From Mesostigma viride (Eukaryota; Streptophyta; Mesostigmatophyceae; Mesostigmatales; Mesostigmataceae): a stretch of DNA of 64,000 nt. Below the pieces are notes generated by a model. The model made no database searches. It was not told the origin of the DNA and saw nothing but the letters and a program-made list of their open reading frames with translations. The stretch lies in the NCBI GenBank assembly GCA_009746045.1, contig RPFO01000164.1:1884509-1948508 (forward strand), read 5' to 3'. Both the position numbers and the translations under genes were made by a program. This document shows positions 1 through 64,000 of the stretch, piece by piece. Positions within the stretch are counted from its first letter, which is position 1. Each line of letters starts with the position of its first letter.

Positions 1-603
1 TTATTATCCAATTATAGACCAGAGATGTAAAATAAAAACTTTCTCACGCATGCTGATCAAGACACTGCATATTTCTAGGTTTATTCTAGGAGGAGACGAA
101 ATGAAGCGTGTCCGTACCATACGTAATGGAATTGGGTGCTCAGGCTGTGAGTGTAGTCTATGGGCTGCACGAGCCCAGCTTAGGGACTGCCAAAAATTAA
201 GGCCGAGTTCCGGAGTTCCAGGCGGCCCGGGCCTGTTTCAGGGCGAACACAAAACCCGCGTAGGTAATTAAGTACTTGGAAAATCCCATGCTGTTCGTTT
301 TGCAGATCTATATTTCGACGCGGAACTCGCATGGGCATCTACCTGGAAATGCCATATAGGCCGGTGGAAAGGCGGCGCCGGCCAAAAGCCATAGGTACCA
401 GCCCTCGATCTTACTATAAGTACTTGCTCTATGCTACCTGCTAGCCTCACTTACTTACTATGCAGAGAGCTACTCTCAGCTGATACGCCATGCCCTATAG
501 CCATCAGTTTAGCCATATGATCATCTTCCACCCCGGCCGGCTATGTCCGCACCTTAGCTGCTGGAATACATAGTGGTGGAATACATAGTGGTTTCGATCA
601 ATA
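1..603. other. No gene recognised
   Basis: Mixed-composition sequence without a convincing reading frame or splice pattern. A short direct repeat of GGAATACATAGTGG occurs near 562-592, just before the first ORF1-only retroposon. Nothing else is supported. Confidence 0.5.
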
Positions 604-2250
604 GCCACGAGCCACGAGCCACGAGGTCGCCATGGCTGACGGCGAAGCTCATAACTTTCACGTTTGAGCACCGAATTCGGCTGTGAATATCACAATCGCT
701 TCGTCTTTCTAAGACGCACATGCTGATATAATTTTCCAAAGCTATTACGCAATATATGACGAGCAAACGCTCCTCGACGCAACGCAGCCTGGCGGCTGCG
801 CTAGGCCATGAAAATACGTCTGCAGCTCCGGCTGCAGCTTCGCCCTCAAGTCCGGCAGGCAGCGGTGACACTAGTCGCGCACTGGTGGTCGCCCCGCACC
901 CTCCCGGGCTTCATGCCTCGCCTTCAGCCTCGCCTGAGCCCAAACGCAGCCGCCCAACCGAACCTAGCTGGTCTGAGTACGACTTTGACGTTGACGGGTT
1001 ATTTTCCACCTTCGACGTCAACAGACCCGGCTATTTCGACTGGCCACCCGTCCGGATCCTGGAGCTTTTTTTTTATGGGTCGTATGCCTCCCTTTTCGAC
1101 AGTGTGCCAGCGCCTCCAACGCCATAAATGCTTCCGCAGCCAGTCTGGCGGCCAGTTCCAGCCCCGGCCGTGCACCTCAGTGACCTGTCTGGCTGGACGC
1201 GACCGCGCCTTCCGGCTCGCCGCCCTCTTTTCCATCCTTCAGCGCTGTGCCATTGACGTACGTCTGGCGCCCCATCCCCCTGACCGAATCCACCCTCCTC
1301 CTCCACCTCAACGAAGCCCTAGCTCTCACAGCACGTGACGCCCCTAGCTGCAGATGTGGCAGCTGTGAGTCGGCGCACGCTGGCTGCTGAGCTCCCCACC
1401 ATCCCCACCGCCACCGCCACCGCCCTCCTCGCCTCGCCCCCCAGGCTCCGCCTCCACCGACGCCATCACCGCCCGGCCTGGCAGCTCCGCGCCATTGACC
1501 AGCGCCTTAAGGACAATGCCATCGCCATCGAGGTATTGCAAAACACCGCAGGCCTCGGGCGCCCAGGCGGTGAAGGACATTGCCGCCAAGCCACTGCCTC
1601 GGCTGGCCTGGCTGGCGATGCTCCTCCCATCCCGACCTGGGCGGACATGCTTAAGCAGCACGCCATCTCCACCACCTCCGCCGTCGCAGCACAGCTCGAG
1701 CAACAGCAGAAGCTCGACCTCCGCGAGGAGGCCGAGCTCGCCAAGCGCAGCCTCAACGTCATCGTCAAGAACTTCGACATCAAGGAAGGTGAGAATTCCG
1801 AGAAGCTTGCACGTGCGTTTGAGAGCAAAATCCTTGCACGCATGGGCCTAGCTTCTTGGCGAGATTAGGCTGGCCGCCCATTGCCTTCCCCGCACGCGGG
1901 GTAAGGCAGGGGCCGGCCCCCGCTTCTTCTCATCTTTAAGAGCCCATCGGACAAGATTTCGTTTCTTGAGACACCGCAATTAAGCGGCTCGAGAACACTC
2001 CCTTCACCATGGACGACGACTTGACCCTGGCGCAGCAACAACGGCGACGGGAGCTATGGCCGACAGCTACCTCCAGCTCCGGCGCAGACCAAGGCGGGCC
2101 AGCCAGTGTACTGGAAGGGGGCGGCCATCTACGTCGGCCACAAGCCCAGGCTGGCACGTGACCCCCGCGACCATCGCGGCCCCAGCGACCCCAGCCGCCC
2201 CAGCCTAGGGGAATACAGCAGTAGTAGTGTAGAATAGTTAGACCGTGGCC
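604..2250 (+). pseudogene. ORF1-only retroposon, copy A (frame-broken)
   Basis: The element starts with tandem ACGAGCC units (604-625) and a conserved leader of about 150 bases, followed by an ATG at 756 and a stop near 2206. It is collinear with copies at 17094-18479 and 50466-51142/63228-63936. The encoded protein has a Ser/Pro/Ala-rich N-terminus, a middle part around TPLAADVAA, a coiled-coil-like stretch (DLREEAELAKRSLNVIVKN) and a C-terminal block with LDDDLTLAQQQRRREL. That layout resembles LINE ORF1 proteins (coiled coil, RRM-like, C-terminal domain). Frame changes near 1100, 1330, 1860 and 1975 break it. No ORF2 follows, as in the mammalian half-L1 (HAL1) elements that carry ORF1 alone. 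Family assignment is inference from layout. Confidence 0.72.
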
Positions 2251-2905
2251 TTCATGTACATGCCCGCCTACTACAGGCACTATACCAGCTGATGCCTAGC
2301 ATTTTTAGTCATGCACATGTGTGCCTATGATGAGCCACACTCCAGATGATGCCTAGCTTTGTTTCATTATGCAGTGCCCATGCAGGGAGTCACTCATCTG
2401 CTGAGAAGCCCTGCCCTAGCTCTTGTATAGCTATGCTGATCTTTCCCCCCATGACAGGCTCCCCCTTAGCTGGGCATAGCTTGATAGATCATGGGGCTGC
2501 AGGTGCCCTGGGGCACCTAGTAGCAAGGGTCGTTTACATTCCCACCCTTGCAGGAAGTAGCTTGGAATGTATTATAGGCCATATGCCCCTTCTCTGGGCT
2601 ATTAATTAATTAATTCATTAGAAACATAACTCCGTTGGGAGTAGTACATGTAGCACATATCCCTGAGAAGGGGCATACATGGCTTTTAATACATTCTGGG
2701 CTACTTCCTGCAAGGGTGGGAATGTAAGCTACCCTTGCTCTAGGTGCACCAGGGCACCTGCACCCTCATGATCTTCACACTATGCCCAGCTAAGGGGGAG
2801 TATGTCATGTGGGGGAAGATCATCATGGCTATACAAGAGCTACTAGGGCATGGCTTCTCGACAGAGAGCATCTCTCTGCATGGCATATAGCATGGCTAAA
2901 TTCTT
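2250..2905. repeat. Inverted pair of ORF1-element 3' ends (palindrome)
   Basis: Two arms of about 270 bases face each other around an A/T tail near 2600-2625. The left arm (plus) is the 3' untranslated region of copy A. The right arm is the same sequence in minus orientation and ends at the centre with the hairpin ACTCC-CAAC-GGAGT and AATT repeats. Shared landmarks in both arms are TTCCCACCCTTGCAGGAAGT and the CCATGCAG/AGTCACTC block. Two elements joined tail to tail, or one inserted in the other's tail, would give this. Confidence 0.72.
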
Positions 2906-3049
2906 AAAGCGACATCCATGGGGGTCCCATTCAAGCAGGGCGTGGCTAAATTCTGAAGGCATCATCCATGGGGGCCATTATGGGCGCACATGCGCGTAGG
3001 CCACATGCTAGGCTAAGCCTGACTAATTTACACTACTGGTATATATTCC

Positions 3050-3475
3050 CTAGACTGAGGTGGCAGGGGGGGCCTGCCAGGGCTTGTGGTCAACGTGGAT
3101 GACCCCCCCCCTCCAGTATACCAGCTTCCCCATTGCGCTCTGCCGGAGCTGAAGGTAGGTCGGCCATAGCTCGCGTCGCCGCTGTTGCTGGGCCAGGGTC
3201 AAGTCGTCGTCCAGCGTGAAGCGAGTCCTCAAGAGCTTCTTGCGGCATTTAAGGAACGACAGCTTGTCCGCCATGTACTTAACGGTGAGGAGCACGGGTG
3301 CCGGGCCAGCCTTCCCCCGCGCGCGGGGGAGGCGGACAGCCGACATGTCCATCTCACCAGTGAGTAGCATGGGGGCGAAAATGTCGCGCTTAAATGCCTC
3401 ACGAAGGCTTTCTGGGCTATGTGCTACATATACTCCCAACGGAGTTATGTTCCTAATTAATTAATTAATTAATAG
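3050..3475 (-). pseudogene. ORF1 C-terminal fragment joined to an inverted 3' tail
   Basis: From about 3415 down to 3050 the minus strand reads the ORF1 C-terminal half (LPRARGKAGPAPVLLT, then FTLDDDLTLAQQQRRREL, then a stop). At 3416-3475 the plus strand reads the 3' hairpin GTGCTACATATACTCCCAAC with GGAG and an AATT tail. Body and tail are therefore in opposite orientation. The fragment has an open frame of about 115 codons but no start of its own. Confidence 0.7.
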
Positions 3476-3594
3476 TGATGCAGGTTCACCTTGTGCACCC
3501 AGAGCAGGTGTAACTAGTTTACATGCCCCCTACCCTTGCAGAAAGTAGCCCAGAATGTATTGAAAGCCACATGCCCCTTTTCATGGATATGTGC

Positions 3595-3650
3595 TACATG
3601 TACTCCCAACGGAGATATGTTCCAATTTAATAAATTTTAATCGATTTGAT
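3595..3650 (+). repeat. Retroposon 3' terminus (hairpin plus A/T tail)
   Basis: The plus strand reads GTGCTACATGTACTCCCAAC followed by GGAGATATGTT and an A/T-rich tail. This matches the 3' ends of the ORF1-only family and lies after the same TTGCAGAAAGTAGCCC block seen in the arms. It is a truncated copy of the family's 3' end. Confidence 0.65.
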
Positions 3651-3798
3651 GCATGACGCATGCAGCCTATACATTAATTAATGACGCATGCAGCCTATAC
3701 ATGATAAACTAGTAATCCCGCATGATGCGCTGATTGGTGTGCCAGTTTGAGCTCGACTTGCTCCTATGCTCATCACATAGCCAAAATGATAACCATGC

Positions 3799-4353
3799 TG
3801 AAGTACCGAAGTACTTGCGTGTCACGCGCATGGGCATGCCACAGAGTACTATGCTAATCTCAATTAATGTTAGAAAATAATTATGACACGCAAGTTACAT
3901 GCAAAAAGCGTCTGGATCATGCCCCAACCATAAAGTCTCTGGAGGGGGATATAATCCTCATCCGAGCTGTACGTCCTCTAGAGTAATGGCCGACGTACAA
4001 GGCGGTGTAAGACGGTATAAGACATGCTTGCAGCTCGGTACAAGATGGCCAATTAAAAGCACTTCGGTGCTCCATGACTCCCCAACGGGAGCACGAGTTA
4101 AATTAACTAATTAATAATATATGGCCAACTAATTGGCTGCATGTTCCGCACGGCCTCATTAGGGCAGTTGGCATGAATCTAGAGGCATGACTGTCTGTAT
4201 ACCTCACACCAACCTTTGGTTTATAGCACCTACATCCCCCTCTAGTGACTAAATGGTTGGGGCATGATGTAGATGATATTTGTAACTTTTGTGTAATTAT
4301 GAGATAAGCATAGTACTCCGTACGCATGCCCATCCGCATGACACGCAAGTACT
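3799..4353. mobile_element. Fold-back MITE with long imperfect inverted repeats
   Basis: The left end reads AAGTACTTGCGTGTCACGCG and the right end, read in reverse complement, begins AAGTACTTGCGTGTCATGCG. Similarity continues inward for about 150 bases with gaps (GAGTACTATGCT, then CATGCCCCAACCAT, then GAGGGGGAT in both arms). No coding capacity is visible. No clear target duplication was found. A partial copy of the right end lies at 8050-8150. A small retroposon is nested inside at 4053-4120. Confidence 0.65.
4053..4120 (+). mobile_element. 5'-truncated retroposon with 8-bp target duplication
   Basis: A 68-base insertion is flanked by the direct repeat ATGGCCAA (4045-4052 and 4121-4128). 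It contains CTCCC-CAAC-GGGAG and ends in an AATTAACTAATTAATAAT tail. The duplication and tail are the signature of target-primed reverse transcription, and the hairpin corresponds to that of the LINE and the ORF1-only family. Confidence 0.75.
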
Positions 4354-4692
4354 TATAGCACGCACAGATGGTAAAGCAAGCTGCATGGTACCATTTATGT
4401 TTTGCATGTCTCGTCTGTTCATGGCCGGCACCTCCTACCCGTTACTGTGCTGGCCAATATGAGCAAGCCACGAACCAAGTCATACAAGTCTGCTGTCTTA
4501 CCCGATACATCTAGGCAGCCCGTCTAAGTTGCTGATGTATCATGATGGCAATTCTTGTGTGCACGTACAGAGTGCTGGGCACTTGCTGCATCTGAGATGC
4601 GCAAGCAAGCTTCCAAATGTGCTGGCACAATCTTAATACACAGCAGGAAATGCCTGCGTGAAATCAAATCAAGAGGACAGGCCTGCATTGCC

Positions 4693-7600
4693 TCAAACAC
4701 TGCGCCCGCTGGTGCCAGGTCGCAGGTTCAGTTGACGGTACAGCTGCGATCGCACCTTCTTGGCAGCTTCAATCTGCTTGGGATGAAATCATGATGAAGA
4801 ATCCACATTGCAAGTCCACAACGCTTGGTTCAGAGAAAGGGGATTGTGAGAATGCATGGCAATGAATGTGATCAATGAAAGATGTCCCGTGGCATGGTGA
4901 TGCCTATTCTCTTTACTGCATCAGCAGCAGTGACTACAGCACTCTTGTCCATGCGAGCTTGCAAGTAAGCCATACTCCCTTCCTGTCAGGCAGTTCTCTT
5001 AAAGTGCTGTCAGCAATGCATGCAGTCTCGCTTTAATTGATTTCTTGCTAACCGCCCACTGCACCAGCAGGCCATGCAGGGGTGACATCAGGGACGGTCA
5101 TCACGGACATGCTGCATGAGAACACCCCCAGCTAGTATGAGACCGACCGCACAACTGTCCCCACGAAACACAGCAGGACAAGCACACAGCTACCATGGCA
5201 CACCGTTGTACGGCCACACGTTCTCTTGACCGATGCCCTTTCCAAACCAAAGGCCTCGTGCATAGCCTACTTGCCGCTTCTGCCGCATGGGTCAATTTGT
5301 CTGCAAAGAGCAATCCTTACTTCACCAGCAGTTGCTTTTTAACCATTGCATCATTCACAATGTTCCACAACCAGCATTAGCAATCATTCCATAATTCATT
5401 GTTTCATAAACGTTTGCAACACCATCAATATTGTCTGCTTGGCCGCATGGGTGACAAGGGGCCCTCACCTCGGATGCCGTCATGCGCATGCGCGGGCTGA
5501 GCGCCGAGTCGCTGAAACCGGACAGCTCGGCGGCGTCCATCTCGTCGTCCCACGCCGACAACAGGCTCGCGCTGTTCGCTGCGGCCAAGGGGGACATGCC
5601 ACATGCGGCCGCCTTGGCGCGCAGGTGGCCTGCTGCGGTGGAGGCATCCACTGAGGCACCTGACTTGTCTGCAACTGGGGATGATGCAGGGGAGCAGAGA
5701 CAAGATGGTGGTTGACGACCAGATGTCAAACTGGATTTCCAGCAGATGCGTCAGACCTCTTGCATGGAAGGTGAACAAGCAAGCAAAACTGGGGCAATAG
5801 AAATGATAAGACATACTCCATTCTCCTCGAGTGATACAGGCAACCGTCACCGTCCACACCTACCTTGTCCCTGGTATGCCATTGCCCTGCTCGGGGTTCC
5901 ATCCAGTATTTCGAGTTGTTTGAATGCTGTAGTTAGTGCTGCTGGACATATAACATGACTGAACTTGTGTGTTCAGTTTGGATAGGAGTTGAAGGCTATG
6001 CGCGTATGGATGGAGTGGGGACGTGGCGAGAATGTGGGGAACCGGCGAGGGAGGCTGAGCCCGCAAGCCGCCACTGATTGCTTATCAGTGCGCTCCTGGC
6101 GGCGGGCCAGCCAGCCAGGAGCTCCGCGGCGCGGCGTTAAGTGACGACGTGACCTCGAGCCGCTGACCCGAGACTACCGGTGCTCAGCTTAAGTCTTAAG
6201 CTACCGAGGGCGACGGTTCGCTGACTGTCACAGCAAAGGCTGGCGGCCGTACCTAACTGAGGTGCCAACTGGCAACTAGGCACCAACACTGACTGCCCGC
6301 CTAACTAGGCGTCCGGGCCGGTAACTACCGGCCACCGGATAGATGCCACCTCGGGAGAACAACTATAGGTGTGCCTGATAGTTCATATTTTACAATGGCA
6401 TGAGCAAAGGGCAATGCCCAGATGTGGGGGGGACTTGCCACTACTCTCTAGGGCAATTCTCAAGCCTCCAGCATGCACAACCTGGCAGACTAAGGCAAGC
6501 ATACACACCCCTGAACTTGACCTTCCACACTGGGCTGAACCTCACCTGTGCCCCCAAAACATTCCGAACAAATAACCCCTTCCCACGATGCCCAACGGTG
6601 GCCATGAGACACGCCCCATGTCACGTGGGTCATGGGACGTGGCGGAACGGCCCGGTACGCAACCATGCATCCCGTGACCACACAACAAGCACATAAAGCA
6701 CTCAGGAGCCGCGCTCCCACAGGTGGTTACTGTGCACTAAACTGACATCAAGGACCATCACTGGCGCGGCAGCCTACCACCTGGAGACATCTCAAGCACC
6801 GGCTCTACCTCCTTGTGTGTTATATGGGCACAATGACAAAGTGCCAAGGGCGAACATGGGGTAGATCGCGTTGTCCCAAACTTAAGGGTCGCCGCATACG
6901 GTGCCTAGTCCCCTGGTTCCCCTTAGGCCACAGGACCAAATGTCACAGTGCGATAACAAAGGGCGCGTCGCTCACCCCCCCGGCTGATCATCTTGAGCTT
7001 CTTCTTGAGGAAGGCGATCTTGTTGCGCGCGAGGATGTCGTTGTAGCTCACGCGCGCACGCAGCTGGCGCCGTAGGTCTGCGCGGGATGAACACGAACCA
7101 AGGGGCACACGGCACCAAAGTGGACGTGATGGGCCAGCGTCCAATGATGGACTAGCTGGGAGCACAAGGACTAAGCACACCCTGCGATGGGCCTGATACC
7201 ACACACCAAATCATCAACTAGGGCTCTGGTAAGTGCCACAGGCACTTTCTGTCGGTCGTTTTTAGACAGGCATAGGAAATGTCACGGTACTTAAAGATTC
7301 TAGCAGTCTTGCTCGTTGCTACTGCTTTTACCTCTGGTGCGCCTGGTTCATGGTTGGAGTCAGCAGGCGCAATGGCACAAACCTCGCAGGGCACGCGCAC
7401 GCCGCCAAAGTCAGGACGCAGTAAACCAACCACCCCACAGTTAGGTTCAATAGTGCCGGAACCTTTTGCCGCCTGAGGCAAATCGGGCCGGAACACTATT
7501 TTGCCCAGAAGAACCACTTCCGAGCACCCAAGTTAATTCGGCCTTCTGGCACTATTTAACCTAACTCCCACCCCACATGCAAACACCCATGGGCCACCAG

Positions 7601-10600
7601 AAGGCGCCAGGGCGTGCCCAGGGTGCCCCACCTGTGAGCTCGTCGTGCGTGTGGACGGTGAAGCCGGCCTTGAGCGTGCCCATGCCGGGGGCAACACGCT
7701 GCGCGCCGCGGCCCTTGAAGTAGCGCCGCCAGATCTTGTTGATCTGGAGGATGAGGTCCATGAACGGCTGCGAGGGCAGGTTGGGCTGGTACTTGTCCAG
7801 GAAATGCTGGGCATGGGGAAGGAAAAGGAAGGTGCGGAGCCAGGCATGGGGAGCAGGGCTAGGTTATATGGTGACAGCTGCATGGCAGATCGTGTCCACT
7901 GAGTATCTGCATGACAGAGAGTATCCGCCGCACACCTTGTTAATCAACTGCTCAGCGACCCGACAATACTTCGTACTCCGCGCGATGAGCCACACACCGC
8001 CAAGCCTGGCCCCCATGTACCTGATAGTCAACCCTCGAACCCCCCTCGATGCAGACGATATTTGTAACTTTTGTGTAATTATTTTTCTTATGAGATTAGC
8101 ATAGTACTCCGTGGCATGCCCATGCGCATGACAACCAGGTACTTACTCACTTACTCAAACCCCCCTTGCCCCCCGTGTCCGACGTGTCCGTGCACTTACC
8201 TAGGCAAACCCCGCATGTTCACCCAAACACGCACCCACCTATGCACACAGGCGACCGCATTCCCACCCCCCAGGCCCCCAAGTACGTTTCTTCCTTTGTA
8301 CGCATCGTCCTCCCCAGCCCCTCCCCGTCCATCTCCCTGGGTCCTTTCTGGGTGGGTCCGTGTCTCCTCCACAGCTCAGTGGCTTCTGGACACATGCTTT
8401 TAACCTGTGTCTTGTCCTGCTATCTCCCACAACCACCCTGCTGTTGCTGCTGTGATACATGGGAAATCCGCTGCCCCAACTGCCTTCAGTCCCCCACAGC
8501 CTGTGGAAGCGGGCGTCACTCACGTTGACCACGGCCAGCACCTCGCTGGGCACCCAGTAGAGGATCTCGTCCGAGGGGCGCACAGGGCGGTCGCCGACCT
8601 GCACGGGGCGAGTACGAATAGCGGTCAGCAAGACACGATATTGACAGGGTCAGCCAATGAGTACTGTCACACGCTACTAGGTGAAAACAGTGGAGGATGA
8701 CTCCAGAAGGCTCCTTCAGAGGAGGTGACTCATTGGGTGTGACGGGGGCACACATCTGTAGCCGATTCCTACGGGCATGCCACAGGCTACAAACAAGGCA
8801 ATATTCAGGGGACAGCTCTATGTGCCTCCACACAGTGAGCTTGCGGGGATATAAGCCTTGGCCAGACAGCCAACCTTTTGTGTATGCACATTCTATGGCT
8901 TTCAGAGTTATAGAAGATATCAGAGGCTTGTAGCAAAAAAAAAAAAAAAAAGTTGGGCCGACATGACCAACCATACTCGATGGTCAGCCAGCACATTCCA
9001 TGGGAAGGAATGGACGCTGCTGGCCATCACACGGCTCCAGACTACATGCAGGCAACGCTTGCAGCCAGGCGATGCTGTGCACACAGGAACGCTTGCTTGG
9101 TCCCTGCCAGCCGCGACCCAGCCGAATGCCTGGGCAGTCGTGGCAAACACTTGAAGAGGAGCACTCCCTTGTGTCCGTACTCCCAGTCCTCCCAACGCCC
9201 CATCCCCAGCAAACTGTCCTCCCACCTCTGGGCTGCGCATGCCAACACAAGAACAAGGAAGCGTGGGGGATGGTTGACCTGTACAAGCGCCACATCAATA
9301 AAACCCACCTCTGGGTTGTACGTGCCGGTGACGAACCCCTCGGTGACAAGCGCCTCGGATAGCGGAATGTAGGTGCTGCCGTTGCGGCGGCAGAGGTCCA
9401 TGACCAGCAGCTTGAACTCGGGCGTGTGTGACAGCAGCCGCACCAGCCGCGCGTTGTCCTTCATCGTCTCGTCCAGTGTCGCCTGCAGCTGGCGGCCGGG
9501 GTGGCGGCGGACAGCATCCTCGAGGAACTCGATCTGGTCCTTCTGTTTGCGCAGGGTCAGCTCTTGCTCTGGGGGAACGGGTCGCAGAAGAGGGGCGTGG
9601 CAGCGAGGGCAAGAGGGGGAAAGGGAGAAAGGGGGGGGAGGGAACAGGGGGAAAAGGGAGGATGAAGGGTTAATGAGGAAGGAGGGGGAAGGCAAGGGGA
9701 AAGGAGAGGGAAAGGAGGGGGACCAGATTTTCCAAGTGACACAGGTAGGTTGGTTGATTTATTTGCAATTCAGCATTCCTACTAGCTTGGAGGCAAATAC
9801 TGTAATTGAATTTCCTACATTTCATGCGAGATGCTGTTCAGGGGAGGACACAGTGCGGGGAGACAGGCTAGGTGTGAATTTGCACACTGGAAGTCTTTTA
9901 GCTAGTTTTCACTGGTGGGTGTGCATTGCTGTAAGAACTAACTAGAGATGGAGGCATAGACACTGGCTGCTTCCACCTGAAGGTTAAGCCATAGGCCCAT
10001 GCTGGCCTGTGGATTTCTCATCCACACGATGTGCAGTAGGAAAAATAAGAATAAATAACCTGGTACGACTTAATGCCAGGTGCGCAGCTTCACAGCTGCT
10101 TCGGTGGGTGTGGCAAGAAGCACATGTAATGTAATTGGTAGAAATAAATCCAGCGACCGCCACTCGACGGGATTCCTCTTTCATCCTCGCCGTTGCCCAA
10201 CTCTGTTCGGCGGCCAAGTCCCCCGTGCCGCTGTGTACCTTGCCTCAATGCACAGTCGTGCCCCTTTGACCATCGCAGGGGGTTAGCCCCACAAGCAAGC
10301 CCCGCCACAAGCATGTGCTTGCCTGAAGCCTTCATGGGCTTGCCCCTCACGCGATAGCGGTCGCCAGAACTCACCTGACTGCAGCAGCCCCAATGTGCCT
10401 CTGATGATCACCACCGTGAACCCATGGCTCTATCTGCTGCCAGCAAGCCCGCAAGATCCTATCCGCTGCCACCATGTGCGCACGGCCCTACCGCCTGCCT
10501 ATGACCTATCCCACAGGGTTCTAGCGCCTGCCACCATGCGCGCGAGCCTTTCATGCCTGCCATTATCCGCACATCGCTTCCGTGCCCCACCCACCAGCGC

Positions 10601-13600
10601 ACTTGGCGTCCAGCGCGGCGATCGTCTCGCGGTGCTTGCGGTCCTCCCCCTTGAGGTACTTGGCGTCGCGCTCCCACGACTCCAGCTGGCCCTTGGTCAT
10701 GACCAGCCGGTGCTCCGCCTCCTTCAACTGCGACGGACAGAGACAGCATGGTAGTGGGGAGACCTTACATTATTTGGAGCGGCATGACAATCGGACGCGT
10801 GGAACAGCCTGTTAGCGCAAGCATCGCGAGGTAGTACTCTCAAGGAGACAACTATCAAGGAGGGTAGTACTCTAGGTAGTGCATGACCGAAAACTAAAGG
10901 ACGTCATAGGGAGACGGGCGTGTAAGGACACACTGGGCGTGGTTCTGCGCGGGTGGTCTCCCACCAGAGGTGACCCCTACGGCTTGGCACGGCGACCCTC
11001 TGTTGACAAAGTACTGGACCTGTGATGCTGGTCTCACGAAGCCAGGGCCACCTCGTTGCTGCGGTGCTGTGCCATGTGGCGCACCAGCAGCGCCCATATC
11101 GTTCACCTGGTGCCAGGGGCACGAGCCCTGGGGGGTGGCAAATGGTTACTGTCGTTCCGTATACGTTTCAGGATGAAGCAAGCTAGTCACTGATACATCC
11201 GCATCTTGGCTGATAAGAGGCAAGCGGGCAAGGGGCTGCTACGGAGAAAAGGGTTGCATGGTGGTGTGTTGATTACCGGTCTTCACATGCACCTCGTCCT
11301 CACCTTTGTTCTGGGACCGCAGAAGAGGCCATCAGCCGTGGAATGTGATACAGAAACCATGGGCTACAAAAAGGGCCACGCTGCACCATGTTGTTGGCGA
11401 CCACCGTCTGCGCGTGCACATGCCTGAATATTATATCAAGGAGACAAACAGCGCAGGCCAGAAATCGGGAGAATCCGGACCATGGTAGCTCGAGCCTGCC
11501 GTTATCTTGTCCACGTTTTCGAGTCTTCAGGATGATGAATATGAATGGAGATGGAAATATAATAGTTTATAGTGATACTGATGAAGGCAGCACAGTGCAG
11601 CAGAGGCGCGCCCTTCCCCCCCTCACGTTGGTGTCGGCGTCCACCAGCTGCGCGTGCACATGCCTGCACCTAGCAACAGCAACAACAATAAACGCTGTAC
11701 CTTGGTGTCGACGTCCACCAGCTGCGCGTGCAGCCGGTCCACCTCCACCTCCAGCCGGTCGCGCTCGCGCAGCACGTGCAGGATGCCGTACTGCTGCGCC
11801 GTAGCTGCAAACTTGTGCTGCTGCACCTCCTGCTTCTTCTCCTGCATGCAGGGCGATCGGGGTAGGCAGCAGAGCAAATGACTGGATGAGGGGGATGAAG
11901 ATAAGAATCAGGAGGCGGCATAGGATGAAGGTGGTGTTTGGGCAGACTTTTGAAAAGGGGGGGGGGGAGGGGGACAGAGGTGGAGGCACAACTAAAGCTA
12001 AGACTACCAGAAACACAATGCAGTCCTGTACATACAAGAACCCCTACACGCGTGCCTTGCAATGAAAGCCACCAAGCCTGCAGGTAGTTGAAAAAACTGT
12101 TTCCTGCGAACAGCCCATAAACCTGCCAGCGACTTCCTTAAAATGGCCATGACACATCCAGGCAAGGGGTGGCCTATGCAAGCCATACGTCAACGCATGC
12201 ACAGCCTAAAAGAAAGGTCGTGCCAGCATCTGACATGGCTGAAACCCCGCTTGCTGGCCATCCCGCCTTTGCCGAGCCATCTCGCCCCTCTAGTACAGAA
12301 ATAAAAGACACGAAAGATTTCGTCCTCAGCCCGACCATCCTACTCCTCCCCCCGTTTGCGCCCACCCACCTCCAGCTCCCGTGATAGCCCATTGGCCAGC
12401 CGGTTGCGCGCATGGCCCTCGTCGCGCAGGATGGCCTCGGTGCGCTGGAAGTGGTCCTCTAATTCTGCGCACCGCTGCGTGAGCGCGTCAATGCGCGCCT
12501 GGTACTCGGCCGACACCTTGGGCCAAGGCGACACAGGATGTGATTGGCGACACAGGAAATCAATGACGACACAGGAAATCATTGACGACGTCGCCAACGT
12601 AATCATACTATGTCTGTGAGGGGTCTGTGGGGGTCACTTATGTCCATGGGGTCATCCACGTCCGTGGGTTCATCCAAATCATGGGGACCATTCACGTCCA
12701 ATGGGGATTAAATACCTTTGGGGGGGGTGACTCATGTCCAATCGGGGTGAGCGTTGGTGCGATGGTAGCGGTTGCATAGGAAAGGGCGTGGGTCTTGCAA
12801 AACCGGCCTATAAAACACACACACACACACATACGGAAATTAAATTTCTGGTTTATACTGCATTCTGCAGTAGGAAGAGAAACTACAAAAAAAGAAACTG
12901 AATTGTGGAACGGCAATGCCCAAACTGTCTGTATCCGGACGCAACGCTTGTGGGGGCAAATCACACTTCAATTTGATGAATTTTATTTTCCGCACCAGCA
13001 ACCAGTGCAGCTAGTGACAAAACAGTGAGTAAGGCACACGTCTTAAAAAAAAAAAAAAAAAAGCCATCGCATGGTAGTGATGGGGATATGTTGAGATGCT
13101 GTCGCTGTAGAATTTACCATCAACAACAGAGTTTTTCTCCACGCATCAGCCGGGGGAATCCCCATGCCGTTGTTCAGAATATGAAACATGATGGAAAAAC
13201 AATCCCTGCTCGCACGTTTCCTTAACCTTAAGGGCACGCCTCGTTTGCCCGTGAACCGGGAACTCGAGGACACGCCTCGTTTGTCCGGGAACCGGGAACT
13301 CATGCGGTACTTACCCGTGCGTGCTCCGTTGCGACCCTGTGCGCGTCGATGGTGGCGCTATCCAATTGCCGACGAACGTTTCTCCAAACAGCCTTTGATA
13401 ACCAGACGCCGCCTCCGGGATCCACGGCCACTTCGTCCGTTACTAAAGGAGGTCGATGAGGTAGAGGAGTGCTGTGGGAAAGATGAACGCCCTTCGCGTT
13501 GCTGTCGGCGAGCGTATTATGGCGAGGCACTCCACTCGTGACCGGTGCCGTCATTGGAGGGCGATTGACGTAAGAGGAAGTGGCTGGAACTCGTATAAAT

Positions 13601-13644
13601 ACAGGAGTTTTCCCGACTTGGGTAAGAGAAGAACGACGATCCAT
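4693..13644 (-). CDS. Ten-exon gene for a 547-residue coiled-coil protein
   Basis: Exons read on the minus strand: 13644-13315, 12516-12370, 11841-11701, 10727-10595, 9568-9309, 8598-8524, 7806-7632, 7077-6976, 5668-5469 and 4773-4693. They total 1644 bases (548 codons with TGA) and every junction keeps phase. Donors include GTAAGT, GTGGGT, GTACAG, GTGAGT and GTGAGG; acceptors are mostly GCAG or CCAG (the first, CCAAG, is the weakest). Exon 1 has a basic, Pro/Ser-rich head. Exons 2-5 code a long charged coiled coil (SAEYQARIDALTQRCAELED onward). Exons 5-8 form a more globular part (LVRLLSHTPEFKLLVMDLCR; QINKIWRRYFKGRG), then a basic helix (NKIAFLKKKLKMI). The last exon ends in RSQLYRQLNLRPGTSGRSV. 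I do not recognise the family; a cytoskeletal, basal-body or ciliary role would be a guess. Introns (about 0.4-1.3 kb) carry MITEs and other repeats. Confidence 0.8.
7439..7566. mobile_element. 128-bp MITE in an intron
   Basis: The terminal inverted repeats are AGTTAGGTTCAATAGTGCC at the left and, in reverse complement, AGTTAGGTTAAATAGTGCC at the right. A 5-bp direct repeat CCCAC flanks it (7434-7438 and 7567-7571). It lies between exons 7 and 8 of the coiled-coil gene. It has no coding capacity. The AGTTAG ends and 5-bp duplication resemble the LTR ends at 51-63 kb, which may be chance. Confidence 0.75.
8050..8150. repeat. Partial copy of the fold-back MITE
   Basis: ATATTTGTAACTTTTGTGTA, then GAGATTAGCATAGTACTCCG and GCATGCCCATGCGCATGACA, match the right arm of the element at 3799-4353. 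Only the outer part is present, in an intron of the coiled-coil gene. Confidence 0.55.
11437..11555 (+). repeat. 120-bp dispersed repeat, copy 1
   Basis: It begins CAAGGAGACAAACAGCG and ends AATGGAGATGGA, with GCTCGAGCCTGCCGTTATCT inside. The same unit with the same ends occurs at 24523-24642 (inverted) and 43039-43158. This copy is the most diverged and lies in the intron between exons 3 and 4 of the coiled-coil gene. Confidence 0.7.
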
Positions 13645-13946
13645 CTACAGGAATTACAAGGCGATACTAATGCGGTGTCAAGTAACCGTCAAGCTTACTA
13701 GATGTTTAATTTTCTACAAGTCAGCAGCCTTCCAATTTTGGTGCCATCCATCCCGTCCACCCTCTCATTCCCGGAGCATATTATTGCAAGAATTCTGGAC
13801 CCCTGTCGCCCTCAAGGTCGCCATAATTGCATGGCAGACATCTCGGGTCAGGCAAGGTTGAGGCTTTAGCATGCGAGCCTGGCACTCAAAAGCAACGGCT
13901 ACAAACTACAAAGCTTGGGGGATGCCAGTCGCCAGAACCGTTGTGT

Positions 13947-13994
13947 TGAGTTGAGTTGAGTTGAGTTTATTCCCGCGCCGGCGCTACTATTAAT
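13947..13994 (-). mobile_element. Tiny 5'-truncated retroposon with pentanucleotide tail
   Basis: An 11-bp direct repeat AACCGTTGTGT (13936-13946 and 13995-14005) flanks 48 bases. On the minus strand these run from a GC-rich hairpin (GCGCCGGCGC) into a tail of CAACT units. This is the hallmark of a retroposon 3' end, from a different family than the AATT-tailed ones. It lies between the two divergent host genes. Confidence 0.65.
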
Positions 13995-14645
13995 AACCGT
14001 TGTGTACGTGAGAAATCGGTCCTGTCGTACTAGTACCATGCAACCATTTAAAACTAACTTGTACGGATACATTTGCAAGATTATAAATCTCAACTAGCAG
14101 CCTACGAGGTGCGGATATCAGCACCGAGTCCAGTAGAAAACAGTCTGAGAACAGGGCTGTCAGCCTGTCACGTGCGCAGGGTGCGGCATGCAAGCCATGT
14201 CACGAACCTTTCACCAATTCACCATTCACCATACCTGTGTTGCGTTGTTGTGCGCTGTTGTGTAAGCTCGCAGTGCTTAAAACTTGCCTTAAAAATTTTT
14301 CCATATAAAAGAATTGATTGTTAGGTCGAGCAGTCGTGAATTGTTTACTGTGAATGTGTGTGTTGCGATGTAAATGACATTTAGAAGGTCGGCACCTCCT
14401 GTGTTCGCGGCGCATGCCCGATTGCGCGCCACGCTCACTGTATTTGCAGCGCAGTGAGCAGGGTTCTGCTACATGCTAAGAAAGCCTGCCAATGCGAGGC
14501 ATTGCCGGCCTCGGGTGGACGTTCAATATGACGTATTCTTACTCTGAAAGCAAGAATTCACACACGGCTGTTCTACCTTGCTCTTGCATATTTTTTGTCA
14601 AGAATATCGAAGCTAGTAGAGTAATATGTATGATAGCCTGATTGC

Positions 14646-16290
14646 ATGGCGCCGTACGACCATCACAAGAAGGCTGGGAACCCAGGAGACTGCGTAAAAC
14701 ACGTGGCTTTAGTCGCCGCGCTTGACCATGCCATAAGGCACCTGGCACGGGAGAAGGGGGGTTACTTTCGCTACTGTGACACGTATGCCGCCTATGCCTG
14801 GAATCCCCTGGTCGCTGACCCGTCTGTCGCGGCTGCGGAATGGACGCTCGGTATCGCTGCAGTAGCAGGCTCGCTAGTGGGCAATCGCAATGCCATGGAG
14901 AATCCTCACCTGTCCTTTTGGGCCAGGCATTATAGCATTCCCGAGTTTATAACTGCCAAGGGCGCGGCCCAGGCTGGCTCGTTTAAATACCCGGGCTCTT
15001 CCAGAATTGCCGCGGATGTCTGCGTGAGCAAAGGGGCGCGCCCTCACCTGACAATGTATGACATCTCTGATGCCGCGGTGGCAAGCCTAAAGGCAGAGTT
15101 TGCAGACTATGCCTCATCTGAACCCCTCGATGGCACCCGTATTCCTGACAGCGTGGCTGGCATTGCTAGAACTATCCACCGGTCAGCAGACCCCGCTGAT
15201 GAGGGTGTGCAAGGGGCAGATCTCTTGTTCATCGACCCGCCTAACCGTGTCGACCACTGGGGCGCTATTCTTCTTTTCATACGTCACCGGCGCGCCCACC
15301 AAGCCGTCCTCATCTGGCTACCCATCGGCAAAGGTTCCGGTGAGTGAGCATGTGTTGGCGAGCCCAAGCGTATTCATTATCTTGTTCCAGCCATATTCCT
15401 ACACCTATTGAGCACCTTATTCAGCACCTTCTGTGTGGTAAGGCTCAAACACCAAGGTCGGTGTTCTCCCTCAAGGTCATGCCTGGGCACTGATTCGCAA
15501 TCTCGCCCCCCCACCCCCCACCCCCAAACATACACCACTTGGATCGCGCTAAGGCATTGTGTGCCTCTATTTTTATCCCACCATATATGTGCCAAAGCAT
15601 GGTTCATAGCATAGGTACAAACGCCCTGTGTCATCGATGTTTCTTACTGTGAATTCGTCATGAGAGTCATGGGAGATGCAATCAAGATCCCTTGAGGGCA
15701 GAATTTTCCAGTATTATTTCCGTGCTGTGGTGTCTGTGCCTGTGGTAAGTTGCCTTGCGCCGTGGAGTAAGAGGAGTACCAAACTTTTAATGCACCAGCC
15801 GGACTGTTCTAGTGATTGTATATTTAAATAGACGCTTAGACCATGACCTATTTGTGGTTGTGAAAATCTCCATTCTAAAACACTTGGATTTCAAGCCTTG
15901 ATTTCCCGGAGATAAAGCTTTAGCAAAAGACGTGCATCAAATCACCATGGTAACTGGACCAAGCAATGTGTGTTTCTTGTGGTTGTGCTTTTTTGTCGTG
16001 TGCATGCAACATGCACCCTGGCGAATGCGCCAACTGCCCACGCAGGGTCTCGCGACCCGCATCCTGACAGCAGCGCACCGTGCAGCCCGGGTCGTGTAGC
16101 CTCCAGGACTGATGCGCTTGCCTTGGAGGGCTTCCACTGCACAGAGGTCCTGTGGGGGGGGCAGCGTAAGACGGTGGGGTGCCAGCTGCTCTACGCATTC
16201 CCTGGCAAGGAGGAGGATGGGGCATCCTTGCTGCGAGCTGCGGTGGACAGCGTGTGCGCGGCTGCAGGGTGGACATCGCATCATTTCTGA
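14646..16290 (+). CDS. RlmJ-like rRNA adenine-N6 methyltransferase, two exons
   Basis: Exon 1 is 14646-15339 (donor CCG|GTGAGT). Exon 2 runs from 16046 (acceptor CACGCAG), or alternatively 16100, to TGA at 16288-16290. Both choices keep phase and give 312 or 294 residues; E. coli RlmJ has 280. RlmJ methylates A2030 of 23S rRNA. The N-terminus YDHHKKAGNPGDCVKH aligns without gaps to the family start, keeping Tyr4, His6, Lys18 and the AGN motif. CDTYAAYA matches the family's DTHAGAG region, FKYPGSSRIA the YPGSP segment, and LLFIDPPN the catalytic DPPY motif with Asn in place of Tyr. Exon 2 carries LEGFHCTEVLW and GCQLLYAFPG, resembling the C-terminal strands. The catalytic motif begins at residue 4, so no organelle transit peptide is visible. 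The intron rules out simple bacterial contamination. Function is inferred from family. Confidence 0.8.
15340..16045 (+). other. Intron of the RlmJ-like gene
   Basis: It starts GTGAGTGAGC and ends CCCACGCAG. Stops in all frames and a C-rich simple stretch near 15506-15530 fit non-coding sequence. An alternative 3' end at 16099 (GTGTAG) is also in phase. Confidence 0.65.
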
Positions 16291-16607
16291 CTTTTAAGTC
16301 ATAGTGTGCTTTGCAGATGCATGGGTGAGCAGTGTTACATTATTCCACGTACGATACGGTATAATACGGTATAATACAAATTATACAGGGTCGTCCGTAT
16401 GAATTAACACTCCGTCTGTGAACTCATTACGGGCGTGGCCCGTAATTTTTCGTAGAATGCAGAATCGCGCCAAATGCGGGCGCTGGAGCGTCGCGCCGAA
16501 TCTGGAAAAACAGTTCGATGGGATCCGAGATCCAATGTTGGGCTATTTGAATATTAAAAAAAAAAAAATGGATAACAAATATTGGTGAATTGCACGTTGC
16601 CATATGA

Positions 16608-16932
16608 GGCACTATACCAGCTGAGGCCTAGCCTTTTAGTCATGTACATGTGTGCCTATGATGAGCCACTCTCCAGATGATGCCTAGCTTTATTTAATTA
16701 TGCAGTGCCCATGCAGGGAGTCACTCTCTGCTGAGAAGCCATGCCCTAGCTCTTGTACAGCTATGCTGATCTTCCCCACCTATGACGAGCTCCCCTTAGT
16801 TGGGTGTTGCCCGAGACTCTGGGTACGGTGCAGGTGCCCTAGTGCACCTAGAGCAAGTGTCGTTTACATTCCCACCCTTGCAGGAAGTAGCTTAGAATGT
16901 ATTATAGGCCATATGCCCCATTCTCTGGGCTA
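16608..16932 (+). repeat. 3' untranslated fragment of the ORF1-only family
   Basis: It starts GGCACTATACCAGCTGAGGC and runs to CTCTGGGCTAC, matching the palindrome arms at 2250-2600 and 24400-24900 but lacking the terminal hairpin. Copy B of the family begins at its right edge. Confidence 0.7.
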
Positions 16933-18510
16933 CAACGAGCCACGAGCCACGAGCCACGAGGTAGCCATGGCTGACGGCGGAGCTCATAACTTTCACGTTT
17001 GAGCACCGAATTTAGCCGTGAATATCACAATCGATGCGTCTTTCTACGACGCACATGCTGATGTAATTTCCTGAAGCCATTACGCAATATACGATGAGCA
17101 AACGCCTCTCGACGCAACGCAGCCTGGCGGCTGCGCTCGGCAATGATAATACGTCTGCAGCTTCGGCTGCAGCTTCGCCCACCGGCCCAGATGGCAACGG
17201 TGACACTAGTCGTGCACTGGTGCTCGCCCAGCCTCCCGGGCTTGCCTCGCCATCTGCCTCGCCTGACCCCAAGCGCAGTCGCTCTGCTGAGCCGCCCTGG
17301 GAAGAGCGCTCCTTTGACGCCAACGCCTCCAGCTACTGGCTCCAAGGCATAGGAGCCTTCATGGACGACGTGTTTTCCGGCAATCACGCCTCGCTTCTAA
17401 CCCTGTGCGTGTACTTCACGTCCCACAACCGCGGCCGCTGGCCTGGTAATGGCCAGCTTGTCGACCCCGCCGAGGCTCTCCCAATCCTTCACCGCATGAG
17501 TCGCCCCAAGCTTCAACGCTTCGCCCTCTGCTCCCTTGCTGGACGCTCCGAATCCGCGATCTGGGCTTCCCCCCGCCCACCTTCCCCACCGAAGCCACCA
17601 TCCGCACCCTCCTCAAGGAAGCTTTCGAGCAGCACGTGACCCCTCTTGCCGCAGATGTGGCGGCACTTGGCGGCACGCTGGCTGCTGAGCTCCCCACCAT
17701 CCCCACCGCCACCGCCACCCTCCTCGCCTCCACCCCCCCCCCCTCCGCCTCCACCGACTCCATCACCGCCCAGCTCCGCGACATCGACCAGCGCCTCAAG
17801 GATAATGCAATCGCTATCGAGGTCTTGCAGAACACAGCAGGCCTCACCGCCCAGGCAGTGAAGGACATTGCCGCCAAGCCCGCCTCGGCTGGCCTGGCCG
17901 GCGATGCTCCTCCCATCACGACCTGGGCGGACATGCTTAAGCAACATACCACCTCCACCACCTCCGCCGTCGCAGCCCAGCTCCAGCGGCAGACGCTTGA
18001 CCTCCGCGAGGAGGCCGAGCTCGCCAAGCGCAGCCTCAACGTCATTGTCAAGAATCTCAAGATGGAGGAAGGTGAGAATTCCGATCGAGAAGCTTGCGCG
18101 TGTTTTTGAGAGAGAAATCCTTGATCGCATGGGCCTTACTGGTGAGATCGAGCTGGCCGCCCACCGCCTTCCCCGCGCGCGGGGTAAGGCCGGGCCGCCC
18201 CCGCTCCTTCTCACCTTTAAGACCCCGGCGGACAAGATTTCTTTTCTCAGACGCCGCAAGCGGCTCGAGAAGACTCTCTTCACCCTTGACGACGACTTGA
18301 CCCTGGCACAGCAACAACGACGACGGGAGCTATATGGCCGGCCTACCTCCAGCTCCGGCAGACCAAGGCGGGCCAGCCGACCGGTGTACTGGAAGGGGGC
18401 GGCCATCTACGTCGGCCACAAGCCCTGGCAAGCGACACCCTCGACCACCGCGGCCCCAGCAACTCCAGCCCCAGCCTAGGGGAATACAGCAGTAGTGTAG
18501 AATAGTTAGA
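16933..18510 (+). pseudogene. ORF1-only retroposon, copy B (frame-broken)
   Basis: Tandem ACGAGCC units (16933-16958) precede the shared leader and an ATG at 17094; the reading ends with TAG at 18477. The first frame is open for 181 codons and then shifts near 17560-17600. The second frame covers the coiled-coil and RNA-binding-like part (LDLREEAELAKRSLNVIVKN), and a third carries FTLDDDLTLAQQQRRREL and VYWKGAAIYVGHKPWQ. Residues after the shared start (MSKR.STQRSLAAALGN) diverge from copies A and C between 17300 and 17560, so this is a distinct subfamily in the middle region. The 3' untranslated part is cut at 18510 by unrelated sequence. No ORF2. Confidence 0.72.
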
Positions 18511-19690
18511 CAGTCACATCAATCCGAAAACCCATTTTCTTCCCCTGGAAAATATTTGGAGATGGAATAATGGTCAGTTTGACCTCAAATTTGGCACCAA
18601 GGTTCCTTATCAGATATCTTATGATGCCATGTGGTCAAAAAAATTTTTGGGAGTTGGCAGCATGGTAACATGGTGACATTTGCTAGCAAAAAATACCGTA
18701 TTTTCAGCACTTTCTGGTATGTATGCATATATAATGACATCAAATGAACTCAGTTGGGCCTGGAACTTTGCACATGTTCTAAACACAACCCATGCAGCAT
18801 GCCCACAAAGTTTCAGGCTGGTTGGATGACAAATTGGTGACAAATGCTAGCATAAATACCCCCAAAATGCAGTTTTTCATGGTTTTCCAAGGGTTTTATC
18901 ACACATATGCATACATAATGACACCAAATGAACTCAGTTGGGCCTGGAACTTTGCACATGTTCTAAACACATCCCATGCAGCATGCCCACAAAGTTTCAG
19001 GCTGGTTGGATGACAAATTGGTGACAAATGCTAGCATAAATACCCAAAAAATGCAGTTTTTCATGGTTTTCCAAGGGTTTTATCACACATATGCATACAT
19101 AATGATACCAAATGAGCTCAGTTGGAGCTGGAACTTTGCACATGTTCTAAACACATCCCATGCAGCATGCCCACAAAGTTTCAGGCTGGTTGGATGACAA
19201 AATGGTGACAAATGCTAGCATAAATACCACAGAAAAAGCAGTTTTTCATGGTTTTCCAAGGGTTTTATCACACAAATGCATACATAATGACACCAAATGA
19301 GCTCAGTTGGAGCTGGAACTTTGCACATGTTCTAAACACATCCCATGCAGCATGCCCACAAAGTTTCAGGCTGGTTGGATGACAAAATGGTGACTGATGC
19401 TAGCGACCCCCCTCCCCCCCAAATGCAGTTTTTCATGGTTTTCCAAGGGTTCCAACACATGGGTGCCTATATCAATGAACTCAGTTAAGCCTAGAACTTT
19501 GCACAGCTCATAAAAACATCTATGTTAACTGCCCACAAGAAATTCAGACTGTTTGCATGACAAATAGGTGACAGATGCTAGCAAACATAGCACAAAAAAT
19601 GCAGTTCCTAGTAATTGTTTTGCAAGGGTTTCATCCCATAGTTGCATGTCAACCATTCCAGTTTGGGATATATAGTCAGGTTCCCAACAA
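18511..19690. repeat. 184-bp satellite array (about 5-6 units)
   Basis: Units recur every 183-185 bases (AACTCAGTTGGGCCTGGAAC at 18747 and 18930, variants at about 19114, 19298 and 19477), with CCCACAAAGTTTCAGGCTGG and AATGCAGTTTTTCATGGTTT inside. Identity falls off at both edges. Word order resembles the 173-bp units at 38.5-40.5 kb (ACTCA..., CTGGA...TTGCA, CCCACAAA, GGTGACA, TGCAGTTTTTC), suggesting common ancestry. Short open frames in it are repeats of each other and not genes. Confidence 0.8.
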
Positions 19691-19815
19691 CACATCTAGA
19701 TGATATATTATGTGATATTGCAGGAAGGCAGACTTAGGGGCACACGCCCATGATACAACGTCAACACGTACATCAACAACACACACGTAACTTCGCTAAT
19801 CTTCATAATAAAAAG

Positions 19816-20174
19816 CACACCTTCCCCACCCACCCACCCACCCACCCACCCACCCACCCACCCACCCACCCACCCACCTACCCACCCACCCACCCACCCA
19901 CCCACCCACCCACCCCCCCGCCCACCACCCACCCACCCACCCCCACCACCCACCCACCCACCCACCCACCCACCCACCCACCCACCCACCCACCCACCCA
20001 CCCACCCACCCACCCACCCACCACCCACCCACCCACCCACCCACCCACCCACCCACCCACCCACCCACCCACCCACCCACCCACCCACCCACCCACCCAC
20101 CCACCCACCCACCCACCACCCACCCACCCACCCACCCACCCACCCACCCACCCACCCACCCACCCACCCACCCA
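19816..20174. repeat. (CCCA)n tetranucleotide array
   Basis: About 360 bases of nearly pure CCCA units on the plus strand with a few CCA or CCCC interruptions. The minus strand is (TGGG)n and should be able to form G-quadruplexes. Long open frames of Pro-Thr-His follow only from the period not giving stops. Confidence 0.95.
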
Positions 20175-20184
20175 TATAACCATG

Positions 20185-20345
<161 letters not shown>

Positions 20346-20350
20346 TCATG

Positions 20351-21062
20351 CCTTCCCTCCCTCCCTCCCTCCCTCCCTCCCTCCCTCCCTCCCTCCCTCC
20401 CTCCTCCCTCCCTCCCTCCCTCCCTCCCTCCCTCCCTCCCTCCCTCCTCCCTCCCTCCCTCCCTCCCTCCCTCCCTCCCTCCCTCCTCCTCCCTCCCTCC
20501 CTCCTCCCTCCCTCCCTCCCTCCCTCCCTCCCTCCCTCCCTCCTCCCTCCTCCCTCCCTCCCTCCCTCCCTCCCTCCCTCCCTCCCTCCCTCCCTCCCTC
20601 CCTCCCTCCCTCCCCCTCCCTCCTCCCTCCCTCCCTCCCTCCCTCCCTCCTCCCTCCCTCGCTCCCTCCTCCCTCCCTCCCTCCCTCCCTCCTCCCTCCC
20701 TCCCTCCCTCCCTCCCTCCCTCCTCCCTCCCTCCCTCCCTCCCTCCCTCCCTCCCTCCCTCCCTCCCTCCCTCCCTCCCTCCTCCCTCCCTCCCTCCCTC
20801 CCTCCCTCCCTCCCTCCCTCCTCCCTCCCTCCCTCCCTCCCTCCTCCCTCCCTCCCTCCCTCCCTCCCTCCCTCCCTCCCTCCCTCCCTCCCTCCCTCCT
20901 CCTCCCTCCCTCCCTCCCTCCTCCCTCCCTCCCTCCCTCCCTCCCTCCTCCCTCCCTCCTCCTCCCTCCCTCCCTCCCTCCCTCCCTCCCTCCCTCCCTC
21001 CCTCCCTCCCTCCCTCCCTCCCTCCCTCCCTCCTCCCTCCCTCCCTCCCTCCCTCCCTCCCC
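20351..21062. repeat. (CCCT)n tetranucleotide array
   Basis: About 710 bases of CCCT units with scattered CCT (minus one C) units. The minus strand is (AGGG)n, again G-quadruplex-prone. It ends into a degenerate ATTC/ATGC-rich stretch at 21063-21115. Confidence 0.95.
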
Positions 21063-22022
21063 CCCTCATTCATGCATCCGTTCATTCATGCATGCATCCA
21101 CTCGTTCATTAACATGCCTCCGTTGGTCAGGGGTTCAAAATGATGCAACAGACACCAGAAAAGGGAGAAGGAGCCGCCTCCCCAACGTGCCGCCCGGCGA
21201 CGGCAGCGATGGGCCCAGGGGGGTAACTGTGCGCTTTGTCTTGTTCGCCGGGGTGCGCCGGCGGGGTGCGGGCACTGTCGCGTTTTATTTTGCCCGCCCG
21301 CCCCAGTCCTTGTCGCAGTGCCTCCTCAGGCCATGGCGGCAGGGTAAGAGTTCTTTTCGCCCGTCGCCGGACGCTCAAACCACTAGAATACGCCGGTTAA
21401 TGACGATAAAAAAGCGGGTTACAACGATAGAAACCAGTAGATGTTGGTTCTCCCGCACCCCGGGCACACCTAAGACATCGCCAGCTAGCCCCGCCCGCAG
21501 TTCATGCAGCGGACAATGTTTACCCCCCCAAGGGAAGTCATAAATCTGCAAGAAATGGCGTAAAAGCGAATAAATCCACGACATGCATGGTTGCCCCTGT
21601 CGGCGCTCCTATAAATCTGACTTTTTCGGAAAAATTGCGTGCAACATGGAAACGCAAACTTAAGGGAATTCCAACATTAAATTTCTTCGAAATGATATGA
21701 GGAGTCGTTCGAAAGTGTGCCCTCCCACCAGAAGCGTCTTAATCTACTCTGGAGGTCACCTTGAAAACACACGGGTAGCTGTGCGCGGCGTTCGAAACTG
21801 GCCACTGCTGCGTGTTTGCCCTCGCACCCTCCAAAAAAAGAACTGCTTTCGAACGTTTTTTTTTCAGAATAAATTTCCTTACGTGAATGCCGATCGAACA
21901 AGCGAAATCCGGTACAAAATGGCTTCGTAATTCCTGCACAGTAAATTTTCACGCCACCATAGCCTTTGCAATGAAATTTGCACTCAACATCTCCCGCGCG
22001 CACCGAATTTCGTCAATTTCAC
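21063..22022. other. No gene recognised
   Basis: The first 50 bases are degenerate CATT/ATGC units. The rest has a GC-rich patch (21170-21350) and an A/T-richer part. Open frames of up to 108 codons on the minus strand resemble no family I know and have no clear splice support. Confidence 0.45.
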
Positions 22023-23841
22023 TTTCTGAGCTATCTGCTCATTTTATAGTTATGTTGCGGCGGGCTCAAAGGGGGCCGATCTGCCGCCTGTAGCGTAGCT
22101 CTACCGTACGTCACCTACACCATGTTAGGTGCTTGTTGTTACTTAGGACTAGAGAGAGAAAGGGACCGGCGGTGCGCCGGTACTAGTGCCTACTGGCAAC
22201 CGTGCCCGCCCTTGATTGAGGGGGGCGCGGCGCCTTGAGACATGTGCTTTGTTTTCCATTTTCACACCGTACTTAGAGTGGTGTGGTGAACGTAGGGAGG
22301 CCTTTTTGCAGCTTCGCAACTTGATCCCAGCATTTGCTGGCAAGGTCGGCTGGCCGCTATGGCGGCTGCGCTGAATGTAAGACGATGCTATCGGCCTCTC
22401 CGGGCGTGGAGAGGCCTGGAATAAAAGTCTTTATGATCGCCACCTACCGTTACAGGCCACGGTAATGGTTGTTGGGTGGGGGGCTCTACGATTTGAGTAA
22501 AAGGGTGTGATTTCCGGCGCTGGGCCCACTGACGATTCCCCTCTACCCCTGGGTGCGGCAAGCAGCTTCCTGACACTGGGGAAGCTGCGTTTTTTAGTCG
22601 GACAACGTCAGGGAAGGAGCCATACAGGCCAGGGCCAGCGGCTACGGTGGAAAGAATCACAGGTGGAGGCGAATCTGCCTTAAACGTGGAAATGGCTAGC
22701 GCGGGGTGCCAGGGTAGCCCATAACTACCAGGAGCCTGACAGCGGACCCGATCTTTCGGCCTGTGGCCAGACGGGAGTTTCGGGGAGGATGCGGGGCTGG
22801 AGCGAATCTTGGTGGGAGGAGCGCGCTCTTCATAATTGCCCAGTTTTTCAGCAAAGGCAGCGGCTGCCGTGGGTCGGGGGGGGTCCTGTCGGCATGGGGA
22901 GGTCGGCAGGCACTCTGTACCCTCTCGGCGCTCCGGCGAGCAGGCCCCTTCTGCCCTTGGCGATAAGGGAGAGGTGGGAAGCTGCGGAAAACCGTGGGTA
23001 TTCATGCGCACTTACAAAAAATCTGGTTAAGAAACTCTACAGCGCTTGGCAAGCCTGGAAAAAAATTTTCCCCTCGCGGGGGGCGCGTGAAAACGTCTAA
23101 GGCTCCGCTACGCCCGCCCAAAGGCGGCGGGCTCCGCTTTGCCTTTGCCGTTTTCACGCGCCTCCCACGAGGGGGGGTGCGGGTGGAACCCGGCAGTGCG
23201 GTCCGGCTTTGTTTTAAGAAAATGCATTATATACCATAATAAAGCTCCACTCGGCTGCGGCTGCGCCAAGGCTCGTGACACCATGGCGATGGTGAGCCTT
23301 GGCGCTAGGAGGTCCGCAGCCATCATTATCACCACGATGGGGGTAATGGAGCCAGTGGCAGTGGCTCTACCCTCGGGAAATCCCAGCGGCTTTGCCGGTG
23401 GGCTGGTGATGGTGGTTGGGTGAGCTGGAGACGTTCCCAGGTGGCATAAGTCCTAAAGCGGCAGCACTGGGATGCGCCCCTCTAAGGAGGGGAACGCATG
23501 TGGCTCCGCCCTGCGTCCGCCGGGAGACCGTAGCGGCCACACGGGGGCGGGAAGGGGGGCATCATCATGCCAACAAGAGCCCAGCATTCCAAGTGGTTGC
23601 GTTCCTACCACCAGGGCTGGAAACGGCCTGGGTGGCCAGAGATGGTGATGTGGGACAAGATTGGACCAAGGGGGCATGTGCTGGGCCCCAGCATGGTGAA
23701 CTGGCCTAACTTGACAATGACTTGTACAATGATTTTGAGGGTGTGGCTAGGCTCAACTGTTAAAGCCTGCACACACTTATTGTAATAAACTTGTTTCTCT
23801 GGTAGGAAGGCACTCCAATGGACCTTAGCTTCAGCACCTAT
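22023..23841 (+). mobile_element. 1.8-kb repeat element, full-length copy
   Basis: It runs from TTTCTGAGCTATCTGCTCAT to CTTAGCTTCAGCACCTAT. Its first 290 and last 190 bases recur, directly adjoining, in the 508-bp copy at 23842-24349. Near the end is TTATTGTAATAAAC, containing the TGTAA polyadenylation word used by some green algae. A minus frame of 207 codons (22388-23011) is Pro/Ser-rich and unrecognised. A strong hairpin lies at 23071-23175. No inverted ends or target duplication are evident, so class is unknown. Confidence 0.6.
23071..23175. repeat. Strong hairpin inside the 1.8-kb element
   Basis: Arms CGCGTGAAAACG and CGTTTTCACGCG, extended by C-rich and G-rich outer parts, enclose GGCTCCGCTACGCCCGCCCA and GGCGGGCTCCGC, which pair partly with each other. 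It may be a separate palindromic insertion. Confidence 0.6.
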
Positions 23842-24349
23842 TTTCTGAGCTATCTGCTCATTTTATAGTTATGTTGCGGCGGGCTCAAAGGGGGCCGATC
23901 TGCCGCCTGTAGCGTAGCTCTACCGTACGTCACCTACACCATGTTAGGTGCTTGTTGTTACTTAGGACTAGAGAGAGAAAGGGACCGGCGGTGCGCCGGT
24001 ACTAGTGCCTACTGGCAACCGTGCCCGCCCTTGATTGAGGGGGGCGCGGCGCCTTGAGACATGTGCTTTGTTTTCCATTTTCACACCGTACTTAGAGTGG
24101 TGTGGTGAACGTAGGGAGGCCTTTTTGCAGCTCCCACCCACCCACCCTCGCTGCTGTTGGGGACAAGATTGGACCAAGGGGGCATGTGCTGGGCCCCAGC
24201 ATGGTGAACTGGCCTAACTTGACAATGACTTGTACAATGATTTTGAGGGTGTGGCTAGGCTCAACTGTTAAAGCCTGCACACACTTATTGTAATAAACTT
24301 GTTTCTCTGGTAGGAAGGCACTCCAATGGACCTTAGCTTCAGCACCTAT
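23842..24349 (+). mobile_element. Internally deleted tandem copy of the 1.8-kb element
   Basis: The first 290 bases match 22023-22313 and the last 188 match 23654-23841. Between them about 28 unrelated bases (CCCACCCACCC...GTTGG) replace 1.34 kb. It abuts the full copy head to tail with no spacer. Confidence 0.72.
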
Positions 24350-24396
24350 CCCGGATTTGCCGCGGACACTTCGGCGCGGCGTCGGATTGATGTGGT

Positions 24397-25440
24397 GGCC
24401 TTGTACATGCCCGCCTACTACAGGCACTATACCAGCTGAGGCCTAGCCTTTTTAGTCATGTACATGTGTGCCTATGATGTGCCACACTCCAGACGATGCC
24501 TAGCCTTATTTAGTAATGTTGTTCCATCACCATTCATCTTCATCATCCTGAACGACTCGAAAACGCGGAAAAGATAACGGCAGGCTCGAGCTACCATGGT
24601 CCGGATTCTCCCGATTTCTGGCCTGCGCTGGTTGTCTCTTTGATGTTGTGCCCATGCAGGGAGTCACTCTCTGCTGAGAAGCCATGCCATAGCTCTTGTA
24701 TAGCCATGATGATCTTCCCCCTCACAGGCATGCTCCCCCCTTACCCGGGCATAGCGTGATAGACCATGAGGGTGCGGGTGCCCTGGTGCACCTAGAGCAA
24801 GTGTTGTTTACATTCCCACCCTTGCAGGAAGTAGCTTAGAATGTATTATAGGCCATATGCCCCTTCTCAGGGCTATGTGCTACATATACTCCCAACGGAG
24901 TTATGTTCCTAATTAATTTTTTCCGTTGGGAGTATATGTAGCACATAGCCCTGAGAAGGGGCATATGGCCTATAATACATTCTAAGCTACTTCCTGCAAG
25001 GGTGGGAATGTAGACGACACTTGCTCTAGGTGCACTAGGGCACCTGCACCACGTACCCAGAGTCTCGGGCAACTCCCAGCTAAGGGGAGCCTGTCATAGG
25101 TGGGGAAGATCAGCAAAGGCTATATACAAGAGCTAGGGCATGGCTTCTCAGCAGAGAGTGACTCCCTGCATGGGCACTGCATAATTAAATAAAGCTAGGC
25201 ATCATCTGGAGTGTGGCACATCATATAGGCACACATGTACATGAGTAAAAAGGCTAGGCCTAATTAAGCTGGTATAGTGCCTGTAGTAGGCGGGCATGTA
25301 CAAGGCCACTGTCTAACTATTCTACACTACTGCTGCTGTATTCCCCTAGGCTGGGGCGTCTGGAGTCGCTGGGGCCGCGGTGGTCGAGGGGGTCGCGTGC
25401 CAGGGCTTCTGGCGGCCGACGTAGGGCGTCCCCAACATCT
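24397..25440. repeat. Long palindrome of ORF1-element 3' regions
   Basis: Arms of roughly 400 bases meet near 24917, where CCCAACGGAG, TTATGTTCCTAATTAATT and CCGTTGGGAG lie back to back. The left arm is interrupted by the 120-bp dispersed repeat (24523-24642). The right arm extends through the 3' untranslated region into the last codons of an ORF1 copy in minus orientation (25320-25430). This is two family members joined at their 3' tails. Confidence 0.75.
24523..24642 (-). mobile_element. 120-bp dispersed repeat, copy 3, with target duplication
   Basis: The 7-bp direct repeat ATGTTGT (24516-24522, 24643-24649) flanks exactly the unit seen at 11437 and 43039. The insertion splits sequence that is continuous in other copies of the host arm (AATTATGCAGTGCCCATGCAG at 16696). 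It therefore moved as a unit. Confidence 0.75.
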
Positions 25441-26079
25441 ACTGCTCCAATTTTGGTACTTTTGAAATTCCATGCCTGGAGCGCAAAGTTTGCAATATAT
25501 GTGCCGTTTGTAGCTCTAGCTCTATAATAACCTGACCAACCCCGCATTCCTCAAAGTAGCACTTGTTGCCTATTCTCAAATGTTATGCGAATCACATGAT
25601 TAGGATCTGCTTCACGATTGCTATTGCTCGAGATTCAATTAAGAATGATTGAGATCAATAAATGATGAACCAAATAAACCAAATTAGGCCACTTGACAAG
25701 TTCATGATCCATTTAAATTGTACAATTAAGCGATTAATTAATTCATAAATCATACATTACATGGGATACCCCCGTCGACGAGCTAGTGGTACGTACAATG
25801 AAACATTTGAGTTTGTAACATGTCTCCATGGATATATACATGTATGCTGGACCTCGCGCATCTCAGCCCTCTAAGAAATGTTATTTGAACTCAGGTCTAG
25901 ATCTAAATATATACATGATCTGGATAATATTATACACTTCCTTAAAAGAGCATGAATCGAGCTTTACAATTCAGGACAAGGAACTCGTTTGCAAATCACG
26001 GCTGAAAGGCAAGTGCTCACAACGAAGCACGTGCTCTCAAGGCTGTCCACCTCGTCCAACCAAGCCCGGGCGAGCTGGC
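25441..26079. other. No gene recognised
   Basis: A/T-rich, with TTAATTAATTCATAAATC near 25734. It lies beyond the stop of the transposase-like gene (minus) and may contain its 3' untranslated region. No terminal inverted repeat was found by eye. Confidence 0.4.
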
Positions 26080-29000
26080 CTACTGAACAGGTCTCTTCTT
26101 GGCCAAGTTCGTGAGCCGTTTCTCGACGTCTGTCGGAATGGTCAAGATGGCCTGGCGATTGTTAGCTGGGTTGACAACAATGGTGTGTTCGAACCCCGCG
26201 TCCATGCACAGGTAGCAATTGACCAAGTTTGGCTGTTCAGGTTGGGCATCGGCGTCCATTTTGAACATCGTCGCCATACCCGGAAATCTGTCCCAGTAGC
26301 GCACCCCCACCACCCATTGTCCCTTACGGAACAACTCCCTATCGACCTTGCCGTTTCTGTCGGCCACTCGCCTCACGAAAGTAGCGGCCACCTGATAAGG
26401 CTCCTGCAAGACTTCCGCTAGCCAATATGGATGATCTGGATCGTGGGACTCATCACCAGAGTAGGACTCGACGGCAAAAATGTCTCGCAGCTTCAGTCTC
26501 CTTCCCATCATCGTCCTCTCTGCCTGTAGTCTGTTCAGTCGCGTCCCTGCGTGCCCCCCTTGTCCGTTTGGGTTCCTTTGCACTGGCTCCCCCAGTTTGT
26601 GGAGCTTCATCCGAGCACCTCCCACATTCCAGCCGTCCATGTCGGTCCACTCCTTTCGACAATCCCACCACCTTTCCTCGGCGCACGCACCGCCACAATA
26701 GCAGGAATACTGGCGCAGCATTAAGCGCGTCACATTCGACTTGTCCATGCGCCACCAGTGCGCCTTCTTCACTCCTTTGATTTCGCCGCGCCCTGGGCTG
26801 TAAGGAAGCACCTGCGCGTCGAAGACAAGATTTGCACAAGGGAAAGTTGAAGTTACGAGACCATCGAGCTAGTTGTGTTTTATTAAGCACTCCTGATCGC
26901 CAGGACTCCAAGAACGCCCTAGAAACGACGGCCGGCGTAACTATTCCCTGAACGAGGACTGTACACTTAATTACCTCGGGGAACTCGAAGAAGTTACGCC
27001 TGGTCGTTGTGGTCCCGCCCACCGCCCCCGACGCCAGATTCTCCACCAACTGGGCGGCCGTCTGTTTGTCCTGGTTCTCTTCCCTGATGTGCCACCTCCT
27101 CAACATGCACTTCACAGTCCCACCAGCTCCATCCACCTCCCCCTTTCCGTGCTGCTCCCCAAAGTAATTCCACTCAAATGACTCCAGGTGCGGATCCTCC
27201 GTCAGCAGCCGGGCCATTTCCGCGATCACATTCCTTGACTTGAACTGCATGGAGCAATTGTCCGACCACCCAATGAAGCGCTTCACCTCTACCCCTTCTG
27301 ACCGTAGTGTCGCCAGGATTTTGAGGATAGCAAAACGGAGGGCCCGCCCGTCCCTTTTCATTCCGCCCTGTCCGATGAAGTGAAACTCCCTTCTCACGAC
27401 CTTTCCCGACGCTGGATCCAAGTAGCGCACGATCCAGGGCATAAGGACGAATGTGACTGGATGCCAATACTGTGCTTGGAGATTGTGATAGGTGTAAGAC
27501 TGGTAGTTCTCGGCGTAATCTGTGTGGCATACAAGGTCCCCCACCCGCATCCTTGAGAGACATTCCTTGGAGGCGTCCGCTTGCCACCACGCGTTGAAGC
27601 AATGCTGGATGAAGTCCGGCCACTTGTCCACAATCGCCTCCTTTAGCTCCGTTGGTGTGGACTTGACGTCGACTTGCGTCAATCGCTGCCCACCAGCCTT
27701 TGCGATCTCGTCACAGTCGTCCTGCATATGCGCAATGTGCACATACAGAAAAGACATCAACTTCGACCCACCAATGACCTGTAGGAAGAAAAAAGACAGG
27801 ACCTCAGGAAAAATTGAAAAAGAAACGCCTTGGGGCGCAACCACTCCACTAAAAATTACCTCTGGCCCAAGAACCTCAGGAAACATTGCTTAAGAAACGC
27901 CTTGGGGCGCAACCACTCCACTAAAAATTACCTCTGGCCCAAGAACCTCAGGAAACATTGCAAAAGAAACGCCTTGGGGCGCAACCACTCCACTAAAAAT
28001 TACCTCTGGCCCAAGAACCGCACCCGGCGGCACATCCTGCATCTCGTATCTGGTCCATGAAATCAGGTGGTTGGAAGCCTCCTCCCGTTCGCATAACATG
28101 AAGTTCCGAATTCCACACTTGGGAGCCCGGCAAGTGCCCAACACACAAGCCTTACGCCGGATCGAGCAAACCCCCAACTCCTCGCCCAGGTCATGATCGG
28201 GCACCCCTTCCTCGTCGTCCAGCACCCTCCCATGCATGGGCAGATCCTCAAGTTCGCCCTGAAAAGGCTGAACCTGCGGCCGCGACGACCCCACAGACGA
28301 CCTCGAACCTCCCCCCTCCCTCATCCCCTCCACCTCACAAGTAAACTTGTTCACCCACTCTGTCGTGTGAGTGGCTTTGAAAATGGAACATGTGGGCACG
28401 GAGGACCCCACGTCGAGCTGGCTACCATGATCGCACGCGTGGCATTCAGGTCCGCACTCGCATCTGGCATGAAAAGTTGCACGAAATTTGGCCAACCCCC
28501 CAACCATGGACTGCATGGTAGTGTGGTGCTGGCATGCGCACAAGTTCCGCATTTTCCACCGCCCCTTGACGCATGCGGGCATATGCTTGCAAAAAGAAGT
28601 GTATCCCACATGAACTGTGCTCTTCTGATTCGTGCGAGGCATTGACATCCCCTCCTCCGTCTCCATAATCACCTGATTTCCCCCCCTCACGCCCTCCTCT
28701 CCCTCCACCCCCCCCCCTCCCTAGTGTCCATCCGCCGCGGTGGCTTCAACTCCGGATGGCGGGAAATGAACACTTCGTAAATCTTCGACTTGGAGACAGT
28801 ATAGTAGCGCGCACCCTCCGAAAACGCTAGTGTATGTTTGTAATCCTTTCTTGTCCATTCACAATGAACATCCTTCATGTTCGGAGACGCCCGCGTCAAG
28901 TTATCATCCCTCCAGCACGCTTGTATCAGGGCAATGACTTCCGTCGGAAGCTCGTCTTTCCTCCTCCTCCTCTCTGGCGCACTCATCAAAAGGTCGTCCT

Positions 29001-29502
29001 CCCCTTCTTCCATTCCATCCCTGTGACCCCGAACAGTTGCGACAAAGCGCCTGTCAATCCCGAACGCGCGCTCCACAATCCTGTCCGGGACGCCCTCCAT
29101 TGCCTTCGTAACAAGTCCACACAAGGCCCACCTAAGCCCACGATCCTTCTCAGATGTTCCCAAGTCGCCAAAAGCCTTCTTGATGGTATCCCGAAGAGAT
29201 TCCGCCCAACTTTCAGGAAGCCCGTCGTCACAGTTCTTCCTCTTCTTAATGCCGTTGCTCTCGGCCACCATGGCATTTAGTCTTGAAGCTGCGCAAGACA
29301 GAACCTCCGCGCTCATCTCTGGCGTCCTGTGGTTGTTTGCTTTCACGCGTTCCGCCATGATAGGAAAGATGTCATTGGCAATTTTGTACCCCTTGTTCTC
29401 GATGTACTTGTCGCTCCGGGGACCGCGAAGTGCAGGCTCCCGGTCGTCCTTGGACAAGGGACGCGAACCGTCGGAAACGGCCCCCCGCCCCGATTGCGCC
29501 AT
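26080..29502 (-). CDS. Intron-containing DDE-transposase-like protein, one frame break
   Basis: The minus strand reads from ATG 29502 (MAQSGRGAVSDGS). The frame is open to a 10-G run at 28708-28717, where it shifts. It continues 28707-28004, then 27778-26975, then 26811-26080. Both introns have donor GAG|GTAATT and acceptor ACAG or GCAG, in phase 0. About 1,000 residues. The N-terminal part is Lys/Arg/Glu-rich with a helical DNA-binding look. A Cys/His cluster (CACQHH...CECGPECHACDHG) precedes the core. The core has HTDYAENY, SDNCSMQFKSR and HGKGEVDGAGG, the three acidic-motif blocks of a transposase-like family common in uncharacterised animal and protist proteins; I take the D, D and E/D there as catalytic candidates. 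The C-terminus (YWLAEVLQEPYQV...GVRYWDRF) resembles a BAH or Tudor-like reader. Superfamily not determined. The G-run shift may be a real mutation or a sequencing error. Confidence 0.65.
27801..28016 (-). repeat. Triplicated 72-bp unit carrying a splice donor
   Basis: Three 72-base units (starts 27801, 27873, 27945) each contain, on the minus strand, CCAGAG|GTAATTTTTAG, the exon end and donor of the intron 28003-27779. As 72 is a multiple of three and the unit has no stop, use of the inner donors (27931, 27859) would add 24 or 48 residues in frame. Confidence 0.75.
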
Positions 29503-29639
29503 CAGACTTTGGTCAGACGGCAGCTGATTTTTTTCGCCTCTTAATCCCGCGGCACCGAAAGCCCTGAGGATGAGTAATGATAAATAATCACCATTAAAGA
29601 CACGACGAAAACGATGGGCATCAAACAAGAACGACAAGC

Positions 29640-30205
29640 GTCATTAATAACGCCGGCCGGCGCAACTGGATACATGTAAACCATACAAAAGTGATTTTAT
29701 GAAACACATACAGTTTGTCATTAATAACGACGGCCGGCGTAACTCGGGCGCAATTAAAAACCATTAAGAAGCAACTCAGGATATGCAGGCAGAAATCCTT
29801 CAGGTGTAAAAAAGATGTACAAACACACTTTTGGTAATGGGGCCTGATTGCGCAACTGCAAGATACCATTGGAAACGCCGGCCGGCGCAACTGGATGCAT
29901 GTACATAAACCATACAAAAGTGATTTGCACAAAACCCCTACAATTTGTCATGAGTAACGACGGCCGGCGTAACTCGGTTGCATTTGAAAACCACAAAGAA
30001 GCAACTCAGGTAGTGAAGGCGGAAATCCCAGAGGTGATAAAATGTTCACCAACACAAAATGTTGATAAGCGTGCAAGCTTTTGCAAGTGCGCGCAAGATA
30101 CCATTGGAAACGCCGGCCGGCGCAACTGGAACACCAAAACAAAAAACTTGATTTGCACGAAACCCATTCAGTTCGTCATGGATAACGACGGCCGGCGCAA
30201 CTTCA
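29640..30205. repeat. Alternating palindromic-motif repeats beside the transposase-like gene
   Basis: Two related motifs alternate: AACGCCGGCCGGCGCAACTG (about 29648, 29876, 30109) and AACGACGGCCGGCGTAACTC (about 29727, 29958, variant 30184). The pair recurs every 230 bases, with flanks such as CCATACAAAAGTGATTT shared. The core GCCGGCCGGC is self-complementary. One more copy (ACGACGGCCGGCGTAACT) lies in the gene's second intron at 26927-26944. Position upstream of a transposase-like gene suggests binding sites or a promoter; this is inference. Confidence 0.7.
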
Positions 30206-32520
30206 TGGCACTCACCACTTTCACCAAATGCCATGTCGCCATTATATTGAGGAAAGCGAAGTATGCCCACTTAAAGCTGTGGTCTGCAGAACATTGACAC
30301 AAAATATGCATGGTATTTCAAGCAATGAATGCTATGTGTCAGGCATCAATGTCTTTATTGTATCCAAATGTGGTTAGGACGGAGGTTTACATTGGTTGCT
30401 ATTTTAAGACAATGGCGTATAACCAAACATTGCACACACTCAAGAGTGTACTTATGCTGAACTGGAAAGGAACAATAAACCCCAATAAGGTAGATATTTT
30501 TCTTTTACATTTTAATTTTTTATATACTAGTTTATATAATATTATATTATATTAATTATATTATGCTATATTATGTTATATGAAATAACATTAAAATTAA
30601 CATAAAATTAAAATTATATATTAATTATAGTATATTATATAATTTATATTATATATTATATTCACGATGCTCTGTGTATTAATGAGATATCAGACACACC
30701 TACATCACATCGCCTTCGCCTTGATGTTTCCGTTGTATGGGTCCGGTCGGGCGTTGGTAGCTGGTCGACAACAATTCTACATTTCCTAAAAAAAAATGCG
30801 ACCGTGCCTACATTCGAAGGCGCGCTGTGGCTGACCTGAACTATCGGTGAACACCTCGGCGTCACTTGACCGGCCTAGGTTGACATTTCGGCAGAGTAAC
30901 GCTGCTTAAAGGATCATTGCGTAGTTCGAGCGATTTGGCTCTTTATATATGTTTTTGGAGACGACGAGCAAGCATCCGATTGGTCAGCCAATTCCTGTCC
31001 AGTCCTCGGACAGTGTCCAATCCGGTGCTTGGGATCCAGAAAACGTGCTCGAGCCTGGCCACTCTGTCGCGGGCGCCGCGCTAGTGGCGTCGCGCCCAAA
31101 CCTGACCAGGCCATAGGAAAGGGCGGGGGCGAATGCAAGAATTATTGTTATATCCTGACCTGTCCTGGGGAAGGTCCGGGGCGAATGCAAGAATTAATAT
31201 ACCTGCGTATGCAACCAACACGGCCGATCCACATACATAATCCGACTGAGCTGGACGGTACGGACCAAATTTCGGTGCAAATTGAGGCCCAAAAGCTATG
31301 TCGGCACGGTGCGCGCACCCCTTGCGGTAGTGGCCATGGCGACTGCCTTTAGACGAAACGTGACAAATCTGGCACGCGGAAAGCAGAAAAAATGCTCGAT
31401 TGTTGGAGAAAATTAGTTACTGATTCTAATTTATGGCGGGATGGTTGCGATCTATAATGTCGCGGGCTTTTTTTCTTTGCCATCGGCAGGGGGGGTCCGG
31501 CCTGAATTTCTGTCGGGATGAATAAAGTATAATGGATGCCTGCCGGGTTGATTGTCGATTGTTGCCAGTTTTGATGGTCGTAAGGAAAGCTAGTTTAATG
31601 ATGTTTCTAAAGCCGTAAAAATTCCCGCTGCTATCTTTACCTTTCCCGTCATTTTGCGGTAAGATAACATTAGCCCTGCGCGATGCGTACTGCCCAACCA
31701 CTCCATGAAAGGGTGGACTTTCTTGTGCGCCTGGGCACGAATAAATGCCCGTTATGGTACGTTCTTGTGTTAAACGTCTTAAGCTAGCGTTTTCCTGCTT
31801 TCTTAGCTCGTTGAGCGTAAGCTTTTTGCCTTCTTTCCGGCCAGATGCAGCCAGAAAGTTGCGGGTCCTGGCGCTGCATCGCTGGATTCCTGGGTGTCTT
31901 TTAGCTAGTTAATCGTCTGTGACGTGGCTGGCTTTCTGCAGCGCGTGGCCCGCAACCTGTCGGGAAGGTGTAATGCTTTTATTTCCATGCTTCTCTGAAA
32001 TTTCTTGTGCTTTATAGACAGTTGTGTTCGAGGAAATTCACGCGGTCTTCCTAAGCAGCGGCATCATTTTCCCCAGACACTGACGAGCTGGCACCTGTCT
32101 CCTAAAGAGAGCGGCTCGTGCTTGTTAGAAAGGAGGCAGTGTGCATTTTGCGGGACACAATGCTTTGGTGGCACATGCGTCAGGTAGGCTGTTCCAATGG
32201 TCTCTTCACCTTTCCCACTGAGTAAATGTTAGCATTTGTCATGCTAACCAGAGCAGCTAGCCACAGGTTGGCTGGATAAAAAGTCAGCTTATTTTCTCTT
32301 TATATACTGCGTGTGTGGTCCTCCACGTGTCCGGCTTGTTGGGCATTTTGGAAGAGGGTTTATAATGTGTTGTTGGGTGGAACAACTTGGTTGTTGGCAC
32401 AAAATCACACATTATTAGCCTGAGATAGGCATGACATATGCTGCTCAGGCGTGTCGTCCTACCAGCCTTGTTGTTAAGGGTAGACTCACAAGGCTGGCTG
32501 TGCCGATGGAGGGGTGGGGC
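30206..32520. other. No gene recognised; A/T-rich core
   Basis: The stretch 30490-30665 is nearly pure A/T with TATATTA-type words. Elsewhere open frames are under 110 codons and unrecognised. AATAAA occurs near 30472. Nothing else can be supported. Confidence 0.45.
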
Positions 32521-32526
32521 GTGCTA

Positions 32527-32950
32527 GCCCCCCCCACACCCACGCATGCATGCTAGCCCACCCCCACACCCACGCATGCATGCTAGCCCACACTCACACC
32601 CACGCATGCATGCTAGCCCACCCCCACACCCACGCATGCATGCTAGCCCCCCCACACACCCACGCATGCATGCCAGCCCCCCCCACACCCACGCATGCAT
32701 GACAGCCCCCCCCACACCCACGCATGCATGCTAGCCCCACACACACACCCACGCATGCATGCCAGCCCCCATACACACCCACGCATGCATGCCAGCCCCC
32801 CCACACTTACGCATGCATGCTAGCCCCCCACACACACCCACGCATGCATGCCAGCCCCCCACACACCCACGCATGCAGGCTAGCCCACCCCCACACCCAC
32901 GCATGCATGCCAGCCCACCCCCACACCCACGCGTGCATGCCAGCCCACCC
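32527..32950. repeat. Minisatellite of about 30 bp (14 units)
   Basis: Units of CACACCCACGCATGCATGCT plus AGCCCNC recur about every 29-31 bases, with C/A spacer length varying. Open frames on both strands are products of the period. Confidence 0.9.
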
Positions 32951-33219
32951 CTAGCTTGAGCGTGCTTGTAAAGTTTTTGCATGGTTTATTAAAATGAGTG
33001 GAATATGTATTTATTGCATTAAATGTTAATTTTATCATGAATGAAAATGGTCAACATTGCCGAAGTGCCCCTAAATTGCTCAATATTGTGTGCTCAAGAA
33101 TTCAATGAGGATTGTCATCATGGAAACCCGCACAAATTCACGATTCCGGGCATGCATGTGAAAGTATCAAGAACAATTTTCAATTAAGAATGGTATCTCA
33201 TTGTTCCATGAATCAATAT

Positions 33220-36200
33220 GACTCCATGTACGTAGACAAGCCATGATGACCCCATGGGAGCCTAAATCCTCATCATTAAATACATAAATGCCACCCATGT
33301 ACGTAGACGGGCCATGATGACACCAATGGAGCCTGAATCCTCATCATTTTGTTTTCTTTGACATCCATGTACATACGTAGGCCAGCCATGATGACACCAA
33401 TGGAGCCTGAATCCTCATCATTAATTACATACATGCCATCCATGTACGTAGACAGGCCATGATGACACCATGGGAGCCTGAATCCTCATCATTTACTATT
33501 CCTTGACATCCATGTACGTAGACGGGCCATGATGACACCATGGGAGCCTGAATCCTCATCATTAAATACATAAATGACATCCATGTACGTAGACAGGCCA
33601 TGATGACACCATGGGAGCCTGAATCCTCATCATTTACTATTCCTTGACATCCATGTACGTAGACGGGCCATGATGACACCATGGGAGCCTGAATCCTCAT
33701 CATTTACTATCTATTCCTTGACATCCATGTACGTAGACGGGCCATGATGACACCATGGGAGCCTGAATCCTCATCATTTTGTTTTCTTTGACATCCATGT
33801 ACATACGTAGGCCAGCCATGATGACACCAATGGAGCCTGAATCCTCATCATTAATTACATACATGCCATCCATGTACGTAGACAGGCCATGATGACACCA
33901 TGGGAGCCTGAATACTCATCATTTACTATTCCTTGACATCCATGTACGTGGACGGGCCATGATGACACCATGGGAGCCTGAATCCTCATGATTTACTATT
34001 CCTTGACATCCATGTACGTAGGCCAGCCATGGAGACACCATGGGAGCCTGAATCCTCCTCATTAATTACATACATGCCATCCATGTACGTAGACAGGCGA
34101 TGATGACACCATGGGAGCCTAAATCCTCCTCATGAATTACATAAATGCCAACCATGTACATAGGCCAGCCATGGAGAGTCACACCATGGGAGCCTGAATC
34201 CTCCTCATTAATTACATACATGCCAACCATGTACGTAGGCCAGCCATGATGACACCATGGGAGCCTGAATCCTCATCATTTACTTTTCCTTGACATCCAT
34301 GTACGTAGACGGGCCATGATGACACCATGGGAGCCTGAATCCTCATCATTAATAACATAAATGCCATCCATGTACGTAGGCCAGCCATGATGACACCATG
34401 GGAGCCTGAATCCTCATCATTTACTATTCCTTGACATCCATGGACGTAGGCCAGCCATGGAGACACCATGGGAGCCTGAATCCTCCTCATTAATTACATA
34501 AATGCCAACCATGTACGTAGACAAGCCATGATGACACCATGGGAGCCTGAATCCTAATCATTTACTATTCCTTGACATCCATGTACGTAGACGGGCCATG
34601 ATGACACCATGGGAGCCTGAATCCTCATCATTTACTATTCCTTGACATCCATGTACGTAGGCCAGCCATGGAGACACCATGGGAGCCTGAATCCTCCTCA
34701 TTAATTACATAAATGCCAACCATGTACGTAGACAAGCCATGATGACACCATGGGAGCCTGAATCCTCATCATTTACTATTCCTTGACATCCATGTACGTA
34801 GGCCAGCCATGGAGACACCATGGGAGCCTGAATCCTCCTCATTATTTACATAAATGCCAACCATGTACGTAGACAAGCCATGGATGTCAAGGAAAAGTAA
34901 ATGATGAGGATTCAGGCTCCCATGGTGTCATCATGGCTTGTCTACGTACATGGAACCTTGGCATGTATGTAATTAATGAGGAGGATTCAGGCTCCCATGG
35001 TGTGACTCTCCATGGCTGGCCTATGTACATGGTTGGCATTTATGTAATTCATGAGGAGGATTTAGGCTCCCATGGTGTCATCATCGCCTGTGTACGTACA
35101 TGGATGGCATTTATGTAATTAATGATGAGGATTCAGGCTCCATTGGTGTCATCATGGCTTGTCTACGTACATGGATGTCATTTATGTAATTAATGATGAG
35201 GATTCAGGCTCCCATGGTGTCATCATGGCCCGTCTACGTACATGCACATGTCAAAGAAAAAAAAAATGAGGAGGATTTAGGCTCCCATGGTGTCATCATG
35301 GCCCGTGTACGTACATGGATGGCATGTATGTAGTTAATGATGAGGATTCAGGCTCCCATGGTGTCATCATGGCCCGTCTACGTACATGGATGGCATTTAT
35401 GTAATTAATGATGAGGATTCAGGCTCCCATGGTGTCATCATGGCTTGTCTACGTACATGGATGGCATTTATGTAATTAATGATGAGGATTCAGGCTCCCA
35501 TGGTGTCTCCATGGCCCGTCTACGTACATGAATGGCAAGTATGTAATTAATGAGGAGGATTCAGGCTCCCATGGTGTCATCATGGCCCGTGTACGTACAT
35601 GGATGGCATGTATGTAATTAATGATGAGGATTCAGGCTCCCATGGTGTCATCATGGCCCGTCTACGTACATGGATGTCATTTATGTAATTAATGATGAGG
35701 ATTCAGGCTCCCATGGTGTCATCATGGCCCGTCTACGTACATGGATGTCAAAGAAAAAAAAAATGATGAGGATTCAGGCTCCCATGGGGTCATCATGGCT
35801 TGTCTACGTACATGGATGGCATGTATGTAATTAATGAGGAGGATTCAGGCTCCCATGGTGTCTCCATGGCTGGCCTACGTACATGAATGGCATTTATGTA
35901 ATTAATGATGAGGATTCAGGCTCCCATGGTGTCATCATTGCCCGTGTACGTACATGGATGGCATTTTTGTATATAATGATGAGGATTCAGGCTCCCATGG
36001 TGTCATCATGGCCCGTCTACGTACATGGATGGCATGTATATGTAATTAATGATTAGGATTCAGGCTCCCATGGTGTCATCATGGCTTGTCTACGTACATG
36101 GTTGGCATTTATGTAATTAATGAGGAGGATTTAGGCTCCCATGGTGTCATCATGGCTGGCCTACGTACATGGATGGCATTTATGTTATTAATGATGAGGA

Positions 36201-36656
36201 TTCAGGCTCCCATGGTGTCATCATGGCCCGTCTACGTACATGGATGTCAAGGAAAAGTAAATGATGAGGATTCAGGCTCCCATGGTGTCATCATGGCCCG
36301 TCTACGTACATGGTTGGCATTTATGTAATTAATGAGGAGGATTTAGGCTCCCATGGTGTCATCATGGCCCGTGTACGTACATGGATGTCAAGGAAAAGTA
36401 AATGATGAGGATTCAGGCTCCCATGGTGTCATCATGGCTTGTCTACGTACATGGTTGGCATTTATGTAATTAATGAGGAGGATTCAGGCTCCCATGGTGT
36501 CATCATGGCTGGCCTACGTACATGAATGGCATTTATGTAATTAATGATGAGGATTCAGGCTCCCATGGGGTCATCATGGCCCGTCTACGTACATGGATGG
36601 CATTTTTGTATATAATGATGAGGATTCAGGCTCCCATGGTGTCATCATGGCTTGTC
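33220..36656. repeat. 71-bp satellite array with an orientation switch
   Basis: Units are about 71 bases and carry TACGTACATGG, CCATGGTGTCATCATGG and GATGAGGATTCAGGCTCCCA. Up to about 34878 they read in one orientation (GGAGCCTGAATCCTCATCAT); from there to the LINE they read in the other. Two linker types alternate, TTACTATTCCTTGAC and TTAATTACATAAATGCC. The array resumes at 48481 beyond the LINE. Confidence 0.92.
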
Positions 36657-36800
36657 TACGTACATTAAATTAAATTAAATTAAATTATAACATGCCTCCG
36701 TGGGGAGGTCATGTAGCACATATTCCATGATGGATGGGGTGGAGGAAGCCGCGTGGTCGAACTATACTAACGCTAGGCTATCTAGAAAATCCTAACTACA

Positions 36801-38387
36801 CTACTCATCAAAACGCCTCCTCCGCTTGGGGGGAGGTGGCTTGCCCACAGGGTCGGGCGTGTGCGCCTTGACAATCTTCTTCCACCGCGTCTTGTCCTGC
36901 ATGACAGTCCAAAGACGGGAGAGAGAGTGTATGCGGTGCTCAAACTGGGCTGGGACCACTAGGTCGTCCAGCAACATCTGAACGTAGTTGGTGACAGGTT
37001 TCCCTACCCTTTTGGGAATGTCCGCGGGGCCAGGCCAGGTCAGAATATGCCGCCCTGGCTGGCCAAGCCGCTGGGGGCCGGCCAGACCAAGGGTGGTGTC
37101 GACCTGGCTAGTGCGGGCAAGGTGTCCTACAAATGCTATCCTACGCTGCCTAATCTCGTCCGAAACACGAGGCATGCCATGATACAAAGACTCTGATGAC
37201 GGACGCTCGGAAAAACCTACGTTAAGGACCTGCCGGAGCATCCTGTAAACTGTGCCGTCGAGCCGAGCTGCCAGTTTGGGTGGGAGGGTCCACGCCTCGG
37301 CGCCATACGTGAGCACCGTGAGGACGAGGACCTTGAAGAGCATGCGTTTGCGGTGCCCGTCCAGGCCCTTCGAGCGCCAGTAAGGTGTGAGCGAACGGAG
37401 CTTGGCCCAGGCGAGGGCGATGCGGGTGTCCACATCGTCGTCGGTGTCAGGAAGCCAGCTCCCCAACAGCTTGAAGCGGTCGCGGAACGGGACCTCCGTC
37501 CCGTCGAGCAGGCGCGGCAGCGGTGGTTTACTGGAGGCCCCTATCACCATCGCCTCAGTCTTGACACTAATCTCCAACCCCACCGCCCGCGCCTCCAGGC
37601 CCAGGCAGTCCAGCCAGGTCTGAATGTGCTCGGGGCTCTCGATGAGGGTGGTATCATCCGCATAAATCAGGTCGGCAAGGCGGTACCCCGGTCTAACCCC
37701 GCCGTGCTCTTTCACGTTAAGGATGTCCAAGCCTGGCTCGAACCCCTTAAGAGCAGTAAAGCGCGCACGTGCCCGGCGCATGACGTGATCCACGACAATA
37801 ATGAACAGGTATGGGGACAGGACACAACCTTGCCACACCCCGTGGTGAAGGGGGAATGGTGGAGTGGTGCCCTCCGCAGTCCGCACTACTGCCTGTGAGC
37901 CCTCATACAGTCGGCGAATGGCAGCAATAAACGCAGGTGGTACCCGATCCAGAGCTAGGATGGCCCAAAGAGCCTCCCAGAGAACCGTGTCAAAGGCCTT
38001 GATATAGTCAACAAAAATGAAGACCAGCGGCAAACTGTCAGGGGGAAGTCGACGCACCTCCTCCATCAACCGGCGCGCGACAAACACAGCCATGACAGTG
38101 TTACGACCACTACGGAAACCCATCTGAGACTCACCCAGGTGTGGGTCCAGCGCGGCGCGGAGCCTGTGCAGCATCATGCGCATGAAGACCTTCAGCGCGG
38201 CGCTCTGGAGGCAGACACCCCGGTAGTTGCCGGGGTCAGCAGCAGAGCCCTTCTTGTACAGCATGACGCGGATGGCCGTCTGCCACTCAGCAGGCGGAGG
38301 CTCGTCAGAGAGCAGGACACGGTTGCAGAACGCCAGCAGAAGATCCCTAACCGCCAGATCAGGGGTCTTCAGCAGCTCAGCAGAAAG
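36801..38387 (-). pseudogene. LINE ORF2, reverse transcriptase half
   Basis: This is the part of ORF2 downstream of the TIR element. Motifs in order: KKGSAADPGNYRGVCL, GFRSGRNT, FIFVDYIKAFDTV, GVWQGCVLSPYLF and LIYADDTTLIE with the catalytic Asp pair, then a thumb-like region (TYGAEAWTLPPKL). A basic C-terminus (PPPKRRRRFDE) ends it. Reading is open throughout. The nominal start upstream of 38387 lies in the inserted element and is not a real start. Function is element-encoded target-primed reverse transcription by family. Confidence 0.9.
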
Positions 38388-38459
38388 GAGGGGATTCATA
38401 GGTGTTTGCTCAATTTCACAAGTCTTCAAATGAGTAAAAAAAAAATCTTTCAGATCTGA

Positions 38460-40475
38460 GGGTACCTAAAGCTGGACTGTTGCAGGCAGCATGTAGACCA
38501 TGAAAATAGACCACCCACGAAAATTGGGCTCATTCTGAGCTCAAATGGTGACATGTGACAGCATACATGTGCAGTTTTTCGTCATTTCCCCCCTTTACTT
38601 ACATGAAACAAATATGAATACTGGACAAATGAACTCATTTCAGGCTGGATTCTTGCAGGCAGCATCTAGACCATGAAAATAGACCACCCACAAAAATTGG
38701 GCTCATTCTGAGCTCAAATGGTGACATGTGACAGCATACATGTGCAGTTTTTCGTCATTTTCCCCCTTTTCTTACATGAAACAAATATGAATAGTGGACA
38801 AATGAACTCATTTCAGGCTGGATTCTTGCAGGCAGCATGTAGACCATGAAAATAGACCACCCACAAAAATTGGGCTCATTCTGAGCTCAAATGGTGACAT
38901 GTGACAGCATACATGTGCAGTTTTTCGTCATTTTCCCCCTTTTCTTACATGAAACAAATATGAATAGTGGACAAATGAACTCATTTCAGGCTGGATTCTT
39001 GCAGGCAGCATCTAGACCATGAAAATAGACCACCCACAAAAATTGGGCTCATTCTGAGCTCAAATGGTGACATGTGACAGCATACATGTGCAGTTTTTCG
39101 TCATTTTCCCCCTTTTCTGACATGAAACAAATATGAATAGTGAACAAATGAACTCATTTCAGGCTGGATTCTTGCAGGCAGCATGTAGACCATGAAAATA
39201 GACCACCCACAAAAATTGGGCTCATTCTGAGCTCAAATGGTGACATGTGACAGCATACATGTGCAGTTTTTCGTCATTTTCCCCCTTTTCTGACATGAAA
39301 CAAATATGAATAGTGAACAAATGAACTCATTTCAGGCTGGATTCTTGCAAGCAGCATCTAGACCATGAAAATAGACCACCCACAAAAATTGGGCTCATTC
39401 TGAGCTCAAATGGTGACATGTGACAGCATACATGTGCAGTTTTTCGTCATTTTCCCCCTTTTCTGACATGAAACAAATATGAATAGTGAACAAATGAACT
39501 CATATCAGGCTGGATTCTTGCAGGCAGCATTTATACCATGAAAATAGACCACCCACAAAAATTGGGCTCATTATGAGCTCAAATGGTGACATGTGACAGC
39601 ATACATGTGCAGTTTTTCGTCATTTTCCCCCTTTTCTTACATGAAACAAATATGAATAGTGAACAAATGAACTCATTTCAGGCTGGATTCTTGCAAGCAG
39701 CATCTAGACCATGAAAATAGACCACCCACAAAAATTGGGCTCATTCTGAGCTCAAATGGTGACATGTGACAGCATACATGTGCAGTTTTTCGTCATTTTC
39801 CCCCTTTTCTTACATGAAACAAATAGGAATCATGACCAAATGAACTCATATCGAGCTGCCAGGATTCTTGCAAGCAACATTTAAACCATAATACTACACC
39901 ACCTACAAAAATTGGGCTCATTATGAGCTCAAATGGTGACATGTGACAGTATAAATATGCAGTTTTACGCCATTTTCATCGTTTTCTTACACGAAATAAA
40001 TAGGAATCATGACCAAATGAGCTCATATCGAGCTGGATTCTTGCAAGCTACATTTAAACCATAATACTAGACCACCTACAAAAATTGGGCTCATTATGAG
40101 CTCAAATGGTGACATGTGACAGTATAAATATGCAACCTTTTGTCATTTGCACCGGTTTCTTACATGAAACAAATAGGAATCATGAACCAATGAACTCATA
40201 TCCAGCTGGATTCTTGCAAGCTACATTTAAACCATAATACTACACCACCTACAAAAATTGGGCTCATTATGAGCTCAAATGGTGACATGTGACAGTATGA
40301 ATATGCAGTTTTACGCCATTTGCACCGGTTTCTTACATGAAACAAATAGGAATCATGACCAAATGAACTCATATCAAGCTGGATTCTTGCAAGCAACATT
40401 TAAACCATAATACTAGACCACCTACAAAAATTGGGCTCATTCGATCTGAGCTCAAATGGTGACATGTGACAGTAT
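38460..40475 (+). repeat. 173-bp satellite, left arm
   Basis: Units repeat at 173 bases (GAACTCATTTCAGGCTGG at 38631 and 38804, and so on), each with CCACCCACAAAAATTGGGCT and GGTGACATGTGACAGCATAC. Outer units are nearly identical; inner ones near 39.9-40.4 kb are more diverged. Confidence 0.92.
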
Positions 40476-40476
40476 A

Positions 40477-40682
40477 TGAAAAGAGACAACAAACGTGGAC
40501 TGAAGCATTGGCACGCTGAGCCCCGTGCATGTCTGAGACCAGTTGTCTGAAAAGAGACAACAAACGTGGCAGCATGGCACGCCGAGCCCCGTGCATGTCT
40601 GAGACCAGTTGTCTGAAAAGAGACAACAAACGTGGAAGCATGGCACGCCGAGCCCCGTGCATGTCTGAGACCAGTTGTCTGA
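40477..40682. repeat. Three tandem units of about 68 bp
   Basis: TGAAAAGAGACAACAAACGT, GCACGCCGAGCCCCGTGCAT and GTCTGAGACCAGTTGTC recur three times directly inside the left satellite arm. The first unit has a few extra bases. Confidence 0.85.
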
Positions 40683-40799
40683 ACTGAAACGTAAAAAGCG
40701 CGGATCCGCGTAAGGCGCGATGTCTACTGGCTCAGGACAGTATATATATATAAGTAACATTTAAACTCAGCCCAGTTTTGACGTCATTTCCAACTGAAA

Positions 40800-40870
40800 A
40801 AATTATTAATTAAATAATTCATTGATAAAACACGCGCTCCTATTGGGGAGTCGCAGAGCACAATAATACA
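40800..40870 (-). mobile_element. Retroposon 3' end inside the TIR element
   Basis: On the minus strand GTGCTCTGCGACTCCCCAAT is followed by AGGAG and an AATTATTTAATTAATAATT tail. It corresponds to the hairpin-plus-tail 3' ends of the LINE and ORF1-only family, with a changed stem. Only the terminal part is present. Confidence 0.6.
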
Positions 40871-41076
40871 TGTTAAAGTGCTTTTCATCCCTGTATGTTG
40901 CACGCTGGGATCTAAAACTGAAAAATTTAAACTCACATCAATAAGGCTAGTCTGAGTCTGAGTCATCAATTATGTGGGGAGGGCGGCGCTTGTGGCGCGG
41001 GGTCGCCTTCGCTTGCTTGCTAGCCGTGCCCCGGTGTGCGACCTGCTTCGATCCGAACGCACTCTACTATCTCCGC

Positions 41077-41367
41077 CTAACCTCGCGCAGTCGAGTCGGG
41101 TGGCAGATTGGGTAACTCTACACCTGGGCATGCGCAAAGCGCAGCTCGCACCTCATCTAACCCTACTATTTCATCGTCCCCGTCTGTGTAGAGCACATGG
41201 ACCATGTTGTGCTCCTTATTAAACGCCGTCACATGGGCATGATACCGCTTCTCCCCTGAGTTTGGGCCTGAAAATATCTTGCATACCGGGGTCCCCACCA
41301 ACCATTCCGGCTCGTGCACGTCCATGACATGCGATTTGAAAAGTGCCATCGCCGTCTTCTCCGCCAT
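41077..41367 (-). CDS. Small Tudor-like domain protein
   Basis: A 96-residue frame with ATG at 41367. Residues 20-70 (PEWLVGTPVCKIFSG, then YHAHVTAF, HVLYTDGDDEIVGLDEV) show the Tudor or chromo-barrel pattern: a VGxxVxKxF strand, then VxAF, then LYxDGDxExV. Such barrels usually bind methylated Lys or Arg on histones. The tail (CPGVELPNLPPDSTARG) is unstructured-looking and a splice donor could replace it. It is transcribed away from the 109-bp array, divergently from the PHD-like gene at 42318. Being inside a TIR element, it is either cargo or part of the element's own machinery. The Tudor assignment is from pattern only. Confidence 0.55.
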   Translation of the reverse strand: MAEKTAMALFKSHVMDVHEPEWLVGTPVCKIFSGPNSGEKRYHAHVTAFNKEHNMVHVLYTDGDDEIVGLDEVRAALCACPGVELPNLPPDSTARG

Positions 41368-41422
41368 CGCTGATTCCGTTTTCTGTGCTTATTCCGTTTT
41401 CCCACCCCTCATGTTTCGCGCA

Positions 41423-42076
41423 CATACGAAAAGGACTTGAATTTCCTTGCTAACAGGTCGGTCTCGGCAATTCATCTTGCATTCACTGGAATTCATTCAT
41501 CGAAGCCCCGAGACTGCCCGTCCAGTCTGAACATACGAAAAGGACTTGAATTTCCTTGCTAACAGGTCGGTCTCGGCAATTCATCTTGCATTCACTGGAA
41601 TTCACTCATCGAAGCCCCGAGACTGCCCGTCCAGTCTGAACATACGAAAAGGACTTGAATTTCCTTGCTAACAGGTCGGTCTCGGCAATTCATCTTGCAT
41701 TCACTGGAATTCACTCATCGAAGCCCCGAGACTGCCCGTCCAGTCTGAACATACGAAAAGGACTTGAATTTCCTTGCTAACAGGTCGGTCTCGGCAATTC
41801 ATCTTGCATTCACTGGAATTCACTCATCGAAGCCCCGAGACTGCCCGTCCAGTCTGAACATACGAAAAGGACTTGAATTTCCTTGCTAACAGGTCGGTCT
41901 CGGCAATTCATCTTGCATTCACTGGAATTCACTCATCGAAGCCCCGAGACTGCCCGTCCAGTCTGAACATACGAAAAGGACTTGAATTTCCTTGCTAACA
42001 GGTCGGTCTCGGCAATTCATCTTGCATTCACTGGAATTCACTCATCGAAGCCCCGAGACTGCCCGTCCAGTCTGAA
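41423..42076. repeat. Six 109-bp tandem units between divergent genes
   Basis: Exactly six units of 109 bases begin CATACGAAAAGGACTTGAAT at 41423, 41532, 41641, 41750, 41859 and 41968. They are almost identical; the first has CATTCATC in place of CACTCATC. The array fills the gap between two divergent ORFs, so it could carry shared promoter elements. Each unit has CGGTCTCGGC and GAAGCCCCGAGACTGCCC. Confidence 0.92.
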
Positions 42077-42317
42077 CTTCATACTACCGTTGTACGAAAT
42101 TCAGACTGCACGAACCTCGAGGATTGTCAATGAATGCCCATGATTTTTGAATGAACAAAGCACACTGACCGCCGTGTTTGCGCGCGCGCGGGTGGAGGTG
42201 CGTGCACTAGTCTGCCAAGAAAACACTGCAGGGCATGCGCGCACGAACACAACGAGAACGTGCCAGCCTATGACGTCGTCGACGATGAAGTTCGTCGTCC
42301 GCTAAATTGTAGGGGAT

Positions 42318-42961
42318 ATGGCGGAGTATCTGAGTGAAACAGAGAGGCTGCGGGCAGAACGACTGTGTTATGGACAAACTGCGGGTGTTTGCCTCTTAGG
42401 CCATGCCGATGGGGCAGACAACAACTGTCGGGGCCGAAATGGTGAAAGCTGCAACCTATTTGCTCACGCAATCTGCGTCAAGGCAATTGACGGGAATAAA
42501 AATGGGGAGGAGTGGTGGTGCCCAGGATGCCGTGACCCCGGTGGCGTGAAAGTTGCCAATCTCCAAGCTTCGGGTTCGAACGGTCATCATGAGCTCGGCA
42601 CTCCCCCCCGGCCCTTGGCATGGCGACCATTTGTTTGGTTTGTTGATTATTCCTTCATATACCGTGCCCTAAGGCATGCTGGCTTGATGTGCTGGGTGGT
42701 GGTGTGCAGGTTGGTGGACGCCGGCTCCCATCCATTGACCCCTTCTCTGGCACGGTCTCTGTGGCGGTGGCTGCGCTCAACTCAATTGCGACACTGGCCA
42801 TGTCTGGGAACACGACGCCCGTGCCACGATGGCGCCCGGTGACCACGTGGGTGCCATCATCCGTGTCAGCTCCGCCCAACTATGGTGTCGGCCGCCCATT
42901 GCAGCAGTGGCCAAACTTCTCCAATGACTGGACTATGAGCAATGACTGGTTTACCAGCTAA
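42318..42961 (+). CDS. PHD-finger-like protein, probably spliced
   Basis: The ATG at 42318 opens a frame whose first 75 residues hold Cys/His ligands in a PHD-like order: CYG, VCLLGH, NNC, GESCNLFAHAIC and WWCPGC. PHD fingers read histone H3 tails. After RDPGG the frame loses character. A second frame (42710-42961, after the acceptor-like GGTGTGCAG) reads a Ser/Thr/Pro/Asn-rich tail to a stop at 42961 and is a plausible second exon, but I could not fix a donor in phase. It is divergent from the Tudor-like gene across the 109-bp array. The 120-bp dispersed repeat lies just downstream. Function is inferred from the motif. Confidence 0.5.
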
Positions 42962-43038
42962 GCTTATACTAGTTTCTGATGTATTATTAAGTGAGCCAGT
43001 GCTTCTAGTAGAAGGTGATGTCTTAGTACTTATTGTAT

Positions 43039-43158
43039 CAAAGAGACAACCAGCGCAGGCCAGAAATCGGGAGAATCCGGACCATGGTAGCTCGAGCCTG
43101 CCGTTATCTTTTCCGCGTTTTCGAGTCGTTCAGGATGATGAAGATGAATGGTGATGGA
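43039..43158 (+). repeat. 120-bp dispersed repeat, copy 2
   Basis: Starts CAAAGAGACAACCAGCGCAG and ends AATGGTGATGGA, almost identical to the inverted copy at 24523-24642. It lies within the TIR element. Flanks do not form an obvious duplication. Confidence 0.75.
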
Positions 43159-43374
43159 AATGTGTATCCTTGTGCATTGAAATTATGGCTGGCTTACGTG
43201 TGGAGCGACTAGATGACCTAGACGGTGGGGCCGGAAACAGTGTATATTCATGCTGGACTGAAAGAGTACGTGGCGTGCCACTGGCAGCCGAGACATGTGC
43301 CTTGTCGATGGCCTGGGTTGCTCTTGTGCCATCCCATTTCATCTCAGATTGAATCATGAAGTTTCATGATTCAG

Positions 43375-44925
43375 TTGATGCTTGCAAGTTTCCAGCCTGA
43401 CATGATCGATCGAGTTCATTTGGTCGCACAAAAATGTTTTATTCAAGAGAACAGTGGCAATGGCATCAAACTGCATTGTTTTCCTTTCATTTGTCACCTT
43501 TTGAGCTGTAAACAGTCTATTTTGATGGTCTACATGCTGCTTACAAGTTTCCAGCCTGATCTGAGTTCATTTGTTCAATATTCATATTTGTTTCATGTAA
43601 GATAACCGAGAAAATGACAAAAAACTGCACATGTATGCTGTCACGTGTCACCATTTGAGCTCAGAATGAGCCCAATTTTTGTGGGTGGTCTATTTTTATG
43701 GTCTAGATGCTGCCTGCAAGAATCCAGCCTGAAATGAGTTCATTTGTTCACTGTTCATATTTGTTTCATGTAAGAAAAGGGGGAAAATGACGAAAAACTG
43801 CACATGTATGCGGTCAAATGTCACCATCTGAGCTCAGAATGAGCCCAATTTTTGTGGGTGGTCTATTTTCATGGTCTAGATGCTGCCTGCAAGAATCCAG
43901 CCTGATATGAGTTCATTTGTTCACTATTCATATTTGTTTCATGTAAGAAAAGGGGGAAAATGACGAAAAACTGCACATGTATGCGGTCAAATGTCACCAT
44001 TTGAGCTCAGAATGAGCCCAATTTTTGTGGGTGGTCTATTTTCATGGTCTAGATGCTGCCTGCAAGAACCCAGCCTGATATGAGTTCATTTGTTCACTGT
44101 TCATATTTGTTTCATGTAAGAAAAGGGGGAAAATGACGAAAAACTGCACATGTATGCTGTCACATGTCACCATTTGAGCTCAGAATGAGCCCAATTTTTG
44201 TGGGTGGTCTATTTTCATGGTCTAGATGCTGCCTGCAAGAATCCAGCCTGATATGAGTTCATTTGTTCACTATTCATATTTGTTTCATGTAAGAAAAGGG
44301 GGAAAATGACGAAAAACTGCACATGTATGCGGTCAAATGTCACCATTTGAGCTCAGAATGAGCCCAATTTTTGTGGGTGGTCTATTTTCATGGTCTAGAT
44401 GCTGCCTGCAAGAACCCAGCCTGATACGAGTTCATTTGTCCACTGTTCATATTTGTTTCATGTAAGAAAAGGGGGAAAATGACGAAAAACTGCACATGTA
44501 TGCTGTCACATGTCACCATTTGAGCTCAGAATGAGCCCAATTTTTGTGGGTGGTCTATTTTCATGGTATAAATGCTGCCTGCAAGAATCCAGCCTGATAT
44601 GAGTTCATTTGTTCACTATTCATATTTGTTTCATGTAAGAAAAGGGGGAAAATGACGAAAAACTGCACATGTATGCTGTCACATGTCACCATTTGAGCTC
44701 AGAATGAGCCCAATTTTTGTGGGTGGTCTATTTTCATGGTATAAATGCTGCCTGCAAGAATCCAGCCTGATATGAGTTCATTTGTTCACTATTCATATTT
44801 GTTTCATGTAAGAAAAGGGGGAAAATGACGAAAAAACTGCACATGTATGCTGTCACATGTCACCATTTGAGCTCAGAATGAGCCCAATTTTTGTGGGTGG
44901 TCTATTTTCATGGTCTGAAGGCTGG
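43375..44925 (-). repeat. 173-bp satellite, right arm (inverted)
   Basis: Nine units in the orientation opposite to the left arm (AGCCCAATTTTTGTGGGTGG, AAAACTGCACATGTATGC). The innermost units near 43.4 kb are diverged, as at the inner end of the left arm. Together the arms form a long interrupted palindrome. Confidence 0.92.
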
Positions 44926-45024
44926 ATGACCCCTGCTTTATTGACAAATATAAGGATTTAATCACATGTGGAAAAATTGAGTAAAATTTATGAAATTGAG
45001 CAAACACTTATGAATCCCCTCAAG

Positions 45025-46912
45025 GTGGTCGGCACCGACCGCTGCATCGTACCGCAGGCGAGCAAGGGCGCCGTCCAATTCCTCCAAAGTGAAGGGGGGG
45101 ACAACGTCGTCAGTGGCAAGGCGGCCCTCCTGCAAGGCGGGGACTTGGTAGTCCGCGGCCGAGGAGGGGGGCGCCGGTGGCGGCGGGGGTCCGGCGACCC
45201 CGAGGCGGGCGGCCGTCTCGGGGTGCAGCGGCGGGGGGGGGCGCGAGCCCCACCGGTCAAGGAAACATTGTGGGCCAACCAGCGGTCAAGGCTTACCGGC
45301 GCCGTGCCGTCCCCCGTATGCTCCACCGGGGTGCGCTGCCGCCGGCCGCCGAGCCGGTCGAGGTGGTACCACATGTCCTTGCCCTGGTTGCGGGCCTGGC
45401 AGGCCTTGGCATCCGCGATGCACTGGGCCGCCTCCGCGTCCTGAGCGTGCGCGTAGGCCTCCACAAGGGCGGCCTTGAGCGATGGTTTCTGCAGCGGGTC
45501 CCGGTTACGCTTGAGGCGGTGCCGGGCGGCCAAGACCTTGGGGTCCTGGCGGTAGAGCGGGCCGGGGCGGCGGCGGGGCATGACCGGCAGGTGCCGGGCC
45601 GCCAGCAACGGGGCACGGGCCGCAAAGCCCGCAAAAACGGCTGCGTTGGGGGCACCATTGTCCAGCTTGTCGACGTCCGCCCGGGCGTCCAGTGCCGACA
45701 GGTACTTCCGTCGGCACCAGTTCCGCTCGTGCTCGGCGTCCGTCCAGTCCTCAGGATCTCCCTTGACCGGACGTAGAGCAGACCAGTCAGGGCGGACCAC
45801 TGTGGCGCGGCGCGTGGGGACGTGGAACCGGAGCCGAAGGGTCGCGCGCACCAACCGGTGATCAGAGCACACCGTGGGCGTGTCAAACACTCGGGCGTCC
45901 AGAACCGAGGTACACCTGGGCTGCCGTACCACCACATAGTCCAGACAGGCCTGACGGCCGTTAGGGCCACGAAAAGTGACCAAGTCCTGTGAGGGACGTT
46001 GGAATTGACAGTTGACAGCAACCATCCCGCTATCCCGCAAAAAGGCAGAGAAAAGGGGAGTATTGGCGTTAGCTTCCGTGTCAGCAGGCGCAAAGCGACT
46101 GCCAGCAGTGCCCACGGGGAGCGTGGCATTGGCGTCGAGCAGCATAACCAAAAAGTGGCGGGCCGGGGTGACCCTCTCAAGGTCATGCAAAGATTCGAAG
46201 AACTCCTCACGGGCCGAATCAGGTAGACCACTGTGGGGTGCGTAGCCCACCCCCACCGTGAGGTGGTGTTTAGACCGCCCCTCGACAGAGGTGAAATGTG
46301 CTACCATAAGGCGTGGGGTTAGAAACTTAAGCGTGCTGAGGCTAGCAACTGCCAGCGGCGAACACAAAAGACCAACACCACCTTGGCCAGACGTACCGCT
46401 GCCAGCGAAGTAAAACCGCCAGCCACCCGCCAAGCGAGCAGTGCTCACCAGGCCAAGTGGCACCGTGCGGCGGTGTTCCTGGACGCCTAATATAGATACA
46501 CGATGCTCAATGCAAAATGCGACTAGCTCCTCGATCCGGCAGCTATGGTCGTCATCTAGCAACAATTTGTGCGGGTGTTAAAAGTGGCAAGGGCCAAGGA
46601 TGCCTGCTGGCCCACCAGGGGAGAACGACGATGGGTGATGGGGGTGGGTGCGGCGGGGAATGGAGGTGGAGGTGGAACGGAGGGGGGAAGGGAAGCGGTG
46701 GAAATAGTGCTTTTCATCGCATTTATTTTGTCCTGCAGGCGTAGGATGCGAGCCTGCCGCCTGCTCTGGGTATTCGGGGATGCTTGCGCAACGCAGAGGC
46801 GTAGGAAATCTAGCATGCGTTGGGTGTTGCTAATCTTGCTGCTGAGAGCTGTCGTTCTGGCCCGAGATACCGGCACCACCATGTGTCTCAGTCGACTGTT
46901 AGGTCGATGCAT
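45025..46912 (-). pseudogene. LINE ORF2, endonuclease half (frame-broken)
   Basis: Reading from ATG 46912 gives a basic leader ending in SLALATFNTRT, the start of an apurinic-type endonuclease. One frame shift near 46560 leads to DDDHSCRIEEL, then GVQEHRR, GQGGVGLL, LLDANATLP, CLDYVVVRQP and CSDHRLV, the catalytic Asn/Glu/Asp/His motifs of LINE endonucleases. A second shift at a G/C run near 45235 precedes the linker DDVVPPFTLEELDGAL. The reading is then cut by the TIR element. ORF2 starts 75 bases beyond the ORF1 stop. Confidence 0.85.
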
Positions 46913-46986
46913 GGTAGTGGAACGGGACTATTTAGAGGCTGTCCCCGAAGCCTGTTAGCCGCGAGCCGACGAGGAAGGTTGTCTAC

Positions 46987-48162
46987 CTACTGTCTACCAA
47001 CAGAGGCAGCACCCTTCTGGCTAGACGCCTGACGAGACTCCGCTCCGGGGGTGTTAATCGGAACACCTGTAATCCTGTGCCCATCAAAGAATGCTGCAAA
47101 GGAGCCATCCTGAAGCAGACGCAACTTAATGCGCTTACCCTTGGTCTCTTGCTTCTTGGTCTCCTGGACGATGGTGCTGTTCCACACCGCGCTCCTCGCC
47201 TTCAGTTGAGCCGTCGTGTAGTCCTCGTCGAGGCTGAAGTCACCGCGTTGGAGCAGACGACGTGCTCCCAGCACGAGGCGTTTGTCGTGCATGGAGGCCA
47301 TGGTGACGACGACCAGGCCCAGAGGGCCTGGCAGCCGAATGGCACGTTCAATGGCAACACGGTTCTGGAGCTGCAGCTTCCCCAGAAACGCTGGGCCGCG
47401 CAGCTCCTCGGCAAGTGAGTGTGCTGTCTCCTGTGCTGCCGCGCCTTTCTGGAAGCCTTTGATTACCATATTGCGTTGGCGTTGCTGCACTTCATTCTGG
47501 GTGACCGCAGCGGTAGCTGCAGACTTGGCCGCCTGTTGAACGATGGTGGTCAATTGCTTGCCGGTGACATCGGCAAACGTGGTAGTTTTGGTAGGGGCTG
47601 CCATGGCTTTCTTCAGCTCCAGCATCGTCTCCTTCAGGACCTTAATGTCGCCCTGCACGGTCGTAAAAGACTGTGCGAGGTCCTGCAGCGGCACGGTAGT
47701 GTCGGTCGCGGGGGCTGGCCTGGCGATGGGTGTCGCCGGCAGCTCGACAAGTTCAGAGCAGCACGAAATAAGACATGCAAGACGGCAATCCTTGGGCTCC
47801 AAAGCATCAATGGTATCCGAAGGAGCGTCCATAACCTGGCCGGTGCGAGGGTGGCGAATCGGGGCGTTGTGTTCGTAGCGGAGCTGCAGCACGCGTCGCA
47901 CCTCGGCGTCGCTGAAGCCAAGGAAGGCAGCGATGTCGTCCAGGCTCAAACGTGCGTCTGGCATGTAGAATGAGGAAGAAATGGAGTCCGGCAAGGAGGT
48001 TTCAACCGCTATCGGCGTTGCTTCCGAAGTCGCTGCCGAAGTCTTGGTGCGCTTGTTAGCGGCTTTCTTGGCCGCGGCAATGTCGGTGGCGATTTTGTTT
48101 GCAGCAAGTTTGTCCTCGAGAGACTCGGCAGCAAGAGCTGAAGACGATGCGGGGGCCTCCAT
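46987..48162 (-). CDS. LINE ORF1 protein
   Basis: The ATG is at 48162 (MEAPASSSAL), giving 391 residues; an upstream GTG at 48180 is also in frame. An Ala/Lys-rich head is followed by LSLDDIAAFLGFSDAEVRRV, a coiled-coil stretch (FTTVQGDIKVLKETMLELKK), then RNMVIKGF (RRM-like) and a C-terminal domain (GDFSLDEDYTTAQLKARSAV...ITGVPINTPG). ORF1 proteins of L1-like elements coat element RNA and assist priming. The C-terminal layout matches that of the ORF1-only retroposons (LDDDLTLAQQQRRREL), which suggests common origin. The frame is intact although ORF2 is broken. Confidence 0.82.
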   Translation of the reverse strand: MEAPASSSALAAESLEDKLAANKIATDIAAAKKAANKRTKTSAATSEATPIAVETSLPDSISSSFYMPDARLSLDDIAAFLGFSDAEVRRVLQLRYEHNAPIRHPRTGQVMDAPSDTIDALEPKDCRLACLISCCSELVELPATPIARPAPATDTTVPLQDLAQSFTTVQGDIKVLKETMLELKKAMAAPTKTTTFADVTGKQLTTIVQQAAKSAATAAVTQNEVQQRQRNMVIKGFQKGAAAQETAHSLAEELRGPAFLGKLQLQNRVAIERAIRLPGPLGLVVVTMASMHDKRLVLGARRLLQRGDFSLDEDYTTAQLKARSAVWNSTIVQETKKQETKGKRIKLRLLQDGSFAAFFDGHRITGVPINTPGAESRQASSQKGAASVGRQ

Positions 48163-48480
48163 GGCTACGTTTAATAGCACCTAGACGATGGCAGGGGGCG
48201 CAGGCGCACGGCTCACGTGCGTGGTGCCGCCATAACGTGCAGAAAAATAGCGATATCTGCTGGGCAGGCCGCCGGCGATAACTTTCGAAATCCTGGGCGA
48301 TGGCTGCCAAAAATTAGATCAGCGTGTTCGTCATCAAAAAGCGAGTCTGTAGCAATTTACCCGACCAAATTTCATGCCCGGAATCAAAAGTTATGAGCAT
48401 TCTCGGCATCCATAGCTCGGCGCACCGTAAATATATATCGTAGATATATCGCGTTCCATACTTGCGCAAAATACGTACAT

Positions 48481-50293
48481 GGATGGCATTTATGTAATTA
48501 ATGATGAGGATTCAGGCTCCCATGGGGTCATCATGGCTTGTCTACGTACATGGTTGGCATTTATGTAATTAATGAGGAGGATTCAGGCTCCCATGGTGTC
48601 TCCATGGCTGGCCTACGTACATGGATGGCATTTATGTAATTAATGAGGAGGATTTAGGCTCCCATGGTGTCATCATGGCCCGTCTACGTACATGGATGGC
48701 CTTTATGTAAGTAATGATGAGGATTCAGGCTCCCATGGTGTCATCATGGCCCGTCTACGTACATGGATGTCAAGGAATAGTAAATGATGAGGATTCAGGC
48801 TCCCATGGTGTCTCCATGGTCCGTCTACGTACATGAATGGCAAGTATGTAATTAATGATGAGGATTCAGGCTCCCATGGTGTCATCATGGCTGGCCTACG
48901 TACATGAATGGCATTTATGTAATTAATGATGAGGATTCAGGCTCCCATGGTGTCATCATGGCCCGTCTACGTACATGGATGGCATTTTTGTATATAATGA
49001 TGAGGATTCAGGCTCCCATGGGGTCATCATGGCTTGTCTACGTACATGGTTGGCATTTATGTAATTAATGAGGAGGATTCAGGCTCCCATGGTGTCTCCA
49101 TGGCTGGCCTACGTACATGGATGGCCTTTATGTAAGTAATGATGAGGATTCAGGCTCCCATGGTGTCATCATGGCCCGTCTACGTACATGGTTGGCATTT
49201 ATGTAATTAATGAGGAGGATTCAGGCTCCCATGGTGTCATCATGGCCCGTCTACGTACATGGATGTCAAGGAATAGTAAATGATGAGGATTCAGGCTCCC
49301 ATGGTGTCATCATGGCCCGTCTACGTACATGGATGTCAAGGAATAGTAAATGATGAGGATTCAGGCTCCCATGGTGTCTCCATGGCCCGTCTACGTACAT
49401 GAATGGCAAGTATGTAATTAATGATGAGGATTCAGGCTCCCATGGTGTCATCATGGCTGGCCTACGTACATGAATGGCATTTATGTAATTAATGATGAGG
49501 ATTCAGGCTCCCATGGGGTCATCATGGCCCGTCTACGTACATGGATGGCATTTTTGTATATAATGATGAGGATTCAGGCTCCCATGGTGTCATCATGGCT
49601 TGTCTACGTACATGGATGGCATGTATGTAATTAATGATTAGGATTCAGGCTCCCATGGTGTCTCCATGGCCCGTCTACGTACATGAATGGCAAGTATGTA
49701 GGCCGGGCCCACTTCAAATGTTCCGCCGTCCAAGCCAAGTGTGTGACACTTTTTCGCTATTTTCGCAAAAAAAAAATAAAATTTCGCACGAGTTCGCGTG
49801 ATTTTCGCGTGATTTTCGCAAAATTTTCACACATTTTCGCACGATTTCGCACGATTTCGCACAATTTTGCATGATTTCGCACAATTTCGCATGGATTTCA
49901 ACCAAGGGTCGTTTTGGGGAGTGACGTTTGACAAAATTTCGCATGAATTCACACACGTTGTGCACATCAAAATTTTTTACCGTCGACATTTTTCACATGA
50001 AATTTCGCACAATTTCAGCAAATTTCGCACAAATTCGCACGATTTCAGCAAATTTCACACGATTTCAGCAAATTTCGCACAATTTCGCACGATTTCGCAC
50101 GACGAATCACTCTGCAGAGTGACGATCGTCGAAAAAGTCAAAAAAACGACCAAAAGTGTCACACTTTTCGGAACATTTGAAGTGGGCCCGGCCTGTAATT
50201 AATGAGGAGGATTCAGGCTCCCATGGTGTCATCAGGGCCCGTCTACGTACATGGATGGCATGTATGTAGTTAATGATGAGGATTCAGGCTCCC
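48481..50293. repeat. 71-bp satellite array, right part
   Basis: It continues the array interrupted by the LINE, in the same orientation as 34880-36656. It is interrupted by a MITE (49701-50193) and ends where copy C of the ORF1-only family starts near 50294. Confidence 0.92.
49701..50193. mobile_element. 493-bp MITE with 25-bp perfect TIRs
   Basis: Both ends read GGCCGGGCCCACTTCAAATG plus TTCCG (25 bases, perfect). The flanking duplication is TGTA (49697-49700, 50194-50197), restoring the satellite sequence. The interior is built from degenerate TTTCGCACGATTTCGCAC units and has no gene. The identity of its ends suggests recent movement. Confidence 0.88.
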
Positions 50294-51142
50294 ACGACGA
50301 GCCACGACGAGCCACGAGCCACGAGCCACGAGGTAGCCATGGCTGACGGCGGAGCTCATAACTTTCACGTTTGAGCACCGAATTTAGCCGTGAATATCAC
50401 AATCGACGCGTCTTTCTACGACGCACATGCTGATATAATTTTCCGACGCTATTACGCAATATACGATGAGCAAACGCCCATCGACGCAACGCAGCCTGAC
50501 GGCTGCGCTCGGCAATGAAAATACGTCTGCAGCTCCGGCTGCAGCTTCGCCACCAGGGCCGGAAGGCGGTGGTGACCCTAGTCGCGCACTGGTTGTCGCC
50601 CAGCACCCTCCCGGGCTTCCTGCCTCGCCCTCAGCCTCGCCCGAGCCAAAACGCAGCCGCCCAACCGAACCAAGCTGGTCTGAGCGCGACTTTGACGTTG
50701 ACGGGTTATTTTCCACCTTCGACGGTGCCAGACCCGGCTTTTTCGACATGCCACCCATCAAGATACTGGAGCTCGTGTTTTATGGGTCATACGCCTCCAT
50801 TTTCGACCTGTGCCAGCGCCTTCACAGCCATTACCGCCTCCGCACTGGACCTGACGGCCGGTTTACTCACCGACCTGAGAACCTGGCCCGCTGGTCTCGC
50901 CCCCGTCTTCAGCTCGCCGCCCTCTTTTCCATCCTTGACCGCTCTGTCACGGACCTCTGGACCCCCTCCCCCTTGACCGAATCCACCTTCCTCCTCCACC
51001 TCCAAGAAACCATCTCACAGCACGTGACGCCCCTAGCTGCAGATGTGGCAGCTGTGGGTCGCACGCTGGCTGCTGAGCTCCCCACCATCCCCACCGCCAC
51101 CGCCACCCTCCTCGCCTCCACCCCCCCCCCTCCGCCTCCACC
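50294..51142 (+). pseudogene. ORF1-only retroposon, copy C, 5' part
   Basis: ACGAGCC units and the shared leader precede ATG 50466. The frame is open for about 225 codons, the best-preserved N-terminal half of the family (FDVDGLFSTFD, RWSRPRLQLAALFSILDRS, HVTPLAADVAAVG). It is interrupted at 51143 by the copia-type element. The continuation starts at 63228-63232 (duplicated CCACC). Confidence 0.8.
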
Positions 51143-51615
51143 AGTTAGTCTCCATGCTTTGCTGTAGACTAAGTCTCAAAGGCATTGTGAATACAACGTA
51201 TGAATAAGCCTTGTAAACCTACGTTGGTACGTGAATATAAATACCACGTGGGCTATGCAGATAGGAATGCTAGTCGAGTCGCATACGTTTCCCTAGATAG
51301 GTACTTTGGGTACTGAGGTACGTGACAGATGTCAGTACCCAGTATACGTAGTGTCCTGTCATTGGACGGTACTAGAGTATCCTAGATAGGGACCGTACTG
51401 CAGCGTGCATTGATCTGTGATCGCACGATGCAGTGACTAGACGGCTACCTGTCATCGTGTGGCCTCGGGCCAACGGTCTGCACCCAACGGTCACTGGCGG
51501 CGCAGCCGGTGAGAGGAACGTTGATAAAGGGTAAACCTATTTTCTAATGAACCAAGCAATTCATTGCTCCAAGCTTTCAGTGTTCTCAAGCAATATATCC
51601 CACCGCATTCTAACT
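51143..51615 (+). repeat. Outer element 5' LTR
   Basis: 473 bases, starting AGTTAGTCTCCATG and ending ATTCTAACT. The ends form the inverted repeat AGTTAG/CTAACT in place of the usual TG/CA. Only 18 bases separate it from the ORF A start, so any primer site must be there. Confidence 0.9.
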
Positions 51616-51633
51616 TGAATTTTATTTGCTACC

Positions 51634-52691
51634 ATGGCTATCACGAACAAGAATGTCGCTAAGAAGCTTACCTACAACGAGGATGATGATGGGCAGGATC
51701 GGCGGATGCCCAGAGACAACAACAAGAAGCCGGCTGGCGATGCGGCCATTTCCAAGAAAAAGAAAAAGAACAAAAAGACTTACAATGGTTGCCAGGACGA
51801 GGGGACGGCGGCTGCAAAGCCGACCGACCTACCCCCCTCCCCTGCGAGGCCGGAGGCCGAGACGGCTCCCCCCGGGGAGACCGGCTTACCCTCGACTCCG
51901 GCGGTCGCCCCAGCCGCAACCACGGCTGGCGCGGCCATGGCTGCGGAGACCTCGGTGGTAAACCCCACTGAGGCTCCACAGTCCGGCCCCACGTTGCCAT
52001 CTCTTCGGGAGCGTATGCCCCGTCAGACGGCCTCGGTGGCACCGGACGGGACGATTACCTTTCGTCCCGCCACATCAAACCTTAATGTCCCTTTCGCCCA
52101 GGGACATAACCACATTGAGCTAACGTTTGGGCGACCCTCTGCGTCCCTTCTTCGCAAGAAGAAGGACATGGAGAGTATTAAACTCGCACGGGTGGTGCGA
52201 AAACCTGTGGAACCCATCGCCGGACAACCAATGTCCGACGATGAGGTATCCGACACTGCCAGTCTCCCCGATGGGGAGACTGAGATCAATCTTACCCCAG
52301 CGCTCCTGGCGGTCGAGCAGGCCGCGCTGGTGGCAAATGAAGAACGCCGAGCGCGGCAGCGGGACCGAGAGGTCCGCCGAGAGGCGGCTTTTCGGCTCGC
52401 CGCTAAGCGGCAAGAATATGAAGAGGAAGCCGCCCGTCGCCTGGCTACCCACCAGGCGATGGCGGACGCGTACCGCGAGGCCACCCAGCGGTTACGTGAC
52501 CTCTTAAAAAATGCTGACTATCCCATGGACTATGCGGACAGTCAAGACCTGGCCGAGCTTGCTCGGTCAGCACACTTTAAAACCATGTCCTCCATCACCC
52601 AAGCCAGGGTCACGGAGGCCATCTTGGCCAAACATGGGGTGGTAGCTGAAGAAGCCCCCCCGCTGGAAACCACCAGCAAGAAACCCTCTCC
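51634..52691 (+). CDS. ORF A of the outer element (upstream of Gag, interrupted)
   Basis: ATG 51634 in a strong context (ACCATGG), open for 352 codons to the inner insertion. When the insertion and one copy of its TCTCC duplication are ignored, reading resumes at 57123 and ends at TGA 57208-57210, about 380 residues in all. That TGA overlaps the Gag ATG at 57207 as ATGA. The protein has a Lys-rich patch (SKKKKKNKK, residues 40-48), a Pro/Ala/Thr-rich linker, and an Arg/Glu/Ala-rich probable coiled coil (about residues 230-300). I recognise no domain. It may be an accessory Gag-like or RNA-binding protein translated before Gag by termination and restart. Confidence 0.75.
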
Positions 52692-53134
52692 AGTTAGCCT
52701 CTAGTCGTGGACATAGGCTAAGTACCAGATAGCAATGTGCTATCTGGGGTTTCGCACGTGTAGGCTCGGTCAGAAGTCCCGGCTATATGTGATTCGGCAG
52801 GCTAGACTATTCGATAGCCGAGTCCTGGTGACGGACGCCAGTACCCAAGTAGGATTGGCGGTACGGCGTCGCCAGTACCCACTCGGGACTGACATTGAGG
52901 TGTCGGATGTTGGACTAAGGTCCTGAGAGTCTAGCAGTGGCGTCGCGCCACTCAGGCTGCACCACAGAGCCCAACGGCCACTGTCGGCTGCTCCAGACGT
53001 GGCAGCCAGGCAGAGCGTTGCTTGTCGACAATGCTAAATGCCCTTGTGCACGTTGGGTGCGGGGCTTGTGATTTATTGTAATAAACACATGCGTTAGGCC
53101 ATTGAGCATTGAGAGGTCCACTCGTTTATTAACT
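52692..53134 (+). repeat. Inner element 5' LTR
   Basis: 443 bases, AGTTAGCCTCTAGTC to TTATTAACT; ends AGTTA/TAACT. It contains TTATTGTAATAAAC near 53075, with TGTAA as a possible polyadenylation word. No sequence match with the outer LTR beyond the ends was noticed. Confidence 0.9.
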
Positions 53135-53168
53135 TGAATTAAAGCGCCCAACCCAAAGGGGAATAATT

Positions 53169-56100
53169 GTGGGTGATGTCGTGCATATCGATGGTGAACA
53201 ATATCTGATCCTAAAAGACACATGGTCCAGATTCACTGTCATGGAACCCCTACCTGGAATGGCTAAAGAGCAACTGCGTGCAGCACTTGTGATAGCATTG
53301 CCCAGATTCTACCCAGTTGACACTATACTGCTTGATCAACAGTTTAGCTGTCTGGCTGAGTGTGAAGGATGGGATGCTAATATTGAGATTGCTGGATTGC
53401 AAGATCATGAAGGGCAGGGTGTCATTGAAAGAACCATCAGGTCAGTCAAAACTTTAGTGGCGAAATCCACTGACCTGAAAGCCACATCTGGAAGCTATGC
53501 TGACAGAGCACTGTGGTGCAGTGAAATCTGTGCTACACTTCACCTTAGACCTGTGTTGCATGCACCATGGGGGGAAATCCTTCCCATTGGCTTACAGGCA
53601 GGTGTGTACCCTCCAGAGGTATTAGCTCTGTATAACACAGTAAGAGCTAAAGTGGCTGATAAGCTAGCTGAAAAGGACATAACACACCCCAGAACAGTAT
53701 TCCAACTGGGTGAACAAGTCCTATATTTCAAAGAAACCAAACATGGCAAGACAGGCATGTGGTATGGTCCGTGCACTGTTCTAAGAATGACCAAAAAAGG
53801 AAAAAATATGGATATTCGAAGTTTGGAAACAGGGAGAAAACACAGGGTGAGCAGTCATAGAGTTAAGAAGTATTTCCCTCCTTTGGCAGACGTGCCAGGG
53901 GAAGAGTCCTTGAACATGGATTCCCTCCTTAACTCTGGTGAGCAAGCAGAACCACCCAGCATTCCAACACCAGGAGCTGATGATGGCACTACCACACCCT
54001 CTGTCATTCCTCCACCCCTCAGTGAGGTACGTGTCACCCCACAACCTGGTGTAAGTCCCTCTGGGCAGAGTTCAACCAGGCATGAGGTACCAGAGCAAAA
54101 CAAAGGCAATCCAGCTGAGTTCAAATCCAAGCTAGAAAAAGCCCTGGCAGCTCTGCATAAGGCTCACAAGAGCAAGGCTAAACAAGCCTCAGGTTTGGCC
54201 AAGGTCTCTGCTGTGTGCTCCGATTATAGCCAGGAATCCTGCATCCTAGCTGTGGACACTCAGGCACAGGTCAGTGTGATCAGTGCACAAGCCATTCCTG
54301 GTCTGCAACTTGCACCCTCACCATGGACACAGGTGCAAGATTTTTCAGGCAAAACAACCTTAGATGTGTTGAGTCAAGTAATGATCCCCATACTTGGCAT
54401 CCAGACACCTTTCCAGGTAGTGGAAGGGTACATGGGCAATGCTTTGTTGGGAGAACCCTTTATCTCTTACCCAGGTGTCACCATCACTGCTAGCCAGCTG
54501 CGTGTGACTGGGGTAGGAGCCATTCCCTTGGATCACTACAAGATTCCATTGTCCCAACTGGTTCATGGATTAGATGCCTATATCAAGGCCATTAACATCA
54601 AATATGGGCCAGGTGAAATCCCTGACCTAGAGAAAAAGGTGCACAATCAAAGGCCACACCCGCAGTCCTTTGGGGTTGGAAAGTGGGACTTAGCCATGCA
54701 CTCTCCTCACAACTATGATGCTCTAATCCAACAATGCAAAACACAAAAAGGGTTTCAAAAATGGATCCAAGCCATTAGGCACCAAGCCCGCGAAGAGTGG
54801 GTGCTGCCAAACCCTAAGCATCCTGACTATAAGCCACCTGTCACTCCTGTCTGGGAAATTCCAGAAGGTGCCAAAAAGTTGAGACTCAAGTTTGTGCTAA
54901 AACACAAGGCACAGCCAGTAGGCTCACCTATATATCATGCTAGGCCATGTGTGACAGAATTAAAAGGCATGTCAAAACTGTCCAAGGGTGAACTCTACAC
55001 TCCTGGGCTGCAGCAAACATCCCTCAGGATACTGCTCTCTGTCTTCCTCCACCATCTCAATGCTGGCCAAGATTATGCCTGCAAAGCTACTGATATCAAA
55101 AGGGCTTTCCTTAGAGGGGACCCTGATAAAGCGCAAGATGTGTGGAAGGGTCAGGTCTATGTGGTTCCCACCCCTGCTGCATGGGCACATGATATTGATG
55201 AGCCATATCTACTCCTAAATCTAGGGGTGGAAGGTTTGCAAAGTGCTCCCACTATCTTCAGAAAATCAGCAGAAGAGGTGTTCAAGAAACTTAATGCCAC
55301 TTATGATGATCTGGACCCTTGTCTCTTTGCTGTGCCCACACCCTCTGGCTTGCTCCTGTTTGTGTGGCATGGTGATGACCAACTGATTTGTGGACCAAGA
55401 GCTGAAGTTGACAAGTTCATTCAGCAGGTTCAGCAGTCCTATGAGATTGGAAAGCAGACAGAGCTGGGGCCAGAACCCCTACAGTTCTGTGGCATAATGC
55501 TAGCACTGGAAGAGCAACAGGAACAGTGGGTGTGTACTCTATCCCCGCCTGCCCAGTACTTAGAAGAATGCCTAGAGCTGCTTGATATTCCGTGCATTCC
55601 TGCTCACATGTGTGCTACTGTCAAAGGAAAATTAGGGTGGCTGAGTGCTATCTGTGCACCTCATCTGGCAGTGGTCAGCAGGATTGATGACACAGTATTA
55701 CAAACCATGAAACCTAAGGATCTCCAGAAGCTACTACAGGCTGGACCTTCCCTTGTCATTCATCCACTCAACCTCATGGAAGATATTCACATTAACTGTC
55801 TGATGGACAGCTCCATGGAGAGTAGGGTAATAACAAAAATGGATGCCAGGGAGGCTGGGGTGTTCTTCCTTACCAACAAGGGAGACTATATGTCCATGGT
55901 GTCGTGGTACAGCAGATTGCATCGCAGAAAAGCTGTTGGCAGTAACTCTGCTGAGTGCCGTGCTGTGGTGTCTGCTGTGCAGCATGCTCGATCCCTTCAG
56001 CACATACTAACCTGGTTGCAAACTCAGGCTGGCAGCAAGGCTGATGTGCATGCTCACTTACACACTGACAGTCAGTCAGTCATTAGTTTCCTTAACAAGA

Positions 56101-56303
56101 AATCTGTGACTGCTGCTGTGCATACTGATCTGGACTGGGTGATTTTGAAACAGGAAACAAGCTATTTTTCCAGCTGGCAGCATCTGCCAGACGAGGAGAA
56201 CCTGGCTGACGCATTGACCAAGATTCCGTCATTAGCAGCAACCCAGTACCAGCTTCTGTGTGATGCAATGAATCCCTATCTGTCTAGTCAGACAAATGGA
56301 TGA
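53169..56303 (+). CDS. Inner element Pol: integrase core, protease-like, RT, RNase H
   Basis: The frame opens after a TAA at 53130-53132 with no early ATG (a GTG lies at 53169; the first ATG follows FTV). It spans 1,044 codons uninterrupted. Order: integrase core with Asp in GDVVHIDG, ILLDQQF and Glu in GVIERTIRS; a GPY/F-like module (WYGPCTVLRM); a low-complexity linker; a retropepsin-like domain (LAVDTQAQVSVISAQ, ILGIQTPFQVV, ALLGEPFISYPG); copia-type RT (TDIKRAFLRGDP, FVWHGDDQLICG); RNase H (DSSMESR, AECRAVVSA, HTDSQSV, LADALTK). The N-terminal integrase HHCC and Gag are missing, so it needs a helper. The intact long frame argues for recent insertion. Confidence 0.88.
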   Translation: MGDVVHIDGEQYLILKDTWSRFTVMEPLPGMAKEQLRAALVIALPRFYPVDTILLDQQFSCLAECEGWDANIEIAGLQDHEGQGVIERTIRSVKTLVAKSTDLKATSGSYADRALWCSEICATLHLRPVLHAPWGEILPIGLQAGVYPPEVLALYNTVRAKVADKLAEKDITHPRTVFQLGEQVLYFKETKHGKTGMWYGPCTVLRMTKKGKNMDIRSLETGRKHRVSSHRVKKYFPPLADVPGEESLNMDSLLNSGEQAEPPSIPTPGADDGTTTPSVIPPPLSEVRVTPQPGVSPSGQSSTRHEVPEQNKGNPAEFKSKLEKALAALHKAHKSKAKQASGLAKVSAVCSDYSQESCILAVDTQAQVSVISAQAIPGLQLAPSPWTQVQDFSGKTTLDVLSQVMIPILGIQTPFQVVEGYMGNALLGEPFISYPGVTITASQLRVTGVGAIPLDHYKIPLSQLVHGLDAYIKAINIKYGPGEIPDLEKKVHNQRPHPQSFGVGKWDLAMHSPHNYDALIQQCKTQKGFQKWIQAIRHQAREEWVLPNPKHPDYKPPVTPVWEIPEGAKKLRLKFVLKHKAQPVGSPIYHARPCVTELKGMSKLSKGELYTPGLQQTSLRILLSVFLHHLNAGQDYACKATDIKRAFLRGDPDKAQDVWKGQVYVVPTPAAWAHDIDEPYLLLNLGVEGLQSAPTIFRKSAEEVFKKLNATYDDLDPCLFAVPTPSGLLLFVWHGDDQLICGPRAEVDKFIQQVQQSYEIGKQTELGPEPLQFCGIMLALEEQQEQWVCTLSPPAQYLEECLELLDIPCIPAHMCATVKGKLGWLSAICAPHLAVVSRIDDTVLQTMKPKDLQKLLQAGPSLVIHPLNLMEDIHINCLMDSSMESRVITKMDAREAGVFFLTNKGDYMSMVSWYSRLHRRKAVGSNSAECRAVVSAVQHARSLQHILTWLQTQAGSKADVHAHLHTDSQSVISFLNKKSVTAAVHTDLDWVILKQETSYFSSWQHLPDEENLADALTKIPSLAATQYQLLCDAMNPYLSSQTNG

Positions 56304-56674
56304 TGAAATAGGGCACTCCAGACTAATGGTGCAGACTATGGTCTTTCCCAGCTGGTGGCAACTTGGCAACAAACATAATAATTTCTTGATGTGCCCCCTG
56401 GTTTTTCCATAGCCACTCATCACTCCACTGACTTGTACAAACAGGGGATCCTAGGTTCAGAAACCTCAAAGACACTGTCAGATTTAAAGGCAATGGGGTC
56501 TGTGGGCGCTTTAATTCACAACGTCCATTGTGGTCTGATATGAGTTTTCCTGTACCAATGTCTTATTCATGATATTGCCAAGTACCTGAAAAAAAACAAA
56601 AAGGAATAAAAACTGGAGGTGCAGCACTGATGCCTTAAAAAAAAAAAAAAAAAAAAAAAAAAGAATAAAACTGG

Positions 56675-57117
56675 AGTTAGCCTCTAGTCGTGGACATAGG
56701 CTAAGTACCAGATAGCAATGTGCTATCTGGGGTTTCGCACGTGTAGGCTCGGTCAGAAGTCCCGGCTATATGTGATTCGGCAGGCTAGACTATTCGATAG
56801 CCGAGTCCTGGTGACGGACGCCAGTACCCAAGTAGGATTGGCGGTACGGCGTCGCCAGTACCCACTCGGGACTGACATTGAGGTGTCGGATGTTGGACTA
56901 AGGTCCTGAGAGTCTAGCAGTGGCGTCGCGCCACTCAGGCTGCACCACAGAGCCCAACGGCCACTGTCGGCTGCTCCAGACGTGGCAGCCAGGCAGAGCG
57001 TTGCTTGTCGACAATGCTAAATGCCCTTGTGCACGTTGGGTGCGGGGCTTGTGATTTATTGTAATAAACACATGCGTTAGGCCATTGAGCATTGAGAGGT
57101 CCACTCGTTTATTAACT
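56675..57117 (+). repeat. Inner element 3' LTR
   Basis: 443 bases, apparently identical to 52692-53134. It is preceded by a 26-base A run (about 56637-56662) and AATAAAACTGG. The same ACTGG precedes the outer 3' LTR. Confidence 0.9.
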
Positions 57118-57206
57118 TCTCCCCCCAACCCCTGCAGTACAAGGAGGGACTGCTGGCCCTGGGCGCGAGGAAGGGCAAAGAGGCGGACTGTCCAGTCCGG
57201 CCTGCT

Positions 57207-58639
57207 ATGATCATGGGAGAACCACTCCCTGACATACCCGAGGATGAGGCTGCTTTTCAGGCAGCCCTCCGGGAGCATGAGGTACGCAAGGAGATGAAGC
57301 GTCTCATGCGGGAGGAGGCCAGGAGGAGAGCAGAGGCAGACACCCCTGCCCGCCCCTCCACCGATGGGGCTGGACCCAGTGGGGTTACCCGGACACCCCC
57401 GGGCTCCCCCAGGGCCACCATGACCCCCCCTCCCCCTCCCCCACCACCCCAGGTTCGCCCTGTGGGTTGGGGCCCCCTCCCAAACCAGGGGGGGTGGCCA
57501 GGACCCCAGGAGGCCCTGGGGGGAGGTGCAGAGGTGCCACAGGCACCCAACAGGCCTGCTGAGGCCCCCCCAAGGAGCGGGGATGTCCTGGAACAGCTCG
57601 CCATTCTCCAGGCCCAGCTGGCCTCGTTGCAAGATCAGCAGTTAACAGCTAACCAGCTGCAAACTGTCGAGGGCCTGCGCGCCCTGATGTCGCGGTATGA
57701 GCGGGGGACCATCAACCTGGACCCCACCCGCCTGCAACAAGCAACCGACAGCTTCTTGAGGGCCAACCCCCCTCTCACAGGTGTGTTTAACCCTCATAAA
57801 AAGGAATCCAAAATCAATATTGCTGGCTTGCCTGAGGGTCACACTGTTGAACAAGCTAAGCAATTTGTTTTTGCTTTGGAGTATGGGATGGAAGGTCTTA
57901 ACCTTAGACATCAGTTTAAGGCTCTCAGGGCCTCCTCCACATTCCATCAATCATCTCCTGCAATCAGAGCATTGATTCAAACCTATCAGGAACGTACCCT
58001 GACACCTGAAGCAGCCATTGAACAGTGGCCTACCTTTATCACTGATCTGAAACAGCTAGTGCTTACCAATAACCACATGGAAGCAGTAGAACGTTTCAAC
58101 TGGCTTGCTGCATATAAGGTGAACAAGAATAACCTCTCTGGGGATGCAAAAACATACAGGGTAATGATTGAGAAAGACCTTGAGCTTCTCAAGCTCCAAC
58201 CAAGGTATCTCATCCACACCTGGCTAACAAAAGCTAATTTGCAACCTTCTGTCCTGGCTACCCTGCTTACAGGCCTCAAGTCCCTCTGGGACAACTTCAG
58301 AGCTGCCATGCTCTATATCGAGGAGGCAGTGGACCCCCTGGGTACTGGCAACAACCAGGCCCAGGACCCCAAGGTCCAGGGTGTCCAAGGCCACAAACGC
58401 AAGGGGCAGGCCAGCCAGGGGGGGGCACCCAAGACCCACAAGTCCTCCCACCAAGGGGGCAGTGGCTCTCAGGGGCGTGGCAACACGTGGCACCGTGTGC
58501 CCCTGCATGGCAACCCCAACAACAACAACAACAACAACAACAACAGGTCCCAGCAGGGCAACAATAACAACAGGTCCCAACAGGGCCAAAACAACAACAA
58601 CAACAGGTCCCAGCAGGGCCAGAACCGGTCCCAGCAGGG

Positions 58640-58670
<31 letters not shown>

Positions 58671-58697
58671 CAGCCTGGCAACCCTGGGGGTCCATAA
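57207..58697 (+). CDS. Outer element Gag
   Basis: ATG 57207 overlaps the ORF A stop (ATGA); 496 codons. A charged N-terminal helix (EVRKEMKRLMREEARRRAEA) leads to a Pro/Gly-rich linker with eight consecutive Pro codons. A helical capsid-like region spans about residues 130-370 (LEQLAILQAQLASLQDQQL ... HTWLTKANLQPSVLATLLTG). The C-terminus is basic, then Asn/Gln-rich from AAC repeats. The stop at 58695 directly precedes the zinc knuckle, which is in the Pol frame, so nucleocapsid is made only with a -1 frame change or readthrough. Role: particle formation and RNA packaging, by family. Confidence 0.88.
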
Positions 58698-58699
58698 GG

Positions 58700-61655
58700 T
58701 GCCTGAGGTGCTTCCAACGAGGGCACGCACGGCACAACTGCCCCAACAACGACTCCCTGGCCAACGGGGTGGATCTCTGCCCGGGCTGCTGGCACGCACG
58801 TCATCCCCTGGGGCCTCCAGGCAGCCGTTGCAACAGGCCTCGCTACCCAAATCAATGTGAGTTCACTCACCTTATGTACTCTGAGGATGATGATCTCATT
58901 ACCATTGGGGATGGCAACCAGGGCATAATTGATTTTGAGGCAGCAACCTTACTGTCCTCCCAACACCCTGTTCTGGAACCTTACATAAAAGCACTAACCC
59001 CTACTGTTGACAACTCCATAGATATCAAGGAGCTTGCTCATCAGCTGCACCTAGCCATGGGTCATGAAACAGTGGCTGAGGAACTGGCCAGACGGCTGGG
59101 GGGTAGTAGCATGGGAAAACAACTCAGGAATGCAGTAAAACTGGCTAGACAACACTGTCAAGAATGTCAGTTCAATAGCCCCAAACCTCAAAAATGGCAT
59201 ACTGCAACTCCTTCCACCAATAGGGGCATGATAGTGGGGGATGTGATGCACATCAACAAAGATGTCCAACCCTACCTGATCCTAAAAGACTCATGGTCCA
59301 GGTTCACAGTAATGGAACCCCTACCTGGCATGTCTGCAGGGCAGCTACGTGTTGCACTCATGATTGCTTTACCCAGATTCTACCCAGTTGACAGAATTTT
59401 GCTTGATCAACAATTTTCTTGTCTGACTGACCTGGAAGGGTGTGAAGCAATAGAGATTGCTGGGCTGGAAGATCATGAGGGTCAGGGGGTCATTGAAAGA
59501 ACCATCAGATCTGTCAAAACCCTACTAGCCAAAAATCCTTCCAAGGATGCTACTTCAGGGGTCTATTGTGACAGGGCACTCTGGTGTCATGAAATGTGCA
59601 CAACCCTAAACATGAGACCTGTCTTGCATGCCACGTGGGGTGAAGTAATCCCAGCAGGCCTGCAGGCAGGTGTATATCCCCCAGAGGTGATAGCACTGTA
59701 CAACACTGCACGTGCACAAACCTCAGCAAAACTGGCAGAAAAAGATAAAACCCATTCCAGGCCAGTATTCCAAAAAGGTGATCAAGTTCTCTATTACAAG
59801 GAAAACAGCTTTGGTAAGGTTGGAACTTGGCTAGGTCCAGTTACCATCCGTGGATTTACCAAAAACAGCAAGACCGTGGAGGTCAAGCACAATATCAATG
59901 GGAAGCGTCACAGGGTGAGCTGTCATAGAATTAAGAAGTATTATTCTCCCATGGCAGACGTGCCTGGGGAAGAGTCTTTAAGCATGGACTCACTACTTCT
60001 ATCTGGCAACTCCAGCATGCCCAGCAGTAGCTCTGAGCCACCAATTACTGCTGTTGACAGCACCACAGCACCCTCTGTGAACCCTTCCACCCTCAGTGAA
60101 GCCAGGCCCACTTCACAACCTGGGGATTGCTTAACCAGGCACGAGGTAGCTGGGTTGGAAGCATTAGCTCAGCCCCAAGGCACCAAATTGTCTGCCAACC
60201 CTCCCGCTCTGAGGTCAAGATTGGCAGTCGCCTTGCAAGCATTACACAGGTCACATAAGCAACAAGCTGCTGTGGCCGCAGGGTTGGCAAAAGTCTCAGC
60301 TGTGTGCACTAGTCAGGACCCCTGGACCCTGGCAATAGACACTCAGGCACAGGTCAGTGTGATCAGTGCACAAGCCATCCCTGGTCTTGAGATTGCACCT
60401 TCATTTTGGGCACGGGTGCAGGATTTCTCAGGCCAAAGCTCACTGGATGTAGTGGGACAAGTGATGCTCCCTATACTTGGTATTCAGACACCCTTCCAGG
60501 TGGTGGAGGGGTACTCTGGTAACACCTTGTTGGGGGAACCTTTTGTATCCTATCCTGGGGTGCTTATCTCAGCTAATGAGCTCAGTGTCACAGGGGTGGG
60601 TGCAGTTCCTCTGGACCACTTTAAAATCCCTCTCTCCAGTATTGTCCCTGGTATGGATGCTGTCATCAAGGCAGTCAACACTCAGTATGCACCAGGGGAG
60701 ATCCCTGATCTGGACAAGTTAGTGCACAGCCAGTTCCTCCATCCCTCAGCCTTTGGGCTGGGTAAGTGGGACATAGCCATGCACTCACCCCACCAAATCT
60801 CCCACGTCATACAAGAATGCAAAACACAAAAAGGGTTTACCAAGTGGCTGATGGCCATTGTCCACCAAGCCAGGCAGGAATGGGTCCTGCCCAACCCCAA
60901 AAACCCTCAATACAAACCGCCTGTCACCCCTTCATGGGACGTGCCAGAGGGAGCCAAAAAGCTCAGATTAAAATTTGTTCTCAAACAAAAACCACAAAAA
61001 GTGGGCTCCCCAATCTTCCATGCCAGACCATGTGTCACAGAATTAAAGGGGACCTCCACACTGCCAAAAGGGGAAACATACACACCTGGGCTGCAACAAA
61101 CCTCACTCAGGATCATGCTCTCCCTCTTCCTCCACAACCTCAATGCAGGCCAAGACTATGTCTGCAAAGCCACTGATATTAAAAGGGCCTTCCTCAGGGG
61201 GGACCCAGAAAAGGCTGAATCTGTGTGGAAAGGGAAGGTGTACGTGGTAGACACCCCAGCTGTGTGGAAACCTTATATTGATGAGCCCCACCTTATCATC
61301 AACATTGGGGTGGAAGGGCTTGTCAGTGCCCCAAAAATTTTCAGAGACTCAGCAGAGGAAGTATTCAAAAAGCTCAAGGCCACGTATGATGACCTGGACC
61401 CATGCTTTTTTGTTGTACCCACCCCCTCTGGACTGCTGTTCTTTGTGTGGCATGGAGATGACCAACTCATTTGTGGGCCTAGAGCTGAGGTGGAAACCTT
61501 TATTCAGCAGGTCCAGGAATCATATGAGATTGGCAAACAGGTGGAATTGAGCACAACCCCCATCCAGTTCTGTGGCATCATGTTGCAGCTGCATAGGCAG
61601 CCAGATCAGTGGGTCTGCTCTCTCTCCCTCCTGCAGAATATATCCAAGATTGTCT
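58700..61655 (+). CDS. Outer element Pol, main frame: zinc knuckle-IN-PR-RT
   Basis: Begins with a CCHC knuckle (CLRCFQRGHARHNC, CX2CX4HX4C) in the -1 frame relative to Gag. Then the integrase zinc-binding site (HLAMGH...CQEC), core (Asp in GDVMHI, ILLDQQF; Glu in GVIERTIRS) and a GPY/F-like tail (TWLGPVTIRGF). A linker of about 150 residues precedes the retropepsin-like domain (LAIDTQAQVSVISAQ; TLLGEPFVSYPG), then RT (TDIKRAFLRGDP; FVWHGDDQLICG). The frame is lost near 61632 in a C run, where one base is missing relative to the inner element, giving a stop at 61653. RNase H continues in the next frame. In canonical copia the protease precedes the integrase; here it follows it. Confidence 0.88.
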
Positions 61656-62382
61656 AGATCTGCTGCAGGACAACTACCTCCCCTTACATATGTGTGCCAC
61701 TGTTCAGGGCAAACTGGGGTGGTGGTCAGCCATCTGTGGGGCTCCCTTAGCTGTCATCAGCAGGGTCACCCATGATGTTCTAGTCAAGATCAAATGCAGT
61801 CACATCAGGAAGTTGGTCAATGACTGTCCCCCCCTCATCCTCCATGGCCTGAATCTGATGGAAGACATCCACATCCAATGTGTCATGGACAGCTCCATGG
61901 AGAGCAGAACAATCAATCAGATGGGGGCACGGGAATCAGGGCTGTTTTTTCTCACCAACAGGTCAGATTACATGTCCCTCACTTCCTGGTACAGCAGGCT
62001 ACACCGCAGAAAACCTGGCAGCAGCAACTCAGCTGAATGTCGTGCTGTGGTGTCTGCTGCATTGCATGCTCGTTCCCTGCAGCACATGCTCACCTGGCTA
62101 CAAACCCAGGCAGGCAGCACATGCAATGTCATCTCACATCTCTATACTGACAGCCAATCTGTGATCAGTTTTCTAACCAAGAAATCTGTCTCTGCTGCTG
62201 TCCACACTGACTTGGATTGGGTGATCCTCAAACAGGAGGCCACCTATTTTTCCAGCTGGACTCATGTGGATGATGAGGACAACCCAGCAGACGCTCTCAC
62301 GAAGCTGCGGGATGCTGCTGGCCAACAGTACCAGCTCCTCTTTCAGAACATGAACCCCTATGATATCAGAGTCAGTGTTTGA
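61633..62382 (+). CDS. Outer element Pol, RNase H part (after frame break)
   Basis: Reading resumes one frame over (AEYIQDCLDLL) and runs to TGA 62380. Motifs: VQGKLGWWSAI (RT-RH connection), DSSMESRT, AECRAVVSAALHARS, YTDSQSVISFL and NPADALTK, as in copia RNase H. About 250 residues. One restored base would join it to the upstream Pol frame. Confidence 0.88.
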   Translation, partial: AEYIQDCLDLLQDNYLPLHMCATVQGKLGWWSAICGAPLAVISRVTHDVLVKIKCSHIRKLVNDCPPLILHGLNLMEDIHIQCVMDSSMESRTINQMGARESGLFFLTNRSDYMSLTSWYSRLHRRKPGSSNSAECRAVVSAALHARSLQHMLTWLQTQAGSTCNVISHLYTDSQSVISFLTKKSVSAAVHTDLDWVILKQEATYFSSWTHVDDEDNPADALTKLRDAAGQQYQLLFQNMNPYDIRVSV

Positions 62383-62756
62383 ATAAATGACTGGCCATAG
62401 CACAGTACACAACCACCACACCCCCTTACCACAGCGATAGCTGCTGGGCGCCATAAAATTCAACACATTCGTTGTGGGGTGTGAGTGCTGGCTAGGTCAG
62501 ATTTGTATCCATTTGCAGCTTGAGGACACAAGCTTTGTATCCATTTACTTAATGTGTGCTTCAGTAACTGGCCAAACCAGCCAGCTGTGTACACCTTATT
62601 TAATGTGCAATATAACACCTGGCCAGAACAGCCAGCTGTAACCAACCTGGCTCAACCAGCCATGTCTCTTTTGTACCCCTAATCAACTTAAAAACAATAA
62701 CAATAATGTTGGGGGTGCAGACCTGCATTAAGAAATAAATAATAAAACAATACTGG
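62383..62756 (+). other. Outer element 3' non-coding leader to the LTR
   Basis: No open frame. It contains repeated CCAGCTGTGTACACC / CCAGCTGTAACCAACC blocks (GGCCAAACCAGCCAGCTGT and GGCCAGAACAGCCAGCTGT) and an A-rich stretch with AATAATGTTGGGGGTGCAG before ACTGG and the LTR. No classical polypurine tract. Confidence 0.6.
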
Positions 62757-63227
62757 AGTTAGTCTCCATGCTTTGCTGTAGACTAAGTCTCAAAGGCATT
62801 GTGAATACAACGTATGAATAAGCCTTGTAAACCTACGTTGGTATGTGAATATAAATACCACGTGGGCTATGCAGATAGGAATGCTAGTCGAGTCGCATAC
62901 GTTTCCCTAGATAGGTACTTTGGGTACTGAGGTACGTGACAGATGTCAGTACCCAGTATACGTAGTGTCCTGTCATTGGACGGTACTAGAGTATCCTAGA
63001 TAGGGACCGTACTGCAGCGTGCATTGATTTGTGATCGCACGATGCAGTGACTAGACGCTACCTGTCATCGTGTGGCCTCGGGCCAACGGTCTGCACCCAA
63101 CGGTCACTGGCGGCGCAGCCGGTGAGAGGAACGTTGATAAAGGGTAAACCTATTTTCTAATGAACCAAGCAATTCATTGCTCCAAGCTTCAGTGTTCTCA
63201 AGCAATATATCCCACCGCATTCTAACT
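62757..63227 (+). repeat. Outer element 3' LTR
   Basis: 471 bases, AGTTAGTCTCC to TTCTAACT. Differences from the 5' LTR seen by eye: C to T near the TACGTGAATAT site, C to T in GATCTGTGATC, and two one-base gaps (GACGGC/GACGC; GCTTTC/GCTTC). Confidence 0.9.
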
Positions 63228-64000
63228 CCACCGACTCCCTCACCGCCCAGCTCCGCGACATTGACCAACGTCTTAAGGATAATGCCATCGCTATCGAGGT
63301 CCTGCAGAACACCGCGGGCCTCACCGCCCAGGCGGTGAAGGACATTGCCGCCAAGCCAGCCTCTGCTGGCCTGGCCGGCGATGCTCCTCCCATCACGACC
63401 TGGGCGGACATGCTTAAGCAGCACACCACCTCCACCACCTCCGCCGTCGCAGCCCAGCTCCAGCGGCAGACGCTTGACCTCCGCGAGGAGGCCGAGCTTG
63501 CCAAGCGCAGCCTTAACGTCATTGTCAAGAACCTCGACATGGAGGAAGGTGAGAATTCCGAGAAGCTTGCACGTGCGTTTGAGAGAGAAATTCTTAGTCG
63601 CATGGGCCTTACTGGTGAGATCGACCTGGTCGCCCACCGCCTTCCCCGCGCGCGGGGTAAGGCAGGGCCGCCCCGCTCCTTCTCACCTTTAAGACCCCGG
63701 CGGACAAGATTTCTTTTCTCCGACGCCGCAAGCGGCTCGAGAAGACTCTCTTCACCCTTGACGACGACTTGACCCTGGCGCAGCAACAACGGCGACGGGA
63801 GCTATGGCCCCTACCTCCAGCTCCGGCAGACCAAGGCGGGGCAGCCGGTGTACTGGAAGGGGCGGCCATCTACGTCGGCCACAAGCCCTGGCAGGCGACC
63901 CCCGCGGCCCCAACGACTCCAGACGCCCCAGCTTAGGGGAATACAGCAGTAGTAGTGTAGAATATAGTAGACCGTGGGCTCAAGTACATGCTACGCCCCG
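63228..64000 (+). pseudogene. ORF1-only retroposon, copy C, 3' part
   Basis: Continues copy C after the duplicated CCACC: QLRDIDQRLKDNAIAIEVLQ, LREEAELAKRSLNVIVKNLD, LTGEIDLVAHRLPRARGK. A frame shift near 63665 (GGGCCGCCCC, one base short of copy B) breaks the C-terminal block. TAG at 63934-63936, then the shared AATACAGCAGTAGTAGTGTA. The 3' untranslated region runs out of the window. Confidence 0.78.

Follow-up and report, generated by a model that had tools for sequence, protein, structure and literature searches.

The order of the Pol domains, i.e. protease (PR), integrase (IN), reverse transcriptase (RT), and RNase H (RH), is a defining character of the superfamilies of LTR retrotransposons. 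Ty1/copia elements are ordered PR-IN-RT-RH and Ty3/gypsy elements PR-RT-RH-IN, and the Gmr1-like elements of Ty3/gypsy have a Copia-like order, PR-IN-RT-RH. Retropepsins carry D-[ST]-G(-A) at their active site, and the usual D-E spacing of the integrase is 35 residues. In the accessible part of a survey of 80 green-plant species, Copia elements are described as normally having PR before IN, and elements with an unexpected order were always removed as likely mispredictions (PMC6317226). Therefore, a lineage with the order IN-PR-RT-RH could have been filtered out there. In the literature we searched by titles and abstract openings, with few subscription papers covered, no element with the order IN-PR-RT was found.

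Here, we analyzed a window of 64,000 nucleotides (the whole stretch of Mesostigma viride DNA studied), in which positions 51143-63227 consist of two LTR elements, one nested inside the other. The outer element is interrupted in its first coding part by the inner one. The features, all on the plus strand, are as follows.

51143..51615, +, outer 5' LTR, 473 bp, with AGTTAG...CTAACT termini and the 5-bp flanking repeat CCACC
51634..52691, +, first coding part of the outer element, from the ATG up to the inner insertion, Gag-like by position only
52692..57117, +, inner element, with LTRs at 52692-53134 and 56675-57117 and the 5-bp repeat TCTCC
53133..56303, +, inner pol frame, 1056 aa, with IN core, retropepsin-like domain, RT, and RNase H
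about 54204-54542, +, inner retropepsin-like domain, with the D-T-Q-A Asp at 54255 and LLGEPF at 54444
57118..58697, +, outer Gag-like frame 3' of the inner insertion, an open reading frame
58568-61657, +, outer pol frame, running from CCHC through IN and the PR-like domain to RT
58700..58741, +, CCHC zinc knuckle (CLRCFQRGHARHNC) in the pol frame, zf-CCHC_3 below cut-off
59048..59167, +, integrase HHCC site (H-X4-H ... C-X2-C), by motif reading
59240..59497, +, integrase catalytic D, D, E (GDVM; LLDQQF; GVIERTI), by motif reading
59762..59947, +, C-terminal part of the integrase (GTWLGPVTI, HRVSCHRIKKYY), by reading
60281..60637, +, outer retropepsin-like domain, with the D-T-Q-A Asp at 60338 and LLGEPFV at 60527
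60962..61654, +, Copia-type RT, RVT_2 E 7.2e-5 and below the curated cut-off, HGDD at 61451
61597..62382, +, RNase H part in a second frame, by motif, without a Pfam match
62757..63227, +, outer 3' LTR, 471 bp, differing from the 5' LTR by two substitutions and two 1-base indels

The two LTRs of the inner element (443 bp each) are identical, and the outer and inner pol share 69.5% identity across 812 residues. No Pfam family was matched by the first outer coding part (51634..52691). The outer copy is frame-broken near its 3' part, with the RNase H in a second frame. A run of A occupies 56637-56662, just upstream of the inner 3' LTR.

The first-pass annotation, made from the letters alone, had claimed that the zinc knuckle of the outer pol is followed by the HHCC site without any protease between them, and that a domain extending from DTQAQVSVIS to LLGEPFVSYPG lies between the integrase tail and RT. 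Both claims were borne out. The first His of the HHCC site is 102 residues past the CCHC, no D[ST]G occurs in the frame, and the domain was confirmed at its place, separated from the integrase tail by a Pro/Ser-rich linker. When three frames of the outer element were read upstream of the IN core, the sole match to a hydrophobic-D[ST]G pattern was in a stop-rich frame. D[ST]G was also absent from all six frames scanned, namely those of the outer element and of its relatives P0005, L025, L024, P0003, and L030. The integrase spacing from D to E is 29-30 residues in the same six frames, with 29 residues separating the second D from the E in the outer copy (59405-59497). The integrase and RNase H had no Pfam match in the frames of the window, both being assigned from motifs; rve gave only weak matches, with pieces of P0003 (E 0.02) and L030 (E 0.056).

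The inner element had been said to show the same order. This stood for the core, IN-PR-like-RT-RH, and failed for gag, knuckle, and HHCC, which are missing in this copy; only the core is visible because the frame opens within the IN core, immediately downstream of the 5' LTR. Searching the 440-Mb assembly containing the window with the inner pol gave at least 45 matches, including the inner element itself. Among the 45 listed, open frames of 2018 aa (7/45), 1335 aa (12/45), and 888 aa (10/45) recur, and two matches are at about 70% identity. Only the inner element and one other of these matches, C164, begin at query residue 1, and C164, on a second contig, has the same flanks as the inner element, i.e. 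one locus was assembled twice.

Nine stretches of the genome were retrieved. Two of them, L021 and L022, have a frame of 2018 aa directly 3' of a 443-bp LTR, with the CCHC at the same place and DTQAQ. We read this frame in full for L021 (its protein being P0005), where the CCHC is at residue 803, the first His of HHCC at 917, the DTQA Asp at 1337, and LLGEPFI at 1400, followed by RT and RNase H; 30 residues lie from D2 to E. P0005 is thus a full-length relative with Gag-CCHC-IN-PRlike-RT-RH in a single open frame of 2018 aa without D[ST]G, a clear outcome for the proposal that such relatives would lack a true protease between Gag and integrase. Since sister copies carry the whole order, the inner element lost its gag, knuckle, and HHCC by an internal deletion. 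In other copies, Gag and pol are in separate frames, or the integrase part is broken. The LTR pairs differ by 0 to 2 positions in the six elements compared, and this near-identity, together with the many near-identical open copies, suggests recent activity, which would make the polyprotein processing testable. In L023, internal-type sequence (TGAATTAAAGTC) continues past the 3' LTR at 9005-9447, which points to a tandem array of LTR, internal part, and LTR.

More distant relatives came from a protein search with the RT-RH part of the inner pol, which recovered four relatives among 7991 candidates (P0001, P0002, P0003, and P0004). The whole inner pol as the query found none among 7994 candidates, P0003 found no relative beyond itself among 7978, and the phage records and viral contigs searched contained no relative. 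P0001, P0002, and P0004 bear the EukProt label Mesvir1 (Mesostigma viride), and P0003 is encoded on an ENA contig of 6224 bp. Compared with the inner pol, P0001 and P0002, whose available sequences are without the IN part, are 38-41% identical, and P0003 is 32-35% identical. In P0003, the Pfam order is rve (214-265), gag-asp_proteas (557-628), and RVT_2 (751-923), all weak and sub-threshold. P0003 also had 38 scored matches in the genome of the window at 63-64% identity, every one of them in a 1196-aa open frame. One of these, L030, was read for motifs and follows the order HHCC (with C-X-C), D-D-E, DTNA, ILGQNFL, RT, and RNase H, albeit with a sub-threshold Agenet match as the only Pfam result for its whole frame.

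Upstream of HHCC, L030 and P0003 are only 27-32% alike, as opposed to 52-63% around the PR-like part, and this low likeness speaks against a domain there. L030 (4130-7989) and a second copy, L031 (4072-7927), share only 3860 bp, equal to pol plus about 255 bp. An LTR was sought in both 9.8-kb stretches and found in neither. A Gag-like frame with a CCHC sits immediately 5' of the L030 copy; the L031 copy is without such a frame. About 3.4 kb upstream of its P0003-type copy, L031 also has a minus-strand frame with VDSGAASSFVS (114-677), which from its motif we read as a classical retropepsin-type site from a different element.

Taken together, the outer element, P0005, L025, P0003, and L030 all have the PR-like domain between IN and RT, and the gap from CCHC to HHCC is 100-102 residues in the three sequences showing both sites, two of which share one family. 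Three subfamilies with pairwise identity of about 29 to 70%, the third being that of P0003, have the same order. Together with purifying selection and the long open frames present at many loci, this shared order exceeds chance. RVT_2 was matched above the curated cut-off by the inner pol (E 5.3e-9) and P0005 (E 1.3e-8), and below it by the outer pol (7.2e-5), L025 and L024 (1.2e-4 each), and P0003 (0.014); L030, P0001, and P0002 had no match in the RVT_2 search.

An ordinary Copia element with a protease overlooked upstream of IN, a chimera, or an assembly error is hardly credible against these observations, which already contradict it. The Copia-type RT of the inner family and the normal position of PR ahead of IN, as given in the accessible part of the survey (PMC6317226), would speak for an ordinary Copia element. 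However, the whole order is found within one open frame of 2018 aa, the 100-102 residues between CCHC and HHCC lack D[ST]G in all three sequences, and the likeness of L030 and P0003 is concentrated around the PR-like part rather than before HHCC. The many loci on different contigs speak against a chimera or assembly error.

We next consider the fold of the domain. PF13975 gave sub-threshold matches in four of six trimmed members, although the matching members are not independent. Six Pfam families matched any member, and four of these are aspartic-protease families, with a common register shown for PF13975 and PF13650 only. Longer pieces of the outer, L030, and P0001 domains had no Pfam match, and the NCBIfam and PHROGs searches yielded nothing relevant. 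The first structure model of the domain was too poor (pLDDT 42.5); 37 of its 50 listed Foldseek matches were retropepsins, all with E >=0.5, and the other 13 were unrelated. For a later model of moderate confidence, the 50 Foldseek matches listed included only retropepsins, each weak, and a second examination of the listed matches again identified retropepsins only. An unrelated beta-rich linker domain carrying DTxA by chance would accord with the moderate model confidence, with all family matches falling under curated cut-offs, and with the sequence search of solved structures (PDB), which found neither a retropepsin nor an RT. Nevertheless, we regard such a domain as improbable, given the predominance of aspartic-protease families and the listed Foldseek matches. 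The sub-threshold PF13975 matches and those of Foldseek favor a retropepsin weakly, and the domain between IN and RT probably adopts the retropepsin fold.

Whether this domain could be catalytic turns on a point absent from the first-pass annotation. In all five sequences covering the site, another residue takes the place of the DTG Gly, namely Q in the inner and outer elements, N in P0003 and L030, and M in P0001. Thus, the Mesostigma viride proteins have DTMA (P0001) and DTNA (P0003) against DTQA in the window, and none of the three follows the active-site motif D-[ST]-G-A. Catalysis is putative because of this replacement. Either the DTG triad may tolerate a change of Gly in this fold, or the domain may be a pseudoprotease. 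In the latter case, a retropepsin fold without catalysis would serve as a structural or dimerization module, and a host protease or none would process the polyprotein. The lack of D[ST]G from the six scanned frames also fits with lost catalysis, which we nonetheless consider rather unlikely. The Asp, the Thr, and the Ala following the variable residue are kept in five of five sequences, whereas one would expect the Asp to disappear from a dead site, and the dN/dS of the domain (about 0.11) is close to that of RT, indicating purifying selection. Because Asp and Thr are invariant and the constraint is strong, the sequences lead us to favor, with fair but limited conviction, a putative protease activity over a pseudoprotease. 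With its D-T-x-A site, the lineage is a natural test case for the extent to which a retropepsin requires the DTG triad.

We therefore lean toward an LTR lineage with a Copia-like RT and the order Gag-CCHC-integrase-retropepsin-like-RT-RNase H, in which the domain is the element's own putative protease. The distinct lineage proposed at the outset is supported, with its retropepsin-like domain between IN and RT, and the RT of the inner family matches RVT_2. We infer that the domain is the element's own protease; the earlier statement that polyprotein cleavage must work differently is likewise an inference. In the proposed mechanism, the retropepsin-like domain would be brought together as a homodimer within the Gag-Pol particle during its assembly, and the conserved Asp in D-T-(Q/N/M)-A would be the catalyst. 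The protease domain would first free itself from the Pro/Ser-rich linkers and next cut Gag, IN, and RT-RH apart. The copying route would be the one usual for LTR elements, and the integrase would generate 5-bp target duplications from AG..CT ends. The order IN-PR-RT-RH suggests that the position of the protease with respect to the integrase is not fixed.

The lineage resembles Ty1/copia (Pseudoviridae) in the RVT_2 RT of the inner family, the integrase before RT-RH, the CCHC, the LTR pair, and the 5-bp target repeats. It differs in that the PR-like domain follows IN rather than preceding it, the active-site Gly is replaced, the LTR ends are AG..CT instead of TG..CA, the D-E spacing is 29-30, and IN has a weak or no Pfam match. 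With Ty3/gypsy (Metaviridae), it shares a PR-like domain directly before RT-RH, whose best Pfam match is gag-asp_proteas, a Gypsy-side model, and the W.GP motif of the IN tail is, by reading, reminiscent of GPY/F. Unlike in Ty3/gypsy, IN precedes PR-RT-RH and no RVT_1 match was found. Judged by RVT_2 and order alone, the lineage would be a Copia-RT variant and not a strict Copia member, because its RT is Copia-like and its order is not that of Copia. As far as the accessible part of its description goes, Troyka is likewise a superfamily-level LTR lineage with non-TG..CA termini, albeit with CG..CG ends, 3-bp repeats, and the Gypsy domain order (PMC12440569). A broader reading, which we put forward only tentatively, is a deep separate LTR lineage, at least across streptophyte-type algae, with a third pol order (IN-PR-RT-RH), a self-processing D-T-x-A protease, AG..CT ends, and a short-spaced D-D-E.

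Every LTR read to both termini runs AGTTAG...TAACT. Non-TG..CA ends occur in some plant LTR families (PMC5659011), and AG..CT is not named among such termini in the accessible parts of PMC5659011 and PMC12440569. We compared the flanks of 11 elements, six of which have an end that is cut, missing, not aligned to the last base, or followed by internal sequence. All five elements with both flanks (the outer and inner elements of the window, L025, L026, and L028) are flanked by 5-bp repeats, L026 counting least because its 5' LTR is partial and its flank is a GC-repeat. Paired LTRs and a target duplication of fixed length identify these as LTR retrotransposons. The bases 3' of the 5' LTR are TGAATT, unlike a tRNA primer site, and by reading no tRNA-type TGG start follows the LTR. 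Neither window LTR contains a complement of at least 8 post-LTR bases as for self-priming, and the dinoflagellate spliced-leader pattern does not occur in the window.

Elsewhere in the window, the minus strand carries RVT_1 frames (E 4.8e-24) at 36801-38465 and 44988-46577, with Exo_endo_phos below cut-off, which by these matches appear to be remains of LINE-like elements. Arrays of tandem units, about 71 and 173 bp long, occupy 34893-36760, 38471-40504, 43515-44924, and 48347-49637.
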